Positions 1 to 64,000 of a stretch of 64,000 nucleotides of DNA are shown in pieces. Every line of letters starts with the position of its first letter. Positions within the stretch are counted from its first letter, which is position 1. The stretch spans positions 1-64,000 of the forward strand of contig WQZU01000001.1 in the NCBI GenBank assembly GCA_009780575.1, read 5' to 3'. The notes below the pieces were generated by a model that had not been told where the DNA came from, did no database searches, and saw nothing but the letters and a program-made list of their open reading frames with translations. This DNA is from Candidatus Methanomicula labiotermitis (GTDB taxonomy: Archaea; Thermoplasmatota; Thermoplasmata; Methanomassiliicoccales; Methanomethylophilaceae). The translations under genes were made by a program, and so were the position numbers.

Positions 1-1
1 A

Positions 2-295
2 TCAAGCAATGATTACGATTGTGAGATTGATAATCGGTATCATTACAGACTGGCCGCTGTCCTTCAGAACATTGAGGGAAGGGCGGCGATATCAGGTTAT
101 GACTCACCGCTATACGATACTCTATACTCAGGATGGATGCGTCACGTGGCGCCCATTAATTACTCATGCGAGACTCACGCGCCTCGCCAAGAAGTACTAT
201 GGACCAATTACGATCCTTCTTCAGGAAAGAAGGTAATACTAAAGCCTACGATTGTACAGCGAAAGATAACCGAGATAATCTATTCAGAGGAATAA
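2..295 (+). CDS. D12-class N6-adenine DNA methyltransferase, C-terminal part (cut by window start)
   Basis: An open frame enters from the left edge with no start and ends at TAA 293-295, so only the last 97 codons are visible. The segment GRAAISGYDSPLYDTLY followed by EVLWTNYD is the characteristic C-terminal block of Dam-like D12-class adenine methylases. The catalytic DPPY motif would lie outside the window. In mobile elements such orphan enzymes usually protect element DNA from restriction. The stop codon touches the ATG of the next gene, so the two are probably translated together. The family call is firm; the recognition sequence cannot be read. Confidence 0.85.
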   Translation, partial: SSNDYDCEIDNRYHYRLAAVLQNIEGRAAISGYDSPLYDTLYSGWMRHVAPINYSCETHAPRQEVLWTNYDPSSGKKVILKPTIVQRKITEIIYSEE

Positions 296-517
296 ATGAC
301 GATGAAAGCCGAACAAAAGAAAAGAGTATGTATCTCGTTCAAACTCGATAGCGAAGCGCTCTTACATCAGATCGCCGCGATCACCGGTTACAGAAAGTCA
401 GAGATAATAGATGCCTCGGTCCGTATGTTTTTCCAATCGCTAGGAATAAACGACGGTATGACTATCGCCGAAGTTAAAACCGTCTTAAACTCCTTTTTTC
501 AACAGGATATATATTAA
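296..517 (+). CDS. Ribbon-helix-helix (CopG/Arc-like) DNA-binding protein
   Basis: A 73-residue protein (71 if the second ATG at 302 is used). It has a basic N-terminus, a short strand around residues 10-18 (RVCISFKLD) and two helices, the layout of a ribbon-helix-helix repressor. It begins directly after the methylase stop and ends six bases before a perfect inverted repeat at 523-546. The adjacent repeat sits on the promoter of the large structural operon, so I infer that this protein binds it and controls that operon, probably as a dimer. No enzymatic motif is present. Confidence 0.65.
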   Translation: MTMKAEQKKRVCISFKLDSEALLHQIAAITGYRKSEIIDASVRMFFQSLGINDGMTIAEVKTVLNSFFQQDIY

Positions 518-546
518 ACTATCATTTTGTACATTTGTACAAAATG
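506..546 (+). promoter_or_regulatory. Promoter with perfect palindromic operator upstream of the structural operon
   Basis: An A/T-rich TATA-like box (gatatatattaaa, 506-518) lies upstream of CATTTTGTAC - ATTT - GTACAAAATG (523-546), a perfect 10-base inverted repeat. A transcript starting about 25 bases after the box would start inside the repeat, a typical repressor position in archaea. The gene directly upstream encodes a ribbon-helix-helix protein. The repeat could instead act as a hairpin in the RNA leader. Confidence 0.6.
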
Positions 547-581
547 TCAGATTATTAAGCTCCATATGTCATAACTTCGCA

Positions 582-2546
582 ATGATAACCAACTCAAAGC
601 AAAAAGCATTCTTCGCCGTATTCGCCGCCGTAATACTAACGGCGGCTGTGTTCGTACCGCACCTAGATAGCGACACAGATAGCGACATATCATTTTCACT
701 TGACACGATCGGAGCACAAACGCCGCCGCCGGGCGCGATCCCGATCTCCTCCGCCGCCGATCTCGCTATGATCGGATCCACGGGTGCCGCTGCGGGCGCA
801 TGGCCGATGAACGCTTACTACTACCTCACTCAAGACATCGTTATGTCGGGAGAATGGACACCTATAGGCTCATCAACTACTCCGTTCTCAGGAACGCTTG
901 ATGGACAAGGACACACAATATCAGGACTGACGATTAATGGCGGTGTTGGAGGACTTTTTGGTAACACGTCCGGAAGCACAGTTACTTCGATATTTCTTTC
1001 CATCGAGATGGTGGTTACCAATAACTCCGGAGGAGTAATATCTAGTGCTAATAATACTCACATTTCTCACACACACGTATATGGAACCATTTCGAATTCA
1101 CTTCTTATTTCTACTCATTCTGTTGGAGGCCTAGTAGGAATATCATCTAATGTCACAATCGAAAACTCTTCTTTCTCCGGGACCTTACACGCACAGAGGG
1201 TAGGAGGCGCGATAGGGAGTGCTAATCTTAGCTATTCTATTTCTGAGTTCAGCAATACGGGCAACATAAGCAACACCTATAACGGAGGCATTATCGGGGG
1301 CATTATAGGCCTCACTTCTAACGGATCCAGCGGCACCATATCTAAATCATCCAACCTGGGAAAAATTAATTCAGCATTATCTTCGGATGTGGGAGGAATA
1401 ATAGGGAGGGCGCTAGGGAACAATATACTAATTATCGACTCATTCAATCAAGGAGATATAACATCTGATGGCACCCGATTAGGAGCAAGCTCTAACTTAG
1501 GCGGAATTATAGGATCGGGCAATTCATCTAGCCCCATTATTGTAGATAGAGTCTTTAACGCAGGCTCGATCTCGTCAGACGGATTCGGAAACGCAGGCGG
1601 GCTTTTTGGAAATACAAGGGTAACGACAATAATAAACTCTTTCAACATAGGCCCGGTATCAACCGGTATAGAGGTAGCCTTAGCGGGAGGGCTGGTAGGT
1701 GATGCAGTGGAGCGCGTACATATTATTAACTCCTACAGTGCCGCGCCAATTACCGGGGCAAGTGGCGCAATCGCCGGACTTTTCGATACGACCTCATCTA
1801 TAGTCAACACGTTCGCGATAGCTGACAGTCTTTTCTACCCTGACGGAACTCATAGACCTGATAGAATAGCCGTCGCGGGTCTGCCTAATATAGACGGCAT
1901 AAGCAATCCTGGTAGGCTTCCGCATCAGGCATCAGGCATTTTCAGCATGGAGAGTATGACACCGTCATTGTCAGACGCACAGTACGGGAAATCCATATAC
2001 TTCACGGGGACCACTCACACCGATTATGGCATAATACCGGGATGGGATTTCGTTAGCATTTGGACTATTGACCCGGATATCAACGGCGGCCTTCCGGTAC
2101 TAAGGCATTCACTAGACATGCCGCCTGAACTTCCGTCTTTCTCGGTGCACACCGTGAATATATCCGCCTATCCCGGAGAAGAGATAATATTCGTACCTAT
2201 TCTCACGCATGGCGCGACGGTCACTGCCATCAACCTTCCGGTAGGGTTGTATTGGTATGATGGACTCTTGTTCGGACACGTCACTGCCTCAGGAGAGCAT
2301 ACCATAGTGCTTACTGCGCAGTGGATAATCGGAGGACTAACTGTATCAGATGTGCAAATAATAGTAATCTCGATATCCGACTCTCAAGACACGTCTAATC
2401 TAGCTTTCATTCTATTTCTCTTTGCTGGCGCTCTGATTATTATAGGATTCATTATAGCTATGAAGAATTTTAAACTCGGATTATGTATTGCGGGTGCCGG
2501 AATGGCACTCATATTAGCTATAATAGGAGGGATATCATATGAGTAA
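582..2546 (+). CDS. Large exported surface protein with GLUG-type repeats (element-encoded)
   Basis: 654 residues. An N-terminal signal/anchor segment (about residues 7-26) is followed by a long region of repeats of the form GGxxG...SxSxG, for example VGGLVGIS, GGIIGLTS, GGIIGRAL and GGLFGNTR. These resemble GLUG motifs of right-handed beta-helix adhesins. Around residue 510-605 lies an Ig-like segment, and two hydrophobic helices close the protein (about 607-652). It should stand outside the cell or virion, anchored by its C-terminus. It is the first gene of a tightly overlapping operon; its end overlaps the next ATG by 8 bases. The next protein has a matching N-terminal region, so the two look like a tandem duplication. 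Whether it is a virion spike or an adhesin is not decided by sequence. Confidence 0.75.
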   Translation: MITNSKQKAFFAVFAAVILTAAVFVPHLDSDTDSDISFSLDTIGAQTPPPGAIPISSAADLAMIGSTGAAAGAWPMNAYYYLTQDIVMSGEWTPIGSSTTPFSGTLDGQGHTISGLTINGGVGGLFGNTSGSTVTSIFLSIEMVVTNNSGGVISSANNTHISHTHVYGTISNSLLISTHSVGGLVGISSNVTIENSSFSGTLHAQRVGGAIGSANLSYSISEFSNTGNISNTYNGGIIGGIIGLTSNGSSGTISKSSNLGKINSALSSDVGGIIGRALGNNILIIDSFNQGDITSDGTRLGASSNLGGIIGSGNSSSPIIVDRVFNAGSISSDGFGNAGGLFGNTRVTTIINSFNIGPVSTGIEVALAGGLVGDAVERVHIINSYSAAPITGASGAIAGLFDTTSSIVNTFAIADSLFYPDGTHRPDRIAVAGLPNIDGISNPGRLPHQASGIFSMESMTPSLSDAQYGKSIYFTGTTHTDYGIIPGWDFVSIWTIDPDINGGLPVLRHSLDMPPELPSFSVHTVNISAYPGEEIIFVPILTHGATVTAINLPVGLYWYDGLLFGHVTASGEHTIVLTAQWIIGGLTVSDVQIIVISISDSQDTSNLAFILFLFAGALIIIGFIIAMKNFKLGLCIAGAGMALILAIIGGISYE

Positions 2547-5500
2547 AGCTTTGGCGATTTGTGCCGCGCTGATTATGTCAATCGCAGGACTAGCGACTGT
2601 AATAAGCGTTATTGACACGGACGGCGCGGAAAACGATATCACTATATCCGCGCCGCCCACTGGCGCAATACCAATAATAACGGCGGCTGACCTCGCACGG
2701 ATCGGATCGGGTCAGACTATAAGCGGCGTGACTTGGTCATTAGAAGCCTACTACTATCTTACGGGCAATATTACGCTGACAGGGGTTAATAATCACACGC
2801 CGATAGGCACGGAATCGAGACCATTTACAGGTACCCTGGACGGCAGAGGATACGCCATATCAGGGCTTAACATCTCAATGACGGTAAATAACGCAAGTGG
2901 TATGTACTTCGTGGGCCTCTTCGGACATCTTGGACCCGGAGGCACAATTACTAATCTGGGGATCGTCAATAGTACCCTATCTCTAACTATAAATTCCACT
3001 GTGGCAAGCACTACAGGGTACGTAGGAGGGCTCGTAGGATACGCAGATCAGGCGACAATAAGTAACTCGTACAACGATTCCGCTGTATCCTCATCTCAAC
3101 TTGCAACCTCCGGAGCCGTAACAATGCGCATAGGAGGCATTGTAGGACACGCTACCAATTCATCATCTATCAATAGCTTCAACACCGGCAGCATCCTGGG
3201 AGATAACCGAACGCCACTTGGGACGATCTCATCGACACTACACGTGGGCGGCATAGCCGGATCAATAAGAACGAGTGTTACCATCGCAGACAGCCACAAC
3301 ACAGGAGCGGTATCATCAATTAACGGCACGGCGGCGGGTATTGTGGCCACGGCTACAGAAAGCGGGACAGTTAATGACATGAGACACTCTTTGATAATAA
3401 ACACATACAACACCGGCGCAGTTACCACAACTAACAATAGAGCATCTACGGCATACGCTAGCGGGATAGTCCACTCGGGACATGTGCATATAATTAATTG
3501 CTTCAACGCAGGAACTGTAACCGTTAACAATTCCGGAGGAAGCTCTGTAGTGTCAGGCATAATTAATCTTCCTCGAGGGGTGTCTGAATTGGCTTCTACC
3601 GCAATAATTAATTGCTACAATAGAGGAACGGTACAGCAGTTCGGCGGTAGCGCCGGAAGTATGGTATCTGATATCGCGTCAGATGTGGTAATCGGACATA
3701 TATCATTCAAGGGAGCATATGGTATGAGTCTCCCGATACACACAATCCGAGGATCCGGAACCCTTACAATAGAGAGCGTAGGGATAGTTAATCCGGCAAC
3801 ACAGGCAATAACGGCAGCTAATGGAACAACACTATACGCTAATGCACTTCTTCCCGCCCTGGCGCAGGGGATCGCGATCAATAATCTTAATCAGGCTCTT
3901 CCGTGGAAGATCGTAAGCGGAACGAATGGAGGGATGCCTATACTTGACCCTCTGACAATTACCTCATCGCCAGCCAATCTATCTTTAATATCCGGGAGTG
4001 TGTGGACATATACACCCACGCTGAACGTATCCGGATCCACGCTATCAGTATCCGGAGTTCCGTGGCTTACTTTGTCAGGAGGAACGATAAGCGGTACTGT
4101 ACCGGCTCCTACTGCTGGAACATCTCAGAACTTCGAAGTTACTTTAATCGCGACAAGAGGTTTTTCCGCCGCAACGCAGACATTCACAATATCAGCTTTT
4201 TCTTCGGCATTCCCTGCTAATACTGATAGCGTCTATGTCCATTACCTGGACGGTTTCACGTACACTACCGGGGCACCGGCCGGATCCGTCATATCTGCGC
4301 AATGGACGAACCCCAATATTTCGCAAGACTTAACAATTAATCAAACTAACCGCACGATATCAATAGCTACGATGGAGCTAGTATCCGGAACCTACGAACT
4401 AAGTATAACGGCATCGCAGGCGGGCCGGCCCTCTTCTGTAATGAGCCTTTTTATTCACGTCTACCCGCATGAGATCCGTAACCTTGACCCTTTCGGATTG
4501 TCTTTTTGGTCTTACACCGTCAGCACCAACAACCCGGCGGATACGATGAGCATTATCAGAGTAACAAATACGGTTGGAGGAGTCACAAATACCGTAACCG
4601 GTGCTACCATAGACCCCATAACTAGAACTGTAAACTTCAACTTCACGCAACCCGGGCTTTACGAGTTCGCTTTAAAGCTTACAGGGCCGACGGGAAATAA
4701 CAATACTCTCGTCCTTAGACTATGGGTTACAACTGATGTCATATCGGGCACACCATCAATCAATGGAATAACTGTTATCAGCAACGGGTCAGGAAACTTT
4801 GATTTCGTTCTGCAGACTCCTATCAATTTTGCGATCATAATATGGGATTTCGGAGATGGAACTACAGAGCAGAACCAAAACACTACCCGCAACTACACAT
4901 ACCTGATCGGAGGGATATTTACAGTATCCGCAACTCTGGTTAACAGCTTCGGCGCGGAAGCGTCAGCGTCCGCGACAGTGGATAATCTTATCCCGTCAAT
5001 GCCAGAAACTGCCTACCGGAACCAAGAATATGTCGCGATAGTTCCCGTGGCCGCAACCGCATCATATCAGATCACAGTAGAGGGTCCGACATGGATAACC
5101 TGGGAGTTCATACCCGGGGGATCCATAAACTATGTGCGGATAGTCGGAACTTTTTCTGATATCAACCTAGTAGGCAACGTAATAACAATGACCGTATCCA
5201 CTAACGGCGCTACAGATCAGTCATGGACGGTTCTTTTACGCCCTGCTAATACAGACTACTTATCGCCGGCGTTCCTACTCGAAAGGGTCGGATACACTGA
5301 GGTACGGATTATGTATAGCGGCTCTTGGGATGCCGCTACGATACTCACAGTTCAATGGACGGCCGGAGGGAGTCATTCCATACTTCCTAGAAACGTCTGG
5401 GTTTATCAGGAGTACGAATCCAACGGTACAATGACTATAACGGTCACAGCAACCCGCCTCGGAATCCAGGTAACAACATCGCAGACAGTGAGCATTACAG

Positions 5501-5925
5501 GCGTTTTAGTGCCCGCTTTCGTACTCGAAAAAGTTAGCGATACCGAAGTACGGATAATGTACACTGGTACACAAAACTGGGAATCTCTCACAGTCCAATG
5601 GACGCAATCGGGCGATCATATAACGTACGCTCCGAGTCCGACCGGATGGATGTATCACGAATACACCGAGAACGGGGAGCACATACTCACGCTGACGGTA
5701 TCGAGAGGGACGACCATAGCGCAAGTGTCGCAAACGATTGAGATATCAGGCGTTACAAGCGGCCAAGAGACCTACGAATCCGGGAACTTCTCTTCCGTCT
5801 TTTTCGCCTTTGCTTTGGCACTAGTTATCGTGGCAATAATCGCGGCAGGCGGCGGCAGATATGATATTACAATATTTTCTGTACTTTGTGGATCCATTTC
5901 CGCATTTCTAGGAGTGATATTATGA
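2539..5925 (+). CDS. Giant exported surface protein: GLUG-type repeats, PKD and Ig-like domains
   Basis: 1128 residues, the largest product here. It has a signal peptide (about 1-30), then a GLUG-repeat region paralogous to the preceding protein; both share an AIPI..AADLA.IGS entry and a GTLDG.G..ISGL block. A putative Ig-like region follows, then a PKD domain near residue 767 (WDFGDGT motif), two consecutive near-identical domains at about residues 910-1072, and C-terminal hydrophobic helices. Such architecture is typical of archaeal cell-surface and viral attachment proteins. The TGA overlaps the next ATG (ATGA), so the operon is translationally coupled. No catalytic motif is seen; a binding function is inference. 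Confidence 0.75.
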   Translation: MSKALAICAALIMSIAGLATVISVIDTDGAENDITISAPPTGAIPIITAADLARIGSGQTISGVTWSLEAYYYLTGNITLTGVNNHTPIGTESRPFTGTLDGRGYAISGLNISMTVNNASGMYFVGLFGHLGPGGTITNLGIVNSTLSLTINSTVASTTGYVGGLVGYADQATISNSYNDSAVSSSQLATSGAVTMRIGGIVGHATNSSSINSFNTGSILGDNRTPLGTISSTLHVGGIAGSIRTSVTIADSHNTGAVSSINGTAAGIVATATESGTVNDMRHSLIINTYNTGAVTTTNNRASTAYASGIVHSGHVHIINCFNAGTVTVNNSGGSSVVSGIINLPRGVSELASTAIINCYNRGTVQQFGGSAGSMVSDIASDVVIGHISFKGAYGMSLPIHTIRGSGTLTIESVGIVNPATQAITAANGTTLYANALLPALAQGIAINNLNQALPWKIVSGTNGGMPILDPLTITSSPANLSLISGSVWTYTPTLNVSGSTLSVSGVPWLTLSGGTISGTVPAPTAGTSQNFEVTLIATRGFSAATQTFTISAFSSAFPANTDSVYVHYLDGFTYTTGAPAGSVISAQWTNPNISQDLTINQTNRTISIATMELVSGTYELSITASQAGRPSSVMSLFIHVYPHEIRNLDPFGLSFWSYTVSTNNPADTMSIIRVTNTVGGVTNTVTGATIDPITRTVNFNFTQPGLYEFALKLTGPTGNNNTLVLRLWVTTDVISGTPSINGITVISNGSGNFDFVLQTPINFAIIIWDFGDGTTEQNQNTTRNYTYLIGGIFTVSATLVNSFGAEASASATVDNLIPSMPETAYRNQEYVAIVPVAATASYQITVEGPTWITWEFIPGGSINYVRIVGTFSDINLVGNVITMTVSTNGATDQSWTVLLRPANTDYLSPAFLLERVGYTEVRIMYSGSWDAATILTVQWTAGGSHSILPRNVWVYQEYESNGTMTITVTATRLGIQVTTSQTVSITGVLVPAFVLEKVSDTEVRIMYTGTQNWESLTVQWTQSGDHITYAPSPTGWMYHEYTENGEHILTLTVSRGTTIAQVSQTIEISGVTSGQETYESGNFSSVFFAFALALVIVAIIAAGGGRYDITIFSVLCGSISAFLGVIL
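5266..5754 (+). repeat. Tandem duplication of an ~81-residue beta-rich domain
   Basis: Two direct repeats lie back to back inside the giant surface protein (5266-5511 and 5512-5754). Each opens PAF.LE+V...TEVRIMY, carries LTVQWT in the middle and closes with a T.S.T..I.GV strand. They are related at both DNA and protein level, which points to duplication within the gene. Confidence 0.8.
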
Positions 5926-8027
5926 AAAATAAGAAGAAGACAGCGGCCACGGTGCTGATAGCGTCAATTATGGTGCTAGCCGGCACCGCGTCGCTTTTTG
6001 GTATACACAGCGAAAAAATGGAAGATGTAGGCATAGGCGATCCAGGCAACCTTACAGAGGCAGAGTTCGAATACTTACTGTCTGCTATTGAGCCTCATAT
6101 ACTCAATCAAATGAGAGTAGATCCCGCTTTTATTGGGATAGAGCCTGCAATGAAGCCGATTGTAGTACTCTTAGTCGCTACGCTGGCCATTTTTTCGGCA
6201 GGTGTGGTTTTTGGGTATATTCTTGCCGGGCCGTCGGCAGGAGGATCGGCAGGCAGTCAGCAGGAAGAAATTAATGCGGTACTCAGACAAGCCGAAGCCC
6301 AAAAGATAGCATGGTATGGAGACGGAGCCGTTTCACTTGCCGCTTCCATACTCCCAAGCAACTCGACGCTTTGGGGATTCTCGCAAGCGCACTGGAATCG
6401 AGCTATAGAACTCGCCGTAGGTCAGCTTTGGACCTACGGACAAAAATATGATCCTAACCTGGCCGTTGATGCGTCATTTATGCGTCTTAACATGGAAAAT
6501 TTAGTATATAATTGGCAAGCGGCCTTAGACAATGCGATGCGCTCAATGATCGATGTAATCAATCAATTCAATGACTTTCCACATCTATCACAAATGACGG
6601 CCCAACTCGTATGGGATACCGGAAACGCCGAACTTAGGAACTCGGTTATGGATTTTGCAACTCTGGTTACCGGCGGATCAGCCGGTCAGACCGTCTATAT
6701 TGACGCTCAGATATACACGGAAGGCGGAACATACAATCAGATAACGTCAGGAACGTTGCATAATCTGACGAACAGCAACATAATTTTGAGGGATATATGG
6801 ACAGGGAGCAGTACAACCGCAGGGCTTACGGTCGTACTCCTCCCTGGGCCTAACGATATGTCGCAACTTACGTACACCGGCACACAGACGCAAATAAGAT
6901 CGGGTCTTTATCAGATAGAGACGAACAATTCTACTTTCGCGGGGCCGCTATCTATGGCCGCTGATATTAATGCAGCGGAGGTCCAAGGAACGCTAATCCA
7001 CAGATCGACATCCTATACATGGTTCACATCGGACGGAATTAGCACATTCTCTAACGTACCGGGACAGCTTCCCACGTTAACACATAACCTATCTTTGAAC
7101 TTAGGGTACGTTGACCGATATGGAAACAATGCTATGGAGTCCACGATAGTGGTAGGTACGGGAACCGACTCAGGACAGAACCCAGACCTTATAGCGGCAT
7201 GGAGCGGACTAATAGATAGAATGAATCAGACTGTAGTGATCACTGCCAGATCCGGAGAAGTAATGTGGCAGATATTCGACGTGACCCAGGAATCCGTTCC
7301 GTGGCTTTCGCCATCATCAATGATAACCAATATTCCCGGCGTGTATATGACGGCACAGCAGGCGCACATGCTGGCGTTACAGCAAATGGTCCAGATTGCC
7401 AGAATATACGAAATGTTCGGCGATGCTCTTTTCGATGGACTTAATATGGTCTGGAATCCGCAATCTCTTGATACATTCATCCGAGGGGACATCTATCAGG
7501 ACAACATCCTGATGTATCAGGATATCGCATTTACTCCTTTCTCGATGCTGAGAGAACAGACATTTACCGTGGGCGGTATGACATCATGGTATGGACCCGG
7601 TTTTGTTCAGATATGGGGTACCGGAGAAATCGATGATTGGTATGGTCCTACGCCGGCATCACAATTCCAAACTGCCTGGTTACAGGATGGATTTACCATC
7701 CACGTCACACAGATAAGAGCAGGCGGCGAAATGGTAGATAGCATAACTCTCACGCCCGAAGTACTAAAGAGGTACACCGTAGACACAGGAACGCCGCCAG
7801 GGCCAATTGTGCCGCCGATAATAATAGAATCGGCATCGGATATGGTGCCTATAATCATCATAATGGTAAGCTTGCTAATTCTAGGATACGCCATCGGCAG
7901 AGGCAACACGCCGGCGGCTCTGATCGGGCTAGCTCTACTCGGCTTAGGGCTACTAATACTGTACATAGATGACATAATATCGTGGTTCCGCAGCTTACTG
8001 CCTTGGTGGATGGGAGGGCCTAGATGA
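5922..8027 (+). CDS. Large membrane-anchored ectodomain protein (candidate spike)
   Basis: 701 residues from the ATG that overlaps the previous stop (ATGA). A signal-like helix (residues about 6-27) is followed by a second hydrophobic segment near 85-110, a long extracellular domain without cysteine-rich motifs, and two C-terminal hydrophobic stretches (about 637-655 and 660-685) ending WWMGGPR. I do not recognise a named family. The position just before a small multi-helix membrane protein and upstream of an ATPase parallels the spike gene in pleomorphic haloarchaeal viruses; that parallel is inference from order and topology only. Confidence 0.65.
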   Translation: MKNKKKTAATVLIASIMVLAGTASLFGIHSEKMEDVGIGDPGNLTEAEFEYLLSAIEPHILNQMRVDPAFIGIEPAMKPIVVLLVATLAIFSAGVVFGYILAGPSAGGSAGSQQEEINAVLRQAEAQKIAWYGDGAVSLAASILPSNSTLWGFSQAHWNRAIELAVGQLWTYGQKYDPNLAVDASFMRLNMENLVYNWQAALDNAMRSMIDVINQFNDFPHLSQMTAQLVWDTGNAELRNSVMDFATLVTGGSAGQTVYIDAQIYTEGGTYNQITSGTLHNLTNSNIILRDIWTGSSTTAGLTVVLLPGPNDMSQLTYTGTQTQIRSGLYQIETNNSTFAGPLSMAADINAAEVQGTLIHRSTSYTWFTSDGISTFSNVPGQLPTLTHNLSLNLGYVDRYGNNAMESTIVVGTGTDSGQNPDLIAAWSGLIDRMNQTVVITARSGEVMWQIFDVTQESVPWLSPSSMITNIPGVYMTAQQAHMLALQQMVQIARIYEMFGDALFDGLNMVWNPQSLDTFIRGDIYQDNILMYQDIAFTPFSMLREQTFTVGGMTSWYGPGFVQIWGTGEIDDWYGPTPASQFQTAWLQDGFTIHVTQIRAGGEMVDSITLTPEVLKRYTVDTGTPPGPIVPPIIIESASDMVPIIIIMVSLLILGYAIGRGNTPAALIGLALLGLGLLILYIDDIISWFRSLLPWWMGGPR

Positions 8028-8353
8028 TAATAATCATGACGGCCATTCCTCTGATCGCTTTCTTCGGGATGGTAGCAGGCTTCTTTTTCCATAAGTTTGC
8101 CGGTGTGTACCTGTCCGTAGTCGTGCTGGTGGCGACGGTTATTCTTGGGGCCGTTTCCATATCGGTCATACGGCCGCTCAGTAGCGACATGTCCTCGTTC
8201 GCCGCCGCAGTATCCAATTTCATGGTAGCGGCCTATATCGGCGGCATGGCATACGGAGCGTATGGGGCGCACCATAAAAATTTCGAAAGAATTGCTGTTG
8301 CTTTCGCTTTAGTGCTAACGGTAGTGCTTGCCTCTGCCGCGATAGGAGGATGA
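8024..8353 (+). CDS. Small four-helix integral membrane protein
   Basis: 109 residues, almost entirely hydrophobic, with about four membrane helices (residues 3-22, 28-48, 60-78, 88-107) and short polar loops. It starts inside the stop of the preceding gene (ATGA). Size, topology and position match small internal membrane proteins of pleolipovirus-like elements (VP3-like), but there is no sequence motif that proves this. It could equally be an accessory subunit holding the large ectodomain proteins in the membrane. Confidence 0.6.
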   Translation: MIIIMTAIPLIAFFGMVAGFFFHKFAGVYLSVVVLVATVILGAVSISVIRPLSSDMSSFAAAVSNFMVAAYIGGMAYGAYGAHHKNFERIAVAFALVLTVVLASAAIGG

Positions 8354-8357
8354 TGCG

Positions 8358-9236
8358 ATGATTGAATTAAGTCAGCTCATAGGGGCCGGAATCGCTATCA
8401 CAGCGACCTATATAGGCGTAAGAGTGCGACGCGTGACTAACATGTTAGTTCCTATAGAGTTTGTTACGGCAAGTATTATTACCGCCTTCATAGTGTTGGG
8501 GATCATCATCGGGCTAGATCCTGCCGGATACATTGCTTTCTTCAGCGGCTACACTTTTGGGTATTTGATTGACGGATTCCTTAAGTATATAATCGTGAGA
8601 AAAAGAGATCCGAAAAATAAACTTTCTCAGGGTACACCATGGGTAATATATGACGTGGATGGGCGTAAGGCATTCGCGATCCAGAATAACAAAGCATTAT
8701 TCGAACGTCTATTTTTCAAAAACCACGTTTTCATCCTGTCTAAAACACCGTTCGGAGATGCAGATTGGTATGAGCCTACAAAGTACCCTCTTTTCCCGGC
8801 ATTTAAAAGAAAGATGATGATGGTAGATAGTTATGCAGCTGTTCCGGTTAAATGGAGCTCAGACTACAACAAAAAGAAAGTACGTCAGAGATACGCCATG
8901 ATCGTTAAAAAAGCTCATGGATCAATGGTTTCAATGGATCAGCTGTGCTTCGAGGCTGACGCAGTGAATAAAGCGAACGAATCTGCGGCAGAGGCCCATA
9001 AAAAATACATTGACCTGCTACACTTCATTAACACCGGACTTCCCATGTTTATAGCCAACTTCATAGCGGATGCCTTTTCCCAGTCGCCGCAAATGCAATT
9101 TGCTGAGGTCACTCGCCGATCTGAAGATATGGCCAAAAAGGAGGAAGACAACGCAATAACTATACTTACAGAGCAAGAGAAAGAGTTAATTTTTTCTGCA
9201 AAGGAGGAAAAAGATAATGTTCAGAAAGAAGAGTAA
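8358..9236 (+). CDS. Membrane-anchored protein with large cytoplasmic domain
   Basis: 292 residues. Two or three N-terminal hydrophobic helices (about 7-22, 34-56, 58-72) are followed by a basic, mostly hydrophilic domain ending in a Glu/Lys-rich tail. It follows the small membrane protein by four bases and overlaps the next gene by 20 bases. No known family is recognised. The placement within the structural operon suggests a role in assembly or membrane remodelling. Confidence 0.6.
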   Translation: MIELSQLIGAGIAITATYIGVRVRRVTNMLVPIEFVTASIITAFIVLGIIIGLDPAGYIAFFSGYTFGYLIDGFLKYIIVRKRDPKNKLSQGTPWVIYDVDGRKAFAIQNNKALFERLFFKNHVFILSKTPFGDADWYEPTKYPLFPAFKRKMMMVDSYAAVPVKWSSDYNKKKVRQRYAMIVKKAHGSMVSMDQLCFEADAVNKANESAAEAHKKYIDLLHFINTGLPMFIANFIADAFSQSPQMQFAEVTRRSEDMAKKEEDNAITILTEQEKELIFSAKEEKDNVQKEE

Positions 9237-9780
9237 AGAAGCGGGCGGCCGAAGATCGTTTGAGATAGATCACGCGATATCAGTGGGTAAAAAAGTATGG
9301 AGGGACCAGCTCAATCTCATGCAAGTGATTGGAGACCTTCCTACCATTCTAGACAATGACGTCCGTGAGCTTGATGAGATAATTCAATCTTTCAAGGATA
9401 ATGGAGGTCAAATACGCTTCAATGATGAAACATTGACCTGGACTTGCTCATACAGAAAAGTCAACGTTAAGATCGTTTTTGATCACACCCACAAAAAGAA
9501 ATTTTCATCCTTTACCGATGAAAACGCCGGTAAAACGCCAAAAGAAGTGATAAAAACAATTGGTGCTGTGATATCGGCACACCATGAGATTTCTAAGCGT
9601 CTTTTCGCTCGCAGGCTCATAAAAGAAATGATAAGCTATTTCGAAGACGCGGCTGCCAAGGACAGCATCGAGGAAATAATAGAGGATTTCAAAGATAATG
9701 CCGAGGTAAAATTCAATGCGATCAATGGAAATCATAGAATTTTTGACATCAATATAGAAGATTTATTGAGAGGGAGATAA
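9217..9780 (+). CDS. Soluble protein of unknown function in the structural operon
   Basis: 187 residues, charged, no signal peptide or membrane helix. A strong Shine-Dalgarno (ggagg) lies about ten bases before the ATG, inside the 3' end of the preceding gene. The final TAA shares its last A with the ATG of the ATPase gene, so the two products are likely made together and may act together. No recognisable motif. Confidence 0.6.
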   Translation: MFRKKSKEAGGRRSFEIDHAISVGKKVWRDQLNLMQVIGDLPTILDNDVRELDEIIQSFKDNGGQIRFNDETLTWTCSYRKVNVKIVFDHTHKKKFSSFTDENAGKTPKEVIKTIGAVISAHHEISKRLFARRLIKEMISYFEDAAAKDSIEEIIEDFKDNAEVKFNAINGNHRIFDINIEDLLRGR

Positions 9781-10748
9781 TGAAAGCGTATCCTCTCCTA
9801 ACTCTCAATACGCCAACCTATCTTCTCACAACAGAGGCCCTTAGGCCGCCCGATGAAGAGCCGTACGACATCACATCCATGGCGAATAGTCGCTTTTTCA
9901 GGTCGATCCCGGCGCGATCAGTAGAGCATAGGCACCTTTGCATCGTAGGCAAGATGGGAAGCGGCAAAACCACGACAAAGAACTTCTTGGCCTCTTATGC
10001 GCTCGACAGATACGGCGGCGTAGATAATGTTAACATCGTATACACCGACGATCCGCGTGTAGCTATTGAGCTCATCGATGATAGACCTGTACAGCTGCTC
10101 ATAATCGACGATGCCACATCTTACGCCTCATCTCGAGAGATCCATAAGCAGGCTCAGTTCTTGAAGGATTTCAACCGGACCCGACATGCATACATGAACC
10201 GATTTCCAGGGAGATCTGCCCTTATACTACACATATTCGGTTGGCAAAGATGGATCGAACTGGATCCCGGACTGAGAGACGGACATCTAATAATATTCAA
10301 AACCGGGATGACCGGACGCAATGATGTTCGAAATATTGAGGACATTATAGGACCCAAGTACTTCGATGTACTATTCCGGATATGGGATGCAATAGACCAA
10401 GGAAATGATAACGCCAAATCCATCTCAGTGGCGCGCATATCCTCGCGCCAGCCCGAAGAGGGCGGCGCAGGAATCTACATTACAGAGGAAGTGCCCTGGG
10501 TTCTTCCTGACCTCTTGCCTTCAGAAAAATATTTCGCCGCCGACAGGCAGACGGAAGACGAGATCCTATACAAGTACAGGTCAGATCCGAAATGGGCCCT
10601 CCGCATAGAGTGCTACGATCTGGACATAACAAACGACCATACGCAGACTGAGATCGCCGATATTCTGTCCGATCGCCACGGTAAGACCATCAGACAAGGG
10701 TATGTGTCTGAAGCGATCTCAAAAGTTAAGGAGCTGCTGAAGAAATGA
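9780..10748 (+). CDS. P-loop ATPase of the mobile element (packaging/assembly type candidate)
   Basis: 322 residues. Walker A is GKMGSGKT at residues 57-64 and Walker B is LLIIDD at 106-111. A middle region rich in aromatic residues follows, then a C-terminal segment (about 260-320) that could be a helix-turn-helix (QTEIADILSDRHGKTIRQG). It is the last gene of the operon. Element-encoded ATPases beside membrane protein genes commonly drive genome packaging, DNA transfer or virion assembly. It lacks signatures that would place it firmly in the FtsK/HerA or AAA+ groups, so the exact role stays open. Confidence 0.7.
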   Translation: MKAYPLLTLNTPTYLLTTEALRPPDEEPYDITSMANSRFFRSIPARSVEHRHLCIVGKMGSGKTTTKNFLASYALDRYGGVDNVNIVYTDDPRVAIELIDDRPVQLLIIDDATSYASSREIHKQAQFLKDFNRTRHAYMNRFPGRSALILHIFGWQRWIELDPGLRDGHLIIFKTGMTGRNDVRNIEDIIGPKYFDVLFRIWDAIDQGNDNAKSISVARISSRQPEEGGAGIYITEEVPWVLPDLLPSEKYFAADRQTEDEILYKYRSDPKWALRIECYDLDITNDHTQTEIADILSDRHGKTIRQGYVSEAISKVKELLKK

Positions 10749-10895
10749 GATTATCGCGATTATCGGGCAGAGGTCATCTACGCGCCCGCATCATGCGCGC
10801 GCGTGTGTTGCGCCGTTCGATACTATCGGCGGAATATCGGCGATTATCTGCCGCCGTCGGCGCGATCAAAAACGAAAACCAACACTCATTCTGGA
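10749..10895. other. GC-rich intergenic stretch between ATPase gene and small basic gene
   Basis: 147 bases with clustered gcgc/cgcg steps (for example around 10779-10803) and gcgat repeats, unlike the A/T-rich spacers elsewhere in the element. An open frame reaches back to 10803 but its composition looks non-coding. Could hold a hairpin or terminator; nothing firm. Confidence 0.3.
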
Positions 10896-11054
10896 ATGAA
10901 AAATAAGCTAAAAGGAGGTGGAAAAATAGTCAGAGAAGAAGTAATCTACAAGCGGGACGGAAAGACCGTTGAGCACTTGATACGCAACGGTAATTCGAAC
11001 CCGAGGATCAAATCGCCCGCAAAAGCAAAGGGCAAAGGTAAGAGGAAAAAGTGA
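10896..11054 (+). CDS. Small basic protein with Lys/Ala/Pro tail
   Basis: 52 residues from ATG 10896. The C-terminus (KSPAKAKGKGKRKK) resembles the basic tails of nucleic-acid-binding proteins. A very strong Shine-Dalgarno (aaaggaggtgg, 10911-10921) lies inside the frame, just ahead of an in-frame ATA at 10926, so the real product may start there with about 42 residues. The function may be DNA or RNA condensation, inferred from charge alone. Confidence 0.45.
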   Translation: MKNKLKGGGKIVREEVIYKRDGKTVEHLIRNGNSNPRIKSPAKAKGKGKRKK

Positions 11055-11140
11055 CTCACACCGCACAGACGAGGACTAGGAGTTTGCGGTAATCTCCCAA
11101 AGCAAAACCGCACACTAAAGTAACGCATAAGAGGTGTCAA

Positions 11141-11791
11141 ATGGCGAAAAGGAAGATAGCGGACAACACGATAACAATAATCGTTGACGAGATAGGCGAC
11201 CCTGGGTTAGACACGCCGGACGATCCAGATTTTGTAATGACTGCATCCGTCGTTATACAACCGATCCAGTTTAGTAACATATCTGCAAAATATCGCAAAC
11301 TATGGAAGAAATCGGAACTCAAGTCGAGATATTCCACACCGGAAGAAAGAGATATAGTTATCTCGGATGCGTCAGAGCTTGATCCGAAATCCAACGCCGT
11401 TTTCATCAGAAAGACATCGGGAGATAACCCGAAATGGTGGAGAGAATCAAAGAATCGGGATACTGCATATAGGGAAACGCTTTCCGAACTTATGGATGAT
11501 ACATTCGGTTCGACGGCAGACGACGGGTTTATTGTAGTCTTAGATAGGCATAAAGCCATTACCGGCGGTCACGGCGAGCGGATTGTAGAGGAGTCGGCTA
11601 AGGTCAAGAACAAGAAGGTCAAAAAATGTTATGTCGAAGATTCGGCGGCCGGAGAACGCCGCGACATCCTCCAAACCAACGACTTCATACCGAGGGAAGC
11701 CAGAGAGATCATACGTGGTGAAAAAGAAACCTCCAAACTGAACATCAACATACGGCGCATCACATCAAAGAACGTCAGAATTAAAAAGTAA
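11141..11791 (+). CDS. DUF3800-family protein
   Basis: 216 residues. The N-terminal IIVDEIGDPG resembles the DESGD entry motif of DUF3800, the middle has VVLDRHKAI, and the C-terminal ILQTNDFIPREAREI matches the conserved LQ-x-ADFI segment. DUF3800 proteins have an RNase H-like fold and are common in mobile elements and defence islands, with unknown activity. GAGGTG precedes the ATG by six bases. The gene stands alone between a small basic gene and a leftward operon. It is shorter than many family members; the same frame stays open for 50 codons beyond the TAA. Confidence 0.7.
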   Translation: MAKRKIADNTITIIVDEIGDPGLDTPDDPDFVMTASVVIQPIQFSNISAKYRKLWKKSELKSRYSTPEERDIVISDASELDPKSNAVFIRKTSGDNPKWWRESKNRDTAYRETLSELMDDTFGSTADDGFIVVLDRHKAITGGHGERIVEESAKVKNKKVKKCYVEDSAAGERRDILQTNDFIPREAREIIRGEKETSKLNINIRRITSKNVRIKK

Positions 11792-11970
11792 TGTTGCCCG
11801 CGAGGTCATGTTATCACAACTAACACGGGGCTTACACATACGATAGTAGAATCTTCGAAATATAAAAAGATACTGCAAAACTTGAGCGTGTACCCTATCT
11901 TCGACACCCTTGAGAAAACTATCAGAACATCGGAGATATAAAAACATTTCAATATTTTTATAATGGGAAA

Positions 11971-12537
11971 TCATTTTTTCCGTTTAAAATCCTCCGCGCC
12001 GTAAACGACACCTAGATGTTTCACACCGTATTTCTTATAGTCCGTTTCCCACTTTATAGTTTCATAACGCACCCGTTCTGAACCGCATCCGACGCAGAAC
12101 GGAGGATCGTCAAACGTATATATTCTTCGGCATTTTTCACAAACCTTTGTAGGTCTTTCTCCGACGATAATAGATCGTTCCAACCGTACTTCGTATTCGC
12201 CACCCATTAACCCGATCTCCAGGACTGGTATGTTGTCCTTAGAAATGTACCCGACAACATATAATTCATCGTGCCCATGACATTCGACAACGGCATATAT
12301 ACCCGATTGTGCAGGAACAAATACATAATCGCTGTCGTTGTTGTTCTCAAAAATATCAAACAATTCAGGCGCGCCGAACTCATTCATTACCAGCACTGAA
12401 TGAACGCATGTACTCCCGGAGAATCCTGGGAATCTCATTTGTTTTTTATCCTTCAATGAGTTACTATGAAGCGCAAACGCTTGTACCTTCAGATATTTAA
12501 CATAAAAAAGTTGAGGTCTTTCCTGCTTTTTGCTCAT
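11971..12537 (-). CDS. Zinc-ribbon protein of unknown function
   Basis: 188 residues with a CEKC...CVGC zinc ribbon at about residues 133-153 and otherwise beta-rich sequence. It is the last gene of a three-gene leftward operon with a winged-helix regulator; its start overlaps the preceding gene by four bases. No membrane helix. Its function is not recognised; the zinc ribbon suggests contact with nucleic acid or protein. Confidence 0.6.
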   Translation of the reverse strand: MSKKQERPQLFYVKYLKVQAFALHSNSLKDKKQMRFPGFSGSTCVHSVLVMNEFGAPELFDIFENNNDSDYVFVPAQSGIYAVVECHGHDELYVVGYISKDNIPVLEIGLMGGEYEVRLERSIIVGERPTKVCEKCRRIYTFDDPPFCVGCGSERVRYETIKWETDYKKYGVKHLGVVYGAEDFKRKK

Positions 12538-12830
12538 CGTTTCCTCTCCGTAGCGTTCTCTTCCTTTTCCCTTTTTTTCCGTTCCCTTTCGAGGATGCTG
12601 TTTATTCTACAATCCAAAAATGCGTTCACATCCGGCTGAATTTTCTCTTTGCATATCCAATCAGGCGTGATCCCTCCGAACCGCCGAACCTTCACATAAT
12701 CTTTGATGTACGAAACGAGTTCGGCCACACACTTTTCATAACCGTAACAATGACAATAATGATTCAATATAATCTGGGCGAGTTTGGTATTAAGGTTTGT
12801 CCATTCATCGGCAACAGGAACATCGCCCAT
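12534..12830 (-). CDS. Hypothetical protein, middle gene of regulator operon
   Basis: 98 residues, helical, several Cys (HCHCYGYEKC near the N-terminus) and a highly charged Lys/Glu/Arg tail. It lies two bases from the winged-helix gene and overlaps the zinc-ribbon gene, so all three are co-transcribed. No family recognised. Confidence 0.55.
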   Translation of the reverse strand: MGDVPVADEWTNLNTKLAQIILNHYCHCYGYEKCVAELVSYIKDYVKVRRFGGITPDWICKEKIQPDVNAFLDCRINSILERERKKREKEENATERKR

Positions 12831-12832
12831 AT

Positions 12833-13150
12833 TCAGCCTACCTTATTCCCTTGCTCCGAAGGTGCGCCGTGATTTATTGGCATCTTTCCTTCTCCGCGCT
12901 CTATGTCTAACCATTTTTCCATGAATATTTTACCCTTATCAGTTATGTAATATGTCTTAACCGTTCGACCGATCGAACTTTTAACTTCTTGTATGTACCC
13001 TGCTTCTACGAATTCTTTTAACCGTTTTATTCTAGAGTTTTTACCCTCTCCGTCTGTTAACTCTTGTTGGTTAATTCCAGAGTTATAGTATACTCCTTTC
13101 AAAACCTTAATCGAATTGATCCGAGATATTAAATCCTCTATGTTATCCAC
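12833..13150 (-). CDS. Winged-helix DNA-binding protein
   Basis: 105 residues, GTG start. The pattern of helices followed by GYIQEV...GRTVKTYYITDKGKIF is the wing of a winged helix-turn-helix (MarR/ArsR-like). It is first in a leftward operon; its start overlaps a set of three related half-sites at 13149-13239, the expected place for autoregulation. It probably sets the switch between the leftward operon and rightward transcription toward the integrase. Confidence 0.7.
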   Translation of the reverse strand: MDNIEDLISRINSIKVLKGVYYNSGINQQELTDGEGKNSRIKRLKEFVEAGYIQEVKSSIGRTVKTYYITDKGKIFMEKWLDIERGEGKMPINHGAPSEQGNKVG

Positions 13151-13239
13151 AAAATGTTATTGGTAATTCTTCATTTATCTTTACTTACCCAATAATGTTT
13201 TCGGGAAAGGACTTAAATAGAACCCAAAACCATTATCGG
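13149..13239. promoter_or_regulatory. Divergent control region with three related half-sites
   Basis: Three copies of a motif close to CCAATAAtgTTTTsG occur: inverted at 13149-13164, direct at 13188-13205 and inverted at 13223-13239. The last two flank a TATA-like box (ttaaata, 13213-13219). The adjacent winged-helix gene is the natural binder. The TATA box is placed to start rightward transcription near 13243. Confidence 0.5.
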
Positions 13240-13242
13240 TTA

Positions 13243-13327
13243 ACGTGGGAAAAGCAGCCAAGGGGAATATAGGTCAAAAACTGAAATGGGAAATGAGGGT
13301 TCAAATCCGCGAACAATCTCCCCACGT
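13243..13327 (+). ncRNA. Possible tRNA-like small RNA
   Basis: ACGTGGG (13243-13249) pairs perfectly with CCCACGT (13321-13327), a seven-base terminal stem. Next to it, GAGGG-TTCAAAT-CC (13295-13308) plus CTC (13318-13320) gives a perfect T-arm once nine bases (13309-13317) are left out. A TATA-like box lies about 27 bases upstream of 13243. I could not fold convincing D and anticodon arms, so this is at best tRNA-like or a decayed tRNA. Confidence 0.35.
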
Positions 13328-13385
13328 ATTCTGTTCGTACCCTCCATCCCTCCTATTCTCTTAAGGATACAGGAAACGTGGAAAC

Positions 13386-13637
13386 ATGAATAAAAAAACA
13401 ATGTTAATGTGGAAAATACTAACGAGTGCGATATACGAATATGCTATCTGCGATAATGCAAATTTAATTGATGTAATTATTAACTTGATGCAAAAAGAGC
13501 TACAATTTTACCCTTCTGATTCTGAAATGTATAGGGACATAATGCATATGAAGCCTTTCCTCATGGAAGAAATTGCGCGTGAGAGCTATGGAATTTTGAT
13601 AAGCTGTGCGCTTTTCGACACATCGGATGTGATTTAA
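13386..13637 (+). CDS. Small hypothetical protein
   Basis: 83 residues, helical and mildly acidic, with no signal peptide or recognised motif. Its stop overlaps the ATG of the next small gene (taATG), which supports it being translated. It lies between the regulator region and the integrase. Confidence 0.45.
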   Translation: MNKKTMLMWKILTSAIYEYAICDNANLIDVIINLMQKELQFYPSDSEMYRDIMHMKPFLMEEIARESYGILISCALFDTSDVI

Positions 13638-13792
13638 TGATCGCATGGTTCTGTCAGTCCTGCCCTCGCCAGAAGGATGAGTCATGCCGCGGTATGGATT
13701 GGGACGACCGGCCGCATATCGATTACGTGTGCGGGAATCACCCGGCGCACATAAGCGGACGACTCGCAGAGCTTCCAGGAATTCTTCTTTGA
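13637..13792 (+). CDS. Very small cysteine-containing protein
   Basis: 51 residues starting inside the preceding stop codon. Cysteines at positions 6, 9, 17 and 32 with a nearby His could bind one zinc ion. After the stop, a neighbouring frame reads DSQSFQEFFFDWKSDAREYY up to 13834 and looks protein-like, so a frameshift may have shortened a longer gene. Confidence 0.4.
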   Translation: MIAWFCQSCPRQKDESCRGMDWDDRPHIDYVCGNHPAHISGRLAELPGILL

Positions 13793-13847
13793 CTGGAAAT
13801 CCGATGCCAGGGAGTACTACCAATCAGCGATATAACACGAGTAATGC

Positions 13848-14801
13848 ATGACACCCAACGCTGAAGGCCGGTACCCATTCCGCCACGCCGCCAACGAGTA
13901 CCTACGTGCTCACTACGGACTGCTCGCCACATCTACGTACGACGAGCGAGTCCGTAGATTCAGCCGTATGGCCAAGGATTTTGAGGCTTTACGTAAAGCT
14001 GACAAGGTCACTACCATGGATCCGGCCCAGCTAACAGCCGAGGATGTCAAGGAGTATTTTCTGATGCTCAAAGGCCGAGGGCTTTCCGCTAAGGGTCTTT
14101 CACACAATATCAGTGCGTTAAAAGTTCTATGTTTTTATCACGGCAACGCGGCTGTGGACGTATGCCGCGCCAAATATCCGATCATAAAAACCCGATTGCC
14201 GACGCATAGACTGCCTACCACTCCGCTTACGATCTTATCTGAGATTCTCGACAAGGGAAACGAATGCCAATCGTATGAGAGGATTAGAAACTACTCGGTG
14301 GTAGTCTGCGCATACTGCGCCGGTATGCGACCGGTCGAGATCCAACATGCCCGGATAGAGAACCTTAACACATCGGACGGTGTGATCTACATTGATGTTG
14401 TTAAAGGTCAAGGATCTTATGGAGAGCCTAGATACATTCCGATCCATCCCGAAGGTATCGAGATCCTTAAAAAATACGTCCATCTCAGAAATATAAAATT
14501 CGGATCCAAAGGATACCTTTTCACATCCGCCGGCCGTCGCTATTTTTCTACAAACGCCCTTAGATTTTTTAAGACACGGGTAGAAAATGAGGTATCACAC
14601 AAATTCGATTTCCGGGAGGGCCGCAGAACTTTCGGCCAGATGCTCATTGATGAGGGTGTTTCGGTCGAAGATGTGGCCGTTATAATGGGTCACCGGACCA
14701 GCCGGACCACAGAAAAATATTACGCTCGAAGAACGCAGAAATCTGCTATGTCAAACATTTTAAAACTATGGGAAAAAAGGAGAAATGAAAAAAATGAATA
14801 G
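13848..14801 (+). CDS. int: Tyrosine recombinase / integrase of the element
   Basis: 317 residues. The N-terminal part (about 10-115) is a SAM-like core-binding domain; the rest is the catalytic domain. Visible catalytic residues are R161 (GMRPVEI), K186 (VKGQGS), R259 (GRRTF), H282 (MGHRT) and Y291 (EKYYARR). The usual His of the HxxR motif is Arg here (R256), a change tolerated in several archaeal integrases. The gene ends 48 bases from the 3' end of tRNA-Leu, so it marks one end of an element inserted in that tRNA. It should catalyse insertion and excision. Confidence 0.9.
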   Translation: MTPNAEGRYPFRHAANEYLRAHYGLLATSTYDERVRRFSRMAKDFEALRKADKVTTMDPAQLTAEDVKEYFLMLKGRGLSAKGLSHNISALKVLCFYHGNAAVDVCRAKYPIIKTRLPTHRLPTTPLTILSEILDKGNECQSYERIRNYSVVVCAYCAGMRPVEIQHARIENLNTSDGVIYIDVVKGQGSYGEPRYIPIHPEGIEILKKYVHLRNIKFGSKGYLFTSAGRRYFSTNALRFFKTRVENEVSHKFDFREGRRTFGQMLIDEGVSVEDVAVIMGHRTSRTTEKYYARRTQKSAMSNILKLWEKRRNEKNE

Positions 14802-14845
14802 AAATGAGTTGAAAACCAAAAACCGATTAATTGGATCGAAGCGGT

Positions 14846-14890
14846 TGGTGCGGGGGGAGGGATTCGAACCCACGAACTCCTGTGAGACAG
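14846..14890. other. Predicted attachment site (3' part of tRNA-Leu)
   Basis: The integrase gene lies directly against the 3' half of tRNA-Leu, the usual target of archaeal tyrosine integrases. The core repeat should be part of the T-arm/acceptor segment. The second copy is expected left of the window, so the exact limits cannot be seen. Confidence 0.5.
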
Positions 14891-14949
14891 AATTTCTTCC
14901 TCTGCGGAGTCTTAAGTCCTGCGCCTTTGGCCAACTCGGCTACCCCCGC
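14849..14949 (-). tRNA. tRNA-Leu(TAA) with a short intron
   Basis: The minus strand folds with acceptor GCGGGGG/CCCCCGC, a TTCGAAT T-loop and a long variable arm (TCTCACAGGAGTTC), as in class II tRNA-Leu. The loop CTTAAGA gives anticodon TAA. The stem CAGGA pairs with TTCTG only if about 17 bases after the anticodon are removed, an intron at the canonical archaeal site between positions 37 and 38. A CCA follows at 14846-14848. It is the likely insertion site of the neighbouring element. Confidence 0.92.
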
Positions 14950-15010
14950 GTATGGTTATCCGGAGTCTGCGCATCATTTTAAAACCTCGCATCATTCAGC
15001 GAAGCTGTGA

Positions 15011-15118
15011 TCAATCCTTTATACGTTGTTTTCTTCCGAGCATGATCATTATGATGAAACAGGAAATCCCTGCTGCCAGGCATATGTAGCCGAATTCAAT
15101 GGTCGATACGTCTATCAT
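15011..15118 (-). CDS. 35-residue single-helix membrane protein in ABC exporter operon
   Basis: ATG at 15118 follows the permease stop by two bases and has aaggag just upstream. The product is one hydrophobic helix (residues about 9-27) with a short basic tail (GRKQRIKD). It is probably an accessory subunit of the exporter. Small size alone limits certainty. Confidence 0.55.
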   Translation of the reverse strand: MIDVSTIEFGYICLAAGISCFIIMIMLGRKQRIKD

Positions 15119-15120
15119 GT

Positions 15121-16227
15121 TCACAGCTCCTTCCTGTTTATCCTTATCAATCCGATGATTAGGAACACTATTCCCGTGATCACGGACACAACGGCGAAGT
15201 TGAGCGGTTCGAACAGCAGAACGTTGGCGAAACCGGGGTCGAGACCCATCGTATAGAACGTCAAAGGCGGCAGCCCGTCCATACCTACGCCCATCTGGAT
15301 CATCGCGGGCGCATAAGCGAATATCGGCAGGAACATGAGCGTTCTTATCATGGTCTCCTCCGTTTGCAGGTCTATGTATCCTTCTCCCATCATGTAATCA
15401 AGGAAGAACACCCATCCGCCGGCCAATATCACCGGAAGCACGAACATGATCACCATCATGACCCCTACGGAACCCTTTTTCAAGAGTGTGCTCAGCATGT
15501 ACGCCATTGCCGCTATTGCGAAGACGCCGCACATTGCCAGAGCAAGAGAAGCGGGCATGCTGTCCGGAATATATATCCCGTATATGTCAGCCGTGAATAT
15601 CGCAATACCGAATCCCAATAGGATCACGCCGAAGCTGAGCGTCAGCGCCGCCAGGAATTTTCCGGTATAGAACGCCGTCCTTGATATCGGCAAAGGGAAC
15701 ACCATGTATGCGGTCTTGTCCCTGAACTCGGAGGATAATACCTTACCTGCGAACATCACCGGAATGAACGCCATCATGTACGGCAGCAGGAACAACAGGA
15801 AACTTATCTCCAGGTCTGCAAAGGAATTCGGGTAAAGGGATTCTACCACGAACGGTATTATGAATATCAGCGCTGCCAGTAAGATGAAGAGGAATGTTTT
15901 TGCATTCTTCGCATACTGTCTCATCTGTACCGCGTAAACAGATGACATCTGGCGTATCTGCGACGGCAGTCTGTACCTTTTTCCGATCCGTTCCGTATCG
16001 GCGCTGAGAGGAGTGTATACGACGTCGGCATCCACGATCTCGCCGCCGGCGTTTGCATTTACGGCGTCTGTACGATCGGCGTCGTCAATATGCATATCCT
16101 CATCATAATTGTCATACGTATCATCATCGATATCGACGGTATCGATCTCTTCTGCAACATCGACAACGGTGTCGGCCGGATCTGTCCTCTCTTCTTCGCC
16201 GGGCCTATCGAACGTCATCTTTGTCAT
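15121..16227 (-). CDS. ABC-2 type exporter permease
   Basis: 368 residues. A very acidic Asp/Thr-rich N-terminal extension of about 95 residues precedes six membrane helices typical of ABC-2 permeases (about 110-365). The motif SSEFRDKTAYMVFPLPISR after the second helix pair is the usual coupling region. It overlaps the ATPase gene by 23 bases and is followed by a tiny membrane protein. The substrate is unknown; drugs, lipids or peptides are all possible. A second in-frame ATG at 16218 has better spacing from GGAGAGG. Confidence 0.85.
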   Translation of the reverse strand: MTKMTFDRPGEEERTDPADTVVDVAEEIDTVDIDDDTYDNYDEDMHIDDADRTDAVNANAGGEIVDADVVYTPLSADTERIGKRYRLPSQIRQMSSVYAVQMRQYAKNAKTFLFILLAALIFIIPFVVESLYPNSFADLEISFLLFLLPYMMAFIPVMFAGKVLSSEFRDKTAYMVFPLPISRTAFYTGKFLAALTLSFGVILLGFGIAIFTADIYGIYIPDSMPASLALAMCGVFAIAAMAYMLSTLLKKGSVGVMMVIMFVLPVILAGGWVFFLDYMMGEGYIDLQTEETMIRTLMFLPIFAYAPAMIQMGVGMDGLPPLTFYTMGLDPGFANVLLFEPLNFAVVSVITGIVFLIIGLIRINRKEL

Positions 16228-17152
16228 CCTCTCCCGTGAGACTCATGTAAAACGATTCCAGGTCGGATCCTTTCTGATTCAGAGTCATAAGTCCGAGATC
16301 GTGCCGTCTTATCATGTCTATCAGGCCGTCTCTGTCGTCGATGCCTGCAAAACTGACTGAGAACGTGTAATCATTGATGCGCTCAGCGTACGTCACATTG
16401 TTGAAGTCGCGGAGATCTTCGATGAAACTTTTGGTCATGTTCCTTTTGAGGGAGATCTCCAGCGTGGCGTTCTTTTCCGCTTTTCTTGAAAGGTCTCTGA
16501 CGTTTCCGGACATCATCGTCTTCCCTTTCCTTATGACGGTAACGGAATCACACACCTCCGAGACCTCGTTCAGCATGTGCGTTGATATCAGAAGGGATCT
16601 GTCGTTCTTTTTCATATCCCTCAGTATTTCCCGGACCTCCATCAGTCCCCTCGGATCGAGACCCGACGTCGGCTCGTCCATTATCAATATATCGGGGTCC
16701 GGCATAAGCGCCTGCGCCAATGACACGCGCTGTTTCATGCCTTTGGAGAATTTTCCTATCTTTTTGTTTCTCCAGTCCCACATCCTGACCTCTTCAAGCA
16801 CATCCCTTATCCTCGCTTGGATCTCGTTCCTGCCTATGCCTCTCAGCCTTCCGACATAACTGAGTATCTCCACGGGCGTGAAGTTCGGGTAGCACTCTGG
16901 AGTCTCGATGACACAGCCGACCGATTCCATGGCCCTTCTGTGTTTTCTGCAGTCGATGCCGTTCACCAACACGGTTCCGGAGGTCGGCCTGATCATTCCG
17001 GTTATGACCTTCAGCATTGTGCTCTTGCCTGCACCGTTCGGTCCCAGAAGTCCCATGTACTCTCCCTTTCTCACGGTCATCGTGATGTCCGATACTGCCG
17101 TGAAGTGTCCGAATGTTTTCGTCAGAGACGTGATCTCTATAGCATTTGTCAA
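16205..17152 (-). CDS. ABC transporter ATP-binding protein
   Basis: 315 residues, TTG start. Walker A GPNGAGKST, signature KFSKGMKQR (KFSKGMKQRVSLAQAL), Walker B ILIMDEPTSGLDP and the switch His in STHML are all intact. The C-terminal 90 residues match the regulatory extension of CcmA/NatA-like exporter ATPases. It is the first gene of the leftward operon and powers the adjacent permease. Confidence 0.92.
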   Translation of the reverse strand: MTNAIEITSLTKTFGHFTAVSDITMTVRKGEYMGLLGPNGAGKSTMLKVITGMIRPTSGTVLVNGIDCRKHRRAMESVGCVIETPECYPNFTPVEILSYVGRLRGIGRNEIQARIRDVLEEVRMWDWRNKKIGKFSKGMKQRVSLAQALMPDPDILIMDEPTSGLDPRGLMEVREILRDMKKNDRSLLISTHMLNEVSEVCDSVTVIRKGKTMMSGNVRDLSRKAEKNATLEISLKRNMTKSFIEDLRDFNNVTYAERINDYTFSVSFAGIDDRDGLIDMIRRHDLGLMTLNQKGSDLESFYMSLTGEDDKDDVR

Positions 17153-17321
17153 GCTTGTTACATCCTTGAACCTGTATGAATGGATGAAAATAAAAGTATA
17201 ACCTTTAAAAAATATATTCTCTGATCACGAGCGCAGGATACCGTTTGCCGTAAAGAAGAACAGCCGGCGGCAGCCCTTGTCAGCATACGCCGGCGCATTC
17301 TCTAATATATAAAACGGCATA
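17153..17321. promoter_or_regulatory. Divergent promoter region with stem-loop
   Basis: Between two divergent genes. GCCGGCG (17263-17269) and CGCCGGC (17288-17294) form a seven-base inverted repeat. A TATA-like tctaatatataaaa (17300-17313) is placed for a start close to the 17322 gene, suggesting leaderless translation; an A/T-rich run at 17190-17217 serves the ABC operon. Confidence 0.45.
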
Positions 17322-18002
17322 TTGTTAGAGGACGATATTGTGTACCGAAAACCCGACGACGACCGGCTTGATGAAGCTATACGCGCTGTGATCAAGCGCG
17401 AGCGCCATGTCAGGTCGCAGACTGCAATGGCGGAATTGGTTCTGAACGAATTGAAACGTGATCGTGAGGACTACCGCATCAGCGGCGAACGCATCAGAAA
17501 GGTTGCCATCGAACGCGGGATCCTTGAGATAGGGATAGAATACAATATGCATGACGGCCGTTCGCATGCTGACGTCTGCCCGGTGTGCGGTTACCCTACT
17601 GACGCTGTCAGCAACACGACGCTTGACGGCCGTGATGCTGATATCGGGTACGAGTGCACCAAATGCCCGTATCAAACCGGATTGAGAAAAAGGATGCCCG
17701 GAAGATACACATTCAGCGAGGGCCGTCCGCCGGATGCCGTCAAGGATCGTATCTCTCTTGTCAGAGATGTGACCAAACTTATGAAAAAAGCGGCGGCCCT
17801 TGTGGAAAGAGCAACGGAAGGGACGGAATACCGTAAAAGAGGGATGAGATGCCGCGACGACATACGGAGGATCATCTCTTCGAATGACAACGATAACAAC
17901 CTCCGAGATCTTATCAAAGATATGGACAACCGCAGTAAAGAGCAACCGGAATGGTCCGCTCCTCTGCCGTCTGTGAAAAGTGCGAACCGAAAAGATATAT
18001 GA
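17322..18002 (+). CDS. Conserved-looking helix-turn-helix / zinc-ribbon protein
   Basis: 226 residues, TTG start (GTG 17340 is an alternative). The N-terminal 70 residues look like a winged helix (SQTAMAELVLNELKRD..YRISGERIRKVAI); a zinc ribbon CPVC...CTKC follows at about 87-115, then a helical tail. It probably binds DNA or RNA. It lies 34 bases ahead of the acetyl-CoA synthase gene set, so it may regulate that cluster, but it could be unrelated. Confidence 0.6.
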   Translation: MLEDDIVYRKPDDDRLDEAIRAVIKRERHVRSQTAMAELVLNELKRDREDYRISGERIRKVAIERGILEIGIEYNMHDGRSHADVCPVCGYPTDAVSNTTLDGRDADIGYECTKCPYQTGLRKRMPGRYTFSEGRPPDAVKDRISLVRDVTKLMKKAAALVERATEGTEYRKRGMRCRDDIRRIISSNDNDNNLRDLIKDMDNRSKEQPEWSAPLPSVKSANRKDI

Positions 18003-18036
18003 TTGAATTGTTTAAGAGAGTCCGCGGGTATAAGGA

Positions 18037-18945
18037 ATGAAAGTATGGGATTTTGTTAAGGTTGCGGACTCGAAGGTAAAGATAGACGTAGGGTTGTCCG
18101 AGTCCATCGGTCTTGTGGACGGAGGATGCGTTTACAGCACTTTGTTCGAATACAAGGGAGGCGGCGCAAAGGAATATGAGCTTATACTATCCGCGTTCCC
18201 TCAGGAGAACTACAGGACGCTTACCCATCTTACCGTGTACATGTCGGATGTTCCCGGAGCAACGGCGCAGGCTGCCAGATTTCTCGGTTCCCGGAATGTG
18301 AATATCCTTAACTCGGTGTCCGTGAACGCCATTTCGGACACCAATATCATATGGAAGATGCTCGTTGACCTGAGTTTCGCGGGCGAAGCCGACATAATCG
18401 CCGAATCATTCAGATCGCTTAAGTATGCGGGCGACCCGTCGGTATCAAAATTGGACCACATTGAAGTGAAGTCTGCGGACATAGGCCGCGTGTTCCGTTC
18501 CGGCGGGGCCGGAAGCGATAAATCCGAACTGAGGTGCGGTGCACCCGTTACAATGAAAGAATATATGTTCGATACGTCCATAGAATATTCCGACATCCTG
18601 AACGGGATAAACGGATCCACGGCGATGATCATCGCCGATTCGGAATCGTGGATGCTTTCGATAACGCTGCTCAGAAAGGGCACGGAACTCGTAAAAATGG
18701 GGTTCAGCATACCCGACTGTCCCGGATCGATACAGCAGGTGGTCGATCATCTGGCGGAAGAGAATGTGAACCTGATGTCGGTGTTCAGCAAAGTAAAGAT
18801 ATGTTACCAGACAATGAGGCTTGACGTGACGGCCGACCTTGGCGCATGCAGGCATTCGGTCGATGAGATGGAGAAAGAGTTACCGAAAGCTCTTGAGAAG
18901 ATGAACGGAATATTCGAACTGATCGAATACAGAAGAATGAACTGA
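18037..18945 (+). CDS. ACT-domain protein heading the acetyl-CoA synthase operon
   Basis: 302 residues. Two ACT-like ligand-binding domains are visible, at about 60-130 (TLTHLTVYMSDVPGATAQA) and 225-295 (KMGFSIPDCPGSIQQV), joined by a middle segment. No catalytic domain is fused. ACT domains bind amino acids such as methionine or serine and control metabolic enzymes. It ends four bases before AcsB, so I infer a sensor of the end product of this methyl-transfer cluster. Confidence 0.75.
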   Translation: MKVWDFVKVADSKVKIDVGLSESIGLVDGGCVYSTLFEYKGGGAKEYELILSAFPQENYRTLTHLTVYMSDVPGATAQAARFLGSRNVNILNSVSVNAISDTNIIWKMLVDLSFAGEADIIAESFRSLKYAGDPSVSKLDHIEVKSADIGRVFRSGGAGSDKSELRCGAPVTMKEYMFDTSIEYSDILNGINGSTAMIIADSESWMLSITLLRKGTELVKMGFSIPDCPGSIQQVVDHLAEENVNLMSVFSKVKICYQTMRLDVTADLGACRHSVDEMEKELPKALEKMNGIFELIEYRRMN

Positions 18946-18949
18946 GTTG

Positions 18950-21142
18950 ATGGAACTGAGCAGAGAATACATTAAAAGAACATACGGGGCTGCCGGCGCA
19001 TCATTGGATAAATTGTTCGGTTCGGCCGATAAGGCGGATGCCGCTGCGCTCATATCAATGGCGTCGGAAGGATCCAAAGAACTGGTCTCACTTGCCAAAG
19101 AGATCGTCCGGAAGGCTAAGGCCGAGCATGGGAATGCGAAACTTTCGTTTCCGGAAACGGCGTACGGCCTCCCGTTGCTTTACGGATGGAAAGGCGTTTC
19201 CGATATTGATATAGACGGTGCTCTGACGTTGCTTGACAATTTGAAAGAACCAGGCTGCGCGACCATCGATGACGGTCTTCTTGCGGGCGAGAACGCCATG
19301 TGCGCCGCCGAGATTATCGAATCCGTCAGATACCTCAACGGAAAGACGGATGAAGGCGAGGGTTTCATACCGGACCGGATCTTAAGGGAGTTGGGCCTGA
19401 GTTTCGTTGACGAGACCATACCCGGCGCGGTCCTGTTCCTCGGCAGAAAGGAAAAGGAAGTTCCTGAATTGAGGAAGATGGTCAGGAACTGTCAGTCAAA
19501 GGGAATGATCTCATGCGCGTCCGGTGACTGTCTCAAACAGATGAGGGAAAGCGGCATCGAAATAGGATGGAGCCGTATGTTCTATCCTCTGGGAAGTTTC
19601 ACGGCGACTGTTCATGCTTTGAACTTCGCGGCGAGGGCCGCGTATTCATTCGGCGGCATCGGAGAAGGCGAAAGGGAACGTTTGAAAGAATATCTTTCAA
19701 AGAGACCGAAGATCGTCGTCATCCATTTGGGTCCGCTGACATGCATCGATGCGGCGTTCGCTTTTGCCGCATTGTTGCACAGCGCCGTTGTGATAACCGA
19801 CCGCGAGGTTCCGTACATAAACGGTGCGCTGCGTACCTGCAGAGAACATCTGGATATGTTGCAGGTCGGAATAGAGGAACGCGGAATAACCGTGAAACTT
19901 GAGCCTATAGACCTTCCTGTGGCGTACGGGCCGGCGTTTGAAGGCGAAACTGTGCGAAAACCGAACACTTACATCGAAGCGGGAGGAACAAGAAGCGAAT
20001 CCTTCGAACTTCTCACAGTTGCCGATGAAAAGAGCGTAGAAGACGGAAAGGTCACGCTGATAGGCAACGACATCGACAAATTTGAAAAAGGTTCACTGAT
20101 CCCGCTCGGAATACTTGTGCATATATACGGAAAGGATGTGCAGTCCGATCTTGAACCGGTGATAGAAAGGAACGTGCACAATTTCCTGAACTTCGCGGAA
20201 GGGCTGTGGCATGCCGGCCAAAGGGATTCCAATTGGATAAGGATAAGCGATCAGGCGAAAGAAAACGGATTCATGCTGGAACACGTCGGGAAGATACTGA
20301 TACACAAGATAAAGGAAGAATTCGGTAAAGTCGTTACGAGGATCCAGGTGACGATAATAACGGACCCCGCAAAGGTCACGGAATATCATGAAGCTGCAAA
20401 AAGGGTGTACGGCGAAAGGGACGAACGTCTTAAGGGGCTGACGGATGATTCGGTTGACGTGTTCTATACGTGCACCATGTGCCAGTCGTTCGCACCGGAC
20501 CATGTGTGCATCGTCGCTCCCGAAAGATTGGGGTTATGCGGCGCAATAAATTGGCTCGACGCCAAGGCCAGTAACGAACTGTCGCCCAACGGGCCGAACG
20601 CTCCGGTTTCGAAAGGAACCGTTCTGGATGAGGAGAAAGGCGAATGGGACGGAACGAACGACGTCGTCAAAGCGCAGTCGCACGGCAACATCGAAAGAAT
20701 GTGCATGTACAGTCTCATGGATTCACCGATGACCTCCTGCGGCTGCTTTGAGGTAATAGTGGCAATGACCGCCGACATGCAGGCCGTTGTGCTTGTTGAC
20801 AGAGACCATACGGGAATGACTCCCGTCGGAATGAAGTTCTCGACGCTCGCCGGCTCCATAGGCGGCGGAAGGCAAACTCCGGGATTCATGGGCATCGGAA
20901 GAAAATACATAACAAGCAGGAAGTTCATATCCGCCGAAGGCGGTATGATGAGAGTGGCGTGGATGCCCAAGCGCCTGAAGGAATCGCTTGCCGATGAGAT
21001 TGAAAGAATAGGAAAAGAGATGAACGTCCCGAACCTTTACGATAAGATAGCGGATGAAACGGTAACGGAGGATGCGGAAGGCCTCATGACATGGATGGCG
21101 GAGAAGGAGCATCCTGCGCTGAACATGCCTCCGCTGATATGA
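18950..21142 (+). CDS. acsB: Acetyl-CoA synthase catalytic subunit, bacterial length
   Basis: 730 residues. The enzyme makes or splits acetyl-CoA at a Ni-Ni-[4Fe-4S] A-cluster. The ligands are present: C-x2-C-x8-C-x9-C beginning at about residue 508 (CTMCQSFAPDHVC, then LGLC) and the CGC pair near 597-599. The length and the complete N-terminal domain (residues 1-310, which in bacteria docks CO dehydrogenase) match bacterial AcsB (about 730) rather than archaeal CdhC (about 470). No CO dehydrogenase subunit is encoded nearby. It overlaps AcsD by four bases. It probably works with AcsC/AcsD; direction of the reaction is inference. Confidence 0.93.
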   Translation: MELSREYIKRTYGAAGASLDKLFGSADKADAAALISMASEGSKELVSLAKEIVRKAKAEHGNAKLSFPETAYGLPLLYGWKGVSDIDIDGALTLLDNLKEPGCATIDDGLLAGENAMCAAEIIESVRYLNGKTDEGEGFIPDRILRELGLSFVDETIPGAVLFLGRKEKEVPELRKMVRNCQSKGMISCASGDCLKQMRESGIEIGWSRMFYPLGSFTATVHALNFAARAAYSFGGIGEGERERLKEYLSKRPKIVVIHLGPLTCIDAAFAFAALLHSAVVITDREVPYINGALRTCREHLDMLQVGIEERGITVKLEPIDLPVAYGPAFEGETVRKPNTYIEAGGTRSESFELLTVADEKSVEDGKVTLIGNDIDKFEKGSLIPLGILVHIYGKDVQSDLEPVIERNVHNFLNFAEGLWHAGQRDSNWIRISDQAKENGFMLEHVGKILIHKIKEEFGKVVTRIQVTIITDPAKVTEYHEAAKRVYGERDERLKGLTDDSVDVFYTCTMCQSFAPDHVCIVAPERLGLCGAINWLDAKASNELSPNGPNAPVSKGTVLDEEKGEWDGTNDVVKAQSHGNIERMCMYSLMDSPMTSCGCFEVIVAMTADMQAVVLVDRDHTGMTPVGMKFSTLAGSIGGGRQTPGFMGIGRKYITSRKFISAEGGMMRVAWMPKRLKESLADEIERIGKEMNVPNLYDKIADETVTEDAEGLMTWMAEKEHPALNMPPLI

Positions 21143-22071
21143 GTGATACCATGAAAATACCCGATGTCAGTGAAAAATATCCCGGTAAGATCGGTGAGAT
21201 CGTCCTCGGTAAGGGAGACTATATCGCCGGAGGATCCGACGGGATGCCTCTCCTTTCCTTCGAGAACACGTGTAAACGCAGGATGATGATAGCCGGAGAA
21301 GTGGTGGACGACCTTACCGATTACCCTGAGCTTGCGGCATCGATGTTCAACGGCCGCCAAAAGGATCCTGTGGAATGGTCATTGATGTGGAAATCGATCG
21401 GCGCTGACATGATATGTCTGCGGCTCAAAGGAACCGATCCGGACAAAGGTAAGACAACTGAATACGCTTCCGAACTCGTTGAAAGAATAGCTGACGCAAC
21501 GCAGCTCCCGGTGATAGTCTACGGGTGCGGCATTCCTGAGGTTGATGACAATCTTATGAAAGAAATAAGCAATTCCGTCAAAAACAGGAGACTCGTACTT
21601 GCAAAAGCCGACGAAGAAGGTCACAAGACGATATCGTCCGCCGCCATTGCGGGGAAACATGCGCTGATCGCATTCTCCAATCTTGATCTTAACCTTGCAA
21701 AACAGATGAACATCGTCCTTACCGATTTCGGAGTTCAGCGCAGCGATATTCTTATGGATCCGCTGATGGCTCCGCTGGGAATGGGATTGGATTATTCGTA
21801 TTCCGTGAATGAAAGGATAAGGCTCGCCGCCCTGTCAGGGGACAAGATGCTCCAGATACCGATGATATGCGACGCCACCGGCGCGTGGGATGTCGGTGAC
21901 GCCGTCAATGACGATGACGCCGACCTTGGTGATGTGGTCAATAGAGTGACATGGTGGGAAACAATGACGGCAATGGCGGCCATGGCATCCGGCGCGGACA
22001 TCGTAATAATGAGAGGACCGGGCGCAGCCGATATGATCTTAGGTTATGCGGATGAACTGAGGTGTGACTGA
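21139..22071 (+). CDS. acsD: Corrinoid iron-sulfur protein small subunit
   Basis: 310 residues from the ATG overlapping the AcsB stop (ATGA). The sequence follows the AcsD/CdhD TIM-barrel family, including the DFGVQRSDILMDPL and YSYSVNERIRLAAL segments. With AcsC it forms the corrinoid iron-sulfur protein, which carries a methyl group between acetyl-CoA synthase and methyltransferases. Its TGA shares a base with the next ATG, so subunits are made in equal amounts. Confidence 0.9.
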   Translation: MSDTMKIPDVSEKYPGKIGEIVLGKGDYIAGGSDGMPLLSFENTCKRRMMIAGEVVDDLTDYPELAASMFNGRQKDPVEWSLMWKSIGADMICLRLKGTDPDKGKTTEYASELVERIADATQLPVIVYGCGIPEVDDNLMKEISNSVKNRRLVLAKADEEGHKTISSAAIAGKHALIAFSNLDLNLAKQMNIVLTDFGVQRSDILMDPLMAPLGMGLDYSYSVNERIRLAALSGDKMLQIPMICDATGAWDVGDAVNDDDADLGDVVNRVTWWETMTAMAAMASGADIVIMRGPGAADMILGYADELRCD

Positions 22072-23387
22072 TGCCGACGGCGATAGAGTTCTTCAAACTG
22101 CTGCCCAAGACCAACTGTAAGGATTGCGGTCAGCCGACTTGTCTGGCGTTTGCGATGCTCCTTGCCAATCAGAAGGCGAAGATAGACGATTGTCCTCACA
22201 TAAGCAAGGATTCGAAGGACGCACTGGAAGAGTCGTCGGCGCCCCCGATAAGAACGGTCGTCCTCGGAAAAGGCAGTGAAGTTAGAATGGGCGGCGAAAC
22301 GGTGCTGCACAGACATGAGCGCGGATTCATCAATCCGACTGCTTATGCGGTCACCGTCTCCGATAAGGAGAATATACGTAACCGCATCGAAACCATAAAA
22401 AAATTGAGATTCGAAAGAGTAGGTATGGTATTTGAAACGGACATGGTGTCCGTCAGATGCGATTCCGGCGATCCTAAGGTGTTCAGAGATGCCGTCGTTC
22501 TTGTTATGGAATTATGGGAGAAACCGTTCGCCCTCGAGTGCTGCGCCTCCGTTCTGGAATCCGCATTAAGCGCTGCGTCGTCACGCAGACCTCTGATATA
22601 TCACGCGAACACAGAGAATTTTGATGATATGGTAGCTCTCTCAAAAAAGTACTCGTGTCCGCTGGTATTACGCGATCCGAACATGGGATCGCTTGCCGGC
22701 CTCGCCGATAAAGCAAAGGCGATGGGTGTTGACGATATAGTGCTTGACACGGGCGCAGCGAACCTGAAGGAATGTGTGGAGAAACATACGATCGCAAGAC
22801 GAGCGGCCATTAAGAAAAGATTCAAACAGTTCGGATATCCGTTAATGAACCGTGTCGGCTCCGGAGAGTACGCGGTTGCGATCGCTGCCGTGTCCACAAT
22901 GAAATACGGAAGTTTAGTGATATTCGATGATCTGAAGAGTTACGAGGCGCTGCCGCTGTTCACGCTCCGCCAGAATATATACACCGACCCTCAGGTACCG
23001 ATACAGGTGAAACAGGGCCTTTATCCTATAGGCGAGCCGAACGAGCATTCGCCTATATTCTTCACCGCCAATTTCTCGCTCACATATTTCACCGTGCGCG
23101 CAGACATAGAAAAATCGAAGATACCCGTCTGGCTGCAGATAGTGGACACGGAAGGATTGTCCGTGCTGACCGCATATTCCGCAGGAAAGTTCAATCCGGA
23201 ACACGTTGCAAAAGCATTGAACGACAGCGGCGTATTATCAAAATCGGACGGAATCGTTGTAATTCCCGGATTGGTGGCAAGGATGTCCTCCAAGCTGCGG
23301 GAACTTCTCGATCGCGAAGTTATCATCGGTACGACTGAATCACGCGACATACCGAAGTTCCTGAAGAATCTGAAACCTCCGAGATGA
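22071..23387 (+). CDS. acsC: Corrinoid iron-sulfur protein large subunit
   Basis: 438 residues. The N-terminal [4Fe-4S] motif has Cys at 16, 19, 24 and 41 (NCKDCGQPTC), then a TIM barrel and a C-terminal cobamide-binding domain (about 320-438). The cluster keeps cobalt reduced for methyl transfer. It is the last gene of the rightward acs operon and faces the cooC/methionine synthase operon tail to tail, 18 bases apart. Confidence 0.92.
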   Translation: MPTAIEFFKLLPKTNCKDCGQPTCLAFAMLLANQKAKIDDCPHISKDSKDALEESSAPPIRTVVLGKGSEVRMGGETVLHRHERGFINPTAYAVTVSDKENIRNRIETIKKLRFERVGMVFETDMVSVRCDSGDPKVFRDAVVLVMELWEKPFALECCASVLESALSAASSRRPLIYHANTENFDDMVALSKKYSCPLVLRDPNMGSLAGLADKAKAMGVDDIVLDTGAANLKECVEKHTIARRAAIKKRFKQFGYPLMNRVGSGEYAVAIAAVSTMKYGSLVIFDDLKSYEALPLFTLRQNIYTDPQVPIQVKQGLYPIGEPNEHSPIFFTANFSLTYFTVRADIEKSKIPVWLQIVDTEGLSVLTAYSAGKFNPEHVAKALNDSGVLSKSDGIVVIPGLVARMSSKLRELLDREVIIGTTESRDIPKFLKNLKPPR

Positions 23388-23405
23388 TTGTGATATCGAC
23401 ACAGT

Positions 23406-24149
23406 TCACGCTTGTGTGATCATACTGATTATTAATGATACGCCCTTGCTGAGTTCAGAATCGTCCGGTAATCTCAGCGGAGAACCGTCGAGGCCTGCGG
23501 AATACACGAAAGGATCGTGTTTTATCGATATGATATCCTTGAATCCGTTCGCTTTCGCCTCATCCGAAAGTTCCGGCGGCAGGTCTCCCGGAAGATTGTT
23601 GATGATGAGTATTTTTCTGCCAACTTCCATCCCGACCTCCGATGCCACGGATGAAAGACGCGACGCCGTCTTTATGCCTATCCTCGTCGGATCGGAGACA
23701 AAAAGCATTATGTCCGCTCCGGGAAGCGTCTTTCTTGACAGATGTTCCATACCGGCCTCGTTGTCCACCACCGTGAACTCATAGTTCCGTATCATACCGT
23801 TAAAACATTCTTTGAGGACGTTGTTCATGAAACAGTAGCATCCTTCTCCTTCCGGCCTTCCCATCACCAGAAGATCGATGTCGTCGTGCTCATGCATCGC
23901 TTTGCGCACTTCCAGCGCAACGTACTCATGCTTGCTCATCCCGTTCGGTATTGAATTCGAGTCGTTCACGGCGCGGTTTTTTATTTCGCCTATGGTGATC
24001 TCCGCCGGAATTCCCAATTTATCCGGAAGATTGGTGTTCGGATCCGCGTCGACCGCGAGGACCGGACCGTTCTTCGACAATCGTAATATAAGTTGCGACG
24101 AGATCGAACTTTTTCCTACGCCGCCTTTCCCTGCCAATGCGATTATCAT
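23406..24149 (-). CDS. cooC: CooC/AcsF-type nickel-insertion ATPase
   Basis: 247 residues from the ATG that follows the preceding stop by one base. Deviant Walker A GKGGVGKSS at the N-terminus and the metal-binding GCYCFMNN motif are those of CooC/AcsF, ATPases that load nickel into CO dehydrogenase or acetyl-CoA synthase. As AcsB is the only such nickel enzyme seen nearby, AcsB is the probable client. It is co-transcribed with the methionine synthase gene, linking that enzyme to the acs genes. Confidence 0.88.
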   Translation of the reverse strand: MIIALAGKGGVGKSSISSQLILRLSKNGPVLAVDADPNTNLPDKLGIPAEITIGEIKNRAVNDSNSIPNGMSKHEYVALEVRKAMHEHDDIDLLVMGRPEGEGCYCFMNNVLKECFNGMIRNYEFTVVDNEAGMEHLSRKTLPGADIMLFVSDPTRIGIKTASRLSSVASEVGMEVGRKILIINNLPGDLPPELSDEAKANGFKDIISIKHDPFVYSAGLDGSPLRLPDDSELSKGVSLIISMITQA

Positions 24150-24150
24150 T

Positions 24151-25203
24151 TTACACACCGTAATGTTCCTTCATCGTTTTTGATACGCTGTACAGCATAT
24201 CCAGCGCCTTATCCGCGCTCTTCGGTTCCACAGGGCCGAGGCCGCATTGCGGCGTCAGCATCGACTGTTTGATCATCAGGTCTTCGCTCACTCCTTTCCG
24301 AACGAGTGCGGCTATGCTTTCTTTTAATCTCTTTACAAGACTGTCGGCGGTCTCCGACGCTATGGCGTCGTCGCTGCTCGGTACGATGCCCCATGACAGT
24401 GTTCCTCCTTTCTTCAGAAATGCGGAGACCTCGTCCGGGAACATTGCGATCGTGTGCGCATACGAGTAAGCATCAAAACTCAGAATGTCAATGTTCGTTC
24501 TGAGGACAAGCGCCCAGTCGGTGTTGCCGCAGCAGTGTATCGCTATGCTGCAGCCCAATCCTTCCATCGATTCGTTGATCCACTTTACCGCCTGATCATT
24601 GGAGATCGATGCGAACGGCGTTCCGAGTAAAGACAGAGAAGGTTCGTCAAAGAAGATTATCACATTCTTGTTCTGTTTAGATAATCTTTCGTACTGCCAT
24701 TTTGCCGTCATGTTAACCGTTCTTATTATCAGTTCGGAGTACGCTTCATCGTATATGACCGATTTTCCGTTCTCATCCTGTATCTGCAGACCTTCGCTGA
24801 TCGGTCCGGTCACCTGTCCCTTTACTGCTTTGAATTTTGATAGGTCTCTGTTCAAAAACTCGTAAAGGCCTTTGTGATACTTTTCCGGGTGTGTGAAATA
24901 CGACACATCGTCGGACAGAATGGCGGTGTATATGTCAGTGGCGTCATAGGATGACGTGTTGACCGTTATCCTTTTGGCTTCCTCGTCTATGTTAACGCCC
25001 GGGAGACGGCAGCCAGTCTGCACGTACATGCTTTCCGTGAACCCCAGGGCCGGAAGCTGCGGCCACGCGGGGCAGGTTATTTTACCGCTGAGTATTTTGT
25101 CCAGTGCGTGTTCGGCGTCATCATACGGCAGCGAGCCTATAAGCGTGGTCGCAAAATTCCAACTCATCGAGTTCATCAACAACAGTTCCGTATTAAAGGC
25201 CAC
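24151..25203 (-). CDS. Core MetE-type methionine synthase (MesB-like, corrinoid-protein dependent)
   Basis: 350 residues, only the catalytic C-terminal barrel of MetE. Zinc ligands are visible: H223 and C225 (IHCCGN) and C320 (LTPQCGLG); FDEPSL (185-190) is the substrate loop. It lacks the folate-binding N-terminal half of MetE. Core MetE/MesB proteins of Dehalococcoides and relatives take the methyl group from methylated corrinoid iron-sulfur protein. Here the gene is coupled to cooC and faces acsCD, which fits that donor. GTG start; ATG at 25176 or 25167 are alternatives. UroD-like methyltransferases for coenzyme M are the main competing call. Confidence 0.78.
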   Translation of the reverse strand: MAFNTELLLMNSMSWNFATTLIGSLPYDDAEHALDKILSGKITCPAWPQLPALGFTESMYVQTGCRLPGVNIDEEAKRITVNTSSYDATDIYTAILSDDVSYFTHPEKYHKGLYEFLNRDLSKFKAVKGQVTGPISEGLQIQDENGKSVIYDEAYSELIIRTVNMTAKWQYERLSKQNKNVIIFFDEPSLSLLGTPFASISNDQAVKWINESMEGLGCSIAIHCCGNTDWALVLRTNIDILSFDAYSYAHTIAMFPDEVSAFLKKGGTLSWGIVPSSDDAIASETADSLVKRLKESIAALVRKGVSEDLMIKQSMLTPQCGLGPVEPKSADKALDMLYSVSKTMKEHYGV

Positions 25204-25319
25204 CGTTCATATTCATCTCATGGAAAATAATACGCGGATCCTGCGGAATTTATCGTTTCGTCTGCGGTGATAACATCGTTTACGGTTCATATACAGTAGA
25301 AAAAAATACCTTAAGATCC

Positions 25320-25823
25320 GTGTTCGGCGGCATCATGTTTTATTATGGCGCAATGACATTCATATGTATGTATCCTGCCGAACATATCTTGAATGCTGAA
25401 GAGGTCGGTAAAAAATTCGTCAATGATCTGAAAGTTCTGCTTGAGGAAAGATCGTGCAAAGCAAAGATCGACAGTGCGGACGGTGTTAAAAAAATAACAT
25501 ACAACAGACCGGGAACAAAAAATACGCTGATCACCCTTACTGTCGGACGTGATGTTCGGGTTCACATTTACGCTGACCGGATAAACGAATACATCAACGA
25601 CCTCATGTCCCTTCCGACACCGATACTTAATGCTATCAAAAGAGGGAAAGCGTGCGACGTATCCAACGAAACAGGAATGTGTGCGAATTGTCCCAAATAC
25701 CATTACGAGTTCACGGTGGGCGATGTGAAGTACAAAAAATGCAGATATGAGAACTTCAAATTCCGTGTGAACGAGCGAACCGCATCACCTCTTTTGAGAA
25801 TGGTAATGAACGAGATCAAGTAA
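25320..25823 (+). CDS. Conserved hypothetical protein
   Basis: 167 residues (ATG at 25335 gives 162). No membrane helix beyond a short hydrophobic N-terminus. A late CANCPKYHYEF...KKCRY segment (three Cys) could bind a metal. It lies between divergent methionine synthase and convergent RACo genes on its own. Function not recognised; the fold reads as alpha/beta. Confidence 0.55.
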   Translation: MFGGIMFYYGAMTFICMYPAEHILNAEEVGKKFVNDLKVLLEERSCKAKIDSADGVKKITYNRPGTKNTLITLTVGRDVRVHIYADRINEYINDLMSLPTPILNAIKRGKACDVSNETGMCANCPKYHYEFTVGDVKYKKCRYENFKFRVNERTASPLLRMVMNEIK

Positions 25824-25844
25824 CTGATGATGCGAAAGAAAGAA

Positions 25845-27491
25845 TCATCGCCCGTGATCCGCATACGTCGGAAATTGAGAGAAGTCCGTGTGCGGGATGA
25901 ACAGCGCGGATATGTATTCATCGGAGAACAAAGGATCGGAGCTCAGGTCGACGTATGTCATTCTTTTGAACACCTCTCCTATCCTGTTCCTTGCAGACGA
26001 GGATAACAGCGCCTGCTTCGCTCCGGCGAGCGACGCATTCCCGAGATATTCGAATTTTTCTCTCGGAACGTCGGGAAGCATACCTATCGCGATCGCACTT
26101 TCCGTGTTTATGAAATTCCCGAAACCGCCGGCGATGTATATCTTTTCAATGTCATCAATGTTCGCACCCAGATTGCGTATCAGTGATCTTGATGCGGAAT
26201 ATATTGCCGCCTTTGTCAGTATCGCATCATGTATGTCGTCTTCGCTTATGCGCACACCTTCCGCTATTGTAAGCGACTTTTTCCCGTCTATCGTTTCAAT
26301 GGATGTTTTATCGGTAAACTTTCCTTTTTTGTCTATGTAGCCGTGAATGAACAGCTGCGCCAGTATGTCGATCAGTCCGGAACCGCATATACCCTTTGCC
26401 CGGTCTCCCGCAATGACCGTGTATTCAAACCTTCCTTCCGTTATTTTGAAACTGTCTATGGCGCCGGGCTTGGCCATCATGCCCGATCTCATCCCTCCTT
26501 CGAAGGCAGGTCCGGCAGACGACGAACAGACGAGCATCATGTCCTTGTTGCCGAGCGCAACCTCTCCGTTCGTGCCTACGTCTATCAAAAGCGATAATCC
26601 GTCATCGGTGTCCATTTCGGAGTTGATTATGTCCGATGTCACATCACCGCCGACGTATGCGGCCGGAGATGGCATGCATATCACCATTGCATCAGCGTTC
26701 ACGTGTAGTCCGCTCTCCCTGCCCGTGATCTCCGCTTCCTTCACCACCGGATCGTAAGGAGGCTCCCTTATCGGAGACGGATCTATGCCCAGGAACAAAT
26801 GGATCATCGTTGTGTTCCCGGATACGTATACGGCGTTTATGTCATCCTTCGTGAGCCCTTTTTCATTGTTGCGTTTATCGTTTTCGCGCACGAACGGATC
26901 GATAAGATCGTTTATTGATTTCACAACGGATCTTCTCAGTTCTTCGGTCCCGCCCTCGTGCGCATACTCTATTCTTGAGAGAACATCATCTCCGTGGACT
27001 CCCTGTGTGTTGTAACCTGACGCAGAATACATATCCGTACCGCTGTTCATGTCAACGACGGAAACCGCAACGGTCGTCGTTCCTATGTCCGCCGCCAAGC
27101 CATAGTTGTTAGCGTTGCATTTCATTGGTGCGGCGATCGGTGTGAGATCGTGTATCTCGATGTTCCTGTGATCATTGGATGCGATTATCCCGTCGTCATC
27201 CGGCGGTATCGATACGCACATGTCCGCGTTAACATGTGTTCTGCATGCAAGCACTATCATGTGATCCGGTTTCAATGCGTTTTTCTCTTTTCGTCCGCCG
27301 CTGTTCTCCGGCCCGTTTTGCAATTCGTTCTCATGTTTTGATATCGTAACATTGCAGCGCCCGCACCTTCCGTTGCCGTTGCACGGAGTCCTGATGACAA
27401 CACCGGCGGCCTTCGCGGCGTCTGAGATCAGCGTATCGCGATCAACGAGCGCACGCGCACCGGATGGAAGGAATCTTATTTTGAATTTCAT
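25845..27491 (-). CDS. Reductive activator of corrinoid protein (RACo/RamA-type ASKHA ATPase)
   Basis: 548 residues. An N-terminal plant-type [2Fe-2S] domain has Cys 37, 43, 46 and 83 (RTPCNGNGRCGRC, LACRTHV). The rest is the DUF4445 ASKHA ATPase domain with AADIGTTTVAVSVVD and a late IYIAGGFGNFI motif. Such proteins reduce inactive Co(II) cobamide to Co(I) at the cost of ATP. Next to acsC/acsD the client is most likely the corrinoid iron-sulfur protein; methylamine/methanol corrinoid proteins are another option, as RamA-like proteins differ in having [4Fe-4S] domains. Confidence 0.88.
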   Translation of the reverse strand: MKFKIRFLPSGARALVDRDTLISDAAKAAGVVIRTPCNGNGRCGRCNVTISKHENELQNGPENSGGRKEKNALKPDHMIVLACRTHVNADMCVSIPPDDDGIIASNDHRNIEIHDLTPIAAPMKCNANNYGLAADIGTTTVAVSVVDMNSGTDMYSASGYNTQGVHGDDVLSRIEYAHEGGTEELRRSVVKSINDLIDPFVRENDKRNNEKGLTKDDINAVYVSGNTTMIHLFLGIDPSPIREPPYDPVVKEAEITGRESGLHVNADAMVICMPSPAAYVGGDVTSDIINSEMDTDDGLSLLIDVGTNGEVALGNKDMMLVCSSSAGPAFEGGMRSGMMAKPGAIDSFKITEGRFEYTVIAGDRAKGICGSGLIDILAQLFIHGYIDKKGKFTDKTSIETIDGKKSLTIAEGVRISEDDIHDAILTKAAIYSASRSLIRNLGANIDDIEKIYIAGGFGNFINTESAIAIGMLPDVPREKFEYLGNASLAGAKQALLSSSARNRIGEVFKRMTYVDLSSDPLFSDEYISALFIPHTDFSQFPTYADHGR

Positions 27492-27654
27492 CGCAGAATC
27501 ACCGCACGATTAGTAAGGAACAGCGACAATATACAAATTGTTACCTCATTTTTTGAGCTTTGTGCGCACATATTGATAAAGCGTGCTGCGGCGTACGCTG
27601 TTTTCGTATATCGCACCATAAAATAGATTTATTGTTATCGTAATAGCCAATATT

Positions 27655-28353
27655 GTGAAGATAGCTGGATTCATAAAAACGACATTGCTTGATTGGGACG
27701 GAATGGTCGCCTGCACCGTTTATCTGGCAGGATGCGGCCTCAGATGTCCGTACTGTCATAACAGAGAGATGGTCTTGAATGCGGATACCGTTGACGGGAT
27801 AGATGAGAAAGACGTACTGGCATACATTGAAGAGAACTCGGACTTCATAGACGGAGTGGTGGTATCCGGCGGAGAGCCGCTTATGAATGAGGATATTGAA
27901 AAATTCCTTAAGAAGATAAAGGCGCTGAACGTGAAGGTGAAGATAGACACCAACGGTCTTTTCCCCGAGGTTCTGGACGATCTCATCGGCGCCGGCCTCG
28001 TTGACATGGTGGCCATGGACGTGAAATCATCACTCAATGAAAGATACAACGCCGCCTCGGGAGCAATTGTGGATCTTGACATTATAAGGAAAAGCATCGA
28101 ATTGATCATTGGTTCCGGCGTTGACCACGAATTCAGGACAACTGCCGTACCCATCTATGTTAAAGATGATGATATAAAAAATATATCTATGAATATCAAA
28201 GGAGCAAAGAGATATCGTATACATCAGTTCAGAAACAAAGTTACGATGGATGATGCTCTCTCCGTCCTCAATCCTTATCCAGAGTCGAAACTTATCAATA
28301 TGGCCGAGATCGCAAAGGAATACATCAAAGACGTTAAGATCCGCGGGATATGA
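27655..28353 (+). CDS. Radical SAM activating enzyme (NrdG/PflA-like)
   Basis: 232 residues, GTG start with a TATA-like box (cataaaataga) about 30 bases upstream, so likely leaderless. The radical SAM triad is C27, C31, C34 (GCGLRCPYC). VVVSGGEPLM is the SAM-binding GGE motif. It belongs to the anaerobic ribonucleotide reductase/pyruvate formate-lyase activase family, which installs glycyl radicals. No glycyl radical enzyme is adjacent, so its partner is elsewhere. Confidence 0.85.
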   Translation: MKIAGFIKTTLLDWDGMVACTVYLAGCGLRCPYCHNREMVLNADTVDGIDEKDVLAYIEENSDFIDGVVVSGGEPLMNEDIEKFLKKIKALNVKVKIDTNGLFPEVLDDLIGAGLVDMVAMDVKSSLNERYNAASGAIVDLDIIRKSIELIIGSGVDHEFRTTAVPIYVKDDDIKNISMNIKGAKRYRIHQFRNKVTMDDALSVLNPYPESKLINMAEIAKEYIKDVKIRGI

Positions 28354-28394
28354 GGCAGTATAACCGCATCAGACTGTTGTTGTGATCGCATACA

Positions 28395-29798
28395 TTATTT
28401 CAGAAACTCCGATACGTCCGCCCTGACTGCCGTTCCCACGGTCTCGCTCGGCCCGTTGACGTATACAACATCTGAATTCACCTCTCCGAGGAACTTTTCT
28501 ATGACCTTCTCATCTTTTGACACTATTCCCGAACTCATGCCGAATTCACAGTCGCCGGCCATCTCGATCGCTTCGCTTAGATCGTTGACTATCTGCACGG
28601 AAAGTACAGGCAGACTGTGGTCTATGCCATTGAACTCATGGTCTTCCGGAAGACCCGCGAATATCGCCGGCAACACATAATATCCGGCGTCCGTTATCTC
28701 TCCTGTCACTCTTTTCCCTCCGAAGATCAGATTGTCCCTGGAATTCTTAACGATCTTCAGGAAATTCTCCATGTTCTCCTTTGATATGATCGGGCCGACG
28801 AATGTTCCTTTCTCAGCGGGATCTCCTACGGTCATCTTGTTCGCTTCAGCGAGAAGATGTTCGATGAACTGTTTCTGTTCGTTTACCGTAACTATTACTT
28901 TTGAACATGAGTCGATCCTCTGACCGCCGTACCTGAATGCCGATGTCACGGCAATATTCGCGGCCGCCTGCATTGACGCCGGTTTGTATATCACCAGAGG
29001 ATTCATCCCTTTGAATTCGCCGATGAACAGCAGCTGATCGTTGATCGCGGCGAACATGAGGTCTTCGAATCTGTCGCTTCTGCCGACGGCGACCACTCCT
29101 TTGATGTTCTCGTTCTCGATCAATGCATTGGCCGCTTTGCCTTTTCTGTCGAATATTATGTTCAGAACGCCGTCCGGCAGCAGAGGAGCAAGTATCTCAT
29201 ATACCGCATACACCGGGAACGGGCATTCCTTCGGAGGTATGACGATAACGCTGCTGCCGGCGAGCATCGCGGAAACGGCATAACCCATCGGTGCTGCCAG
29301 CGGAGAATTGTATTCCGATATCACGGCCCATGTTCCGGCCGGTTTTCCTTTTGCGGTCTTTATCTTCTCCGACCCTTCCTCAATGATCTCGATCAGTCTT
29401 TCAACTTCGTATATGGAATCATCACGCGTCATGCCGGAACTGAGCGTTACGGCCGCGGCGAGCTTGTACTTTTGTCTCTTTATGGTCTCCAGCGCCGTTA
29501 CAAATATTTCAGAACGTTTCTCCTTGTCGATTTTTGACCATATTCTGAATGCATCGGAAGCAACATCCGCGGCTCTGTCCGAAAGACCGTCTTCGGGCTC
29601 CTGGAACCTTCCGAACCTTATACTTTCGTCCACCGGACTGGATACCGTGTGTTCGTTCCCTGATGCCACCATTAGGCCGCCGACGTAACACGGATAATCC
29701 TTTTTGTCCGTGTGCAGAACGGAATTCAGGGCGCCGTCGAACTTCTTGTCCCGATCGCTTTCCTTAGGTGCATCTTTGGTCGTCTGATCGTATTTCAT
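28395..29798 (-). CDS. Aldehyde dehydrogenase superfamily protein without the catalytic cysteine
   Basis: 467 residues with normal ALDH layout. The cofactor-side Asn (SEYNSP, N164), the Lys (PPKECP, K190) and the general-base Glu (GEFKGMNP, E261) are present. At the catalytic position the motif is GGQRIDSCSK: Ile295 stands where GQ-x-Cys is expected, and the only Cys (298) is three residues later. It may be inactive, use C298, or have another role. It is single, convergent with the radical SAM gene. Confidence 0.8.
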   Translation of the reverse strand: MKYDQTTKDAPKESDRDKKFDGALNSVLHTDKKDYPCYVGGLMVASGNEHTVSSPVDESIRFGRFQEPEDGLSDRAADVASDAFRIWSKIDKEKRSEIFVTALETIKRQKYKLAAAVTLSSGMTRDDSIYEVERLIEIIEEGSEKIKTAKGKPAGTWAVISEYNSPLAAPMGYAVSAMLAGSSVIVIPPKECPFPVYAVYEILAPLLPDGVLNIIFDRKGKAANALIENENIKGVVAVGRSDRFEDLMFAAINDQLLFIGEFKGMNPLVIYKPASMQAAANIAVTSAFRYGGQRIDSCSKVIVTVNEQKQFIEHLLAEANKMTVGDPAEKGTFVGPIISKENMENFLKIVKNSRDNLIFGGKRVTGEITDAGYYVLPAIFAGLPEDHEFNGIDHSLPVLSVQIVNDLSEAIEMAGDCEFGMSSGIVSKDEKVIEKFLGEVNSDVVYVNGPSETVGTAVRADVSEFLK

Positions 29799-29879
29799 GA
29801 TATTTCAGGAAGAAGGGCGTGAAGTTAATCTTTACTGTTCGCGATCTGCGTAATACTTAAATTCACGAGTGAGTGAACG

Positions 29880-29889
29880 GTTATATATC
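29880..29889 (+). promoter_or_regulatory. TATA box of the tRNA-Val/tRNA-Ser unit
   Basis: gttatatatc lies about 28 bases ahead of the first base of tRNA-Val, the standard archaeal spacing. The tandem tRNAs, nine bases apart, probably share it. Confidence 0.65.
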
Positions 29890-29912
29890 CCGTTATGCTT
29901 TGACGGAATCAA

Positions 29913-29985
29913 GGGCTCGTGGTCTAGTGGTTATGACGTTGCCTTCACACGGCAAAGGTCGCCGGTTCGAATCCGGCCGAGCCCA
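29913..29985 (+). tRNA. tRNA-Val(CAC)
   Basis: 73 bases. Acceptor GGGCTCG/CGAGCCC, T-loop TTCGAAT and anticodon stem TTGCC/GGCAA with loop TTCACAC give anticodon CAC. CCA is encoded at 29986-29988. No intron. Confidence 0.95.
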
Positions 29986-29994
29986 CCAAAAAAT

Positions 29995-30079
29995 GTGGAG
30001 GTAGCCCAGCCAGGTAAGGCGATAGACTGCTAATCTATTGTCCCAAAAGGACTCGCGAGTTCAAATCTCGCCCTCCACG
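29995..30079 (+). tRNA. tRNA-Ser(GCT)
   Basis: Acceptor GTGGAGG/CCTCCAC, anticodon stem ATAGA/TCTAT around CTGCTAA (anticodon GCT), a long variable arm (TGTCCCAAAAGGACTC) and T-loop TTCAAAT. The variable arm confirms a class II tRNA. Discriminator G at 30079; CCA is not encoded. Confidence 0.95.
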
Positions 30080-30162
30080 CAGTTATTCTTCACGGATGAG
30101 GTGTTTTTAGGACGTGTATCATAAACGGACATGTTTTATTCGGAAGATACATTCATTAAAGG

Positions 30163-30975
30163 ATGGTAAAAGGAACATTATGCATCATCGGCTGTCCCGT
30201 TCTTGAGGATGAGATAGTTTATTCTCTCGGTTCCGATAAAGAAAAGAAGAATGTGTATGTTCTCGGCACCGTATCATCGCACACTCTGATGAAAAAATTA
30301 GAACGCGAAGGGATCGGATATTCCGTCTCGGATATGTGGGAATTTGATAACGGTTACGTTGATATGAATGATAATGAGTTCAATGTGGTCATACTCATGA
30401 ATGAACTGGGTCTTCACGTTCGCCCGGAATCTCTGCGCCGCACACTGGAAGATCAGATGAAAAAATATCGGAACAGGGCTGATGTGATTGCTTTGTGTTA
30501 CGGTATGTGCGGCAATTACGGATGGGACGCTTCCGAATTCTCCGAAGAGATCGGCATTCCGGTCTTTGTATTCCGCGACCGTAATGATGACGTATGCGAC
30601 GACTGCATAGGCGTTGCGGTCGGCGGACGTTCCGAATACAGCGGTTTTGTGAAAAAACATCCCGGGATGTTCTATGTCACGCCGGCGATAGTTGAGAATT
30701 GGGAAGAATATTCGAAGGAGTTGGATTTCTGCAAAGGTTTCGAGGTCATGAACATTCACACGGTGAAAGAAGTGTTTCAAGTATACGGATACAAGAATGC
30801 GGTCATGATCGACACCGGCATCGGAATTTGCGGTGAAGAGTTGTGCGAAGGCCGGCGGCGGTTCTCGGAGGAGACCGGACTTGAATTCATAACACCTGAT
30901 CCGGAAGTTGCGGACATCTATCCTTCGGAAAGAATATACAGAGACGCGAAAGACTCTTTGAACCGCCGTGAATGA
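30163..30975 (+). CDS. DUF1638 family protein
   Basis: 270 residues. The N-terminal LCIIGCPVLEDEIVYSL, the central ALCYGMCGNYGW and the late IDTGIGICGEELCEGRRRF match DUF1638, a family frequent in methanogens near methylotrophy and corrinoid genes. The repeated Cys-Gly motifs suggest a metal or cofactor site, but the activity is unknown. It stands alone after the tRNA pair. Confidence 0.75.
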   Translation: MVKGTLCIIGCPVLEDEIVYSLGSDKEKKNVYVLGTVSSHTLMKKLEREGIGYSVSDMWEFDNGYVDMNDNEFNVVILMNELGLHVRPESLRRTLEDQMKKYRNRADVIALCYGMCGNYGWDASEFSEEIGIPVFVFRDRNDDVCDDCIGVAVGGRSEYSGFVKKHPGMFYVTPAIVENWEEYSKELDFCKGFEVMNIHTVKEVFQVYGYKNAVMIDTGIGICGEELCEGRRRFSEETGLEFITPDPEVADIYPSERIYRDAKDSLNRRE

Positions 30976-31022
30976 TCGGGCCTTCATGAAAACTTATCTA
31001 TTTTGTTGTGATTCGAAGATGC

Positions 31023-31664
31023 ATGAGATCGATAATAATATCTGACATACATGCGAAGATGTCAACTGCGGAACTTGTTAATGATGCTGCCGCGGCACAT
31101 AACGCTGACAATATCATGATACTCGGCGACATTACCAATTTCGGGCTTGCCGATGTTGCCGTCGATTACATATCATCGCTGAAAAGGACCGTGTACGCTG
31201 TCCCGGGGAACTGCGACCCGCGCGATCTGCCGTCCCGTATCTCCGGGGTCGCGGTGGACATGCACGGAAAAACGGTTACGGTCGGAGATATAAAGATCGT
31301 CGGTCTCGGCGGATCCAATCCGACCGTCTTCAACACGCCGTTCGAGATCAGCGAGGATGACATCCTGCGTTCGCTTGATCCTATATGCGAAGGAGTTACG
31401 ATACTTATGGTCCATGCACCTGCCTTCGGATATCTTGACATGATACCGTCCGGCGTGAGAGTTGGAAGCGAATCCGTCAGGAGGATCGTTGACAGACATA
31501 AGCCCAAAGTCGTACTCTCAGGGCATATACATGAAGCGCGCGGCACCGAATATCATGACGGTACGCTGTTCCTTAACCCGGGAGCGGCCAAGGACGGGTA
31601 TGCGGCGCTCCTCGTCATGGAGAATGGTAAAGCAGATGCCGAGTTAATCACTTTGCGTTCTTGA
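31023..31664 (+). CDS. Metallophosphoesterase (YfcE/MJ0936-like)
   Basis: 213 residues from ATG 31023 (an in-frame GTG at 31008 adds five). Calcineurin-type motifs are complete: SDIHA, ILGDITNFG, GNCDP, VHAP and LSGHIHEARG. A two-metal phosphodiesterase or phosphatase acting on a nucleotide-like substrate in the cytoplasm is expected. Monocistronic by spacing. Confidence 0.85.
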   Translation: MRSIIISDIHAKMSTAELVNDAAAAHNADNIMILGDITNFGLADVAVDYISSLKRTVYAVPGNCDPRDLPSRISGVAVDMHGKTVTVGDIKIVGLGGSNPTVFNTPFEISEDDILRSLDPICEGVTILMVHAPAFGYLDMIPSGVRVGSESVRRIVDRHKPKVVLSGHIHEARGTEYHDGTLFLNPGAAKDGYAALLVMENGKADAELITLRS

Positions 31665-31792
31665 ACGATGCGTTTATTCGGTGCAGGCAGCAGGGTCGAA
31701 TATTGTGAAAAGATGTGTTCGCACATAATCCGGAAAAAATCAGAAGCTAAAAAGTTTTAAATAGGCTATCATCTTTGGTCGTTCCGGATAAC

Positions 31793-32173
31793 ATGGCACT
31801 TTGGCAGGGTAAATCAAGAAGGAAGCCGACCGGAGGAAGGCTGATCTCCAGTAAGAGCAAAAGAAGGTTTGAGATCGGTACGGAGAAGCAGTTCGCCAAG
31901 ATCGGCGCGCAGAGTCTTAAGCTGTACCGCACCGCAGGCGGAAACATAAAGGTCAGGGTACTCGCTGCGGAATATGCCAACGTTGTCGACAAGAAAACAA
32001 ACAAGGTCAGTAAGGTGAAGATACAGGGCGTCAAGACGAATCCTGCCGACCCCAACTATGTTCAGCGTAATCTCCTCAACAAAGGGGCGACCATAAAAAC
32101 AGAGATCGGAGACGCCGTGATCACCTCCCGTCCGGGACAGGACGGAGCGGTTAATGCGGTCCTGCTTGAGTAA
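31793..32173 (+). CDS. rps8e: Ribosomal protein S8e
   Basis: 126 residues starting MALWQGKSRRKPTGGR, the invariant S8e opening, and ending with the RPGQDGAVNAVLLE-type tail. An upstream in-frame GTG (31775) is not needed. It is part of the small ribosomal subunit and is followed within eight bases by SRP19. Confidence 0.95.
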   Translation: MALWQGKSRRKPTGGRLISSKSKRRFEIGTEKQFAKIGAQSLKLYRTAGGNIKVRVLAAEYANVVDKKTNKVSKVKIQGVKTNPADPNYVQRNLLNKGATIKTEIGDAVITSRPGQDGAVNAVLLE

Positions 32174-32180
32174 TCCGGAC

Positions 32181-32471
32181 ATGACATACGACAAGGACAA
32201 CGCTATAGTGCTGTGGCCCGAATATTTTGAATCAGGCCGCAAGCGATCCGAAGGCCGCAGAGTTCCCAAGGAACTGTGCGTCAAAGAACCCAGTTTGGAT
32301 ATAATCGCAAAAGCGGCAGCCATACTTGATCTTGAATATGAGATATTCGATGATGCCGCTTACCCTGCGAACTGGCGTAAGAAACAAGGATGCGTGCGTG
32401 TCGAAAAGGGCAAGATGAAAAAATCAAAGCTCCTTGTGAAAGTAGGACAATGCCTCGTGGAAAATCAGTGA
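32181..32471 (+). CDS. srp19: Signal recognition particle 19 kDa protein
   Basis: 96 residues from ATG 32181. IVLWPEYFESGRKRSEGRRVPKE... is the RNA-binding core of SRP19, which binds 7S RNA so that SRP54 can join. It is just behind S8e and probably co-transcribed with it. Confidence 0.93.
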   Translation: MTYDKDNAIVLWPEYFESGRKRSEGRRVPKELCVKEPSLDIIAKAAAILDLEYEIFDDAAYPANWRKKQGCVRVEKGKMKKSKLLVKVGQCLVENQ

Positions 32472-32511
32472 GCGCATGCACATTTAATTATTATCAGTCT
32501 GATTATCGATC

Positions 32512-33897
32512 ATGATGTCTCCGCTTGAATCCATGATCCTTGACAGGAATTGCGAATCGCTCGGTATACCTGTCAGTACGCTTATGGATAATGCGGGTGT
32601 TGCTCTTTTTGACATCGTCTCAAAAGAATTCGCCGGAAAGAAGATACTGATCGTATGCGGCATAGGAAACAACGGAGGCGACGGATTCGCATGCGCAAAG
32701 CGTTTCGGCAGAAAGGCGGACGTCGCCGTTCTGTTTCCGTCTGACAGGATCAAGACCGATGCCGCCAAACGCCAGTATAATCTGCTTCGCAAAAGGCCGG
32801 CGATGTTCACAGACGTATCTGTGAACGAATACGATGTTATCATTGACTGCGGTCTCGGCATCGGCGGGAGGCCGCCGCTGGATGACGTTTACATCAAATA
32901 TTTTGAAGTGCTGAAAAAATTCAAAGGAACGATCGTTTCCGCCGATGTTCCGACCGGATTCGGTACGGATGACCATCTTATCCCGGATATAACTGTGACA
33001 TTCCATGATATGAAAGAAGGGATGAACGAGAAGAACTGCGGAAGGATCATAATTGCCGATATAGGGATACCCGAAGAAGCGTCGCGTTTCGTAGGTCCGG
33101 GGGATATGCTTCGGTACCCTGTACCGAAAAAGGATTCGCATAAAGGAGACAACGGACGTCTTCTCGTTATCGGCGGCGGACCGTATATAGGCGCGCCGGC
33201 AATGTCGGCCATGGCCGCCTTCAGAGTAGGCAGCGATCTCGTTCGTATTGCCACGCCGAGATTGAGTTTTGATCACATCGCTTCCATGACGCCGGCGTTC
33301 ATAATGCACCGGACGTCCGATGATATTCTTACTGAGAACGATGTTCCGCGCCTTCTGGAGCTTTCCGAAAAGGTTGACGCCGTCCTTATAGGTCCCGGGC
33401 TGGGAACAGATGAAAGGACAATGGCCGCCGTCCGCGAATTCATGGACAGATGTAAAAAACCCATGACCGTGGACGCCGACGGGATAACCGCGATATCCTC
33501 TGTGCCGCGTATTCCTGACAATGTTGTGATAACGCCTCATCACAAAGAATTCGAAATATTTTCCGCAGGATCCGGCGACCCGGTTGCGGATGTTTCCGAA
33601 CACAGAAATGTGACGATACTGATTAAAGGTCGGATCGATACGATAGCACAGTGGGAAAACATCAGAATGAACCGGGCCGGAACACCGGCGATGACGGTCG
33701 GCGGCACCGGAGACGTTCTTTCCGGGATCGTTGCAGGCCTTTTGTCAAAAGGTATGAGCACATACGACGCCGCCTGCCTCGGAGCGTTCATCTGCGGAAC
33801 CGCCGGAGAGAAGGCATTCAGTAAGAAATCCTACGGGATGATCGCCACCGATGTCATCGATATGATACCGAAGGTTCTGAAAGAACACCTGAGATGA
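32512..33897 (+). CDS. nnr: Bifunctional NAD(P)HX epimerase / ADP-dependent dehydratase
   Basis: 461 residues. N-terminal YjeF-N domain (GIGNNGGDGF, about 47-56) for epimerisation and C-terminal kinase-like dehydratase domain with GGTGDVLSGIVAGLL near 400. Together they repair hydrated NADH and NADPH. The fused form is the usual archaeal/bacterial arrangement. The next phosphoesterase gene follows by four bases. Confidence 0.93.
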   Translation: MMSPLESMILDRNCESLGIPVSTLMDNAGVALFDIVSKEFAGKKILIVCGIGNNGGDGFACAKRFGRKADVAVLFPSDRIKTDAAKRQYNLLRKRPAMFTDVSVNEYDVIIDCGLGIGGRPPLDDVYIKYFEVLKKFKGTIVSADVPTGFGTDDHLIPDITVTFHDMKEGMNEKNCGRIIIADIGIPEEASRFVGPGDMLRYPVPKKDSHKGDNGRLLVIGGGPYIGAPAMSAMAAFRVGSDLVRIATPRLSFDHIASMTPAFIMHRTSDDILTENDVPRLLELSEKVDAVLIGPGLGTDERTMAAVREFMDRCKKPMTVDADGITAISSVPRIPDNVVITPHHKEFEIFSAGSGDPVADVSEHRNVTILIKGRIDTIAQWENIRMNRAGTPAMTVGGTGDVLSGIVAGLLSKGMSTYDAACLGAFICGTAGEKAFSKKSYGMIATDVIDMIPKVLKEHLR

Positions 33898-33901
33898 TAC
33901 T

Positions 33902-34645
33902 TTGAACATACAGCCGATATACGGTCATCCTGCTTTGCGTGTTGATGATGCCGTTGTTATCGGAGACCTGCACATAGGTGTTGAGAGTCACTTGAGCCGC
34001 AAGGGATTCCATCTTCCTTCGAGAACGATGATCATGAAAGACGATCTGCTCAATATATCGGATGACGCTTCACGGCTCATTGTGCTCGGAGATGTCAAAG
34101 ACTCGGTTCCCGGGTCCACGAAACAGGAGTATGCGGAAATACCGGAATTCTTCCAGGCGATGCTTGAGCATTTTGACCGCGTGGACGTTGTCATCGGAAA
34201 CCACGATACCCGGATAGAGGATTTTTTGCCTAAACATGTTAATATCCATCCCGCAACCGGTTTGAGGATCGGGGACGTGGGGATGATACACGGGCACACG
34301 TGGCCCTCTGCTGATGTCATGGCTTCAAAGATGCTTGTTATGGCCCATAATCATCCGGTGATTATGTTCAGGGACGGCGTCGGAAAGAGAACCACGGAAC
34401 CATGCTGGATGAGAGCGCCTTTCAACGGTGAATCGGGTAATTATAAAGAACATCCTAATGAATTGCTTATGATCCCTTCCTTCAACCGCCTTCTCGGAGG
34501 ATCGCCTGTGAACGTTAAAGAAGAAGGTTTTCTGGGACCGCTTATGAATTCCGGCATGATCGATATCGACGATGCGAAGATATTCCTTCTTGACGGCATA
34601 TATCTTGGTATGAGAAAGGATCTCATCGTGAAAGGGCGTAGCTGA
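33902..34645 (+). CDS. Metallophosphoesterase (COG1407 type)
   Basis: 247 residues, TTG start four bases after nnr. VIGDLHIGVE, VLGDVKDS, VIGNHDT and a late GHTWP/MAHNHP form the metal centre. COG1407 proteins are archaeal ICC-like phosphohydrolases; some are linked to DNA repair helicase genes, which are absent here. Substrate unknown. Confidence 0.82.
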   Translation: MNIQPIYGHPALRVDDAVVIGDLHIGVESHLSRKGFHLPSRTMIMKDDLLNISDDASRLIVLGDVKDSVPGSTKQEYAEIPEFFQAMLEHFDRVDVVIGNHDTRIEDFLPKHVNIHPATGLRIGDVGMIHGHTWPSADVMASKMLVMAHNHPVIMFRDGVGKRTTEPCWMRAPFNGESGNYKEHPNELLMIPSFNRLLGGSPVNVKEEGFLGPLMNSGMIDIDDAKIFLLDGIYLGMRKDLIVKGRS

Positions 34646-34703
34646 CGCATTGTTTAGCGGGTTGTAATTAAAAATGAAGGGAGGGTTGCCCCTCCTGATG
34701 TGT

Positions 34704-36221
34704 TTAGCTGCGCGACACAACATCATGCACTGAACCGTCTGGGTTCTTGAGCGTGATCTTGAGCGGCATCTGTCCAGGCAGGCTGTGCGTTGCGCATGAG
34801 TTGCACGGATCATACGCACGGAAGGCCATCTCCACCATGTTCAGAAGTCCGGGAGACACTTCGAAGTTTTTGATCAGTGCTTTCGCGACCTTTGCAACGG
34901 ACATGTTCATCGAACCGTTGTTGTTCGTCGTTCCTACGACCATGTTACATGCGGTCACGATACCATTGTCGTCGCACGTGTAGTCATGCGTAAGCGTACC
35001 TCTCGGTGCTTCGATGCATCCGACTCCGCGTCCTCCGGGTGTTATTCCCTTCTGCTTTATGTCGCCTGTGCACAGATCTTTGTTCTGCGCATTCTCCAGG
35101 CAACGTTCGGCCGCATAGATCATCTCGAGTATCCTTGCCCAGTGCGTTGCCAGGGTGAAGTGTATCGGTCCCGTGACTCCGAGGTCTTTGAAGAACCCGC
35201 GGTACTCTTCATACTTTTCCTGTGCGTACGGCGTTGTGAAACCGTCGGCAACATTCAGTCTCGAAAGAGGTGTTGCACGGTACATTCCGCTCTCCGGGCC
35301 GTCGATGAGTCCTTTGTACCCTATCTTCTTCAGATACGGGAACTTTTCGTACGACCACGGCTCCACCGCTTCGGCTATGTGATCCAGATAATCGATGGCA
35401 TCATACCTCAGGTACTCTGATCCTTTCGGGTCAACGACCTTTACCTGACCGTTGTGGAACTCCACCTTGTTGTCCTTGTTGACCGTTCCCATGTAGTATG
35501 TCTCATGATAATAGAGATTCGGATTCGCAATGATGTCCACGTAATCCTTGTTCTTCAAGACCACGTCAGTGAAAACATCCAGCGAGGTCTTTGCAAAGCT
35601 TACCAGATTTTCCGCCATTGAGATCATCTCTTTCTGATTCTCCTTGCTGACGGGTATCGACACTCCTCCCGGAACGCCGAGCACCGGATGCGTTGCCTTG
35701 CCTCCGAGCATCGCCTGGATCTTCTGCGCCTGCGAGCGTGCTTTGAGAACCGCGCTTCCGAGTTCAAGGCCGACCGCGCCTACAACGCCCAGTACGTTCC
35801 TTGTCGCTGCCGGTGCAGCGGGACCAAGTACGAAGTCGGGCGACGACAGCGCATAGAAATGCGCTATGTGGCTGTGCACGAAGTGCGCATTGTAGAACAG
35901 GTCGCGTATCATGAACGCCGTGTCCGTCGGTTTTGTGCTGTAGCATCCGTCGATGGCCTTTGTCGCCGCCAAATGGTGCGCCCCGGGACAGACACCGCAA
36001 AGCCTTGCGGTGATCTGGTTCAGTTCGGTCACTTTCCTGCCGATGCAGAATCTTTCGAAACCTCTCAGCTCGGGGACCTGCCAGTACACATTACTGACAT
36101 TCCCGCTGTCGTCCAGGAAGATCTCGATCTTGCCGTGTCCCTCAAGACGTGTTATGGGGTCGACCGTTATCCTTTTTGAATCGATCTTTTTCTTCTCATC
36201 CCAAATTACAGGTCCGGTCAT
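34704..36221 (-). CDS. mvhA: F420-non-reducing [NiFe] hydrogenase large subunit
   Basis: 505 residues. Both nickel-binding motifs are present: LCGVCPG near the N-terminus and DPCNSCATH near the C-terminus. The C-terminal extension after DPCxxC would be removed by a maturation protease. The subunit oxidises H2 and feeds electrons through MvhG and MvhD to HdrA. It is the last gene of the operon hdrA-mvhD-mvhG-mvhA, two bases after mvhG, with AAAGGAGGT upstream. Confidence 0.95.
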   Translation of the reverse strand: MTGPVIWDEKKKIDSKRITVDPITRLEGHGKIEIFLDDSGNVSNVYWQVPELRGFERFCIGRKVTELNQITARLCGVCPGAHHLAATKAIDGCYSTKPTDTAFMIRDLFYNAHFVHSHIAHFYALSSPDFVLGPAAPAATRNVLGVVGAVGLELGSAVLKARSQAQKIQAMLGGKATHPVLGVPGGVSIPVSKENQKEMISMAENLVSFAKTSLDVFTDVVLKNKDYVDIIANPNLYYHETYYMGTVNKDNKVEFHNGQVKVVDPKGSEYLRYDAIDYLDHIAEAVEPWSYEKFPYLKKIGYKGLIDGPESGMYRATPLSRLNVADGFTTPYAQEKYEEYRGFFKDLGVTGPIHFTLATHWARILEMIYAAERCLENAQNKDLCTGDIKQKGITPGGRGVGCIEAPRGTLTHDYTCDDNGIVTACNMVVGTTNNNGSMNMSVAKVAKALIKNFEVSPGLLNMVEMAFRAYDPCNSCATHSLPGQMPLKITLKNPDGSVHDVVSRS

Positions 36222-36222
36222 C

Positions 36223-37425
36223 TCACTGACCTCCTTTCTTATCGACCACCGATCTCTTGATCAGTGACTTCGACATCGAGAACGCATAGAAGTAACCGAG
36301 CGGGTCCTTCACCGACGCCATGATGTCCATTATCCTGTCTTCACCGCATATCGGATCGAAATCCATTACCGGGAACAGTGACGCAACGGCTGTGAACATG
36401 CTTGCGCCCATATCATCTACCAGTTTCGTCGGTCCGTAGCATCCTCTGCACGGCTGCGCCGCACGTGTACATCTTGAACCGCATCCTCCTGCCGTTGCCG
36501 GCCCCTGACACAGTATTCCCTGATCCATTAAACAAAGTTCGGGATCGACATCTATCTCATGCGGTTCCACGATCTTCGTTATGCGTCTCATTTCTTTCTT
36601 TCTGGGGCATTCTTCGCACAATGACTTCGCGGAAGCGCCGATCATCGTTCCTTTCGGAGGCAGCGCGACACCATTGTACAGGTATGCCGCGAACGCCGCG
36701 ATCAATTCGCTTATGGTTCCCTTCGTCGGAGGGCATCCGGGCACCGAATAATCAACATCGATGACCTGATCCAAAGATTTCACGACGTCGTACATCTCCG
36801 GTATCGTGATCACGCCGTCCGCCGTTTTCACAGAGGTCTGCGGAATGATCGGTTTCTTCTGCTTGTCCTGGAAGTCCTTCATCGATGTGCACTGTCTGTA
36901 CACGTAATCGAGTATCTCGTCCTTGCCTCCGGGAACAAGGTTCGCAAGTGCCGGCGAGCCGCCGGAGCATGCGCATGCTCCGTACGAAACAACGATCTGC
37001 GACTTCTGTCTGAGCAGTTTCGCCATGTGTTCGTTCTCGGTGTTCCTTACGGCACCGTTTATGAGCGATATTGTGATCTCGCCGTCTTTCATTTCCGCGA
37101 TATCATGCTCCTTGCCGTCGGTGGCGATCGGCCACAGGACTATGTCCGCCATGTCTCCGATCGTGAGGATGCGTTCATCCATATCGAGCAATGAAACATC
37201 ACAGCCTCCGCATCCTGCTGCCCAGTAAACCGCCAGTTTTATCTTTCCTCCCGGAGGGGGGCCGGGCTGCAGCGGGAATGGGTCCAGAGGATTCACCCAT
37301 GCCGCCGGCGCGGTCTTGACCGCCGTTATTGCTGCTTTCGGTTTCTTTTCCTGCTTGCCTTTGCAGCATCCGCAGTCGTCTCCGTGCTTCTTGAAGACGC
37401 TTTTGATCTTGTCAAAGAATCCCAT
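36223..37425 (-). CDS. mvhG: F420-non-reducing hydrogenase small subunit with N-terminal extension
   Basis: 400 residues. The Fe-S electron relay of [NiFe] hydrogenase: CGGCDVSLLD, GACACSGG, PGCPP, then further Cys motifs (CEECPRKKE, CQGPATAGGCGSRC, CRGCYG). An extra 60-residue N-terminus begins with an amphipathic helix and a CGCC pair followed by a Pro/Ala linker, which most MvhG proteins (about 300 residues) lack. The strong GGAGGTG site lies in the end of mvhD. Confidence 0.93.
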   Translation of the reverse strand: MGFFDKIKSVFKKHGDDCGCCKGKQEKKPKAAITAVKTAPAAWVNPLDPFPLQPGPPPGGKIKLAVYWAAGCGGCDVSLLDMDERILTIGDMADIVLWPIATDGKEHDIAEMKDGEITISLINGAVRNTENEHMAKLLRQKSQIVVSYGACACSGGSPALANLVPGGKDEILDYVYRQCTSMKDFQDKQKKPIIPQTSVKTADGVITIPEMYDVVKSLDQVIDVDYSVPGCPPTKGTISELIAAFAAYLYNGVALPPKGTMIGASAKSLCEECPRKKEMRRITKIVEPHEIDVDPELCLMDQGILCQGPATAGGCGSRCTRAAQPCRGCYGPTKLVDDMGASMFTAVASLFPVMDFDPICGEDRIMDIMASVKDPLGYFYAFSMSKSLIKRSVVDKKGGQ

Positions 37426-37842
37426 TTACTCCACCTCCTTCAGCGGCGTCGGGCCAAGTGCCTTGATGTCATTCACGAACGATGTTATCGTTATCTGGAA
37501 CTTCTCTCCCTCCGATGCCGAGACCCATTCGAGCTTCAGCCTCTTCGGATCGAATCCGTACTGGTCCAGAACCATCTTCAGAAGGGCTATCCTCCTTCTT
37601 GCTCTGTAGTTACCGCCGATATAGTGGCAGTCCGCAGGGTGGCATCCCAGGACTATAACTCCGTCCGCGCCTTTCGCAAGCGACCTGAGCACATGTTCGG
37701 GATCGACCCTTGCGGAACACATGGTCCTTATGATACGGAAGTTCGTCGGCATCTGCAACCTTGCGACACCCGCTCCGTCCGCACCGGCGTATGAACACCA
37801 GTTGCAGCAGAACGCTATGATCTTAGGCTCAAAGTCAGCCAT
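37426..37842 (-). CDS. mvhD: F420-non-reducing hydrogenase iron-sulfur subunit D
   Basis: 138 residues from the ATG one base after the hdrA stop. The [2Fe-2S] cysteines CCNWCSYAGAD, MCSARVDP and GCHPADCHYIGGN are conserved. MvhD joins the hydrogenase to HdrA for flavin-based electron bifurcation. The Shine-Dalgarno GGAGGTG is inside the end of hdrA. Confidence 0.95.
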   Translation of the reverse strand: MADFEPKIIAFCCNWCSYAGADGAGVARLQMPTNFRIIRTMCSARVDPEHVLRSLAKGADGVIVLGCHPADCHYIGGNYRARRRIALLKMVLDQYGFDPKRLKLEWVSASEGEKFQITITSFVNDIKALGPTPLKEVE

Positions 37843-37843
37843 A

Positions 37844-40800
37844 TCACGCACCTCCTTTCATGTCGAGACAGGCATCGATCTCCGCCTGTATCTGTACGTT
37901 CTTGAATCCTTTCTGCTCCATCGCACTCACCGGACAGGCGGCGACGCAGCATCCGCATCCTTTGCACAGACCGGGGTTGACATGGCTTTTCAGGCCTCCC
38001 GCTCCGTCGGATACTATCTCTATAGCATTGTAGTCGCAGCATCCCATGCATATACCGCAGCCGTCGCAGTAATCATCGTAGACCGATGCGGTTATTCCTT
38101 CGGATGTGAGCTCCTGTTTGGAAACTATGGTCAGCGCCCTTGCCGCCGCTCCCGCCGCCTGTGCGATGGACTCATCCATGAACTTCGGCCAATGAGCGAG
38201 ACCTACGACAAATACACCTTCCGTGGCGAAATCCACCGGTCTCAGCTTCTGGTGCGCCTCAAAGTAGAAACCATCCTTGCTTATGGGGACCTTGAGCATC
38301 TTTGCGAGCTCTTCCTTCTCCTCTCTGTCGGGCGTTATGCCGCAGCTGAGGATTACTCGGTCAACGGGCACTTCCACATCCGCACCCAATACGGTGTCGT
38401 ATGCTTTCATGCTGCTGCCGTCGTATACGGGTTCGCTTCCGGGATCGTACCTCAGGAACCTGACGCCGAGTGAAGCCGCTTTGTTGTAAAGCTCCTCGCG
38501 GAACCCGTATGTCCTGACATCCTTGTGGAACAGGGATATGTTCGCATTCGGGTCCGCTTCCTTTATTGCGATCGCGTTCGTCAGAGCGTTTGCGCAACAT
38601 GTACGGGAACAGTAGTTTGTCTTCTCGTTCCTTGAACCGATGCACTGCATGAACGCTATGTCCTTGCCTGTGAATTTGCCTGATCCCGCCGCGATCTCCG
38701 CTTCCGTGAGCGTCATGACCTTACCGTCTTTGCCGTAGTTGTATTCCGTCGGCTTGTATTCGGATGCGCCCACTGCAAGAACCACCACGCCCACAGGGTA
38801 TTCTTTGGTGTCCAGCTGCAGTTTGAAGTTACCCACATATCCGGGGATGTCCTTCACCTTTGCATTCTTGTGAACCGTTATCATCTTGTTGGACTCCACC
38901 TTCTTTATGAGGTCGGAGACGAACTCACCCAGATTCACACCGTCGACGCTGTAATTCACACCTATGTATTTGGAGAATGAACCTCCGAGTCTTTCGGATC
39001 TCTCCACCAGGTGCACCGGGAATCCCTGCGCCGCTATGTCCAGGGCCGTCGACATTCCCGCTATACCTCCGCCGATTACCGCGGCAACTCCCGTGACCGG
39101 TATCTTCGATCCCTGAAGCGGTTCGAGAAGCAGTGATTTTGCAACCGTCATTCTCAGAAGATCCTTTGATTTTATCGTTGCTTTCTCGGGCTCTTGCGTG
39201 TGTATCCATGAACACTGGTCACGGATGTTCGCCATGTTGAACAGATATTGATTCAATCCGCCTTCCCTGCATGCGTTCCTGAAAAGAGGTTCATGCGTCC
39301 TCGGCGTGCATGCCGCGACCACTACACGGTTGAGGTCCTGTTCCTTTATCTCGCGGCTGATCTCCTCGAGACAGTCCTGCGCACATGCGTACATTGATTT
39401 TGACGTGTAGACCACGTTAGGCAGAGATTTCGCATATTCCGTCACTTTATCCACATCGACGACGCCGCCGATGTTGATACCGCATGAGCACACCCATACT
39501 CCTACGCGCGGCTCCTTGCCGATCGTCTCTTTCTCAGGAGGGAACACCTTCGGAGCGCAGGGCACGAAGTCCTTGCCGACTATGTACGCGCCTGCTTTCC
39601 CTGCGGCACCGGATGCTTCCGCCACCGATGTCGGGATATCCTTGGGCGCAGCGAAGGCGCCCGTCACGAATATTCCTTCCCTGCTTGTTGAAAGCGGGTC
39701 GGAGACCTTCGTGGCGCAGAATCCGTATTCGTTCAATTCTATTCCCAATATCTTTGCGAACTCCTCGGCACCGTCCGGCGGATTCAAACCGATGGAAAGA
39801 ACAACGAGGTCGTACTCTCCGGCCTGCGGGTCGCCTTTCGCGTCCGTGTATGATACCGTGAGCTTCTTTGTGTTCGCGTCTTCCTCAATGCATGCGACAC
39901 GCGAGGACCTGTGCATCTTTATCTTGTATTGGTCCTCCGCCCTGCGGATGTATGATTCGAATTCCTTTCCGTAGGACCTTATGTCCATGAAGAATATGTC
40001 CTCATCGACATCTGCATGTTCTTTCGTTATGATCGCCTGTTTTGTTGCATACATACAGCAAACGGATGAACAGTATTTTTTCGATCCTTTCTTGCTGCTC
40101 CTCGATCCGCAGCACTGTATGAATGCGATCCTCTTGGGATCACTTTCATCCGACGGGCACACTATGTGGCCGCCAGACGGGCCGGATGCGCACATCATCC
40201 TCTCGAACTCCAGTGCGGTGACGACATTGGCAAACCTTCCGTATCCGTATTCGGTGGAGAGTTTGGCGTCCCATCCGTTGAAACCGGTAGCGCAGATGAT
40301 CGATCCCACTTCAAGCGTCACGATCTCTTCCTTATCAGCGTAGTTTATGGCGCCCTTTCCGCATGCTTTCTCACAAAGCCCGCATTTGTCGTTGATTATC
40401 TTACGGCAGTGAACGGGGTCTATGACCGCCACTCTGGGAACTGCCTGTGCGTGAGGTATGTATATTGCCCTTCTGTTCGTGAGTCCGTACTCATACTCAT
40501 CGGGTATTTTCTTGACCGGACATTTCTCGATGCATATGCCGCATCCGGTACATTCGTCCATCTTTACATACCTGGGTTTCTTTCTGACGGTCACTTTGAA
40601 GTCGCCGGCCTTTCCTTCGACCTTTATGACCTCGGAATAGGACAGGACGTCCACATTCGGATGACCGTTACAATCTGCCATTTTCGGCGAGAGTATGCAA
40701 GCGGAACAGTCGTTCGTCGGGAATGTCTTGTCAAGACGGCACATTACGCCGCCTATCGTCGCATCCCTTTCGACGAGGTAGACATGGATATCCCTGTCTG

Positions 40801-40864
40801 CCATATCCAACGAAGCCTGGATTCCTGCTATCCCTCCACCTATAACCAATGCTGATTTTGTCAA
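37844..40864 (-). CDS. hdrA: HdrA-type electron-bifurcating subunit, long form with two flavin modules
   Basis: 1006 residues from TTG 40864, chosen because GGAGG sits seven bases ahead; an upstream GTG (40909) would add 15. Two GGGIAG nucleotide-binding modules occur, near residue 5 and near 590. The first half carries the HdrA Cys cluster, a ferredoxin pair (CTGCGICIEKCP) and a CGLCEKACG motif; the C-terminus ends with two more ferredoxin motifs (CDGCGICMGCC, CKGCGCCVAACP). HdrA splits electrons from hydrogen between ferredoxin and heterodisulfide. The duplicated, ~1000-residue form is longer than classical HdrA (about 650). HdrB/HdrC are not in the window. Confidence 0.92.
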   Translation of the reverse strand: MTKSALVIGGGIAGIQASLDMADRDIHVYLVERDATIGGVMCRLDKTFPTNDCSACILSPKMADCNGHPNVDVLSYSEVIKVEGKAGDFKVTVRKKPRYVKMDECTGCGICIEKCPVKKIPDEYEYGLTNRRAIYIPHAQAVPRVAVIDPVHCRKIINDKCGLCEKACGKGAINYADKEEIVTLEVGSIICATGFNGWDAKLSTEYGYGRFANVVTALEFERMMCASGPSGGHIVCPSDESDPKRIAFIQCCGSRSSKKGSKKYCSSVCCMYATKQAIITKEHADVDEDIFFMDIRSYGKEFESYIRRAEDQYKIKMHRSSRVACIEEDANTKKLTVSYTDAKGDPQAGEYDLVVLSIGLNPPDGAEEFAKILGIELNEYGFCATKVSDPLSTSREGIFVTGAFAAPKDIPTSVAEASGAAGKAGAYIVGKDFVPCAPKVFPPEKETIGKEPRVGVWVCSCGINIGGVVDVDKVTEYAKSLPNVVYTSKSMYACAQDCLEEISREIKEQDLNRVVVAACTPRTHEPLFRNACREGGLNQYLFNMANIRDQCSWIHTQEPEKATIKSKDLLRMTVAKSLLLEPLQGSKIPVTGVAAVIGGGIAGMSTALDIAAQGFPVHLVERSERLGGSFSKYIGVNYSVDGVNLGEFVSDLIKKVESNKMITVHKNAKVKDIPGYVGNFKLQLDTKEYPVGVVVLAVGASEYKPTEYNYGKDGKVMTLTEAEIAAGSGKFTGKDIAFMQCIGSRNEKTNYCSRTCCANALTNAIAIKEADPNANISLFHKDVRTYGFREELYNKAASLGVRFLRYDPGSEPVYDGSSMKAYDTVLGADVEVPVDRVILSCGITPDREEKEELAKMLKVPISKDGFYFEAHQKLRPVDFATEGVFVVGLAHWPKFMDESIAQAAGAAARALTIVSKQELTSEGITASVYDDYCDGCGICMGCCDYNAIEIVSDGAGGLKSHVNPGLCKGCGCCVAACPVSAMEQKGFKNVQIQAEIDACLDMKGGA

Positions 40865-41198
40865 ATCTCTGCCTCCGTTATACTCTATAGTGTTTGGAAC
40901 TGGGAACACTTAATACAAGAGGGTTCTTTAACCCTTTCTACATAAGATTAATATACAGATTTGTCCCTTATAAATAAAAATTCTGACAATTCTTCCAAAC
41001 GGTGTTATGTCCTGCCGCTGAAACTCATGACGGTATGTATATCCAGACGTTCGTTTTCGGGGTGTTTTCGCATTACATTGAAAGGATGTTTTTACCGGCG
41101 TTTATACGCCTTGTATGAAAATACTTCGTAACAATACGAAACATATTTTGCAGCGGCGGAAATGAATAAGATTTATTGCCGTTCGTGCATAAGGATAT
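40865..41198. promoter_or_regulatory. Divergent intergenic region with hdrA promoter and inverted repeat
   Basis: About 330 bases without a gene. Reading leftward, a TATA-like tatattaat (about 40947-40955) precedes AGGGTT-CTTT-AACCCT (40920-40935), a perfect six-base inverted repeat at the expected transcription start, so it may be an operator or a leader hairpin. The rest is A/T-rich; a TATA-like aagatttatt (about 41167-41176) serves the rightward gene at 41199. Confidence 0.5.
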
Positions 41199-41687
41199 AT
41201 GGACACTTTGATGTTCTCCGTCATTGCATCGGCCGCGGTCGTCTTGCTGCTGATCACGTTCCTGCTGCTTTCAAGCAAAGAAAAAAGCGCACGCAAAGTC
41301 GCAAAGAAGATCCGCAGAAGACCGAAAAAGGTTACCGGCGGAGGCATATGCGGCATATGTTTCGGGAGCATATCCAAAGCGGAGATGACCTCTAAGTGCG
41401 CATGCGGTCAGACCTTTCATGAGGATTGCGCGGAGCAGACCGGTTGTCCTTACTGCGGAACTCCGAGCATCGATCTTGTCAAGGAGATGCCCGATTGTGT
41501 AAGATGTCCGTCATGCGGTTCCGATGTCACGGGCAATGTGTGCACATGCGGTGCCGTCGTGAACAGAGGAGGTTCGTTCGTTTGCAGCTGCGGTAATCCC
41601 TTGAACATGAACGATTCCGTGTGCGGAAGATGCGGTACCGCATACAAACTGTGCTCCGGCCGCAATGATACGGAGGAAGGACGTTGA
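41199..41687 (+). CDS. Membrane-anchored RING-like / zinc-ribbon protein
   Basis: 162 residues. One N-terminal membrane helix (about 5-24) and a basic stretch precede a cross-brace zinc domain: C51-x2-C54, C67-x-C69, H74-x2-C77, C83-x2-C86, the C4HC3 spacing of RING-variant fingers. Several CxC/CxxC zinc ribbons follow (100-145). Its stop overlaps the Pop5 start. RING-like domains in archaea can pair with E2 proteins; one such enzyme set lies 17 kb away. E3 function is inference; it could also be a plain zinc-ribbon scaffold. Confidence 0.65.
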   Translation: MDTLMFSVIASAAVVLLLITFLLLSSKEKSARKVAKKIRRRPKKVTGGGICGICFGSISKAEMTSKCACGQTFHEDCAEQTGCPYCGTPSIDLVKEMPDCVRCPSCGSDVTGNVCTCGAVVNRGGSFVCSCGNPLNMNDSVCGRCGTAYKLCSGRNDTEEGR

Positions 41688-41995
41688 CCGTCAAGGAAAA
41701 AAGAGGAAGGAGAAGGTACATCGCCTTTACCGTCGGTCCGGAGATCACAAAGGATATTGCCATTTCATCGCTCAGGATGCTTTGCGGTGATCCTCCTTAC
41801 GTGGTCCAATGCGCGGAAGGATGGGCGATACTGAGATGTTCTCCCGAAAATATTGAGGAGACGAAAGCGCTGATGAGACGCGTCGACGCCTCTTCCGCGC
41901 CTCTTAAGACATCCGGAACATTGGCGACGCTTCGGGACGCGTATCCCGAGTTAAAACGCCTGCGCCCCGCGAAGAAGATGTTAAGACATATATAG
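41684..41995 (+). CDS. rnp2: RNase P protein component Pop5 (Rnp2)
   Basis: 103 residues, TTG start overlapping the previous stop. GRRRYIAFTV opening, the middle YVVQCAEGWAILRCSPEN and its place directly before the proteasome alpha gene match archaeal Pop5. It stabilises RNase P RNA for tRNA 5' maturation. Short proteins like this carry limited signal, but context is strong. Confidence 0.82.
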   Translation: MTVKEKRGRRRYIAFTVGPEITKDIAISSLRMLCGDPPYVVQCAEGWAILRCSPENIEETKALMRRVDASSAPLKTSGTLATLRDAYPELKRLRPAKKMLRHI

Positions 41996-42040
41996 TCCCT
42001 TTATGTAACAGGTGCACGTAGAGCAGGAGGAGAATATTAA

Positions 42041-42751
42041 ATGCAACCAGGACAGATGGCATACGACAGAGGGATAACAGTATTTTCTCCCGACGGAAGG
42101 TTGTTTCAGGTGGAGTATGCGCGCGAGGCCGTGAAAAAGGGCACAACGACCATCGGACTCAAGTTCAAAGGCGGAGTTGCGCTCATCGTCGACAAACGCG
42201 TACCGAGCAGATTGGTGGAGCCCAGGTCGATTGAGAAGATATACAGTATCGACTCTCACATCGGATGCGCCACATCGGGCCTCGTGGCCGATGCAAGGAT
42301 ACTCGTCGATCAGGCGAGGAAGGATGCTCAGATCCACAAGATAACGTACGGCGAGAACATAGGCGTTGAAGGTCTTGTAAAGAAGATCTGCGATTTCAAA
42401 CAGAATTACACACAGTACGGCGGCGTCAGACCTTTCGGAACGGCCTTGCTGATGGCAGGCGTTGATGAATTGGGCTCACATCTCTTTGAGACCGACCCCT
42501 CGGGTGCGCTCGTCGCATACAGAGCGGGCTGCATAGGCGCCGGACGCCCGACGGTGATGGAGATGTTCGAGAAAGAGTTCAAGGACGGTATGTCATACAA
42601 CGATGCCTTGCTGCTTGGAATAAAAGCACTGAAGGCCGCCGTGGATGATGAACTGACCGCACAGACCGTGGAGATAGGTGTCGTTGATTCTGACAGAAGG
42701 TTCAAAAGGCTCACCGAGAACGAGCTTGAAGGCCTCATCAAAAAGACATGA
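42041..42751 (+). CDS. psmA: Proteasome alpha subunit
   Basis: 236 residues opening with MQPGQMAYDRGITVFSPDGR and LFQVEYAREAV, the gate and the alpha signature. Seven such subunits form the outer rings of the 20S proteasome and dock the regulatory ATPases. A gaggagaat site precedes the ATG. It sits in the archaeal exosome superoperon. Confidence 0.96.
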   Translation: MQPGQMAYDRGITVFSPDGRLFQVEYAREAVKKGTTTIGLKFKGGVALIVDKRVPSRLVEPRSIEKIYSIDSHIGCATSGLVADARILVDQARKDAQIHKITYGENIGVEGLVKKICDFKQNYTQYGGVRPFGTALLMAGVDELGSHLFETDPSGALVAYRAGCIGAGRPTVMEMFEKEFKDGMSYNDALLLGIKALKAAVDDELTAQTVEIGVVDSDRRFKRLTENELEGLIKKT

Positions 42752-42761
42752 GGCGATGTGA

Positions 42762-43454
42762 ATGGTGAGTCTCGACAACGCCGTCATCGCAAGACTTGAG
42801 TCTCACGGCGAAACGTTCGAGATACTTCTTGATCCGAATATCGTGAAACAGCTCAGAGACGGTAAAGAAGTGGAGATCACCGACCACCTTGCGGTTGACG
42901 CTGTCTTCAAGGACGCGAACAAAGGTACGCACCCTGCCGAAGACAAGATCAAAGAGGCCTTCGGTACGGACAACATAGGCGAGATCGCCAAAAGGATCGT
43001 CTCGAAAGGCGAGATACAGGTCACCTCTGAACAAAGGAAAGAGATGCTTGAGGCGAAACGCAACCGCATAATATCTTATATAGCAAGGAACGCCATAAAT
43101 CCGCAGACAAAAACGCCGCATCCTCCCGCGAGGATAGAGCTGGCGCTGACCGAGGTTAAATTCCGTGTCGATCCGTTCAAATCAGTGGAATCACAGGTCG
43201 ATGAGGCTATGCATCTGCTGCGCCCTCTGCTTCCGATAAGGTTCGAAAAGAGCCGGGTCGCAGTGAAGATGAAAGCAGATGATTACGGCCGGTGCTTCGA
43301 CGACCTGATAAATTTCGGTATCGTTGAAAGAGAGGAATGGCAGGCGGACGGCTCGTGGATAGGCGTGATGGAGATACCGGCCGGAGTGATAAACGAGATG
43401 ACCGCAAAATTGAACGATAAAACAAGAGGGCATGCCAACGTGAAGCTCCTCTGA
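42762..43454 (+). CDS. sdo1: SBDS/Sdo1 ribosome maturation protein
   Basis: 230 residues with the three-domain SBDS layout: N-terminal FYSH-like domain (MVSLDNAVIARLESHGETFE), helical middle domain and ferredoxin-like C-terminal domain. The protein removes eIF6 from new 50S subunits. Ten bases after psmA, same operon. Confidence 0.93.
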   Translation: MVSLDNAVIARLESHGETFEILLDPNIVKQLRDGKEVEITDHLAVDAVFKDANKGTHPAEDKIKEAFGTDNIGEIAKRIVSKGEIQVTSEQRKEMLEAKRNRIISYIARNAINPQTKTPHPPARIELALTEVKFRVDPFKSVESQVDEAMHLLRPLLPIRFEKSRVAVKMKADDYGRCFDDLINFGIVEREEWQADGSWIGVMEIPAGVINEMTAKLNDKTRGHANVKLL

Positions 43455-43482
43455 AAAAAATTACATTCGAGAAGTGATAAAA

Positions 43483-44175
43483 ATGGAGAGAAAAGATGCC
43501 AGACCCGCACGAGAGGTTGTTGTTCCCGGAGATCTGCTGGATGACAGCGGTATGAAAGCGGGCAGCGGAACGTATGTGTCGGACGGCAAGATATACGCAT
43601 CCAAACTGGGTGTGAAGAATGTGTTCTCCGGAACCGTCAGTATAATTCCTCTGAGAGGAAGATACATACCGGCGCCGGGAGACATGGTGCTGGGAATGAT
43701 CGTGGACATCGGATCATCGAATTGGCTTGTTGATATCAATTCACCGTATCCGGCGCCGCTGCATGTCAATGAGGTTCCGTGGAAAGTGGAGTTCGGCGAC
43801 ACGTCGCGGTTCCTTAAGATAGGGGACATGGTAATGGTCAAGATCCTCATGGTCGATGAGAGCATGAAGATCCAAGTGACGATGAACGATTCTGGATTGA
43901 GGAAACTTGAGGGCGGTCAGATAGTGGAGATAACCCATTCGAAGGTGTCCAGGATCATCGGCAAAAGCGGGTCGATGATACAGATGATAAAGAACATGAC
44001 CGACTGCAGGATATTCGTCGGTCAGAACGGGCGCATTTGGGTGGACGGCGACGCCGAGAACGCAACGGTCGCCGCCGAAGCCATAAAGAAGATCGAGAAA
44101 GAGGCGCAAACAAACAATTTGACAGAAAGGGTCAGAGAATTTATCGAATCCAAGATCAAACCCGAGGAGGAGTGA
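43483..44175 (+). CDS. rrp4: Exosome RNA-binding subunit Rrp4
   Basis: 230 residues from ATG 43483 (GTG 43474 adds three). N-terminal domain, S1 domain ([16 protein letters not shown]) and KH domain with IGKSGSM near residue 165. It caps the exosome ring and feeds RNA to Rrp41/Rrp42. Confidence 0.95.
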
Positions 44176-44177
44176 TC

Positions 44178-44924
44178 ATGAGCGGACAATCAGATTTAGA
44201 GTTGGTCAATAAGAAAGGAATAAGACTGGACGGCAGGAAGGCCGGAGAACTGAGGAACATAAAGATAGAAGCCGGCGTACTGGAGAATGCGGACGGTTCC
44301 GCGTATGTCGAGATAGGTAAGAACAAGGTGCGCGCGGCCGTCTACGGGCCGAGAGAGTGTCACCCCAGACATCTTCAGAATCCCACGAAGGCAATAATTC
44401 AGTGCAAGTACAACATGATGGCGTTCTCGGTCGGCGACCGTAAAAGGCCGGGACCGGACAGAAGATCCGTGGAAATATCGAAGATCATCGCGGAGGCGCT
44501 GGAGGCCGTTGTTCTCACAGAACTGTATCCGAGGGCGTCCATAGACGTGTACATCGAGATACTGCAGGCGAATGCGGGAACAAGATGCGCCGGACTTACG
44601 GCGGCATCCGTGGCGCTCGCCGATGCGGGCATACCGATGAGAGACATCATACCGTCGATCGCCGTAGGCAAGGCGGACGGGAAGGTTCTGCTTGATCTGA
44701 ACAAGGAAGAGGACAACTACGGTCAGGCGGATGTTCCGTTCGCACTGATCCCGAAGACGAATGAGATAGTGCTTTTACAGATGGATGGCAACATGACAAG
44801 AGAAGAATTCGACACCGCGGTGGAAATGGGCGTTACCGCATGCCATGAGATATATGCGCTGCAGAAGGACGCGCTCAGGAGGCGCTACGCTTCTGCGCTG
44901 AAGGAGGATGTTTCCGATGAGTAG
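44178..44924 (+). CDS. rrp41: Exosome catalytic subunit Rrp41
   Basis: 248 residues from ATG 44178, two bases after rrp4. RNase PH fold with [20 protein letters not shown] and the phosphorolytic region [10 protein letters not shown]. It degrades RNA 3' to 5' with phosphate. The true start is 47 codons inside a longer open frame; Shine-Dalgarno gaggagg supports it. Ends TAG, overlapping rrp42. Confidence 0.95.
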
Positions 44925-45690
44925 GGCGGTAATATCGGAAATCAGGAAAAATCACATCATTGAGATGCTGAAGGAAGGAAAAAGACTTGACGGACGCGAC
45001 CTCGGTGATGCAAGGGAGATCTCCATCGAGACCGGCGTCATAGAGAGCGCCGACGGATCCGCGATAGTGAAGTACGGTAAAACAGAGGTCATAGTAGGAG
45101 TGAAGATGATCCCCGGAACTCCCTTTGCGGACACGCCCGGGAAAGGTGTGCTCACGACCGGCGCGGAACTGATACCGATGGCGCATCCGTTATTCGAATC
45201 GGGACCTCCGAGCGAGGACGCCATTGAGCTTGCGAGGGTCGTTGACCGCGGCATACGTGAATCCGGAATGGTGGACGTGGATAAACTCTGCATCAAAGAA
45301 GGAGAAGAGGTGTGGATGTGCTTCGTTGACATCTATGCGCTTGATTACGACGGTAATCTCTTCGACGCCACGAGTTTGGCGGCGGTGGCAGCGCTGAAAA
45401 GCGCCGTCATACCGGCGGAACAGTACGGAAAGGGGAAGAATGCTCCTTTGCCGACCACCTGCATTCCCGTCGCCGTAACGATCGCAAAGATAGGAAATAC
45501 TTTAATACTTGACCCAAATTTCGACGAAGAGCAGATATCTTCCGCGCGCCTGACGATAACGACAGACGATAACGGTAACTACAGGGCGATGCAGAAAGGC
45601 GGAAAGGGTTCGATGACCCTTGACGAGCTGACGCAGTGCCTCGACATGTCGAGAGATAAAGGCAAAGAGATAAGGAAGATCGTCGGGTGA
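44917..45690 (+). CDS. rrp42: Exosome subunit Rrp42
   Basis: 257 residues from the ATG overlapping the rrp41 stop. RNase PH-like fold ([20 protein letters not shown]), without catalytic residues, as in archaeal Rrp42, which pairs with Rrp41 in the hexameric ring. GGAGGA lies in the end of rrp41. Confidence 0.94.
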
Positions 45691-45695
45691 TACAA

Positions 45696-45944
45696 ATGAC
45701 CAAGAGAACGACAAAGGCAGGAAGTTCCGGCAGGTTCGGAGCAAGATACGGCGTCGTCGTGCGCAACAGGGTGAAGAACATAGAGCGGACGCAGAAACAG
45801 CGCCATGAATGCCCGGTGTGCCATCACGAATCCGTGAAAAGAGAAAGCTCCGGCATCTGGGTTTGCAGGCACTGCAGCGCAAAGTTCGCTGCCGCCGCAT
45901 ACACGCCGAAACCGAAAAAGGTAATATCGCAGGTACCCGAATAA
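45696..45944 (+). CDS. rpl37ae: Ribosomal protein L37Ae
   Basis: 82 residues opening MTKRTTKAGSSGRFGARYG, with a zinc finger CPVC...CRHC in the middle. Part of the large ribosomal subunit. It follows rrp42 by five bases. Confidence 0.94.
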   Translation: MTKRTTKAGSSGRFGARYGVVVRNRVKNIERTQKQRHECPVCHHESVKRESSGIWVCRHCSAKFAAAAYTPKPKKVISQVPE

Positions 45945-45960
45945 CCGTGAGGTGGTATGA

Positions 45961-46092
45961 TTGTACAGATGCGGAAAATGCAACGAACCCATAAGGAATG
46001 TGGGCACATTGGGTCTGCAGTGTGAGAAATGCGGATCCAAGATATTCTACAAAGAGCGGCCGAACATAAAGAAGGTCCTGAAATCCGACTGA
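45961..46092 (+). CDS. rpoP: RNA polymerase subunit P
   Basis: 43 residues, TTG start with gaggtgg seven bases ahead. YRCGKC and CEKCGSKIFYKERP are the zinc-ribbon signature of RpoP, the archaeal counterpart of Rpb12. Position between L37Ae and Pcc1 is the standard archaeal order. Easily missed because of length and start codon. Confidence 0.92.
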   Translation: MYRCGKCNEPIRNVGTLGLQCEKCGSKIFYKERPNIKKVLKSD

Positions 46093-46095
46093 GGT

Positions 46096-46338
46096 ATGAT
46101 CATGTTGAGTGCAGTGCTTACCGCGGACAGGAACGCCGGCATCATAATGTCGACGCTTTCGCCGGAGATCGGCAACGGACTTCCGAGAACGGATACTGAG
46201 ATATCCGCAAACGGAAATACGGTGACGATCAAGGTGGATGCAAAAGACGTTTCGGCAATGCGGGCGGCACTGAACTCATACCTCGGATGGATAAGGATAA
46301 CAGAGAACATTAACGAGATGAGTGATAGAAATGAATAA
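46096..46338 (+). CDS. pcc1: KEOPS complex subunit Pcc1
   Basis: 80 residues, two strands and two helices with the family's ending ALNSYLGWIRI. Pcc1 dimerises in the KEOPS complex that makes t6A in tRNA. GAGGT precedes the ATG. Its end overlaps the prefoldin gene. Confidence 0.85.
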   Translation: MIMLSAVLTADRNAGIIMSTLSPEIGNGLPRTDTEISANGNTVTIKVDAKDVSAMRAALNSYLGWIRITENINEMSDRNE

Positions 46339-46672
46339 CATAAGTCCACAGTTACAGAACCAGATCGCCCAGTTCCAGCAGGTGCAGCAGCAGATCCAGA
46401 CGGTTGCGACGCAGAAGATGCAGATGGAAGCACAGCGGAGAGAAATGGACAGAACGAAGGAAGAACTTTCCAAATCCGGCGGAGACGTCTACAAGAACGT
46501 CGGGTCGCTCCTTATCAAAGCTGACGGCAAGGATTCCGTTTTGAAGGAGCTCGAAGAAACGCTGGAAACGCTTGAAGTAAGGGTCAAAGCGCTGGACCGT
46601 CAGGAAAAGGGACTGCGCGAAAAATTCCAGACGCTTCAGGAATCCATAAACAAGGCAATGGGCTCCCAGTGA
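46331..46672 (+). CDS. pfdB: Prefoldin beta subunit
   Basis: 113 residues from ATG 46331. Long coiled coils flank a short beta segment (about 65-75), the prefoldin beta pattern (ISPQLQNQIAQFQQVQQQ). It is the chaperone that hands unfolded proteins to the thermosome, and ends the superoperon. Confidence 0.95.
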   Translation: MNNISPQLQNQIAQFQQVQQQIQTVATQKMQMEAQRREMDRTKEELSKSGGDVYKNVGSLLIKADGKDSVLKELEETLETLEVRVKALDRQEKGLREKFQTLQESINKAMGSQ

Positions 46673-46716
46673 GCTCACACCCTAACATTTATTATATTAG
46701 GTGACATGGTCATGCG

Positions 46717-47442
46717 ATGGTCCATGCACTCGTTGTAAAAGGTCTTAGTAAGAGTTACGGCGACCATGTTGCCGTGGATGACGTCAGCTTCCATGTGAAA
46801 GAGGGAGAGATATTCGGACTCATCGGACCGAACGGTGCGGGAAAGACAACAACGCTCCGCATAATATCAACGCTTCTGAAAATGACATCCGGTGATATCA
46901 CGGTATGCGGCATAGATATGAGAGCCGACGCCGACGGCATAAGAAAATGCATAAGCTATCTGCCTGAGGACGCGGGCGCATACAAGGATCTTACAGGCCG
47001 CGCGTATCTGAATTTCATGGCCGCTTTTTTCACAACCGGCGAGGAAATGATAAGGATGGTGAACAAAGGCATTGAAATATCAGGCCTTGAGGACAGGATA
47101 GATTCAAAGATCTCAACGTACAGCAAAGGTATGATGCGCCGCCTTCTGATAGCAAGGGCTATAATGCCTGACCCGAAGCTCGCGATACTGGATGAGATAA
47201 CTTCCGGCCTGGACGTGGTGAACGCATTTGAGATAAAGGATATTGTTAAGGAGATTGCAAAAAGCGGCGTTTCGGTTTTGCTGTCGTCGCATAATATGTT
47301 CGAAGTTGACCAGCTCTGTGACCGCATAGGGATGATCGACGGCGGCAAACTGATAATGGAGGGAGCGCCATCCGATCTGAAGAGAGAATACAATGTTGAC
47401 ACAGTTGAAGAACTGTTCATAAAAGCAACGGTGAAGAAATGA
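46717..47442 (+). CDS. ABC exporter ATP-binding protein (NatA-like)
   Basis: 241 residues. Walker A GPNGAGKTT, signature TYSKGMMRR, Walker B LAILDEITSGLD (an Ile replaces the usual Pro after DE) and SSHNMFE are present. A TATA-like tttattatat about 20 bases upstream suggests its own promoter. It overlaps the permease gene by four bases. Confidence 0.92.
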   Translation: MVHALVVKGLSKSYGDHVAVDDVSFHVKEGEIFGLIGPNGAGKTTTLRIISTLLKMTSGDITVCGIDMRADADGIRKCISYLPEDAGAYKDLTGRAYLNFMAAFFTTGEEMIRMVNKGIEISGLEDRIDSKISTYSKGMMRRLLIARAIMPDPKLAILDEITSGLDVVNAFEIKDIVKEIAKSGVSVLLSSHNMFEVDQLCDRIGMIDGGKLIMEGAPSDLKREYNVDTVEELFIKATVKK

Positions 47443-48791
47443 GCCATCTCTGGAATCTCATCAGGAAAGAGCTTAAAGAGCTGATGACACCGGCATCGGT
47501 TATCTCTATAATCGTCGTTGCAGCCGTGTTCGCATCTATGGGAACGATGATCAGTTCGGAAGCGGACAGGGTCATGGAGCCTCCGACGATAGGTATACTG
47601 AATATGAGTGATGACAATGAGAACATCGCGTGTGCGATCGGATACATAGATGATTTTTACATCAGAACGTACGGCGTTCCTTCCGGTAATTATCTTATCC
47701 ATATGAACGTTGTTCCGGAAGACCGTTATGCGATCATCGCCTGGATGCAGGAACGGAACATCACCGTATTGTTTGCCTTTGATGCAGATTATTCGGATAA
47801 TATATCGCAGATAGCCGACGGCACCGGATCAAGAGGATTGATAACGGTATATTACAGCGAAGTTTCCACCGGAGTTTTCGGTACAGTTTCGACGTCCATC
47901 ATCAATATGATGATATCGCACATCAACATGAGAACCTCTGAGGCCATAATAGGAGACCTTATCGGAAACGGCGGAGACGGCGCCTCGAACATACGGTCTC
48001 CCATACAAGTTTCGAACAATACGGTCTTCGGCGGAACCATGCATGAGGGTTTGACTCCGTCTGACATATCAAGCGCTCTGCAGACCCAATCGTTCCTTAT
48101 GCCCATTCTCATAATGATCATCATAACGATGATCGGAGGAATGATAATATCCTCAATGGGCAACGAGAAAGAGAACAAGACCTTGGAAACATTACTTACG
48201 ATGCCCGTTGCGAGAACTACAATAGTTACAGGAAAGCTCCTGGGATCGACGATCGCCGGTTTGGCATTCGGATTGGCGTATCTGGTCGGAATGTACTTTT
48301 ACATGGATAGTATGAATGTCGGCAACATGTCAACGGATAACATCGGACTGACGTTGGCACTGACGGATTGGGGGATCATCGCGATGATGATATTCCTTGC
48401 CATACTTTGCGCGTTGGGTATGTGCATGATACTCGGCGCATTCGTGAAGAATTACAAAGCTGCGCAAACGCTCACGCTGCCGATAACCGTGCTTGCCATG
48501 GTGCCCATGTTCGTCATCATGTTCGCAGATTTCAATACATTGCCGGGAGTGCTGCAAGGCATCCTTTTCGCAATACCGTTCACGCATCCGATGATGGTCA
48601 TGAATAATCTTATGCTTGGGAACACCTTCCTGATATGGACGGGGCTCGGATATCTGATGATATTCTCCTTGCTGACGATATATCTGACCGTGAGAATATA
48701 CAATTCCGACATTCTGCTCACCGGCCTGATAAGAAAAAAGAGATCGCCTCCGAAGTCATTATTCGGCAGGTCGCGTGACCGAACGAAGTGA
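47439..48791 (+). CDS. ABC exporter permease (NatB/ABC-2 type)
   Basis: 450 residues. One N-terminal helix, a large extracellular domain (about 45-215) and five C-terminal helices, with the conserved EKENKTLETLLTMPV coupling motif near 244. This is the NatB-like ABC-2 layout; exported ion or drug is unknown. Works with the preceding ATPase. Confidence 0.88.
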   Translation: MSHLWNLIRKELKELMTPASVISIIVVAAVFASMGTMISSEADRVMEPPTIGILNMSDDNENIACAIGYIDDFYIRTYGVPSGNYLIHMNVVPEDRYAIIAWMQERNITVLFAFDADYSDNISQIADGTGSRGLITVYYSEVSTGVFGTVSTSIINMMISHINMRTSEAIIGDLIGNGGDGASNIRSPIQVSNNTVFGGTMHEGLTPSDISSALQTQSFLMPILIMIIITMIGGMIISSMGNEKENKTLETLLTMPVARTTIVTGKLLGSTIAGLAFGLAYLVGMYFYMDSMNVGNMSTDNIGLTLALTDWGIIAMMIFLAILCALGMCMILGAFVKNYKAAQTLTLPITVLAMVPMFVIMFADFNTLPGVLQGILFAIPFTHPMMVMNNLMLGNTFLIWTGLGYLMIFSLLTIYLTVRIYNSDILLTGLIRKKRSPPKSLFGRSRDRTK

Positions 48792-48846
48792 AAAATTGAT
48801 TCGGATATACGGTAAATAAAAAATACGCAACATCTATGCGGTCTTT

Positions 48847-49830
48847 ATGCTTGAGCGCATAGGCGGCTTATTGGAGGGAAAGAACAAAGTGATCCTGGTC
48901 CACGGGAATGCCGATGCGGACGCCGTCGGCTCCGCTTACGCTTTGGCGGAATGTTTTCCGACTGCGGCGATATATGCGCCCGTTGGTGTGGACAGGATCG
49001 CAAAGATAGTGGTCGATAAACTCGGAATCCGTATTTTGGGAGAATGTGATATTTCGGAGTACGAACAGGTGGTGGTGGTCGACACATCGTCTCCCGAACA
49101 GTTCAAACCCATTGAGATCAAGATACCTGCGAACAGTATCGTCATAGACCATCACCGGCCGACCGGTAAATGGGAAGACGTGATATTCATATGCGACGAC
49201 CGAAGGACCGCTTGCTGTGAGATCGTATACGAGATAATTTGTTCAAGCGGCATTGATATTAGCAGGAACACCGGAATGGCATTGCTCTGCGGTATGCTTA
49301 CGGACAGCGGTCATTTTTCTTTCGCGAATACGGATATGCTGCGCGTCTTCGCCGAAATCATGGATAAAACGGGCATAGAAATGGATGAGGCTTTGAACTT
49401 CCCTCGGTCCGATGTCGGGATCTCGGAGCGCGTGGCGGTGCTGAAAGGAATGGAGCGTTCGAAGTTTGACCGTGTGGGCGACATGATAGTTGCAATATCC
49501 TACGGCGGCAGTTTTGAAGCGTCGGTTTGCAAAGCTCTGCTGAGCGCAGGTGCGGATATTGTTTTCGTCGGGTCGCAGAGAGACGAGAGATTCAGACTGA
49601 GCGCGCGTGCGGACCAGGGCATGGTAAGAAGCGGCATTCATCTGGGCGAAATAATGAAAGACCTCGGTAAAGAGACGGAAACCGACGGAGGAGGCCACGC
49701 GGGCGCCGCAGGCCTGTCCGGCATAGGAGATGTTGAGGCTATGCTCCACATCTGCATGCAGCGTACGATGTCAGAGTTCCGGAAGATAAAGAAAAGCCGT
49801 GAACCGCTCAAAGGCGCCCCAAGCTCTTAA
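48847..49830 (+). CDS. DHH-family phosphoesterase
   Basis: 327 residues. DHH motifs HGNADADAVGS, VVDTSSP and IDHHRPTG, and the DHHA1 motif DGGGHAGAAG near the C-terminus. Relatives are nanoRNases and c-di-nucleotide phosphodiesterases with two manganese ions. The 3' end overlaps the convergent tyrS gene by 23 bases. Confidence 0.85.
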   Translation: MLERIGGLLEGKNKVILVHGNADADAVGSAYALAECFPTAAIYAPVGVDRIAKIVVDKLGIRILGECDISEYEQVVVVDTSSPEQFKPIEIKIPANSIVIDHHRPTGKWEDVIFICDDRRTACCEIVYEIICSSGIDISRNTGMALLCGMLTDSGHFSFANTDMLRVFAEIMDKTGIEMDEALNFPRSDVGISERVAVLKGMERSKFDRVGDMIVAISYGGSFEASVCKALLSAGADIVFVGSQRDERFRLSARADQGMVRSGIHLGEIMKDLGKETETDGGGHAGAAGLSGIGDVEAMLHICMQRTMSEFRKIKKSREPLKGAPSS

Positions 49831-50875
49831 GGACATCTTTCATCGCTTCGAAGTTCTCCGGTTTCGATGAAAAGAACCGTCTTACCGGATCAAGTGTTTT
49901 GATCAGTCCCTCGGCAACGCCTTTCTTCAGATCCATCGGATGAAGTTTCCCGGAGAAATACGCTTCCGCCGCGTCTTCATAGTTTGTGAAAGATACCGGT
50001 CCTCCGAACTTCTCCGGTCTGTCTATTTCAAGGACGCCGACTCTCGAGAAAATAACATATCTGCACAGCATAAGGACCGAGTTTCCGGATTCTTCCTCCT
50101 TCTCCGGAGGACAGAACGCTTTGCTCATCTTTCTTCTTATGTCCTCGTCGCCGTCATGGATGTTCACGCTGCTGTCCGGATCGCTCTTTGACATCTTTGA
50201 CGCGGCCGGGTCCATTCTGTCTCCTCCTTTCAGACTCGGGAGCAGAGGAGTGTGTAAAGCTATCGGCTTTTTCCATCCGAGTTTTTCGGCGGCGTCCCTG
50301 GCGAGCATATGCGCCCTCCTTTGATCCATGCCGGCGTACGCGATGTCCGCGTCCAAACAGAATATATCGGTCGCCTGAAGTATCGGGTAAAATAACTTCG
50401 ATGAATCCACTTCCGCCTCATCCTCCGAGCGTCCCATGATCGTCATCGAACGTTTCACTCTTGACAATGACGTTACCTTCGCAACCTTGATCACCTTTTC
50501 CCAGTACGTTATGCGGTCCAGCAGATCGCTGGCGTAGGTGAATTTTACTTTATCTTTTCTGACACCGAGCGCCTCGAAGCAGTCTTCCATGTACCTTGCG
50601 CATGTTCTTATGTTCTCCATGCTACCTCCGAGCTTATCATTGATGTACGCATGCCAATCCGCCCAGAGGACGGTTACGTCCACGCCCGCATCGGAAAGAT
50701 CGCATATCTTGGAGGTGACCATTACCCAGCCCAAATGGACAAGTCCGGAAGGTTCGAAACCGATATATGCCGATGCGCTGCGGTCCTTTGACAGCAGTTC
50801 TTTCAGTTCCTCGGCCATTACCAATTCCTCTGCGTTCCTCGTTATGATCGCAATTCTCTGCTCGATGTCCGTCAT
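49808..50875 (-). CDS. tyrS: Tyrosyl-tRNA synthetase
   Basis: 355 residues, the archaeal length. HLGW replaces the HIGH motif (residues about 46-49) and SKMSKSDPD is the KMSKS loop. The tyrosine pocket YAGMDQRRAH is typical. It charges tRNA-Tyr with tyrosine. Monocistronic. Confidence 0.95.
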   Translation of the reverse strand: MTDIEQRIAIITRNAEELVMAEELKELLSKDRSASAYIGFEPSGLVHLGWVMVTSKICDLSDAGVDVTVLWADWHAYINDKLGGSMENIRTCARYMEDCFEALGVRKDKVKFTYASDLLDRITYWEKVIKVAKVTSLSRVKRSMTIMGRSEDEAEVDSSKLFYPILQATDIFCLDADIAYAGMDQRRAHMLARDAAEKLGWKKPIALHTPLLPSLKGGDRMDPAASKMSKSDPDSSVNIHDGDEDIRRKMSKAFCPPEKEEESGNSVLMLCRYVIFSRVGVLEIDRPEKFGGPVSFTNYEDAAEAYFSGKLHPMDLKKGVAEGLIKTLDPVRRFFSSKPENFEAMKDVLKSLGRL

Positions 50876-50982
50876 ATCGGCATCCGTTATCTCGAATCTT
50901 TATAAAACGGTATTGTTCGCCAGAAGTATGTAACAGGTAGCATAACTGTAATTCTGCCGTTTATTAATGCGTTCAATGAGTA

Positions 50983-52286
50983 TTGTACGTGGAATCGGAA
51001 TTGATTGCGCTTGTGGTCTGCATGAGCGTCATGGGTGCATCCGTCGGTATGTTCTCCGGTTTGGTTCCGGGGATACATGTGAACACGCTTGCGTCGCTGA
51101 TGCTGATATCGTATCCCGTGATCCATTCCGCCGTATCATCATTCGCCGACCCTTTGTATGTTCCGATCCTGCTGTCTGCGTGCATAGTCTCCGCATCGGT
51201 TGTCCATTCCTTTGTGAGTTACGTTCCGTCCGTCTTCACCGGTGTTCCTGATCAGGACAACGTCATGAGTATGCTTCCCGGGCACAGGCTGCTGCTTGAC
51301 GGAAAGGGTATGACGGCCGTGAGAGCGTCCGCCATCGGAAGCCTGGTAGGCGCAATGTCGGCGGTCACGGTAGCAATACCGCTGCAGTACTTCATGATAA
51401 ACGGCCTCGGGGATTACCTTGGAAGCATAACGTCCGCTGTGCTTCTGATGGCAGTTGCCGCGCTGATACTGAGCGAACGGTCATTGAAGAACTGCTGCTG
51501 CGCCGCATCGCTCATTTTCATATCGGGCATGATGGGGTGCGTCTGCATGTTCATGCCCGTACCCTACAGCGGTCTGGTGTTCGACGGAGAACTTCTGTTC
51601 CCTCTGCTGACCGGTCTTTTCGGTGTTCCGGTTCTGATCACAACGCCGTCCGGTGTAAAGATACCTGAGCAGACCGATGACGATAAACATCCGATCTCTG
51701 CGTCATCCGGATTGAAAGGAGTTATCACGGGAGGCATCGTCGGATGGTTTCCCGGCATAACGGCAACGGCCGGCGCCGCATTCACGAGAATGTTCGTTGA
51801 CGAAAAAACCCCGGAAAGATTCATCGGACTCGTGTCATCCATAGGTACGGCGTCCGCGCTGTGTTTGCGCTTATCACGCTTTCTGTCAACGGCAAAGGAA
51901 GAACGGGGACGATGAACGTTGTGCGCGAGATACTCGGAGGAGCTATGTCCGGAACGGGCAGCGGGATATTCGTGCTCATGCTTCTCAGTGTTGCCGTTGC
52001 GTCTGTCATAGGATATCTGGCAACGATACGGTCCGGAAAGATGATGGCAGAGTTCATTTCAAAAATCAACATGAGAAAACTGAATCTGGGTATATTGATT
52101 GTCATTGTTGTTCTCACCGTTTTGATGACCGGCGCGTGGGGATTGCTGATACTTGCGATATGCGCGATCATAGGAATGATACCTATATGCACGGGCACCG
52201 CAAGAGTACATCTTTCAGGATGTTTGCTTCTGCCCGTAGTGCTTATGCAGTTCAATCTTGACGTTGTCTTCCTTTCCCTGTTCTGA
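50983..52286 (+). pseudogene. TctA/DUF112 (COG1784) membrane transporter, interrupted by a frameshift
   Basis: Two overlapping frames (50983-51915 and 51861-52286) together give the roughly 430-residue, ~11-helix archaeal TctA-like permease. The first half stops making sense after SSIGTASA; the other frame resumes with VFALITLSVNGKGRTG, the next conserved part, so a single-base shift lies at about 51857-51862. Either the gene is recently broken, the assembly has an error, or the ribosome shifts frame. The family imports organic anions or amino acids by inference; no binding protein gene is near. Confidence 0.75.
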
Positions 52287-52395
52287 TGTATATATTCGAA
52301 CAAATTAACACCATTAATGTAGTGATTCGGACCTGAAGGTTCGTGTAAATAACAAAATAATAAAAACCATAAGTACTATGCACCAACGGAGTGCC

Positions 52396-53820
52396 ATGGG
52401 AGAGAACATATTCGGAGAGCTTACATACATATTCCTGCAATTGTTTGTTTTGTTGCTGCTGGCAAAGATCTTAGGAAGCATATTCGAGAAATACGAGCTG
52501 CCTAAGCTTATCGGAGAGATCCTTGCCGGTGTGTTGTTCATCAACCTTGTAATTCTCTCTCCCGGGGTCTTTGAAGAATTCCTGAATTTCACGGTAGCGA
52601 ACTTTGACGGGAACAAAGAACACTTCCTGTATGTTCTCGGAGAATTGGGAATAGTGTTCCTCCTGTTCTCAGTAGGTCTTGAGATAAAATTCGGAGATCT
52701 TATGAAAGTGGGTAAAGTGGCGACGTATATCGCCATGCTTGCGCTCATTATTCCTTTAGCGGCAGGTATGCTGTTCTACTTCTATCCATTCATAACCGAG
52801 GAGATCAGCTGGAAGGCCGCATTGCTTATCGGTACCGCACTGTTCGGTATGAGTACCGCTGTCAGTGTAGAGTGTCTTAGAAATCTTGGTGCCATGAACT
52901 CGACGGAAGCCAAGATAATTGTCAGTACCGCAGTCATAGACGACATACTTTGTCTTGCTCTGCTCGGAGTGGTCATAGGCATGATAAATCCGGACTCCAC
53001 TCCCGTCACGATTGCGATAACCGCTATGATAGTGGCGGTCTTCATACTGTCAATGTTCCTGATAACATCCAGAGTGAAGGGATTGGCAGCCCGCAGGAAA
53101 AGGAGGAAAGAGAAGAAGATGTTCCTCAGGATGGAGAGCGATGCGCACTATCCGATGCCGCCTTCGATACCGGCACCGATGTCCGAATTCAATGCTTTAG
53201 GTCTTGCAATTCTGGTGTGTATCGGTCTGGCAGCGCTGTCAATGTACATAGGATTGGCTGCCATCATAGGCGCTTTCCTGGCAGGAATGCTTTTCGCGGA
53301 GTTCAGGGACACCATGCCCGTGGAACATAATTTCAATGTTATAACGTACTTCATGCTACCGTTCTTCTTCATCTGGGTCGGAATGAACGTGCATCTTGAC
53401 GTCATCAATGCGGAAATATTGCTGTTGTTGGCAGTGATCATCGTCGTTGCGATAATCACGAAATACGTTGCAGGATATTTCGGTGCTCGCAGAGCGGGCC
53501 ATTATTCAAAGGAAACGTCTCATCTTATCGGAGTCAGTCTGATCCCGAGAGGAGAGGTCGGTATAATAGTTGCTGTCATCGGTCTTAAAGGAGGAGTCTT
53601 CGGACCGGATCTGTTCGCGGTCATAATCCTTATGGCACTGATCACGTCGCTGATCACTCCGCCGCTTGTGAAGCACGCTTACAGGAAGATGGAGAAAAGC
53701 CGTTCGGCCGTATATGAGGAGATCTTCACGGAAAGAGGCGAAGAGCCAGGCGACCTGTTGATGCAGGAGACCGTTGAAGAAGAGAAGGTCGACGAAGAGG
53801 ATCCGTACAGAAAGGTCTGA
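52396..53820 (+). CDS. Cation:proton antiporter (Kef/NapA-type, CPA2)
   Basis: 474 residues from ATG 52396 (52378 adds six). About twelve helices, with the conserved AVIDDILCLALLG (two Asp of CPA2 ion-binding site) and SLIPRGEVGIIVA. A basic cytoplasmic loop (about 221-255) splits the helices. No TrkA-N domain is attached. It exchanges Na+ or K+ for protons across the membrane. The flavodoxin gene follows by eleven bases. Confidence 0.9.
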   Translation: MGENIFGELTYIFLQLFVLLLLAKILGSIFEKYELPKLIGEILAGVLFINLVILSPGVFEEFLNFTVANFDGNKEHFLYVLGELGIVFLLFSVGLEIKFGDLMKVGKVATYIAMLALIIPLAAGMLFYFYPFITEEISWKAALLIGTALFGMSTAVSVECLRNLGAMNSTEAKIIVSTAVIDDILCLALLGVVIGMINPDSTPVTIAITAMIVAVFILSMFLITSRVKGLAARRKRRKEKKMFLRMESDAHYPMPPSIPAPMSEFNALGLAILVCIGLAALSMYIGLAAIIGAFLAGMLFAEFRDTMPVEHNFNVITYFMLPFFFIWVGMNVHLDVINAEILLLLAVIIVVAIITKYVAGYFGARRAGHYSKETSHLIGVSLIPRGEVGIIVAVIGLKGGVFGPDLFAVIILMALITSLITPPLVKHAYRKMEKSRSAVYEEIFTERGEEPGDLLMQETVEEEKVDEEDPYRKV

Positions 53821-53831
53821 GGCGAAAGAGA

Positions 53832-54260
53832 ATGAGAGTATTGATAGCTTATTCGACCAAAGGCGGTGCGGCCAGGGAATGCGCCGAGATACTGTCAGCG
53901 GAGATAGGAGACTGCACTGTATGCGATCTCAATGATAAAACGCCGAACGTTGCCGATTATGATATGGTGATAATGGGTTCGGGAATCAGAATGGGCGGCG
54001 CATACAAACCGTTCAAGAAGTTCATCGAAAAGAACAGCAGCGCTTTGATGTCGAAGAAGATAGCATTCTTCATCTGCAACAAACAGACCGGTAAATACCG
54101 GACGTTCGTCGATAAGAATATACCGGATGAACTAAGAAACGCCGCAATCTGCATAGATACATTCGGCGGCAAACCTCCGTTCGGTAAGGTGACCGATCAG
54201 AGCTGGATGCTCAAACAGGAAATTGAGGCGTTCGCCCGGATCATAAAAGGAAGCGCATGA
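53832..54260 (+). CDS. Flavodoxin-domain protein
   Basis: 142 residues. The FMN loop YSTKGGAARECA and the MGSGIRMGGAYKPFKKF segment match the flavodoxin_5 group (HemG-like). It likely moves electrons to an unknown partner. It lies close behind the antiporter and is probably in its operon. Confidence 0.85.
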   Translation: MRVLIAYSTKGGAARECAEILSAEIGDCTVCDLNDKTPNVADYDMVIMGSGIRMGGAYKPFKKFIEKNSSALMSKKIAFFICNKQTGKYRTFVDKNIPDELRNAAICIDTFGGKPPFGKVTDQSWMLKQEIEAFARIIKGSA

Positions 54261-54652
54261 TGTAAAATCCGTCGGTCTTTTGAAACTCCGTATCTTTCAA
54301 CGGTAGCGAAAATGTAACGGTACAGTCGGATGAAAGGCTCATACACTGTTGCCATTCCATCTTGTCAACTCTGACATACGGCGCCCTTCTTTAACATCGT
54401 CCTCAATACCGGGAACTCCTATCAGATAAACATTCTCCAGAATGTTCTCCCATTCCTCATCGGAGATCGTGGGCGCACCTCACGGGTTCGTCAATGGCTC
54501 CCTCAATGCGATCGTAAAGGTTGCATCATTGACGTTTCTGTCACCATATTGTGATGTGATCGCTCGTATGTAATACGTTTTGCGCAACAAATCCGCAACC
54601 TATGTTTGTGCGGATTTTTGCTGTTATATATGCAGATAGCATAACGGCGTCG
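54261..54652. other. Gene-poor stretch of about 390 bases with decayed sequence
   Basis: Between the flavodoxin and the 54653 gene I see only the antitoxin-like remnant and broken frames on both strands. A TATA-like gttatatatgc at 54622-54632 lies about 26 bases before the downstream gene. Confidence 0.45.
54339..54479 (-). pseudogene. Remnant of a Phd/YefM-type antitoxin gene
   Basis: A 46-codon frame without a start reads ISDEEWENILENVYLIGVPG then a short acidic tail, similar to the C-terminal EEW-x4-ETLYLL-x3-PGM block of YefM/Phd antitoxins. An in-frame stop precedes it. Further fragments lie towards 54241. It seems a decayed toxin-antitoxin gene pair; similarity is short. Confidence 0.4.
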
Positions 54653-55246
54653 ATGAAAAAACTGTCCGTAGACCTCAAAACCGAAAAAGACCTTATTGAA
54701 ATGTACAGACTTGATGAGGTTGTGGTCAATGATACGATCAGAAGTAACATCGCACTCACACTTCAGTACGTACACTTCAATCTCGATATGACAAAAACGT
54801 ACGATTTGGAGAAAGATCTCAAAGCATTAACATTCAAACAGCTGCTGATAAGCACATTCTCTGTGTTGGAAGGTATTATGCTCGGAGCGATAGACACACT
54901 GAAAAAATGGTGTGATTCAATGGAGTCCTGTCAATCAAAGTGTGAGTTCTATTTCAAAAAGGATGTTTCGGAATACATCCGTTTCAAAGAAATGAAAGAT
55001 CATCTTTGTACGATCAAGGCATTAAGTTTTTCACCGCACGGAATGGAATTCGTCGAAATAGCCAAAGACCTGCGTAACAATGTCCATATAGGCAAGAGCT
55101 CTGAACTTGAAAGTGAGAACACGTATTACAGCGCAGAATTTGTAGATCGATCGATTATCGCGATCCGTGAAACGGTAATTGTTCTGGCAGCTTTTATCTC
55201 TCAACAGAAAAATGAATTTTTACCGGCTTTAAGAATGTGTCCCTGA
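54653..55246 (+). CDS. Hypothetical helical protein, HEPN-like candidate
   Basis: 197 residues from ATG 54653 (an in-frame ATG at 54602 would add 17). All-helical and soluble. The segment DLRNNVHIGKSSELE contains R-N-x2-H, reminiscent of the HEPN ribonuclease motif. It sits beside a decayed antitoxin and tRNA-Pro, a typical accessory islet. Activity is not demonstrated by sequence. A T-rich terminator (55288-55294) follows. Confidence 0.5.
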   Translation: MKKLSVDLKTEKDLIEMYRLDEVVVNDTIRSNIALTLQYVHFNLDMTKTYDLEKDLKALTFKQLLISTFSVLEGIMLGAIDTLKKWCDSMESCQSKCEFYFKKDVSEYIRFKEMKDHLCTIKALSFSPHGMEFVEIAKDLRNNVHIGKSSELESENTYYSAEFVDRSIIAIRETVIVLAAFISQQKNEFLPALRMCP

Positions 55247-55314
55247 CGCGATTGGATTCAATGAGTGTGTCGAATAACTACTGTTAATTTTTTTATGTCT
55301 GAAAGATAAAGCAG

Positions 55315-55387
55315 TGGGCCCGCCCAGATTTGAACTGGAGTCAATAGCACCCCAAGCTACAAGGATACCAAGCTACCCCACGGGCCC
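55315..55387 (-). tRNA. tRNA-Pro(GGG)
   Basis: 73 bases on the minus strand. Acceptor GGGCCCG/CGGGCCC, T-arm CTCCAG-TTCAAAT-CTGGG and anticodon stem GTAGC/GCTAT with loop TTGGGGT give anticodon GGG. CCA is not encoded. It follows the rpoN operon on the same strand. Confidence 0.93.
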
Positions 55388-55417
55388 GTAATAAAGTTTA
55401 AATGTAAATGGTTTCGC

Positions 55418-55609
55418 TCAGCCCAGAGGCGAGATCTCTTCGATAAGGTTCGCATGCGATATTATCATCCTGCGGCAGCAATATCTCTCCAAGCCGAGGT
55501 CGTCAAGCACCATTTGCGGTGCTTCGCCCAGCGATACGCGTTTAACGTATTCCTGATATGAACTGCCGACCACTTTGCCGCATGTGAAACATCTGACCGG
55601 TATTATCAT
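55418..55609 (-). CDS. rpoN: RNA polymerase subunit N
   Basis: 63 residues starting [15 protein letters not shown], with CxxC and the later CC pair that bind zinc, as in Rpb10/RpoN. Last gene of the L18e-L13-S9 operon, the standard archaeal place. Confidence 0.96.
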
Positions 55610-55618
55610 GCCATCACC

Positions 55619-56017
55619 TTAACGGTACGATTTCTGTCTCTTGGTACGTGCGCCGCGCCCGAGCGGGTTCTTCGGAAGCTTCCTTCTCGTGTCATTGATA
55701 ACGAACGAACGGTCGTATGTTTTGAACATCGTCTCGAGTTCCTCGTCTTTGAAGAAGTCGATGAGTCCTCTTGTTATGGCCGTCCTTATCGCCTCGGCCT
55801 GACCCATTACGCCTCCTCCGTGCACATTCACTGATATGTCTACTTTTGAAACCTTCTCCGACACCAGTCCCAGCGGCTCCTGTATCTTGAGCCTTGCCAG
55901 TTCCGGCGAGTATATCTCAAGCGGAGTCTTGTTTATCGTTACCTTCCCGGTGCCCTCTTTGACAACGGCCCTTGCGATCGCCGTCTTCCTTTTTCCACTT
56001 GTGTTGACTGTTTCCAC
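55619..56017 (-). CDS. rps9: Ribosomal protein S9
   Basis: 132 residues, GTG start with GAGGTGA ahead. SGKRKTAIARA opening and the basic ending GARTKRQKSYR, which contacts P-site tRNA, are typical of S9. Confidence 0.96.
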   Translation of the reverse strand: METVNTSGKRKTAIARAVVKEGTGKVTINKTPLEIYSPELARLKIQEPLGLVSEKVSKVDISVNVHGGGVMGQAEAIRTAITRGLIDFFKDEELETMFKTYDRSFVINDTRRKLPKNPLGRGARTKRQKSYR

Positions 56018-56021
56018 ACGA

Positions 56022-56441
56022 TCACCTCACATTAGAACCCAGGAATTTTGCAACGGCACCCAGGGTAGTGTATTTGCCGGTGTTCAATCTCATTGCCTGT
56101 TCGACCGTCTGTTTCTCGGAATCTTTGAATTGTTCCGGCGATCCGACGAAGACGTGTACCCTTCTGTACGCTTCCCTTCCGGTCGTTGTGGTCCACGGTA
56201 TCATCCCTCTTATCGTTCTCTTCAGCAGAAGGTCGGCTCTGCGCGGATAGTACGGGCCTTTCCTGATCTGTCCGCGGTCTACTTTCGCCTTGAACTGTGC
56301 GAACACCATTTCCTTTGCTCCGGTTATTATCACGGATTCTGCGTTGAGTATCACTATCTCCTCGTTATTGAGCAACCTCTCGGCAACATTGCTTGCCAGT
56401 CTTCCGAGGATGTGTCCTTTTGCGTCTATAACTGTAACCAT
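56022..56441 (-). CDS. rpl13: Ribosomal protein L13
   Basis: 139 residues from ATG 56441 with GAGGTGA nine bases ahead (GTG 56450 adds three). VIDAKGHILGRLAS opening and RGMIPW core identify L13. Coupled to S9. Confidence 0.95.
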   Translation of the reverse strand: MVTVIDAKGHILGRLASNVAERLLNNEEIVILNAESVIITGAKEMVFAQFKAKVDRGQIRKGPYYPRRADLLLKRTIRGMIPWTTTTGREAYRRVHVFVGSPEQFKDSEKQTVEQAMRLNTGKYTTLGAVAKFLGSNVR

Positions 56442-56446
56442 CGCGA

Positions 56447-56809
56447 TCACCTCATTATTCTCACGCCTGATCCTTTTGGATTTTCTGCCATAAGGTGGGC
56501 GATGGATATCGTCTTTCCGCCGGCGGCCGCTATGGCTTCCTCTGCTTTCGCGGAGAAGCTGTAAGCTGCCACTGTCACTTTCTTTGATATGCTTCCGGCC
56601 GCCAATACTTTGCCGGGGACCAATACTGTGTCCCCCGCATCGACGTATCTGTCAAGTTTGCTAAGGTTCAGTTCCGCCCAGTTCCTTCTGGGTTTCTCAA
56701 GTCTCTTCGCAATGTCTCGCCAGATGGCAGCTCCGGTCTCTCTTTCCTTCGCCTTCAGATCATCGATCAGGGCGAGGAGGTTCGGATCTGTTTTGAAGAC
56801 TCTCTTCAT
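56447..56809 (-). CDS. rpl18e: Ribosomal protein L18e
   Basis: 120 residues from ATG 56809 (MKRVFKTDPNLLALIDDLK). The RRNWAELNLSKLDRY segment is typical of L18e. An in-frame extension to 56884 lacks conservation signs. First ribosomal gene of this operon. Confidence 0.94.
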   Translation of the reverse strand: MKRVFKTDPNLLALIDDLKAKERETGAAIWRDIAKRLEKPRRNWAELNLSKLDRYVDAGDTVLVPGKVLAAGSISKKVTVAAYSFSAKAEEAIAAAGGKTISIAHLMAENPKGSGVRIMR

Positions 56810-57069
56810 AGTTCTGACTCTCCCGACATCGGGTAACGCTCCAATGAACAGGTTGTTTATAAATATATCCGTCCTCCCTTTCATTAATTACGGGCGGGCG
56901 GGTTCCTTCGCGTACAACGCCGTTCTTATGTAACGGATGCGTCCGCTTGTCACTGACCGTCCGTATTCGGCCGTTCAGGCGGTATGCGGTCCGTTCGTTT
57001 TTTAACAATAAAATAAATAGTAGCCTGAAGTTTGGGATGTATAATTCAATTATGTTCCGAGGTGCATAA

Positions 57070-58122
57070 ATGATCAGGTTCGGTCCGGCGGGAATCCCAT
57101 TGTCATGTAAAGGTCGCACATTGAAAGACGGTATTGAGGATGTGCACAATCTCGGCCTCACGGCGATCGAGATACCCATGGTAAGGGCCGGCACCATCGA
57201 ACGCTATCCTGAAGAAGAGGAGATCGGGCTGTGCATCGCGGAACTTAAGGACGGTCTTGTTGTTGAATTCATCAGAGATGACATCCCTATATGCGACCCG
57301 AGTGAACCGATCGGAGAGGATGACGTTCTTGTCAGAATGGCGTCCGGCATCGCCGACTCGTACGGTTCGCTGATACCGATAGGCAAAATGGCCGAAAGAC
57401 TTGATGTCAAGATCTCATTGCATACACCGTATTTCATGGATCTCGGAAGCAATAACGAACTTACCGAGAGGAGTTTGAATAACATCAGACACTGCGGAGT
57501 AATATCCAATGCGCTGGGCGGCGATATCGTGACCACCAATCTCGGTTTATACAAAGACGTCAATGACACTGCCGAGACCGATGCGAACATCATTGAGAAT
57601 GTTGCCGCCATAATGGAATGGTGGACCGAGAACAACATAAAAACAAGACTCGGCGTTGAGATCACAGGACGCCAGGAAGCCTTCGGTTCGCTGGAGCAGG
57701 TACTTTCATTGTGCGATGAGATAGATGGTGTCGTACCGGTCATCAACTTCCCTCACCATCATTCCAGGACACGCGGTTCACTCATGACCTCTGCGGACTT
57801 CAAAGACATTCTTGAGAAGGCGGAACCGTATTGCAGCGGAAGCATCCATACATTGTTCTCGGGCGTTGAATACCATGACGGCAACGAACGCAGGTTCACG
57901 CCTATTAAGAAAGGAGATCTGAAATTCGAACCGCTCGCTGAGACTCTCATTGATCTTAAGCGTGACGCCACCGTGATATCCGGTTCACCGCTTCTCGAAC
58001 ATGATGCGATGTACATGAAGGTCATACACGAGCGCGTTCTGACGAAGAGAGTGGCCAAGGTCATAAGGGCCAAGAAGAAAGATGAGGCCTCTGCGGCCGA
58101 GGCTGACGCAGAGGAAGAGTGA
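57070..58122 (+). CDS. TIM-barrel protein of the AP endonuclease 2 / endonuclease IV superfamily
   Basis: 350 residues. Opens IRFGPAGIPLSCKGRTLKDG, has HTPYFMDL and a GVEITGRQ strand, with metal-ligand His and Glu at the expected strand ends, as in archaeal endonuclease IV-like proteins. A Glu/Ala-rich tail ends it. It is followed without gap by a SIS-domain isomerase. Role in DNA repair or sugar metabolism cannot be settled. Confidence 0.75.
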   Translation: MIRFGPAGIPLSCKGRTLKDGIEDVHNLGLTAIEIPMVRAGTIERYPEEEEIGLCIAELKDGLVVEFIRDDIPICDPSEPIGEDDVLVRMASGIADSYGSLIPIGKMAERLDVKISLHTPYFMDLGSNNELTERSLNNIRHCGVISNALGGDIVTTNLGLYKDVNDTAETDANIIENVAAIMEWWTENNIKTRLGVEITGRQEAFGSLEQVLSLCDEIDGVVPVINFPHHHSRTRGSLMTSADFKDILEKAEPYCSGSIHTLFSGVEYHDGNERRFTPIKKGDLKFEPLAETLIDLKRDATVISGSPLLEHDAMYMKVIHERVLTKRVAKVIRAKKKDEASAAEADAEEE

Positions 58123-58658
58123 TGTCCTCACTCGACTATATCCTCGAATCGGTAAGAAGATCTGTCACGTCCGTTGATCCGGCAGCCGTGGATTCACTTA
58201 TTGACAGCATCGTATCATCAAAAACTTTGTTCATATACGGTTCCGGAAGGTCCGGTCTTTCCGGACAGTTCTTCTGCGTGCGTCTTGTCCAGATGGGACT
58301 GGACGTTCACTTCGTCGGTAATATGACCACGCCGATAATAACAAAGGACGATCTTACCATAGTGATCTCGAACACCGGCGAGACCATGTCTGCCGTTCAG
58401 ACTGCCACTATAGCCAGGCGCATCGGGTCCAAGGTTGTTGCCGTCACTGCGAACATGGACAGTAAACTGGCGAATGCGTCTGACATCGTGATACATCTGC
58501 CTACCGTCAAGGACAAGGAAAGATCCGTCAACGCGCCTCTCGGGACCATCTTCGAAGAATCATCGAATCTGTTCTTTGACAGTATAGTGCCTTCTGTGAT
58601 GAACCGTCTTAACGTGACGGAATCCGACATGAGGAAACGTCACGCCATCTGGGTATGA
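58122..58658 (+). CDS. hxlB: SIS-domain isomerase, 6-phospho-3-hexuloisomerase-like
   Basis: 178 residues from the ATG overlapping the previous stop. IYGSGRSGLSGQFF and VISNTGETMSAVQTA are the phosphosugar-binding loops of SIS proteins; length and the ERSVNAPLGTIFE segment fit 6-phospho-3-hexuloisomerase of the reverse ribulose monophosphate path. The synthase (HxlA) is not in the window. Tail-to-tail overlap of 19 bases with the JAMM gene. Confidence 0.85.
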   Translation: MSSLDYILESVRRSVTSVDPAAVDSLIDSIVSSKTLFIYGSGRSGLSGQFFCVRLVQMGLDVHFVGNMTTPIITKDDLTIVISNTGETMSAVQTATIARRIGSKVVAVTANMDSKLANASDIVIHLPTVKDKERSVNAPLGTIFEESSNLFFDSIVPSVMNRLNVTESDMRKRHAIWV

Positions 58659-59155
58659 GATTCCATTACCACCATTGACGCTTCTTCCGGGCCGTTCTCT
58701 GAACCTTTGAACACTTTCAGTTCCTCTTTGATCGGGTCTATTACAACAGCGAAACCCGATCCGCCGAACACGGATGAATGCGTACGGATGTCCGTTTCCG
58801 ACATGAAGCATCCTATCCCTATATGGGAATGATACCATCCGACGATCACATACTCAAAATCCAGATCATCCAGCGCATCGAACAGCGGAGTCATGTCGGA
58901 ATGATCGAATCTTACGCTTACTTCGTCCGCATGGAGTTTTGCGGTCACCGCTTTATCGGCTTCCGCATACACTCCGTTCTCATCCCTGTACATCCGGCCC
59001 GCCAGAAGTCCCATGACCTCCGCATTCTCTGATGCGCCTCTGTCAGCATGGTCAAGCATCTCCGATATTGCGGCCTCGGATACGAAAATATCCGCATTCA
59101 CTATCCTTTTCCGCTCCGGGATCTTTGAATCGATATGCGGGGTTATGCGCGGCAT
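58640..59155 (-). CDS. JAMM/MPN-domain metalloprotease (deubiquitinase-like)
   Basis: 171 residues. The zinc-protease motif is complete: E46 (AEVMGLL), H109-S-H111 then x7-S119-x2-D122 (HSHIGIGCFMSETD). This is the active JAMM form as in Rpn11 and AMSH. It is the last gene of the E1-Ubl-E2-JAMM operon; its ATG overlaps the E2 stop by one base with GGAGG ahead. I infer that it trims the Ubl or removes it from targets. The N-terminus (1-20) is unstructured. Confidence 0.92.
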   Translation of the reverse strand: MPRITPHIDSKIPERKRIVNADIFVSEAAISEMLDHADRGASENAEVMGLLAGRMYRDENGVYAEADKAVTAKLHADEVSVRFDHSDMTPLFDALDDLDFEYVIVGWYHSHIGIGCFMSETDIRTHSSVFGGSGFAVVIDPIKEELKVFKGSENGPEEASMVVMESHTQMA

Positions 59156-59643
59156 CAGTGCCTCCCGAAGCTTACCGACGCGTTTATCTTTGCTTCATTC
59201 TCTATATAGAATCTTGATGCTTCCATGCACACATCGGTGCCGAACGGATTCATTGCATTCGGATTGCCAGTCAGATATTCCACCGCTTTCATGAACGACA
59301 GTAACGTGGATCCGAACTCCCATTTGTCAAGGAGTTTTATGCATACGTAACCTCCATCCTCCGGAGGCATTATGTTCGGATGGAATATCGGTGTTTCCCA
59401 TTTGGCTATCGGCTTTTCATAAGGATACTCTTCGTTTATCACGACTCTGTACCGGTGATCCTTTATCGGTACCATTTTCCCGTCTATCTTTGCATACGCC
59501 GGGATGTTCGTCATGTTCACCGTTATCTCTATCGGAAAGGACACCTCATTCGGATCGAAGACTATGTCCGAGCCTATGTATCCGGAGCATCTCTGCAGCT
59601 CGTTTGTCAGTCTTTTTAAAAGTACCGGGAGAGGAAGGCCCAA
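59155..59643 (-). CDS. E2-like ubiquitin-conjugating enzyme
   Basis: 162 residues. UBC fold with YPYEKPIAKWETPIFHPN: HPN motif at 88-90, catalytic Cys101 (GGYVCIKLL), W108 and the GNPNAMNPFG loop, all as in eukaryotic E2 enzymes. The HPN Asn, needed for isopeptide formation, is kept. TTG start; the GGAGGA that encodes the Gly-Gly of the preceding Ubl acts as Shine-Dalgarno. True E2 proteins are rare in archaea. It should take the Ubl from the adjacent E1. Confidence 0.92.
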   Translation of the reverse strand: MGLPLPVLLKRLTNELQRCSGYIGSDIVFDPNEVSFPIEITVNMTNIPAYAKIDGKMVPIKDHRYRVVINEEYPYEKPIAKWETPIFHPNIMPPEDGGYVCIKLLDKWEFGSTLLSFMKAVEYLTGNPNAMNPFGTDVCMEASRFYIENEAKINASVSFGRH

Positions 59644-59644
59644 T

Positions 59645-59884
59645 TCATCCTCCCTCCGGATCGGGTAACAGTTCCAGAACGTCTTCGTTCATTATGTTCG
59701 CTTCCATCACCGTGTCCTTTGCGCTGAGTAGGGATTTTCCCTTTCTGAGAACGTAGGCCCTCGGATCCTTCTTCCAGAATTCCGCCGCACTTTCTATTAT
59801 GTCATATATCGTCTCATTCGGCGCCAGATCCATTTTCAGAGTGGCGCCGAGCGTTGCATTCCTGACCACTATCCGTATTCCCAT
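59645..59884 (-). CDS. Ubiquitin-like modifier ending in Gly-Gly
   Basis: 79 residues from ATG 59884 (GAGGTG six bases ahead). Beta-grasp pattern: strand IRIVVRN, second strand TLKMDL, helix TIYDIIESAAEFW, strand YVLRKG and a final ILEL-type strand (EDVLELLPD), ending EGG with no extra residues, so it is ready for activation without processing. It sits between E1 and E2 genes. Alternative: a ThiS/MoaD sulfur carrier, but the E2 and JAMM neighbours argue for conjugation. Confidence 0.88.
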   Translation of the reverse strand: MGIRIVVRNATLGATLKMDLAPNETIYDIIESAAEFWKKDPRAYVLRKGKSLLSAKDTVMEANIMNEDVLELLPDPEGG

Positions 59885-59886
59885 TT

Positions 59887-60675
59887 TTACACCTCGTTCA
59901 TGTGATTTTCGCAAGAGTCGTCTTTCTTAACGTTCATGATGAATGTTTCACCCGATATTCCGTCATAGTACGCAATGTTCTCTATACACATATCCTTCCT
60001 TCCTGATATTATCTTCACCGCTTCCCTTGCCTGCATGGCCGCCACTGCTGATGTCGTTGTGATCTCAGCCGCCATCTTCGGCGCGTAGAATGAACTTTTT
60101 CCCGTGCAGTTGAACCTTGTCTCGGAGACGTTGTAATGGCTCCTGTTCATTGCGCATTGCAAACACGGACCGCCTGGAAGTACCACTTGGATCTTTCCGA
60201 GCATTCCGTCCGTTCCTCCGTCAACGTACGGTATACAGTGATAACAGCTGTGAGCATTCACGTGAAGCCTTGCGGAAATATTGTCCATGCAACCGAGCAC
60301 AATGTCAAAATCCCAATCCTCCATTTCCTGTATGCGCATCTGTTTTGCCGTTATCTTCACATCCGGGTCCAATTCCGACGCGCGTTTCGCAAGTATCTCG
60401 GATTTCGTTCCGCTGTTCACATCCGTGTCTCTGAAGAAAACGCATCTGTTCAGATTCGATATCACAACGGTGTCCATGTCCGCGACCGTGATGTCTCTGA
60501 ATCCTGAGAGCACAAGACATTTCACAACCTCGTTCCCCAGAGCTCCGGCGCCGACGACAAGACACCGTCCGCTCTGTATGCGGCCGATATCGATCCATTC
60601 GATCCTCTTCGACCTGTCGAAACGGTCCTTGTCGTATTCCTTGACGGATATCATCTGTTCATAGAACGATTGCAT
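59887..60675 (-). CDS. E1-like activating enzyme (ThiF/MoeB/UBA superfamily)
   Basis: 262 residues. Rossmann GAGALG (42-47), ADMDTVVISNLNR (65-77) and K91 form the adenylation site for the Ubl C-terminus. GPCLQC (169-174) is one zinc knuckle; a second is not clear. C190 (RFNCTGK) is the best candidate for the thioester cysteine. First gene of the four-gene operon, with the Ubl start two bases after its stop. Compared with UbaA/MoeB it lacks a rhodanese domain, as expected when an E2 accepts the modifier. Confidence 0.9.
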   Translation of the reverse strand: MQSFYEQMISVKEYDKDRFDRSKRIEWIDIGRIQSGRCLVVGAGALGNEVVKCLVLSGFRDITVADMDTVVISNLNRCVFFRDTDVNSGTKSEILAKRASELDPDVKITAKQMRIQEMEDWDFDIVLGCMDNISARLHVNAHSCYHCIPYVDGGTDGMLGKIQVVLPGGPCLQCAMNRSHYNVSETRFNCTGKSSFYAPKMAAEITTTSAVAAMQAREAVKIISGRKDMCIENIAYYDGISGETFIMNVKKDDSCENHMNEV

Positions 60676-60743
60676 TGTTAATAAAAGAACGATTACATGT
60701 AGTCTACCGCAGATATATTATTCAGTTACGTATATGCGTCTCC
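60676..60743. promoter_or_regulatory. Divergent promoter region between E1 operon and zinc-finger gene
   Basis: gatatatta (60712-60720) is a TATA box about 28 bases before ATG 60744, so the rightward gene is probably leaderless. No equally clear box is seen for the leftward E1 operon; an A/T-rich stretch at 60676-60690 is too near its ATG. Confidence 0.5.
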
Positions 60744-60953
60744 ATGGTAAGCCTTCCCGAGCACGGCCATTGTGTGAATTGCGATGATCCGATATCGTCC
60801 AAAGAATATTTCTGCTCCGACGACTGCACGAATGAGTACGCTGCCGACGTCAAGGAAGCGAAAAGATTGGACAGACGTTTCTATGCTCTTATGGCGGTCT
60901 CGATCGCAGCTATTGCGGCGATCACTTATCTATTCAAATTTTTCATCCTTTAA
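60744..60953 (+). CDS. Tail-anchored treble-clef zinc protein (DUF2116-like)
   Basis: 69 residues. HCVNCDDPISSKEYFCSDDC gives a four-Cys treble-clef finger near the N-terminus and a C-terminal membrane helix (about 46-67) anchors it. It is divergent from the E1-Ubl-E2-JAMM operon and ends overlapping the convergent folP by 24 bases. Family known in archaea without function. Confidence 0.75.
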   Translation: MVSLPEHGHCVNCDDPISSKEYFCSDDCTNEYAADVKEAKRLDRRFYALMAVSIAAIAAITYLFKFFIL

Positions 60954-61745
60954 CGCATCCAGAGTTCTCTTTACATCGTGTACTCTCACTATGTTTGCAC
61001 CGTTCCTTATGCATTCCGCTGCCGACAGGATGCTTGCATCCGGCCTCGGCAGATCAGGGTACGCGTACGGCAGGAAGGACTTCATGGATGTGCCTGTGAG
61101 TATCGGAAATTTCCTGCCGAATGTTCGAAGACCTTTTATGATCTCCGTGTTCTGCTGAAATGTTTTTCCGAAACCGATCCCCGGATCAAGTATGATCCTG
61201 TTCCTCTTTATCCCTTTGAGTTCCGCATAAGCGCATACCGCGTCAAAGAATTCCGATATCCTTGAGACCGCGTCTCCGGACATGGTGCTCGCCTGCATTG
61301 TCTTCGGAACGCCGTGCATATGCATTATCACCACCGGAACTCCCGCCGATGCAGCGAGATCGGCCATACGCTCATCGCGGATGCCGCTTACATCGTTGAT
61401 CATCTCGGCGCCGGCGTTCAGCGCCGCCTCCGCCGTTTCAGGATGCATCGTATCAACCGATATCGGAACATTCACCGACGGCGCCGCGATCCTTATGACG
61501 TCTATTATCCTTGCTATCTCCTCCTCCGGAGACACCGGAAGGGATCCCGGTCTTGTTGATTCGCCTCCTATGTCGATGATGTCTGCGCCCTCGTCCTCCA
61601 TTTCAAACACTCGATCGACAGCAGCTTTTCCGGAGTAACGGATGGTATCGGAGAACGAATCCGGCGTCAGGTTCAGTACGCCCATTATTCTCGGCCTGTC
61701 ATATGAGATCAAACCCCTTCGCCATTCCGTTGACGGCGTTGTCAT
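60930..61745 (-). CDS. folP: Dihydropteroate synthase
   Basis: 271 residues. MGVLNLTPDSFSD, DIGGESTRPG, NDVSG, HMHG and DPGIGFGKT are the full DHPS set. The late GTSMKSF replaces the usual G-x-SRK. It condenses p-aminobenzoate or a related aryl compound with a pterin, for folate or methanopterin-type cofactors. Its start overlaps the Fe-S protein gene by four bases. Confidence 0.9.
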   Translation of the reverse strand: MTTPSTEWRRGLISYDRPRIMGVLNLTPDSFSDTIRYSGKAAVDRVFEMEDEGADIIDIGGESTRPGSLPVSPEEEIARIIDVIRIAAPSVNVPISVDTMHPETAEAALNAGAEMINDVSGIRDERMADLAASAGVPVVIMHMHGVPKTMQASTMSGDAVSRISEFFDAVCAYAELKGIKRNRIILDPGIGFGKTFQQNTEIIKGLRTFGRKFPILTGTSMKSFLPYAYPDLPRPDASILSAAECIRNGANIVRVHDVKRTLDALKDEKFE

Positions 61746-62836
61746 AGAAGCTCATCCGCCAATTCGATCAGGTCTGCGACGCGCGTTTTCTTTTCACCCA
61801 TGCCGAACGTCAGATTGTTGACGCAGAACGGGCATGAGGTTATTATCATATCCGCGAACGCCGCCTCCGTAAGTCTGGCCTCGGCCATTGCCTTTGATTC
61901 GTCCGGATACGCTGATCTCACGCCTCCGCCTCCGCCGCAGCAGCGGCCCGTGTCCCTCGAGTTGGTCATCTCATTGAACGTGATCTCCGGTATTCTCTTT
62001 ATGATCTCACGGGGAGCATCATATACGTTCGCATGCCTTCCCAGGTGGCACGGATCGTGATATGTTGCGCTGATCCTCATAGGTTTCATTTTAAGGTTTT
62101 GAGAAGCAAGGAACTCCGAGATGTGAAGTACTTTGAACGGCGTCTCCGTGAACTTCGGATATTCTTCCTTGAACATCCTGTAGCATCCCGCGCACGATAC
62201 GATCAGTGTCTCAACGTTCTGCTTTCTTATTGCAGCAACGTTGTTCTCCATCATCTTCACAACATCGCTGTTATCCCAGCCTATCCTTTGCATGACGCTG
62301 CCGCAGCATTTGCAGTCGACCACCGTATGGTCAACGTTCAGTTTCCTGAACACGGATAATGCGGCCTTTGTTGTTTCCGGCGATCTGAACGTTGCCGCAC
62401 AGCCCGGGAAATATCCTATCTCGGCGTTCTTCGGTTTGACCTTCAGACGTCGGACCGCGGACTCTTTCTCACCGAACGGGTTGCCGTGTTCCAGTATGTT
62501 CTCCGCGGCCGCCTTGTGTTTCGGAAGTATGTGTCCGTTCTTCACAAGATCGGCGCGGCATAATTCAACGATCTCGACGACGTTCACTTTCGAAGGGCAT
62601 CTGCGCACGCAGTCCATGCACGTCGTGCATGTGTATATGTTCTCTATGACCGACCCGTCCGCCGGTATATCTCCTGTTAAAAGGCCGTATGAAAGTATAA
62701 CTCTCCCTCTTGCCACGGAAGAATCCCACCTGACCGCTTTGAACGACGGACACACGCTTTTGCAGAATCCGCACATTGTGCATATGTTGACCGCCTGTCT
62801 GACCTTATCGAGATTTTCTGTCGTGATCTTATTCAT
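61742..62836 (-). CDS. HdrD-like iron-sulfur oxidoreductase (two CCG domains)
   Basis: 364 residues. Two ferredoxin motifs (CTMCGFCKSVCP, CTTCMDCVRRCP) then two CCG domains: CKCCGSV...SCAGC and DPCHLGR...GRCCGGGGG...SCPFC. This is the layout of HdrD/GlpC proteins; the CCG sites can bind the unusual cluster that reduces disulfides such as CoM-S-S-CoB. Overlap with the LarA-family gene suggests instead a lactate or hydroxyacid oxidation role. No HdrE or flavin subunit is adjacent. Confidence 0.88.
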   Translation of the reverse strand: MNKITTENLDKVRQAVNICTMCGFCKSVCPSFKAVRWDSSVARGRVILSYGLLTGDIPADGSVIENIYTCTTCMDCVRRCPSKVNVVEIVELCRADLVKNGHILPKHKAAAENILEHGNPFGEKESAVRRLKVKPKNAEIGYFPGCAATFRSPETTKAALSVFRKLNVDHTVVDCKCCGSVMQRIGWDNSDVVKMMENNVAAIRKQNVETLIVSCAGCYRMFKEEYPKFTETPFKVLHISEFLASQNLKMKPMRISATYHDPCHLGRHANVYDAPREIIKRIPEITFNEMTNSRDTGRCCGGGGGVRSAYPDESKAMAEARLTEAAFADMIITSCPFCVNNLTFGMGEKKTRVADLIELADELL

Positions 62837-64000
62837 ATGATCACCTTGGGTATCGTGACGCTTCCGTCCATCAATATCAGGATCCGTGAATCTTGTTTGA
62901 TCTTCAGCGCTTCGGCAACGGCGTCCGCGGCCGTATCGAACGGGCGCATGTTCGCCGATTCTATTAAATTCTTATTCAGACCGGTGACCGCCCACACATC
63001 CGCCCATGTCATTATCTCCGCCATCTTTGCGGCCTTGTGGTATCCGAGCCTGTATTCTTTCCGGAGATTCTCCAGAACGGTCTTCGGGTCCTTCGATGTT
63101 GAAAGCTGGTCCAGGAAAGTTGCGTGTCCTATCCCTTCGCGGCACTTTGAGACCATCACTATCTTTCCGCCTTCCTTCAGCGCCCATTTTCCGTTGTCCA
63201 GGGCCTTCTGCGATTGGTAAAGATCAACGTCCATCGGATACGGTGCGACGGATATCACGAGATCCGCCTTCTCCGGAACCGTTACCGAGAACACCTCATT
63301 CGCCCATTCCACTGCCGTCTCGAACGCTTTGCGGATATCTCCTGCGGCCGCCTTGTATATGTTCCGGTGTCTGTCTAGCACCATCTGTATCGTGAATATC
63401 GGTTTGTCTCTGATGACCTCGAGCGCATCCATCATATCCTCGTGAACCGGATTTCCTTTCAGAACGAGCGATTGCGCCTCCATTCTCATGGCCATCCTGT
63501 GGTTCTGTTCGATCGTCTTATATGATGCAACGCCGGGAAGAAATGATTTCCTTCCGCCCGTATACCCTGCAAAATAATGCGGTTCAACGCTCGTTATCAT
63601 TACGAGACGGTCCGCGTCTACAGCGATCCTGTTCACTTCCATGTCAGTGCCGTTCTTCGACCTCCCGAGGTGCACACATTCTGAATTCTTTGAATCGTGG
63701 GATATGATGCGATCCTTCAGATCTTTGTAATGTGAACCGAACACAAAGTCATATTCCTCTTCCGTCATGTCCCTGTGGGTTCCCGTTGCAATGAGATATC
63801 TTGCTTTCCTGAGATCCATTCTCTTTGACAATGTGTCCAAGACCTTCGCCGTCGGCGTCGGGCGCGTACCGTCGTTCACGATGAACACTATGTCCTTGCC
63901 TCCGTCCAGGAACTCCGCGAGCGAGCCGAAGCCGATCGGTGCGTCCACGGCTTCGCTTATTGTTTTGTCGGATGGTCCGCATTTGACATCTTTCGGGTAA
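62833..64000 (-). CDS. LarA-family (DUF2088) nickel-pincer racemase/epimerase, cut by window end
   Basis: At least 388 residues; the frame runs open through the right edge with sensible sequence (GPSDKTISEAVDAPIGFGSL), so the apparent GTG start at 63948 is not the true start. NDGTRPTP, HYFAGYTGGRKSFLPG and YQSQKALDNG (Lys that binds the nickel-pincer cofactor in LarA) are visible. LarA-type enzymes racemise or epimerise 2-hydroxyacids. Its stop overlaps the HdrD-like gene. Confidence 0.88.
   Translation of the reverse strand, partial: YPKDVKCGPSDKTISEAVDAPIGFGSLAEFLDGGKDIVFIVNDGTRPTPTAKVLDTLSKRMDLRKARYLIATGTHRDMTEEEYDFVFGSHYKDLKDRIISHDSKNSECVHLGRSKNGTDMEVNRIAVDADRLVMITSVEPHYFAGYTGGRKSFLPGVASYKTIEQNHRMAMRMEAQSLVLKGNPVHEDMMDALEVIRDKPIFTIQMVLDRHRNIYKAAAGDIRKAFETAVEWANEVFSVTVPEKADLVISVAPYPMDVDLYQSQKALDNGKWALKEGGKIVMVSKCREGIGHATFLDQLSTSKDPKTVLENLRKEYRLGYHKAAKMAEIMTWADVWAVTGLNKNLIESANMRPFDTAADAVAEALKIKQDSRILILMDGSVTIPKVII

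Follow-up and report, generated by a model that had tools for sequence, protein, structure and literature searches.

The left end of the window (the whole stretch analysed here, 64,000 nucleotides at positions 1 to 64,000 of the forward strand of contig WQZU01000001.1, assembly GCA_009780575.1, Candidatus Methanomicula labiotermitis) is occupied by an integrative element that runs from position 1 to approximately 14,850. The first base of the window is the first base of the contig, so that the element is cut on the left by the contig start, inside a methyltransferase gene. At its right end lies a tyrosine integrase gene, which faces, across 48 nt, the 3' end of a tRNA-Leu(UAA) gene with an intron; this tRNA 3' end is presumed to be both the integration target and the right attachment site. 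Rfam recognises the tRNA with 45.3 bits (14849-14949, minus strand); ARAGORN in its default mode misses it and reads a 17-nt intron when introns are allowed. The G+C content of the element is mostly 0.42-0.49, compared to mostly 0.46-0.55 in the chromosome to its right.

The main part of the element is a tight forward operon (582-10748) of intact genes for proteins of 654, 1128, 701, 109, 292, 187 and 322 aa, in which several junctions overlap by 4-8 nt and ribosome-binding-like motifs precede most starts (Table 1). Before the operon, the methyltransferase fragment (1..295) finds no match in Pfam, and the product of the next small gene (296..517) weakly resembles that of a small ORF found in the corresponding place of a related element, G044. 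After it, the winged-helix regulator has homologues in the related elements G036, G035 and G044. The initial annotation had described an integrated element with these genes at a tRNA-Leu, and the genes are indeed present and intact, with integrase and tRNA identified by Pfam, PHROG and Rfam.

Table 1. Features of the integrative element and, in the last row, additional genes detected in related loci
Feature	Position	Strand	Evidence
Phage-type DNA methyltransferase, C-terminal end, cut by contig start	1..295	+	PHROG 1996 E 3.5e-13; PHROG 56 E 1.7e-12
Small protein, probable ribbon-helix-helix regulator	296..517	+	PHROG 876 transcriptional repressor, weak, E 0.017
Surface protein 1 (654 aa) with a signal segment, an ectodomain of GLUG-type repeats and membrane segments at the C-terminus	582..2546	+	
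Surface protein 2 (1128 aa) with a GLUG-type part at the N-terminus, a PKD/Ig-like stalk and an anchor at the C-terminus	2539..5925	+	
Predicted VP4-like membrane-fusion protein, 701 aa	5922..8027	+	AlphaFold2 model, BFVD, PDB alignments, C-terminal profile match
Membrane protein of 109 aa, small and multi-span; VP3-like candidate	8024..8353	+	Hydropathy, position; homologue in C15 element
Pleolipovirus ORF6-like protein of 292 aa with membrane segments at the N-terminus and a cytoplasmic domain	8358..9236	+	Profile, gene order
Soluble 187-aa protein in the ORF6-to-ATPase gap	9217..9780	+	Positional equivalent of the pleolipovirus gene there
P-loop NTPase, 322 aa, C-terminal HTH-like helices	9780..10748	+	Profile match to pleolipovirus NTPases
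Accessory protein, 216 aa	11141..11791	+	Weak homologues in G117, G066 and G056 elements
Zinc-ribbon protein, 188 aa	11971..12537	-	DZR_2 E 0.0025, under cut-off; homologue in C15 element
Small accessory protein, 98 aa	12534..12830	-	ORF only; no convincing family (Pfam, PHROG)
Winged-helix regulator, 105 aa	12833..13150	-	PHROG 11046 transcriptional regulator, 1.2e-6
Tyrosine integrase, 317 aa	13848..14801	+	Pfam Phage_integrase 1.3e-19; PHROG 1, 4.1e-31
tRNA-Leu(UAA), 17-nt intron	14849..14952	-	Rfam tRNA; ARAGORN with introns allowed
Second genes found by the fusogen profile in related loci	L080:3501-5360 and 9675-11663; L026:5825-6778; L023:282-1085; L084:4539-5216		Iterated fusogen profile

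The 701-residue protein and the NTPase

Sequence searches alone gave no named relative for the 701-aa protein, and a profile search of the PDB returned chance-like matches only. Its AlphaFold2 model, made from an alignment of 14 relatives, is of moderate quality (pLDDT 64, pTM 0.53). Among the predicted viral structures of BFVD, the sole match of this model at E <= 0.001 was VP4 of Halorubrum pleomorphic virus 11 (HRPV-11; 3.6e-7, probability 1.00, 549 columns). When the model was re-aligned with VIA to 992 PDB chains, ranks 1-3 were taken by VP5 spikes of HRPV-2 and HRPV-6 (6qgi, Z 7.0; 6j7v, Z 6.8; 6qgl, Z 6.6), the alignments comprising 268-289 residues within positions 116-611 of the protein compared to about 60 helical residues in most other high rows. 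A Z of 7 falls inside the warning range of the tool and the global TM-scores are low (0.18/0.23), and the VP5 spikes were absent from the top 50 of a plain Foldseek search of the PDB. The large rmsd (17-21 Å) would fit a V-shaped molecule whose two halves stand at a different angle. At the C-terminal end a weak, colinear profile match to VP4 was obtained; here an FTP(Y/F) stretch, the glycine that follows and a G-x-aromatic-T/S motif pair with LFTDW of VP4 and its followers. Predicted fold and C-terminal profile match together support the 701-aa protein as a VP4-type fusogen. In some relatives the iterated fusogen profile also finds a second gene (Table 1), possibly a divergent spike or one with shared repeat modules.

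In an all-against-all profile control (6 x 12), families of these elements were compared with families of Pleolipoviridae and Thalassapleoviridae, and like-with-like pairs alone stood out, the best unlike pair being at 0.0043. The fusogen paired with VP4 at 3.1e-4, the Rep of relatives with alphapleolipovirus Rep at 1.8e-4, and the ORF6-like protein with ORF6 of Archaeoglobi viruses (thalassapleovirus) at 7.9e-5 in the enlarged set, a pairing that was weak or unsupported with the smaller set. For the NTPase, hhalign gave E-values of 1.3e-6 against the haloarchaeal NTPases and 3.6e-6 against those of Archaeoglobi viruses, which is about as strong as the match between these two groups themselves, and the profile match to pleolipovirus NTPases exceeds that to the packaging NTPases B204 and SH1.

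The succession of fusogen, ORF6-like and NTPase genes agrees with that of the pleolipovirus core, which consists of VP3, VP4, two hypothetical genes and an ATPase (PMC10599561). The 109-aa membrane protein has no profile match to VP3 and sits downstream of the fusogen rather than upstream, its label of VP3-like candidate being taken only from size and membrane segments. Likewise, the 187-aa protein has no profile match to the pleolipovirus gene between ORF6 and NTPase; weak homologues of it occur at the same place in the G110 and G009 elements. The initial annotation had read the locus as pleolipovirus-like, and the comparison of the 701-aa protein and the ATPase with pleolipovirus proteins agrees with this through the predicted VP4/VP5 fold, the NTPase profile match and a gene order weighed against the all-against-all control. 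Of the proposed spike - VP3-like - ATPase core, the spike and the ATPase hold by predicted fold or by profile, and the VP3-like member is left without profile support.

Compared with solved structures, the AlphaFold2 model of the ATPase (pLDDT 86) is nearest to the packaging NTPase B204 of STIV2 (Z 12.8), ahead of HerA, FtsK, VirB4 and TcpA (Z ~10), and the protein is therefore predicted to be an FtsK-HerA type motor. The STIV B204 and A32-like packaging NTPases resemble it in the ATPase core fold but belong to icosahedral or large DNA viruses, and no capsid gene was recognised in the element. As no pleolipovirus NTPase is named among the best 50 BFVD matches to the model, the link of the ATPase to the pleolipoviruses rests on profiles and gene order. 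With HerA, FtsK, TcpA and VirB4 in the same fold group, and with adhesin-like surface proteins that could serve mating contact, the locus might also be read as an integrative plasmid, conjugative or mobilisable, with surface proteins that would mediate cell-cell contact and an ATPase that would drive DNA transfer. We consider this extremely improbable, since the 701-aa protein matches viral fusogens, the relatives carry a phage-type rolling-circle Rep and conjugation genes, which the initial annotation had named as evidence against a virus, were not recognised: the proteins scanned from G044, from G110 and from the element itself, the left part of which is missing, gave no relaxase, VirB4, TraG or pilus gene.

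Related loci and the left end of the element

At least 27 related loci were found in Methanomassiliicoccales, one of them being a second and divergent element in the genome studied here. A search of 147 genomes of the order gave the ATPase in 15, and one of 389 genomes of the phylum gave the fusogen in 18; these counts come from searches seeded with this element and describe this lineage rather than all such viruses. In many independent loci of the host order the genes for fusogen, ORF6-like protein and ATPase follow one another in the same succession, a recurrence far beyond chance. Relatives with named hosts belong to Methanomassiliicoccales, several being from rumen or gut. No close relatives were found among phage records or IMG/VR contigs, and tblastn with fusogen and ATPase against 50,697 phage records (AvPV1 included) gave no match at E 0.01.

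Two relatives are flanked by direct repeats, in G044 of 176 nt including the 3' end of a tRNA-Pro (17.5 kb apart) and in G110 of 18 nt including the 3' end of a tRNA-Tyr (17.8 kb apart), and both have a rolling-circle Rep (PF23343; E 5.1e-8 in G110) and an exonuclease-like gene. Rolling-circle initiators of ~640 aa, with PF23343 near the C-terminal end, are encoded at L024:1541-3457 and L020:3949-5898 in att-bounded relatives. The G056 element shows the same arrangement as the window, with a tRNA-Leu beside an integrase 39% identical to the one described here. In the genome under study, the second element lies on contig C15 (L019, G000:C15:1-20000, at 202-15622). Its fusogen is 54% identical, and its own integrase (L019:14627-15622), beside which no tRNA was found, is followed by apparently chromosomal genes. 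The presence of two divergent elements in one genome suggests double lysogeny.

The initial annotation had proposed a search to the left for the other attachment repeat and a replication gene, and neither turned up in the window or elsewhere in the assembly. Because the contig starts inside the element, the left attachment repeat is not found; a Rep of the PF23343 family was found nowhere in the 95%-complete assembly, from which the left end of the element is missing, and no D12 methyltransferase gene was found in its remainder. The element's left end, replication gene and left attachment repeat are absent from the assembly. These absences would fit a decaying provirus remnant that has kept its morphogenesis genes intact but has lost replication and is no longer mobile. 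We judge this unlikely, as the genes that are present all have open frames and a good organisation and as the window contig ends inside the methyltransferase gene while the C15 contig likewise starts just upstream of the surface genes; that both contigs break at the left part of the element points to an assembly gap rather than to decay.

The gene upstream of the fusogen

Surface protein 1 gives a GLUG match at E 0.0069, under the Pfam cut-off, and has a homologue in the C15 element (41% identical). Its repeat ectodomain is also found in host proteins at G000:C8:21373-23424 (-) and G000:C16:7475-8548 (+), in open frames of 3070 and 782 aa, respectively, so that virus and host adhesins may share modules. 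Surface protein 2 (PKD_4, E 5.8e-9) is the partner gene directly upstream of the fusogen gene, with which it has a 4-nt overlap; its C-terminal ~580 aa are 48% identical to the C15 partner, so that the two elements of this genome keep the stalk and differ by replacement of the N-terminal part. By simple hydropathy and ORF rules, which make the count approximate, 24 of 26 elements have an anchored ectodomain gene immediately before the fusogen gene, in many of them with a 4-nt overlap. Among 48 upstream surface proteins, Pfam detected Listeria-Bacteroides repeats (27), PKD (12), Ig (10), BspA-type LRR (3) and sialic-acid-esterase (1) domains, and in most close pairs partner divergence tracks fusogen divergence. 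In the G110 element, a sialic-acid-specific acetylesterase domain is part of the surface protein encoded at L024:4051-5055, before the fusogen gene.

Two other identities were rejected for the partner, a second VP4 copy and a homologue of AvPV1 gp05 (the extra spike), no relatedness to either being detectable. We infer that the partner is an attachment protein paired with the fusogen. A tentative extension, which we regard as possible rather than probable, is that the pleomorphic viruses of Methanomassiliicoccales form a family-level lineage of their own with a two-gene entry machine, made up of a large, modular, membrane-anchored attachment protein and a VP4-type fusogen. The attachment protein would bear PKD/Ig, Listeria-Bacteroides or LRR-type repeats, and its gene would immediately precede, and often overlap, the fusogen gene. 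In haloarchaeal pleolipoviruses a single protein combines attachment and fusion; here the two tasks would be split between two co-evolving proteins.

Placement and proposed life cycle

Baquero et al. 2024 (PMC10919331) refer to Medvedeva et al. 2023 for the detection of VP4-like proviruses in Methanomassiliicoccales, and place these proviruses in a VP4 tree. The remark in the initial annotation that no such virus was familiar from this kind of methanogen therefore does not stand, and given these prior reports the element is a member of an already known virus kind. As described, the published proviruses are alike in host order, VP4-like fusogen and proviral state, and the text consulted of PMC10919331 makes no mention of the upstream partner gene. 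A 2025 taxonomy summary lists the related methanogen viruses as currently unclassified (PMC12451623). The VP4-like proviruses of Methanomassiliicoccales are thus still without a family inside Trapavirae.

The element has Trapavirae-type features, namely a predicted VP4-type fusogen, an ORF6-like protein before the NTPase and an NTPase downstream of the fusogen. It resembles Thalassapleoviridae (AvPV1 and relatives, of Archaeoglobi) in the order of fusogen, ORF6-like and NTPase genes, in the tyrosine integrase and with regard to their 13-18 kb genomes, and AvPV1 in particular in a proviral att site at a tRNA and an extra spike-like gene upstream of VP4; unlike the element, these viruses have VP3 upstream of VP4 and another host phylum. 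With Pleolipoviridae (HRPV, HGPV-1, His2, SNJ2) it shares the V-shaped VP4/VP5 fusogen fold, as predicted, the NTPase profile match and the integrase of temperate members, and its relatives share the rolling-circle Rep of alphapleolipoviruses, but its fusogen is larger, its surface genes are large and adhesin-like and its host is not haloarchaeal. Tblastn found no relatedness of the core proteins to haloarchaeal members, whose host order differs, nor to AvPV1 and its relatives, the hosts here being Methanomassiliicoccales and not Archaeoglobi. By sequence, the element thus falls outside both named families.

Gene content, the arrangement of tRNA and integrase, the predicted VP4-type fold, the NTPase profile link and the recurrence of the module were computed here, and the locus very probably represents the greater part of a dormant provirus. 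It would belong to an enveloped and presumably non-lytic pleomorphic virus, integrated at tRNA-Leu(UAA) in a Methanomassiliicoccales methanogen and distantly related to Pleolipoviridae and Thalassapleoviridae (kingdom Trapavirae). In its proposed life cycle, the tyrosine integrase would insert the viral genome at the 3' end of tRNA-Leu(UAA), and the excised circular genome would replicate, probably via a rolling-circle Rep as in the att-flanked relatives. Budding from the membrane would yield virions that bear both the VP4-like fusogen and its large upstream partner; the partner would bind the host surface and the fusogen would merge the envelope with the cell membrane, while the ORF6-like protein and the NTPase may act in assembly or genome packaging.

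Envelope proteins, fusogen and NTPase without a recognised capsid gene would fit equally well a plasmid that spreads in membrane vesicles, its membrane proteins loading and fusing the vesicles with no true virion, and such a carrier and a pleomorphic virion would be mechanistically close. However, the same core makes infectious particles in Pleolipoviridae, and a conserved fusogen implies selection for entry. AvPV1 also makes virus particles with this core (PMC10919331). We consequently hold the vesicle plasmid to be very unlikely and retain the provirus of a pleomorphic virus.

As such, the element enlarges the little-studied group of viruses of rumen and gut methanogens, whose Methanomassiliicoccales hosts are relevant to methane and trimethylamine metabolism, by a new, well-supported member together with a series of related loci. 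Its less expected feature is the gene for a membrane-anchored, repeat-rich ectodomain directly upstream of the fusogen, and the recurrence of this partner gene offers a concrete hypothesis on how these viruses may recognise their hosts.

Follow-up and report, generated by a model that had tools for sequence, protein, structure and literature searches.

The stretch of DNA analysed here (64,000 nucleotides, hereafter the window) comes from the draft genome of Candidatus Methanomicula labiotermitis (GCA_009780575.1; 94.9% complete, 64 contigs), and its plus strand carries genes for an ACT-domain protein, AcsB, AcsD and AcsC that overlap or nearly do so. At the head of this acs operon stands a conserved gene of no Pfam or NCBIfam family (p226, 226 aa; 17322..18002, +), whose homologues occupy the same position in most of the loci that we fetched. 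The ACT-domain protein (302 aa; 18037..18945, +) is encoded by the first gene before acsB and matches PF01842 just under the cut-off (E 1.1e-5). AcsB (18947..21142, +; likely ATG at 18950) is an acetyl-CoA synthase/decarbonylase of the bacterial type, with the N-terminal domain, that scores 862 bits against the NCBIfam model CODH_ACS_al_bet (NF040764, cut-off 800) and keeps six of six A-cluster cysteines when aligned to 1mjg chain M. Its closest named relative, the sole one returned by a scan of genome contigs, is from a Methanomassiliicoccaceae MAG and is 76% identical over 450 residues. The small subunit of the corrinoid iron-sulfur protein, AcsD (21139..22071, +; PF03599 and NCBIfam matches), likely starts at 21139 in an ATGA overlap with acsB and is nearest to 2h9a chain B (E 7e-56). 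The large subunit, AcsC (22071..23387, +), carries an Fe-S motif, scores 513 bits against NF003195 (cut-off 306) and is nearest to 2h9a chain A (E 1e-107). An ACS with its A-cluster and a corrinoid iron-sulfur protein, both part of the definition of a complete Wood-Ljungdahl pathway, are therefore both present.

Facing the acs genes on the minus strand are three further genes. The first encodes a CooC-type nickel-insertion ATPase (23406..24158, -; likely ATG at 24149) with a Walker A motif (GKGGVGKS) and a CxC motif, whose nearest solved structure is 3kje (E 8e-16). It is followed by a MesB-type core methionine synthase (24151..25167, -; likely start at 25167 in a frame open from 25203) and by a RACo/AcsV-type corrinoid reactivation ATPase (25845..27491, -; PF14574 and PF17651, nearest 3zyy, E 1e-108). 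A preliminary description of this DNA had placed AcsB, AcsD, AcsC, a nickel ATPase, RACo and a core MetE together here, and we found every one of these genes intact at its reported position. Beyond RACo lie a radical SAM protein (27655..28353, +; PF04055) and an aldehyde-dehydrogenase-like protein (28395..29798, -; family named by sequence inspection); in many family f1 loci, the former is a conserved neighbour of the cluster and homologues of the latter adjoin it. Between mesB and RACo, the window also encodes a 167-aa cysteine-containing protein of no known family (25320-25823, +), with a homologue in just one same-genus genome among the loci read. Elsewhere in the window, a tRNA (14849-14949, -; an Rfam match with no ARAGORN call) adjoins an integrase-like gene (13848-14801), a possible integration site.

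The cluster layout is conserved across Methanomassiliicoccales. Both acsB and mesB occur in 64 genomes of the order, 55 of which have the two on one contig, and in all 55 they are 3.0-7.9 kb apart, which argues that the layout is not due to chance. The ACT-domain protein, which had been suggested to sense methionine, likewise adjoins acsB in most genera, g14 among them, where mesB is missing. As it follows acsB and not mesB, methionine is not singled out as its ligand, and that suggestion finds no support. The larger proposal of the preliminary description was that the cluster provides methionine methyl groups from acetyl-CoA, in the manner of Dehalococcoides, with release of CO; the evidence bearing on it is set out below.

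CO dehydrogenase in the source genome

That CO dehydrogenase is missing, as first described, holds for the 64-kb window, but not for the genome, which encodes one Ni-CODH on another contig (C4:44450-46132; TIGR01702, 731 bits, cut-off 478). This gene sits in an hdrC-hdrB-cooS operon and is present in 6/8 genomes of the organism's own genus. Its product keeps all C-cluster ligands and two D-cluster cysteines, while the acid-base His and Lys are replaced by Tyr and Gln, the signature of clade C in a published table (PMC6344411); by these residues we class it as clade-C-like. According to a 2026 survey, which calls the evidence thin, clade C enzymes probably convert CO/CO2 slowly or not at all and serve in auxiliary functions (PMC13056359). 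The enzyme shares 80-90% identity with the CODHs of genus g8, a genus without ACS, AcsCD and MesB, and only 27-32% with those of full-pathway relatives. No CODH of the type that those relatives have (canonical His/Lys and ~645 aa, or an AcsB fusion) was detected in the source genome, and in the loci read the clade-C-like form never lies beside ACS. The ACS of the window thus appears to be without an obvious dedicated CODH partner.

Several other arrangements of these families were seen in the order. The hdrC-hdrB-cooS operon with a clade-C-like CODH is common to the own genus and g8 (L009:6385-9771, -; also L010, L111, L112 and L119) and is possibly a CO-heterodisulfide link. A CODH-AcsB fusion of ~1360 aa occurs in eight genomes (G001, G004, G005, G125, G126, G130, G132 and G134; loci L118:3912-7988, +, and L096, L093 and L098), and the L118 protein matches each of the Prismane, CODH_A_N, CdhC and ACS C-terminal domains. 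A Prismane-family protein of 431 aa whose N-terminal part is missing is encoded at L120:1989-3284 (+), and such proteins were also seen in other genomes of the order.

Gene distribution and losses across the order

For 147 genomes of the order, we tabulated the occurrence of seven gene families. MesB and AcsCD are both present in 70 genomes and both absent from 74, with mismatches of 2 and 1, so that they agree in 144/147. The corresponding Fisher value (2e-38) is overstated because genomes share ancestry; this inflates the co-occurrence counts, beneath which there are only few independent losses. Genomes without MesB come mostly from genera g6-g9 and g14. In g14, the locus has lost acsC, acsD and mesB and kept acsB, cooC and RACo; the three lost genes are not all adjacent, cooC lying between acsC and mesB. 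In genome G028 (96% complete), a MesB homologue (L088:7061-8074, +) lies on a contig that ends ~0.8 kb after it, and no match to AcsB, AcsC or AcsD was obtained. Genus g14 also has a divergent orphan AcsB of 36-37% identity (L090:7654-9690, +; also L091, L123 and L124), in which all six A-cluster cysteines are kept and Gly596 is replaced by Ser; the genomes with this protein are without AcsC, AcsD, MesB and CODH.

Arranged by genus, the genomes form a reduction series that runs from the full pathway, through loss of MtrH and/or CODH and loss of MTHFR, to the own genus (g1), which has ACS, AcsCD, MesB and the clade-C-like CODH, and to g12. In the six genomes of g12 (85-99% complete), ACS, AcsCD and MesB are present and no CODH, MTHFR or MtrH was detected, so MesB still tracks AcsCD even in the absence of MTHFR, MtrH and any CODH. 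Without CODH, the ACS of g12 has no internal CO supply, and this gene content would fit ACS cleavage better than synthesis. In a tree of five locus proteins, g12 groups with three genera that have kept MTHFR, namely g2, g3 and g11 (support 0.998 and 0.935); g1 falls outside. MTHFR was therefore probably lost at least twice while the acs-mesB set was kept.

These patterns bear on whether ACS might instead run in the synthesis direction, with methyl groups of methanol or methylamines reaching AcsCD via a methyltransferase, CO taken up from outside or supplied by the hdrCB-linked CODH, and MesB doing no more than drawing on methyl-AcsCD. The source genome encodes McrA and the window an HdrA-Mvh-type set, indicating that the organism is a methanogen, and its order is a methyl-reducing one (PMC10804542). 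A Ni-CODH with a complete C-cluster would also make ACS synthesis possible if methyl groups reach AcsCD by another route. However, the source genome has no MtrH, its CODH is of the divergent form described above, with close homologues in g8 genomes that have no ACS, and g12 keeps ACS without any CODH. We consider synthesis by this ACS a reading to be kept in mind, but an improbable one, and acetyl-CoA cleavage for methionine the better account of the losses.

The putative MesB-type methionine synthase

The protein encoded at 24151-25167 is 338 aa long from its likely start and has no Meth_synt_1 match. It thus consists, as expected of MesB, of a single catalytic domain of ~340 aa and lacks the half of MetE that binds folate. 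The zinc-ligand pattern of MesB has been described as His-Cys-(Glu/Asp)-Cys (Price et al. 2021, PMC7857596), and a His-Cys-Asp-Cys set (HCC...D...C, with Asp third) is invariant in 26 aligned orthologues, as are the homocysteine-binding Ser and Asp positions. As in other members of the family, the gene goes together with those for AcsC and AcsD, both in this locus and in 70/72 MesB genomes of the order.

The protein could conceivably be, in place of a methionine synthase, a methyltransferase acting between AcsCD and a different acceptor such as coenzyme M, since it has no significant Pfam family and its nearest named profiles are weak (48 bits for the best of them, the methionine synthase PRK00957). 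The only solved structure found by profile search was the MesD-type 3rpd (E 0.04), and a single-sequence structure prediction had a mean pLDDT of 43. Nevertheless, the protein is 31% identical to a MesB-like protein of a Desulfosarcina plasmid and matches MesB-like proteins at E 3e-61 and MesD proteins (beside DUF1852) at ~1e-10, whereas CoM-methyltransferase-like proteins of the same order reach E 0.005 or worse. In a tree, it groups with other MesB-like sequences on a branch separate from the CoM-methyltransferase-like proteins, and not with MtaA/MtbA-type proteins. Together with the invariant zinc ligands and homocysteine-binding residues, and with the failure to find another methionine synthase in the source genome (below), these results make a different acceptor quite unlikely. 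We file the protein as a putative MesB, on comparison with sequences that did not include the Dehalococcoides reference DET0516.

Weak PF01717 matches in the order were considered as alternative methionine synthases and set aside, the four that we fetched being closer to CoM methyltransferases than to MesB. In-frame stops had been reported inside five mesB frames (G113, G019, G134, G017 and G021). We read three of the five and dropped selenocysteine or pyrrolysine for them: in G113, the TAG precedes the conserved start region, and G019 and G134 have readings without an internal stop.

Methyl branch and other methionine synthases

Absences in the source genome rest on family searches of a draft. 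For the methyl branch, these covered MTHFR, MtrH and formate-THF ligase (FTHFS). None of the three was found, which bears out the preliminary description for the methyl-branch genes searched. A family search likewise found no MetE-type catalytic domain in the source genome, and MetH/BHMT-type proteins occur in 0/147 genomes of the order, the source genome included. The genome search that the preliminary description called for therefore gave no MtrH-, MetH- or MetE-type gene, and among the genes searched no complete CODH and methyl branch came to light. A survey published in 2024, covering 243 genomes, reports that the order is without ftr and mch and uses a tetrahydrofolate branch (PMC10804542). 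A folP-type gene in the window (60930-61745) suggests that folate itself may be made.

That an ordinary full pathway is simply hidden in the missing part of a genome that is 94.9% complete in 64 contigs is highly improbable, as MTHFR and MtrH are absent from 8/8 genomes of the own genus (chance from MAG incompleteness alone ~2e-7, if independent), and FTHFS, found in 131/147 genomes of the order, is absent from 7/8, the eighth having only a 67-residue fragment.

Discussion

The presence of an acetyl-CoA synthase is commonly taken to point to carbon fixation or to energy metabolism based on acetate. We think it likely that the cluster described here is instead what remains of an acetyl-CoA pathway that has been retained for methionine synthesis. 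In this proposed pathway, CooC would load nickel into AcsB, which would split acetyl-CoA into CO, CoA and a methyl group, and the methyl group would pass to the cobalt of AcsCD. MesB, a zinc enzyme, would move it from AcsCD to homocysteine, giving methionine, and RACo would re-reduce AcsCD once its cobalt is oxidised. CO would be released or slowly oxidised by the unlinked clade-C-like CODH, which may help remove it. What the sequences themselves show is the identity of the genes, their metal ligands and conserved layout, the lack of the methyl-branch and other methionine synthase genes searched for, and the joint retention or loss of MesB and AcsCD; the direction in which AcsB works, methyl transfer from AcsCD to MesB and what becomes of CO are inferred from them. 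The original proposal of methionine methyl groups from acetyl-CoA is thus the best-supported reading, having come through the genome check for MTHFR, MtrH, FTHFS, MetH and MetE. Its corollary that CO is released needs amending, as a CODH gene exists, albeit a divergent one, and CO need not simply be given off. In favour of the pathway we count the gene set of the organism's own genome, the co-occurrence of MesB and AcsCD, genus g12, the at least two probable losses of MTHFR, the co-loss in g14 and the Dehalococcoides precedent; against it, we count the CODH with a complete C-cluster, a draft genome that is 95% complete and G028.

In Dehalococcoides, C2 of acetate becomes the methyl group of methionine (PMC7005905). 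As in Dehalococcoides mccartyi (PMC7005905), AcsB, AcsCD and a folate-free core-MetE/MesB are found here without MTHFR, and acetyl-CoA is the methyl source, as we propose from the genes. The two systems differ in several ways: the host here is a methanogenic archaeon, its mesB, cooC and RACo genes adjoin the acs operon, and its genome has a gene for a clade-C-like CODH. FTHFS was not found there, whereas Dehalococcoides has Fhs and FolD. Price et al. (PMC7857596) reported that Methanomassiliicoccales have MesB only, and our protein resembles their MesB family in ligand set, size, link to AcsCD and order. They treat the order as having the Wood-Ljungdahl pathway, while we find several genera without MTHFR, MtrH and/or CODH that keep ACS, AcsCD and MesB. 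The CODH/ACS loci of full-pathway Methanomassiliicoccales have orthologous acsB, acsD, acsC, cooC and mesB in the same layout, but their CODH type was not found in the source genome. In the partial paper collection available to us, Price et al. was the only work found that joins these topics. The mechanism was thus already known from Dehalococcoides (PMC7005905), as was MesB in the order (PMC7857596); what is new are archaeal lineages cut down to ACS, AcsCD and MesB, the linked gene losses and the clade-C-like hdrCB CODH.

Taken together, these data lead us to favour, with some reserve, a model in which the Wood-Ljungdahl pathway was pared down, independently in several Methanomassiliicoccales lineages (among them the own genus and g12), until it served solely to supply the methyl group of methionine from acetyl-CoA, with CO as an unavoidable by-product and methionine synthesis as the last function keeping ACS and the corrinoid protein. 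To say of the whole order that it has the Wood-Ljungdahl pathway is to overlook lineages in which only fragments of it are left. If the model is true, natural gene losses are at hand for testing the mutual dependence of MesB and AcsCD, and such organisms are predicted to need acetate for methionine and to give off CO. ACS would then be kept for a single amino acid, and the presence of such genes in gut methanogens would have to be interpreted differently.

Follow-up and report, generated by a model that had tools for sequence, protein, structure and literature searches.

An archaeal E1-Ubl-E2-JAMM operon of Methanomassiliicoccales and its candidate membrane-anchored RING-like E3 at the proteasome locus

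Results

Gene content of the operon

The window, i.e. the whole 64,000-nucleotide stretch analysed here, stems from a 1.37-Mb draft genome. The closest named relatives of this genome are Methanomassiliicoccaceae assemblies, which judging from their isolate names are apparently of termite-gut origin. An initial annotation of the window had proposed a four-gene operon for ubiquitin-like conjugation, and we analysed its folds, catalytic residues, gene order and inheritance computationally. All four open reading frames were found in place on the minus strand, next to two convergent genes:

59887-60675, minus strand: E1, single-domain ThiF-type activating enzyme, 262 aa (Pfam ThiF, 6.2e-46)
59645-59884, minus strand: Ubl modifier, 79 aa, C-terminus exactly ...PDPEGG (family alignment, AlphaFold2, Foldseek, profile)
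59155-59643, minus strand: E2, UBC-fold conjugating enzyme, 162 aa (Pfam UQ_con, 4.9e-11; AlphaFold2 and Foldseek)
58640-59155, minus strand: JAMM metalloprotease, RPN11-like (Pfam JAB, 2.7e-16; RPN11 in PDB, 2.8e-12)
57070-58658, plus strand: convergent TIM-barrel gene and hxlB-type SIS isomerase gene (conserved downstream flank, synteny)

The genes had been described as overlapping. They are indeed tightly packed, but only the E2 and JAMM genes share a nucleotide, whereas gaps of 2 nt and 1 nt separate E1 from Ubl and Ubl from E2, respectively. Because of this spacing, the four genes are likely to be co-transcribed. The E2 gene starts with TTG, preceded by GGAGG, and the N-terminus in the family alignment coincides with this start.

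Activating enzyme and modifier

The ThiF domain covers residues 32-256 of E1, with the nucleotide-binding motif GAGALGNE and the zinc ligands C171/C174 and C255/H258. In the family alignment, the nucleotide-binding residues and both zinc pairs were kept, as was Cys190 (in a CTG motif) in 61 of 62 sequences, and Cys190 is the best candidate for the active cysteine that would form the thioester. Among solved structures, the adenylation half of UBA1 was closest, followed by UBA3 and SAE2, with ThiF and MoeB behind. The phylogenetic tree, which comprised 31 sequences and included UBA1 by partial sequences only, united the operon E1, archaeal E2-linked E1s and UBA1 in one clade (support 100/99). 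MoeB, ThiF and the paralogues from the same genome fell outside this Ub-E1 clade. Within the same tree, the Thermoplasmata E1s formed a branch of their own (support 96/95), separate from the Thermoproteota E1s. The UbaA model of NCBIfam scored 82 bits on E1 against a cut-off of 450. The ThiF match and the position in the Ub-E1 clade agree with the proposed adenylating E1.

The Ubl alone matched Pfam weakly (TUG-UBL1 at 1e-3, ubiquitin at 0.2), and its family profile matched ubiquitin chains of the PDB. AlphaFold modelled it with confidence (pLDDT 89) as a beta-grasp, which aligned with ubiquitin and SUMO at TM-scores of 0.83-0.87 in Foldseek, in line with the annotated 79-residue beta-grasp protein ending exactly in Gly-Gly. 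The PDPEGG motif was near-invariant across loci. About half of the loci end there, and the rest carry 1 to 15 variable extra residues, as in a relative ending in ...PDPEGGFSGPPY. A conserved PDPEGG followed by a variable tail of 0-15 residues is the pattern expected of a processed modifier, and it fits trimming of the tail by JAMM in some species. Maturation of Ubl by JAMM has been described for Caldiarchaeum (PMC5654768). In the tailed relatives, JAMM would be needed to remove the residues beyond GG, whereas the Ubl of the window, with GG already terminal, would be born mature. As JAMM is retained where Ubl needs no maturation, it probably also deconjugates.

Conjugating enzyme and protease

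E2 scored 42.8 bits with UQ_con (cut-off 27). The HPN motif (His88-Pro89-Asn90) and Cys101 were invariant across about 75 loci, with the catalytic cysteine present in 75 of 75. Loop 7 contains W108 but lacks the usual SPA. UBC9 was the closest solved structure, and the AlphaFold model (pLDDT 90) showed the UBC fold, with UBC9/UBE2 as best Foldseek matches (probability 1.00, E = 3.5e-5) at moderate TM-scores of about 0.5-0.64. An E2 with HPN and catalytic Cys101, as originally described, is thus borne out. In-frame stops were reported in some E2 genes (G028, G260); we rejected their reading as pseudogenes, since the catalytic regions are intact.

The JAMM residues Glu46, His109, His111, Ser119 and Asp122 are all in place, as had been noted, and were kept in about 95% of about 75 loci. 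RPN11 was its best PDB match, and the desampylase model of NCBIfam gave 39 bits against a cut-off of 130. The profile matches expected for the four proteins were obtained for ThiF, UQ_con and JAB, and weakly for Ubl alone.

Since the ThiF fold is common to all E1s and to MoeB/ThiF, the operon might in principle supply sulfur, with a Ubl thiocarboxylate used for tRNA or cofactor thiolation and E2 and JAMM as accessories. SAMP and Urm1 can indeed be bifunctional. However, a ThiS-ThiF-ThiG-ThiH-ThiE operon and a MoeB-like gene are encoded elsewhere in the same genome, and the Ubl studied here is therefore not the obvious sulfur carrier. Moreover, E1 groups with the Ub-E1s and the catalytic cysteine of E2 is invariant. 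We regard a sulfur-carrier function as extremely improbable, and the operon as very probably a conjugation system.

Distribution, gene order and inheritance

E2 relatives were found in 52 of 61 related genomes; across the class Thermoplasmata, the count was 120 of 400 genomes. The complete E1-Ubl-E2-JAMM set in an archaeon of a methanogen order, with the expected families, all catalytic residues in place and the gene order conserved, agrees with the initial annotation. Its description as unusual, however, does not hold within the lineage, as the cassette occurs in most of the order and in many other Thermoplasmata. Among 74 public loci, which are a lower bound because the scan of public genome contigs reaches close relatives only, the order Ubl-E2-JAMM was found in 68 and the full order E1-Ubl-E2-JAMM in 56, many of the exceptions being due to contig ends. 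The UBC fold, the beta-grasp and the conserved gene order on which the annotation relied were all found.

Where loci had enough flank, the convergent hxlB gene lay downstream of the operon in 57 of 64 and the TIM-barrel gene in 54 of 60; these two genes mark the position of the operon and are outside the pathway. Ribosomal genes such as L13 also flank the operon downstream (35 of 51 loci). All four genes are under strong purifying selection within the genus, with dN of about 0.08-0.2 against near-saturated dS. The operon is vertically inherited at one fixed chromosomal site beside a ribosomal-protein cluster, and is no mobile defence island.

This setting bears on the relation to bacterial BilABCD and related E1-E2-Ubl-JAB operons, which share the four functional roles within one operon. 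The four functions equal BilA-D, and the E1-E2 models of PADLOC matched E1 weakly, so that a Bil-like role against phages, in which viral or host structures would be modified during infection, has to be considered. PADLOC gave no system match, however, and no match for E2 or Ubl. Bil systems combine a tandem Ubl (BilA) with an E1 of two domains and an E2 whose active site is of the CEHH type (PMC11354881), whereas the operon has a single Ubl, a single ThiF domain and a classic E2 with HPN and Cys. Furthermore, Bil is sporadic, in contrast to the near-universal presence in the order and vertical inheritance found here. A role in defence is accordingly very unlikely, and we retain the reading as a conjugation system.

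Several divergent arrangements were encountered in the survey. A Desulfurococcales genome contains a distant Ubl(GG)-E2-JAMM trio (L105:1189-2883) whose JAMM has a C-terminal transmembrane segment, with E1 on another contig; some E2 was found in 52 of 398 genomes of its phylum. One draft genome (G104) contains the system twice (L172 and L173). In L095:4837-9264 and L101:4909-9974, zinc ribbons extend the Ubl ORF N-terminally, a long coiled coil extends the C-terminus of JAMM, and E1 is relocated downstream. In a Thermoproteota ORF (L180:3726-4547), Ubl-GG reads through into E2 without a stop between them, and JAMM would therefore have to cut after GG. Finally, L174:3411-4127 and L176:3289-4005 fuse a Ubl-like domain to an E2-like domain whose catalytic cysteine is missing or displaced. 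No other operon genes were found near these two fusions, which are possibly non-catalytic derivatives.

A RING-like membrane protein at the proteasome locus

Every core step of conjugation had been attributed to the operon. This applies to E1, Ubl, E2 and JAMM, but an E3 had been omitted. A RING search of the genome gave one match, below threshold and located inside the window, 17 kb from the operon and unlinked to it:

41199-41687, plus strand: candidate E3, membrane-anchored RING-like protein, 162 aa (zf-RING_2, 1.1e-4; profile; joint loss)
41684-41995: Pop5-like ORF between the RING-like gene and psmA
42041-42751, plus strand: 20S proteasome alpha subunit, psmA (PF00227, 5.8e-61)

The protein consists of an N-terminal transmembrane segment (residues 5-24, approximately), a RING-like domain and C-terminal zinc ribbons, and scored 22.9 bits with zf-RING_2, below the gathering cut-off of 27.3. 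Its zinc ligands are C51, C54, C67, C69, H74, C77, C83 and C86, with Ile53 and Pro84 of the E2-contact type. The eight ligands and the CP before the last cysteine were invariant in 17 diverse family members, and Ile, Leu or Val followed the first cysteine in 29 of 30 loci. The family profile matched RING E3s of the PDB, with 9.5e-6 as best value; RNF165, Arkadia and AMFR were among these matches, with values from about 1e-5 to 1e-3. We call the domain "RING-like" out of caution: its ligands are arranged as C4HC3, an order shared with RING-CH and PHD, and it may be RING-CH or PHD-like. The gene lies directly upstream of Pop5-psmA-SBDS-Rrp4-Rrp41 and has an HdrA-type gene on its other side; adjacency to psmA was seen in 25 of the 30 relative loci read.

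The RING and E2 were present or absent together. A single-sequence search of 61 relatives found the RING in 49 of 52 E2-positive genomes and in none of nine E2-negative genomes (Fisher, p = 1e-8), and a profile search found it in 36/36 E2-positive genomes of the family and in 29/29 elsewhere in the order (65/65), against absence from 19 of the 20 E2-negative family genomes listed (Fisher, p = 5e-14); both p-values ignore relatedness, and they rest on some three to five independent events of joint loss. RING matches outside the order, mostly with E-values of 1e-7 to 1e-13, were left out of these counts; most of them belong to other RING or zinc-ribbon families. At least the genera g4, g12 and g2 show such joint losses, and f6 probably underwent two. 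A search of G185, a g4 genome assembled into a single contig, found no operon E1, E2 or RING motif anywhere. The RING gene is gone from its exact site in this genome, where the HdrA-type gene is directly followed by Pop5-psmA and the neighbours are kept.

Conjugation could also proceed independently of an E3, if E2 itself modified the substrates and the RING-like membrane protein had another function. The operon itself contains no RING, the RING-like protein stays under the Pfam cut-off, and the canonical SPA, a contact site of many RING E3s, is missing from loop 7 of E2. To our knowledge, SAMP systems also manage without a RING. Yet, the RING and E2 were present or lost jointly in several lineages while the neighbouring genes were retained, and we consider E3-independent conjugation unlikely. 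The RING-like protein at 41199-41687 is, on balance, fairly likely to be the E3 of the operon's cascade.

We also considered a DUF2116 treble-clef membrane protein that is encoded divergently from the E1 gene (window positions 60675-60953). It was rejected as the main E3 candidate: its gene was near just 13 of 74 loci, and it was kept in most of the g4 loci read, where conjugation is lost.

Reduced systems in gut-associated lineages

At six gut-associated loci (L165, L166, L167, L100, L103 and L104), JAMM is shortened and its metal ligands are gone. In g12 and related gut genomes with a truncated JAMM, E1, E2 and the GG tail are intact where the contig covers them. Reduction has gone further in genus g4 (L185-L191), where neither E1 nor E2 remains and the Ubl lacks GG, although its Ubl-fold ORF is intact. 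Most g4 loci read also contain a dead JAMM remnant of about 130 aa, and both Ubl and remnant occupy the usual position of the operon, flanked by FolP/DUF2116 and hxlB. Pairwise dN among the GG-less Ubls was at least 0.35, still below dS; these reading frames are therefore open, but weakly constrained. It is possible that the GG-less Ubl has a conjugation-free role.

Discussion

Systems of this kind are already known from Caldiarchaeum and Asgard archaea; the present branch differs in the minimal E1, the unlinked membrane RING at the proteasome locus and loop 7 of E2. The study of James et al. 2017 (PMC5654768) describes for Caldiarchaeum subterraneum and related Asgard clusters the same Ubl-GG, E1, E2 with catalytic cysteine, RING component and adjacent Rpn11-type JAMM, as well as pro-peptide processing after GG, which is here seen in some relatives. 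The Caldiarchaeum E1 has additional catalytic-Cys and C-terminal ubiquitin-fold domains, whereas our E1 is one 262-aa ThiF domain. Their small RING gene lies in the operon, whereas ours encodes a membrane-anchored protein and lies at the proteasome locus; JAMM is here co-directional and the last gene, and loop 7 of E2 differs. The E1 stands on its own branch, apart from the Thermoproteota E1s. A separate archaeal branch beside the Caldiarchaeum-type systems is the best reading. Our literature search, which covered the article text of PMC5654768, found no account of an E1-Ubl-E2-JAMM system in Methanomassiliicoccales; the Cluster III that this survey names only in its supplement may include these loci. 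The link to an E3 and the series of progressively dismantled loci are apparently new.

The best PDB relatives were UBA1/UBA3/SAE2, ubiquitin, UBC9, RPN11 and RING E3s, i.e., components of the eukaryotic ubiquitin, SUMO and NEDD8 cascades. In comparison with these cascades, the archaeal system has minimal domains and a single copy of each enzyme, encoded by one operon plus one RING gene. Haloarchaeal SAMP/UbaA/HvJAMM1 shares the GG-ending Ubl, the ThiF-type E1 and the JAMM desampylase, but has neither E2 nor RING, whereas an E2 is present here and the UbaA model stays far below its cut-off.

We think it likely that the locus encodes a eukaryote-like ubiquitin-like cascade of E1, E2 and E3 with deconjugation by JAMM, in which every chemical step is predicted from sequence. 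E1 would adenylate Gly79 of the Ubl at the expense of ATP and then bind it as a thioester on Cys190, from where the Ubl would be passed to Cys101 of E2. The membrane RING-like protein would bind the charged E2 and steer the Ubl to lysines at or near the membrane, and JAMM would take the modifier off again. That conjugates are delivered to the proteasome is a tentative proposal, which we hold to be somewhat doubtful.

The reduced loci would fit a history in which an independent and complete archaeal E1-E2-RING pathway, with its membrane RING genetically tied to the proteasome-exosome locus, is ancestral and was dismantled stepwise in some gut lineages. JAMM would have been lost first, followed by E1, E2, the RING and the GG tail, while the GG-less Ubl and the dead JAMM were kept for a conjugation-free function. 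Taken as a whole, we give this history an even chance.

Discussion of archaeal E1-E2-RING ubiquitin systems has so far centred on Caldiarchaeum and the Asgard lineages. Here, most members of an order of gut and sediment methanogens carry a complete set by vertical inheritance, which implies a greater age or a wider spread of these cascades. Some members of the Methanomassiliicoccales are cultured, and an archaeal ubiquitin-like cascade could therefore be studied in living cells. The lineages without conjugation provide a natural knock-out series. Moreover, with a membrane RING candidate beside the proteasome alpha gene, a link between modification and degradation in archaea becomes directly testable.
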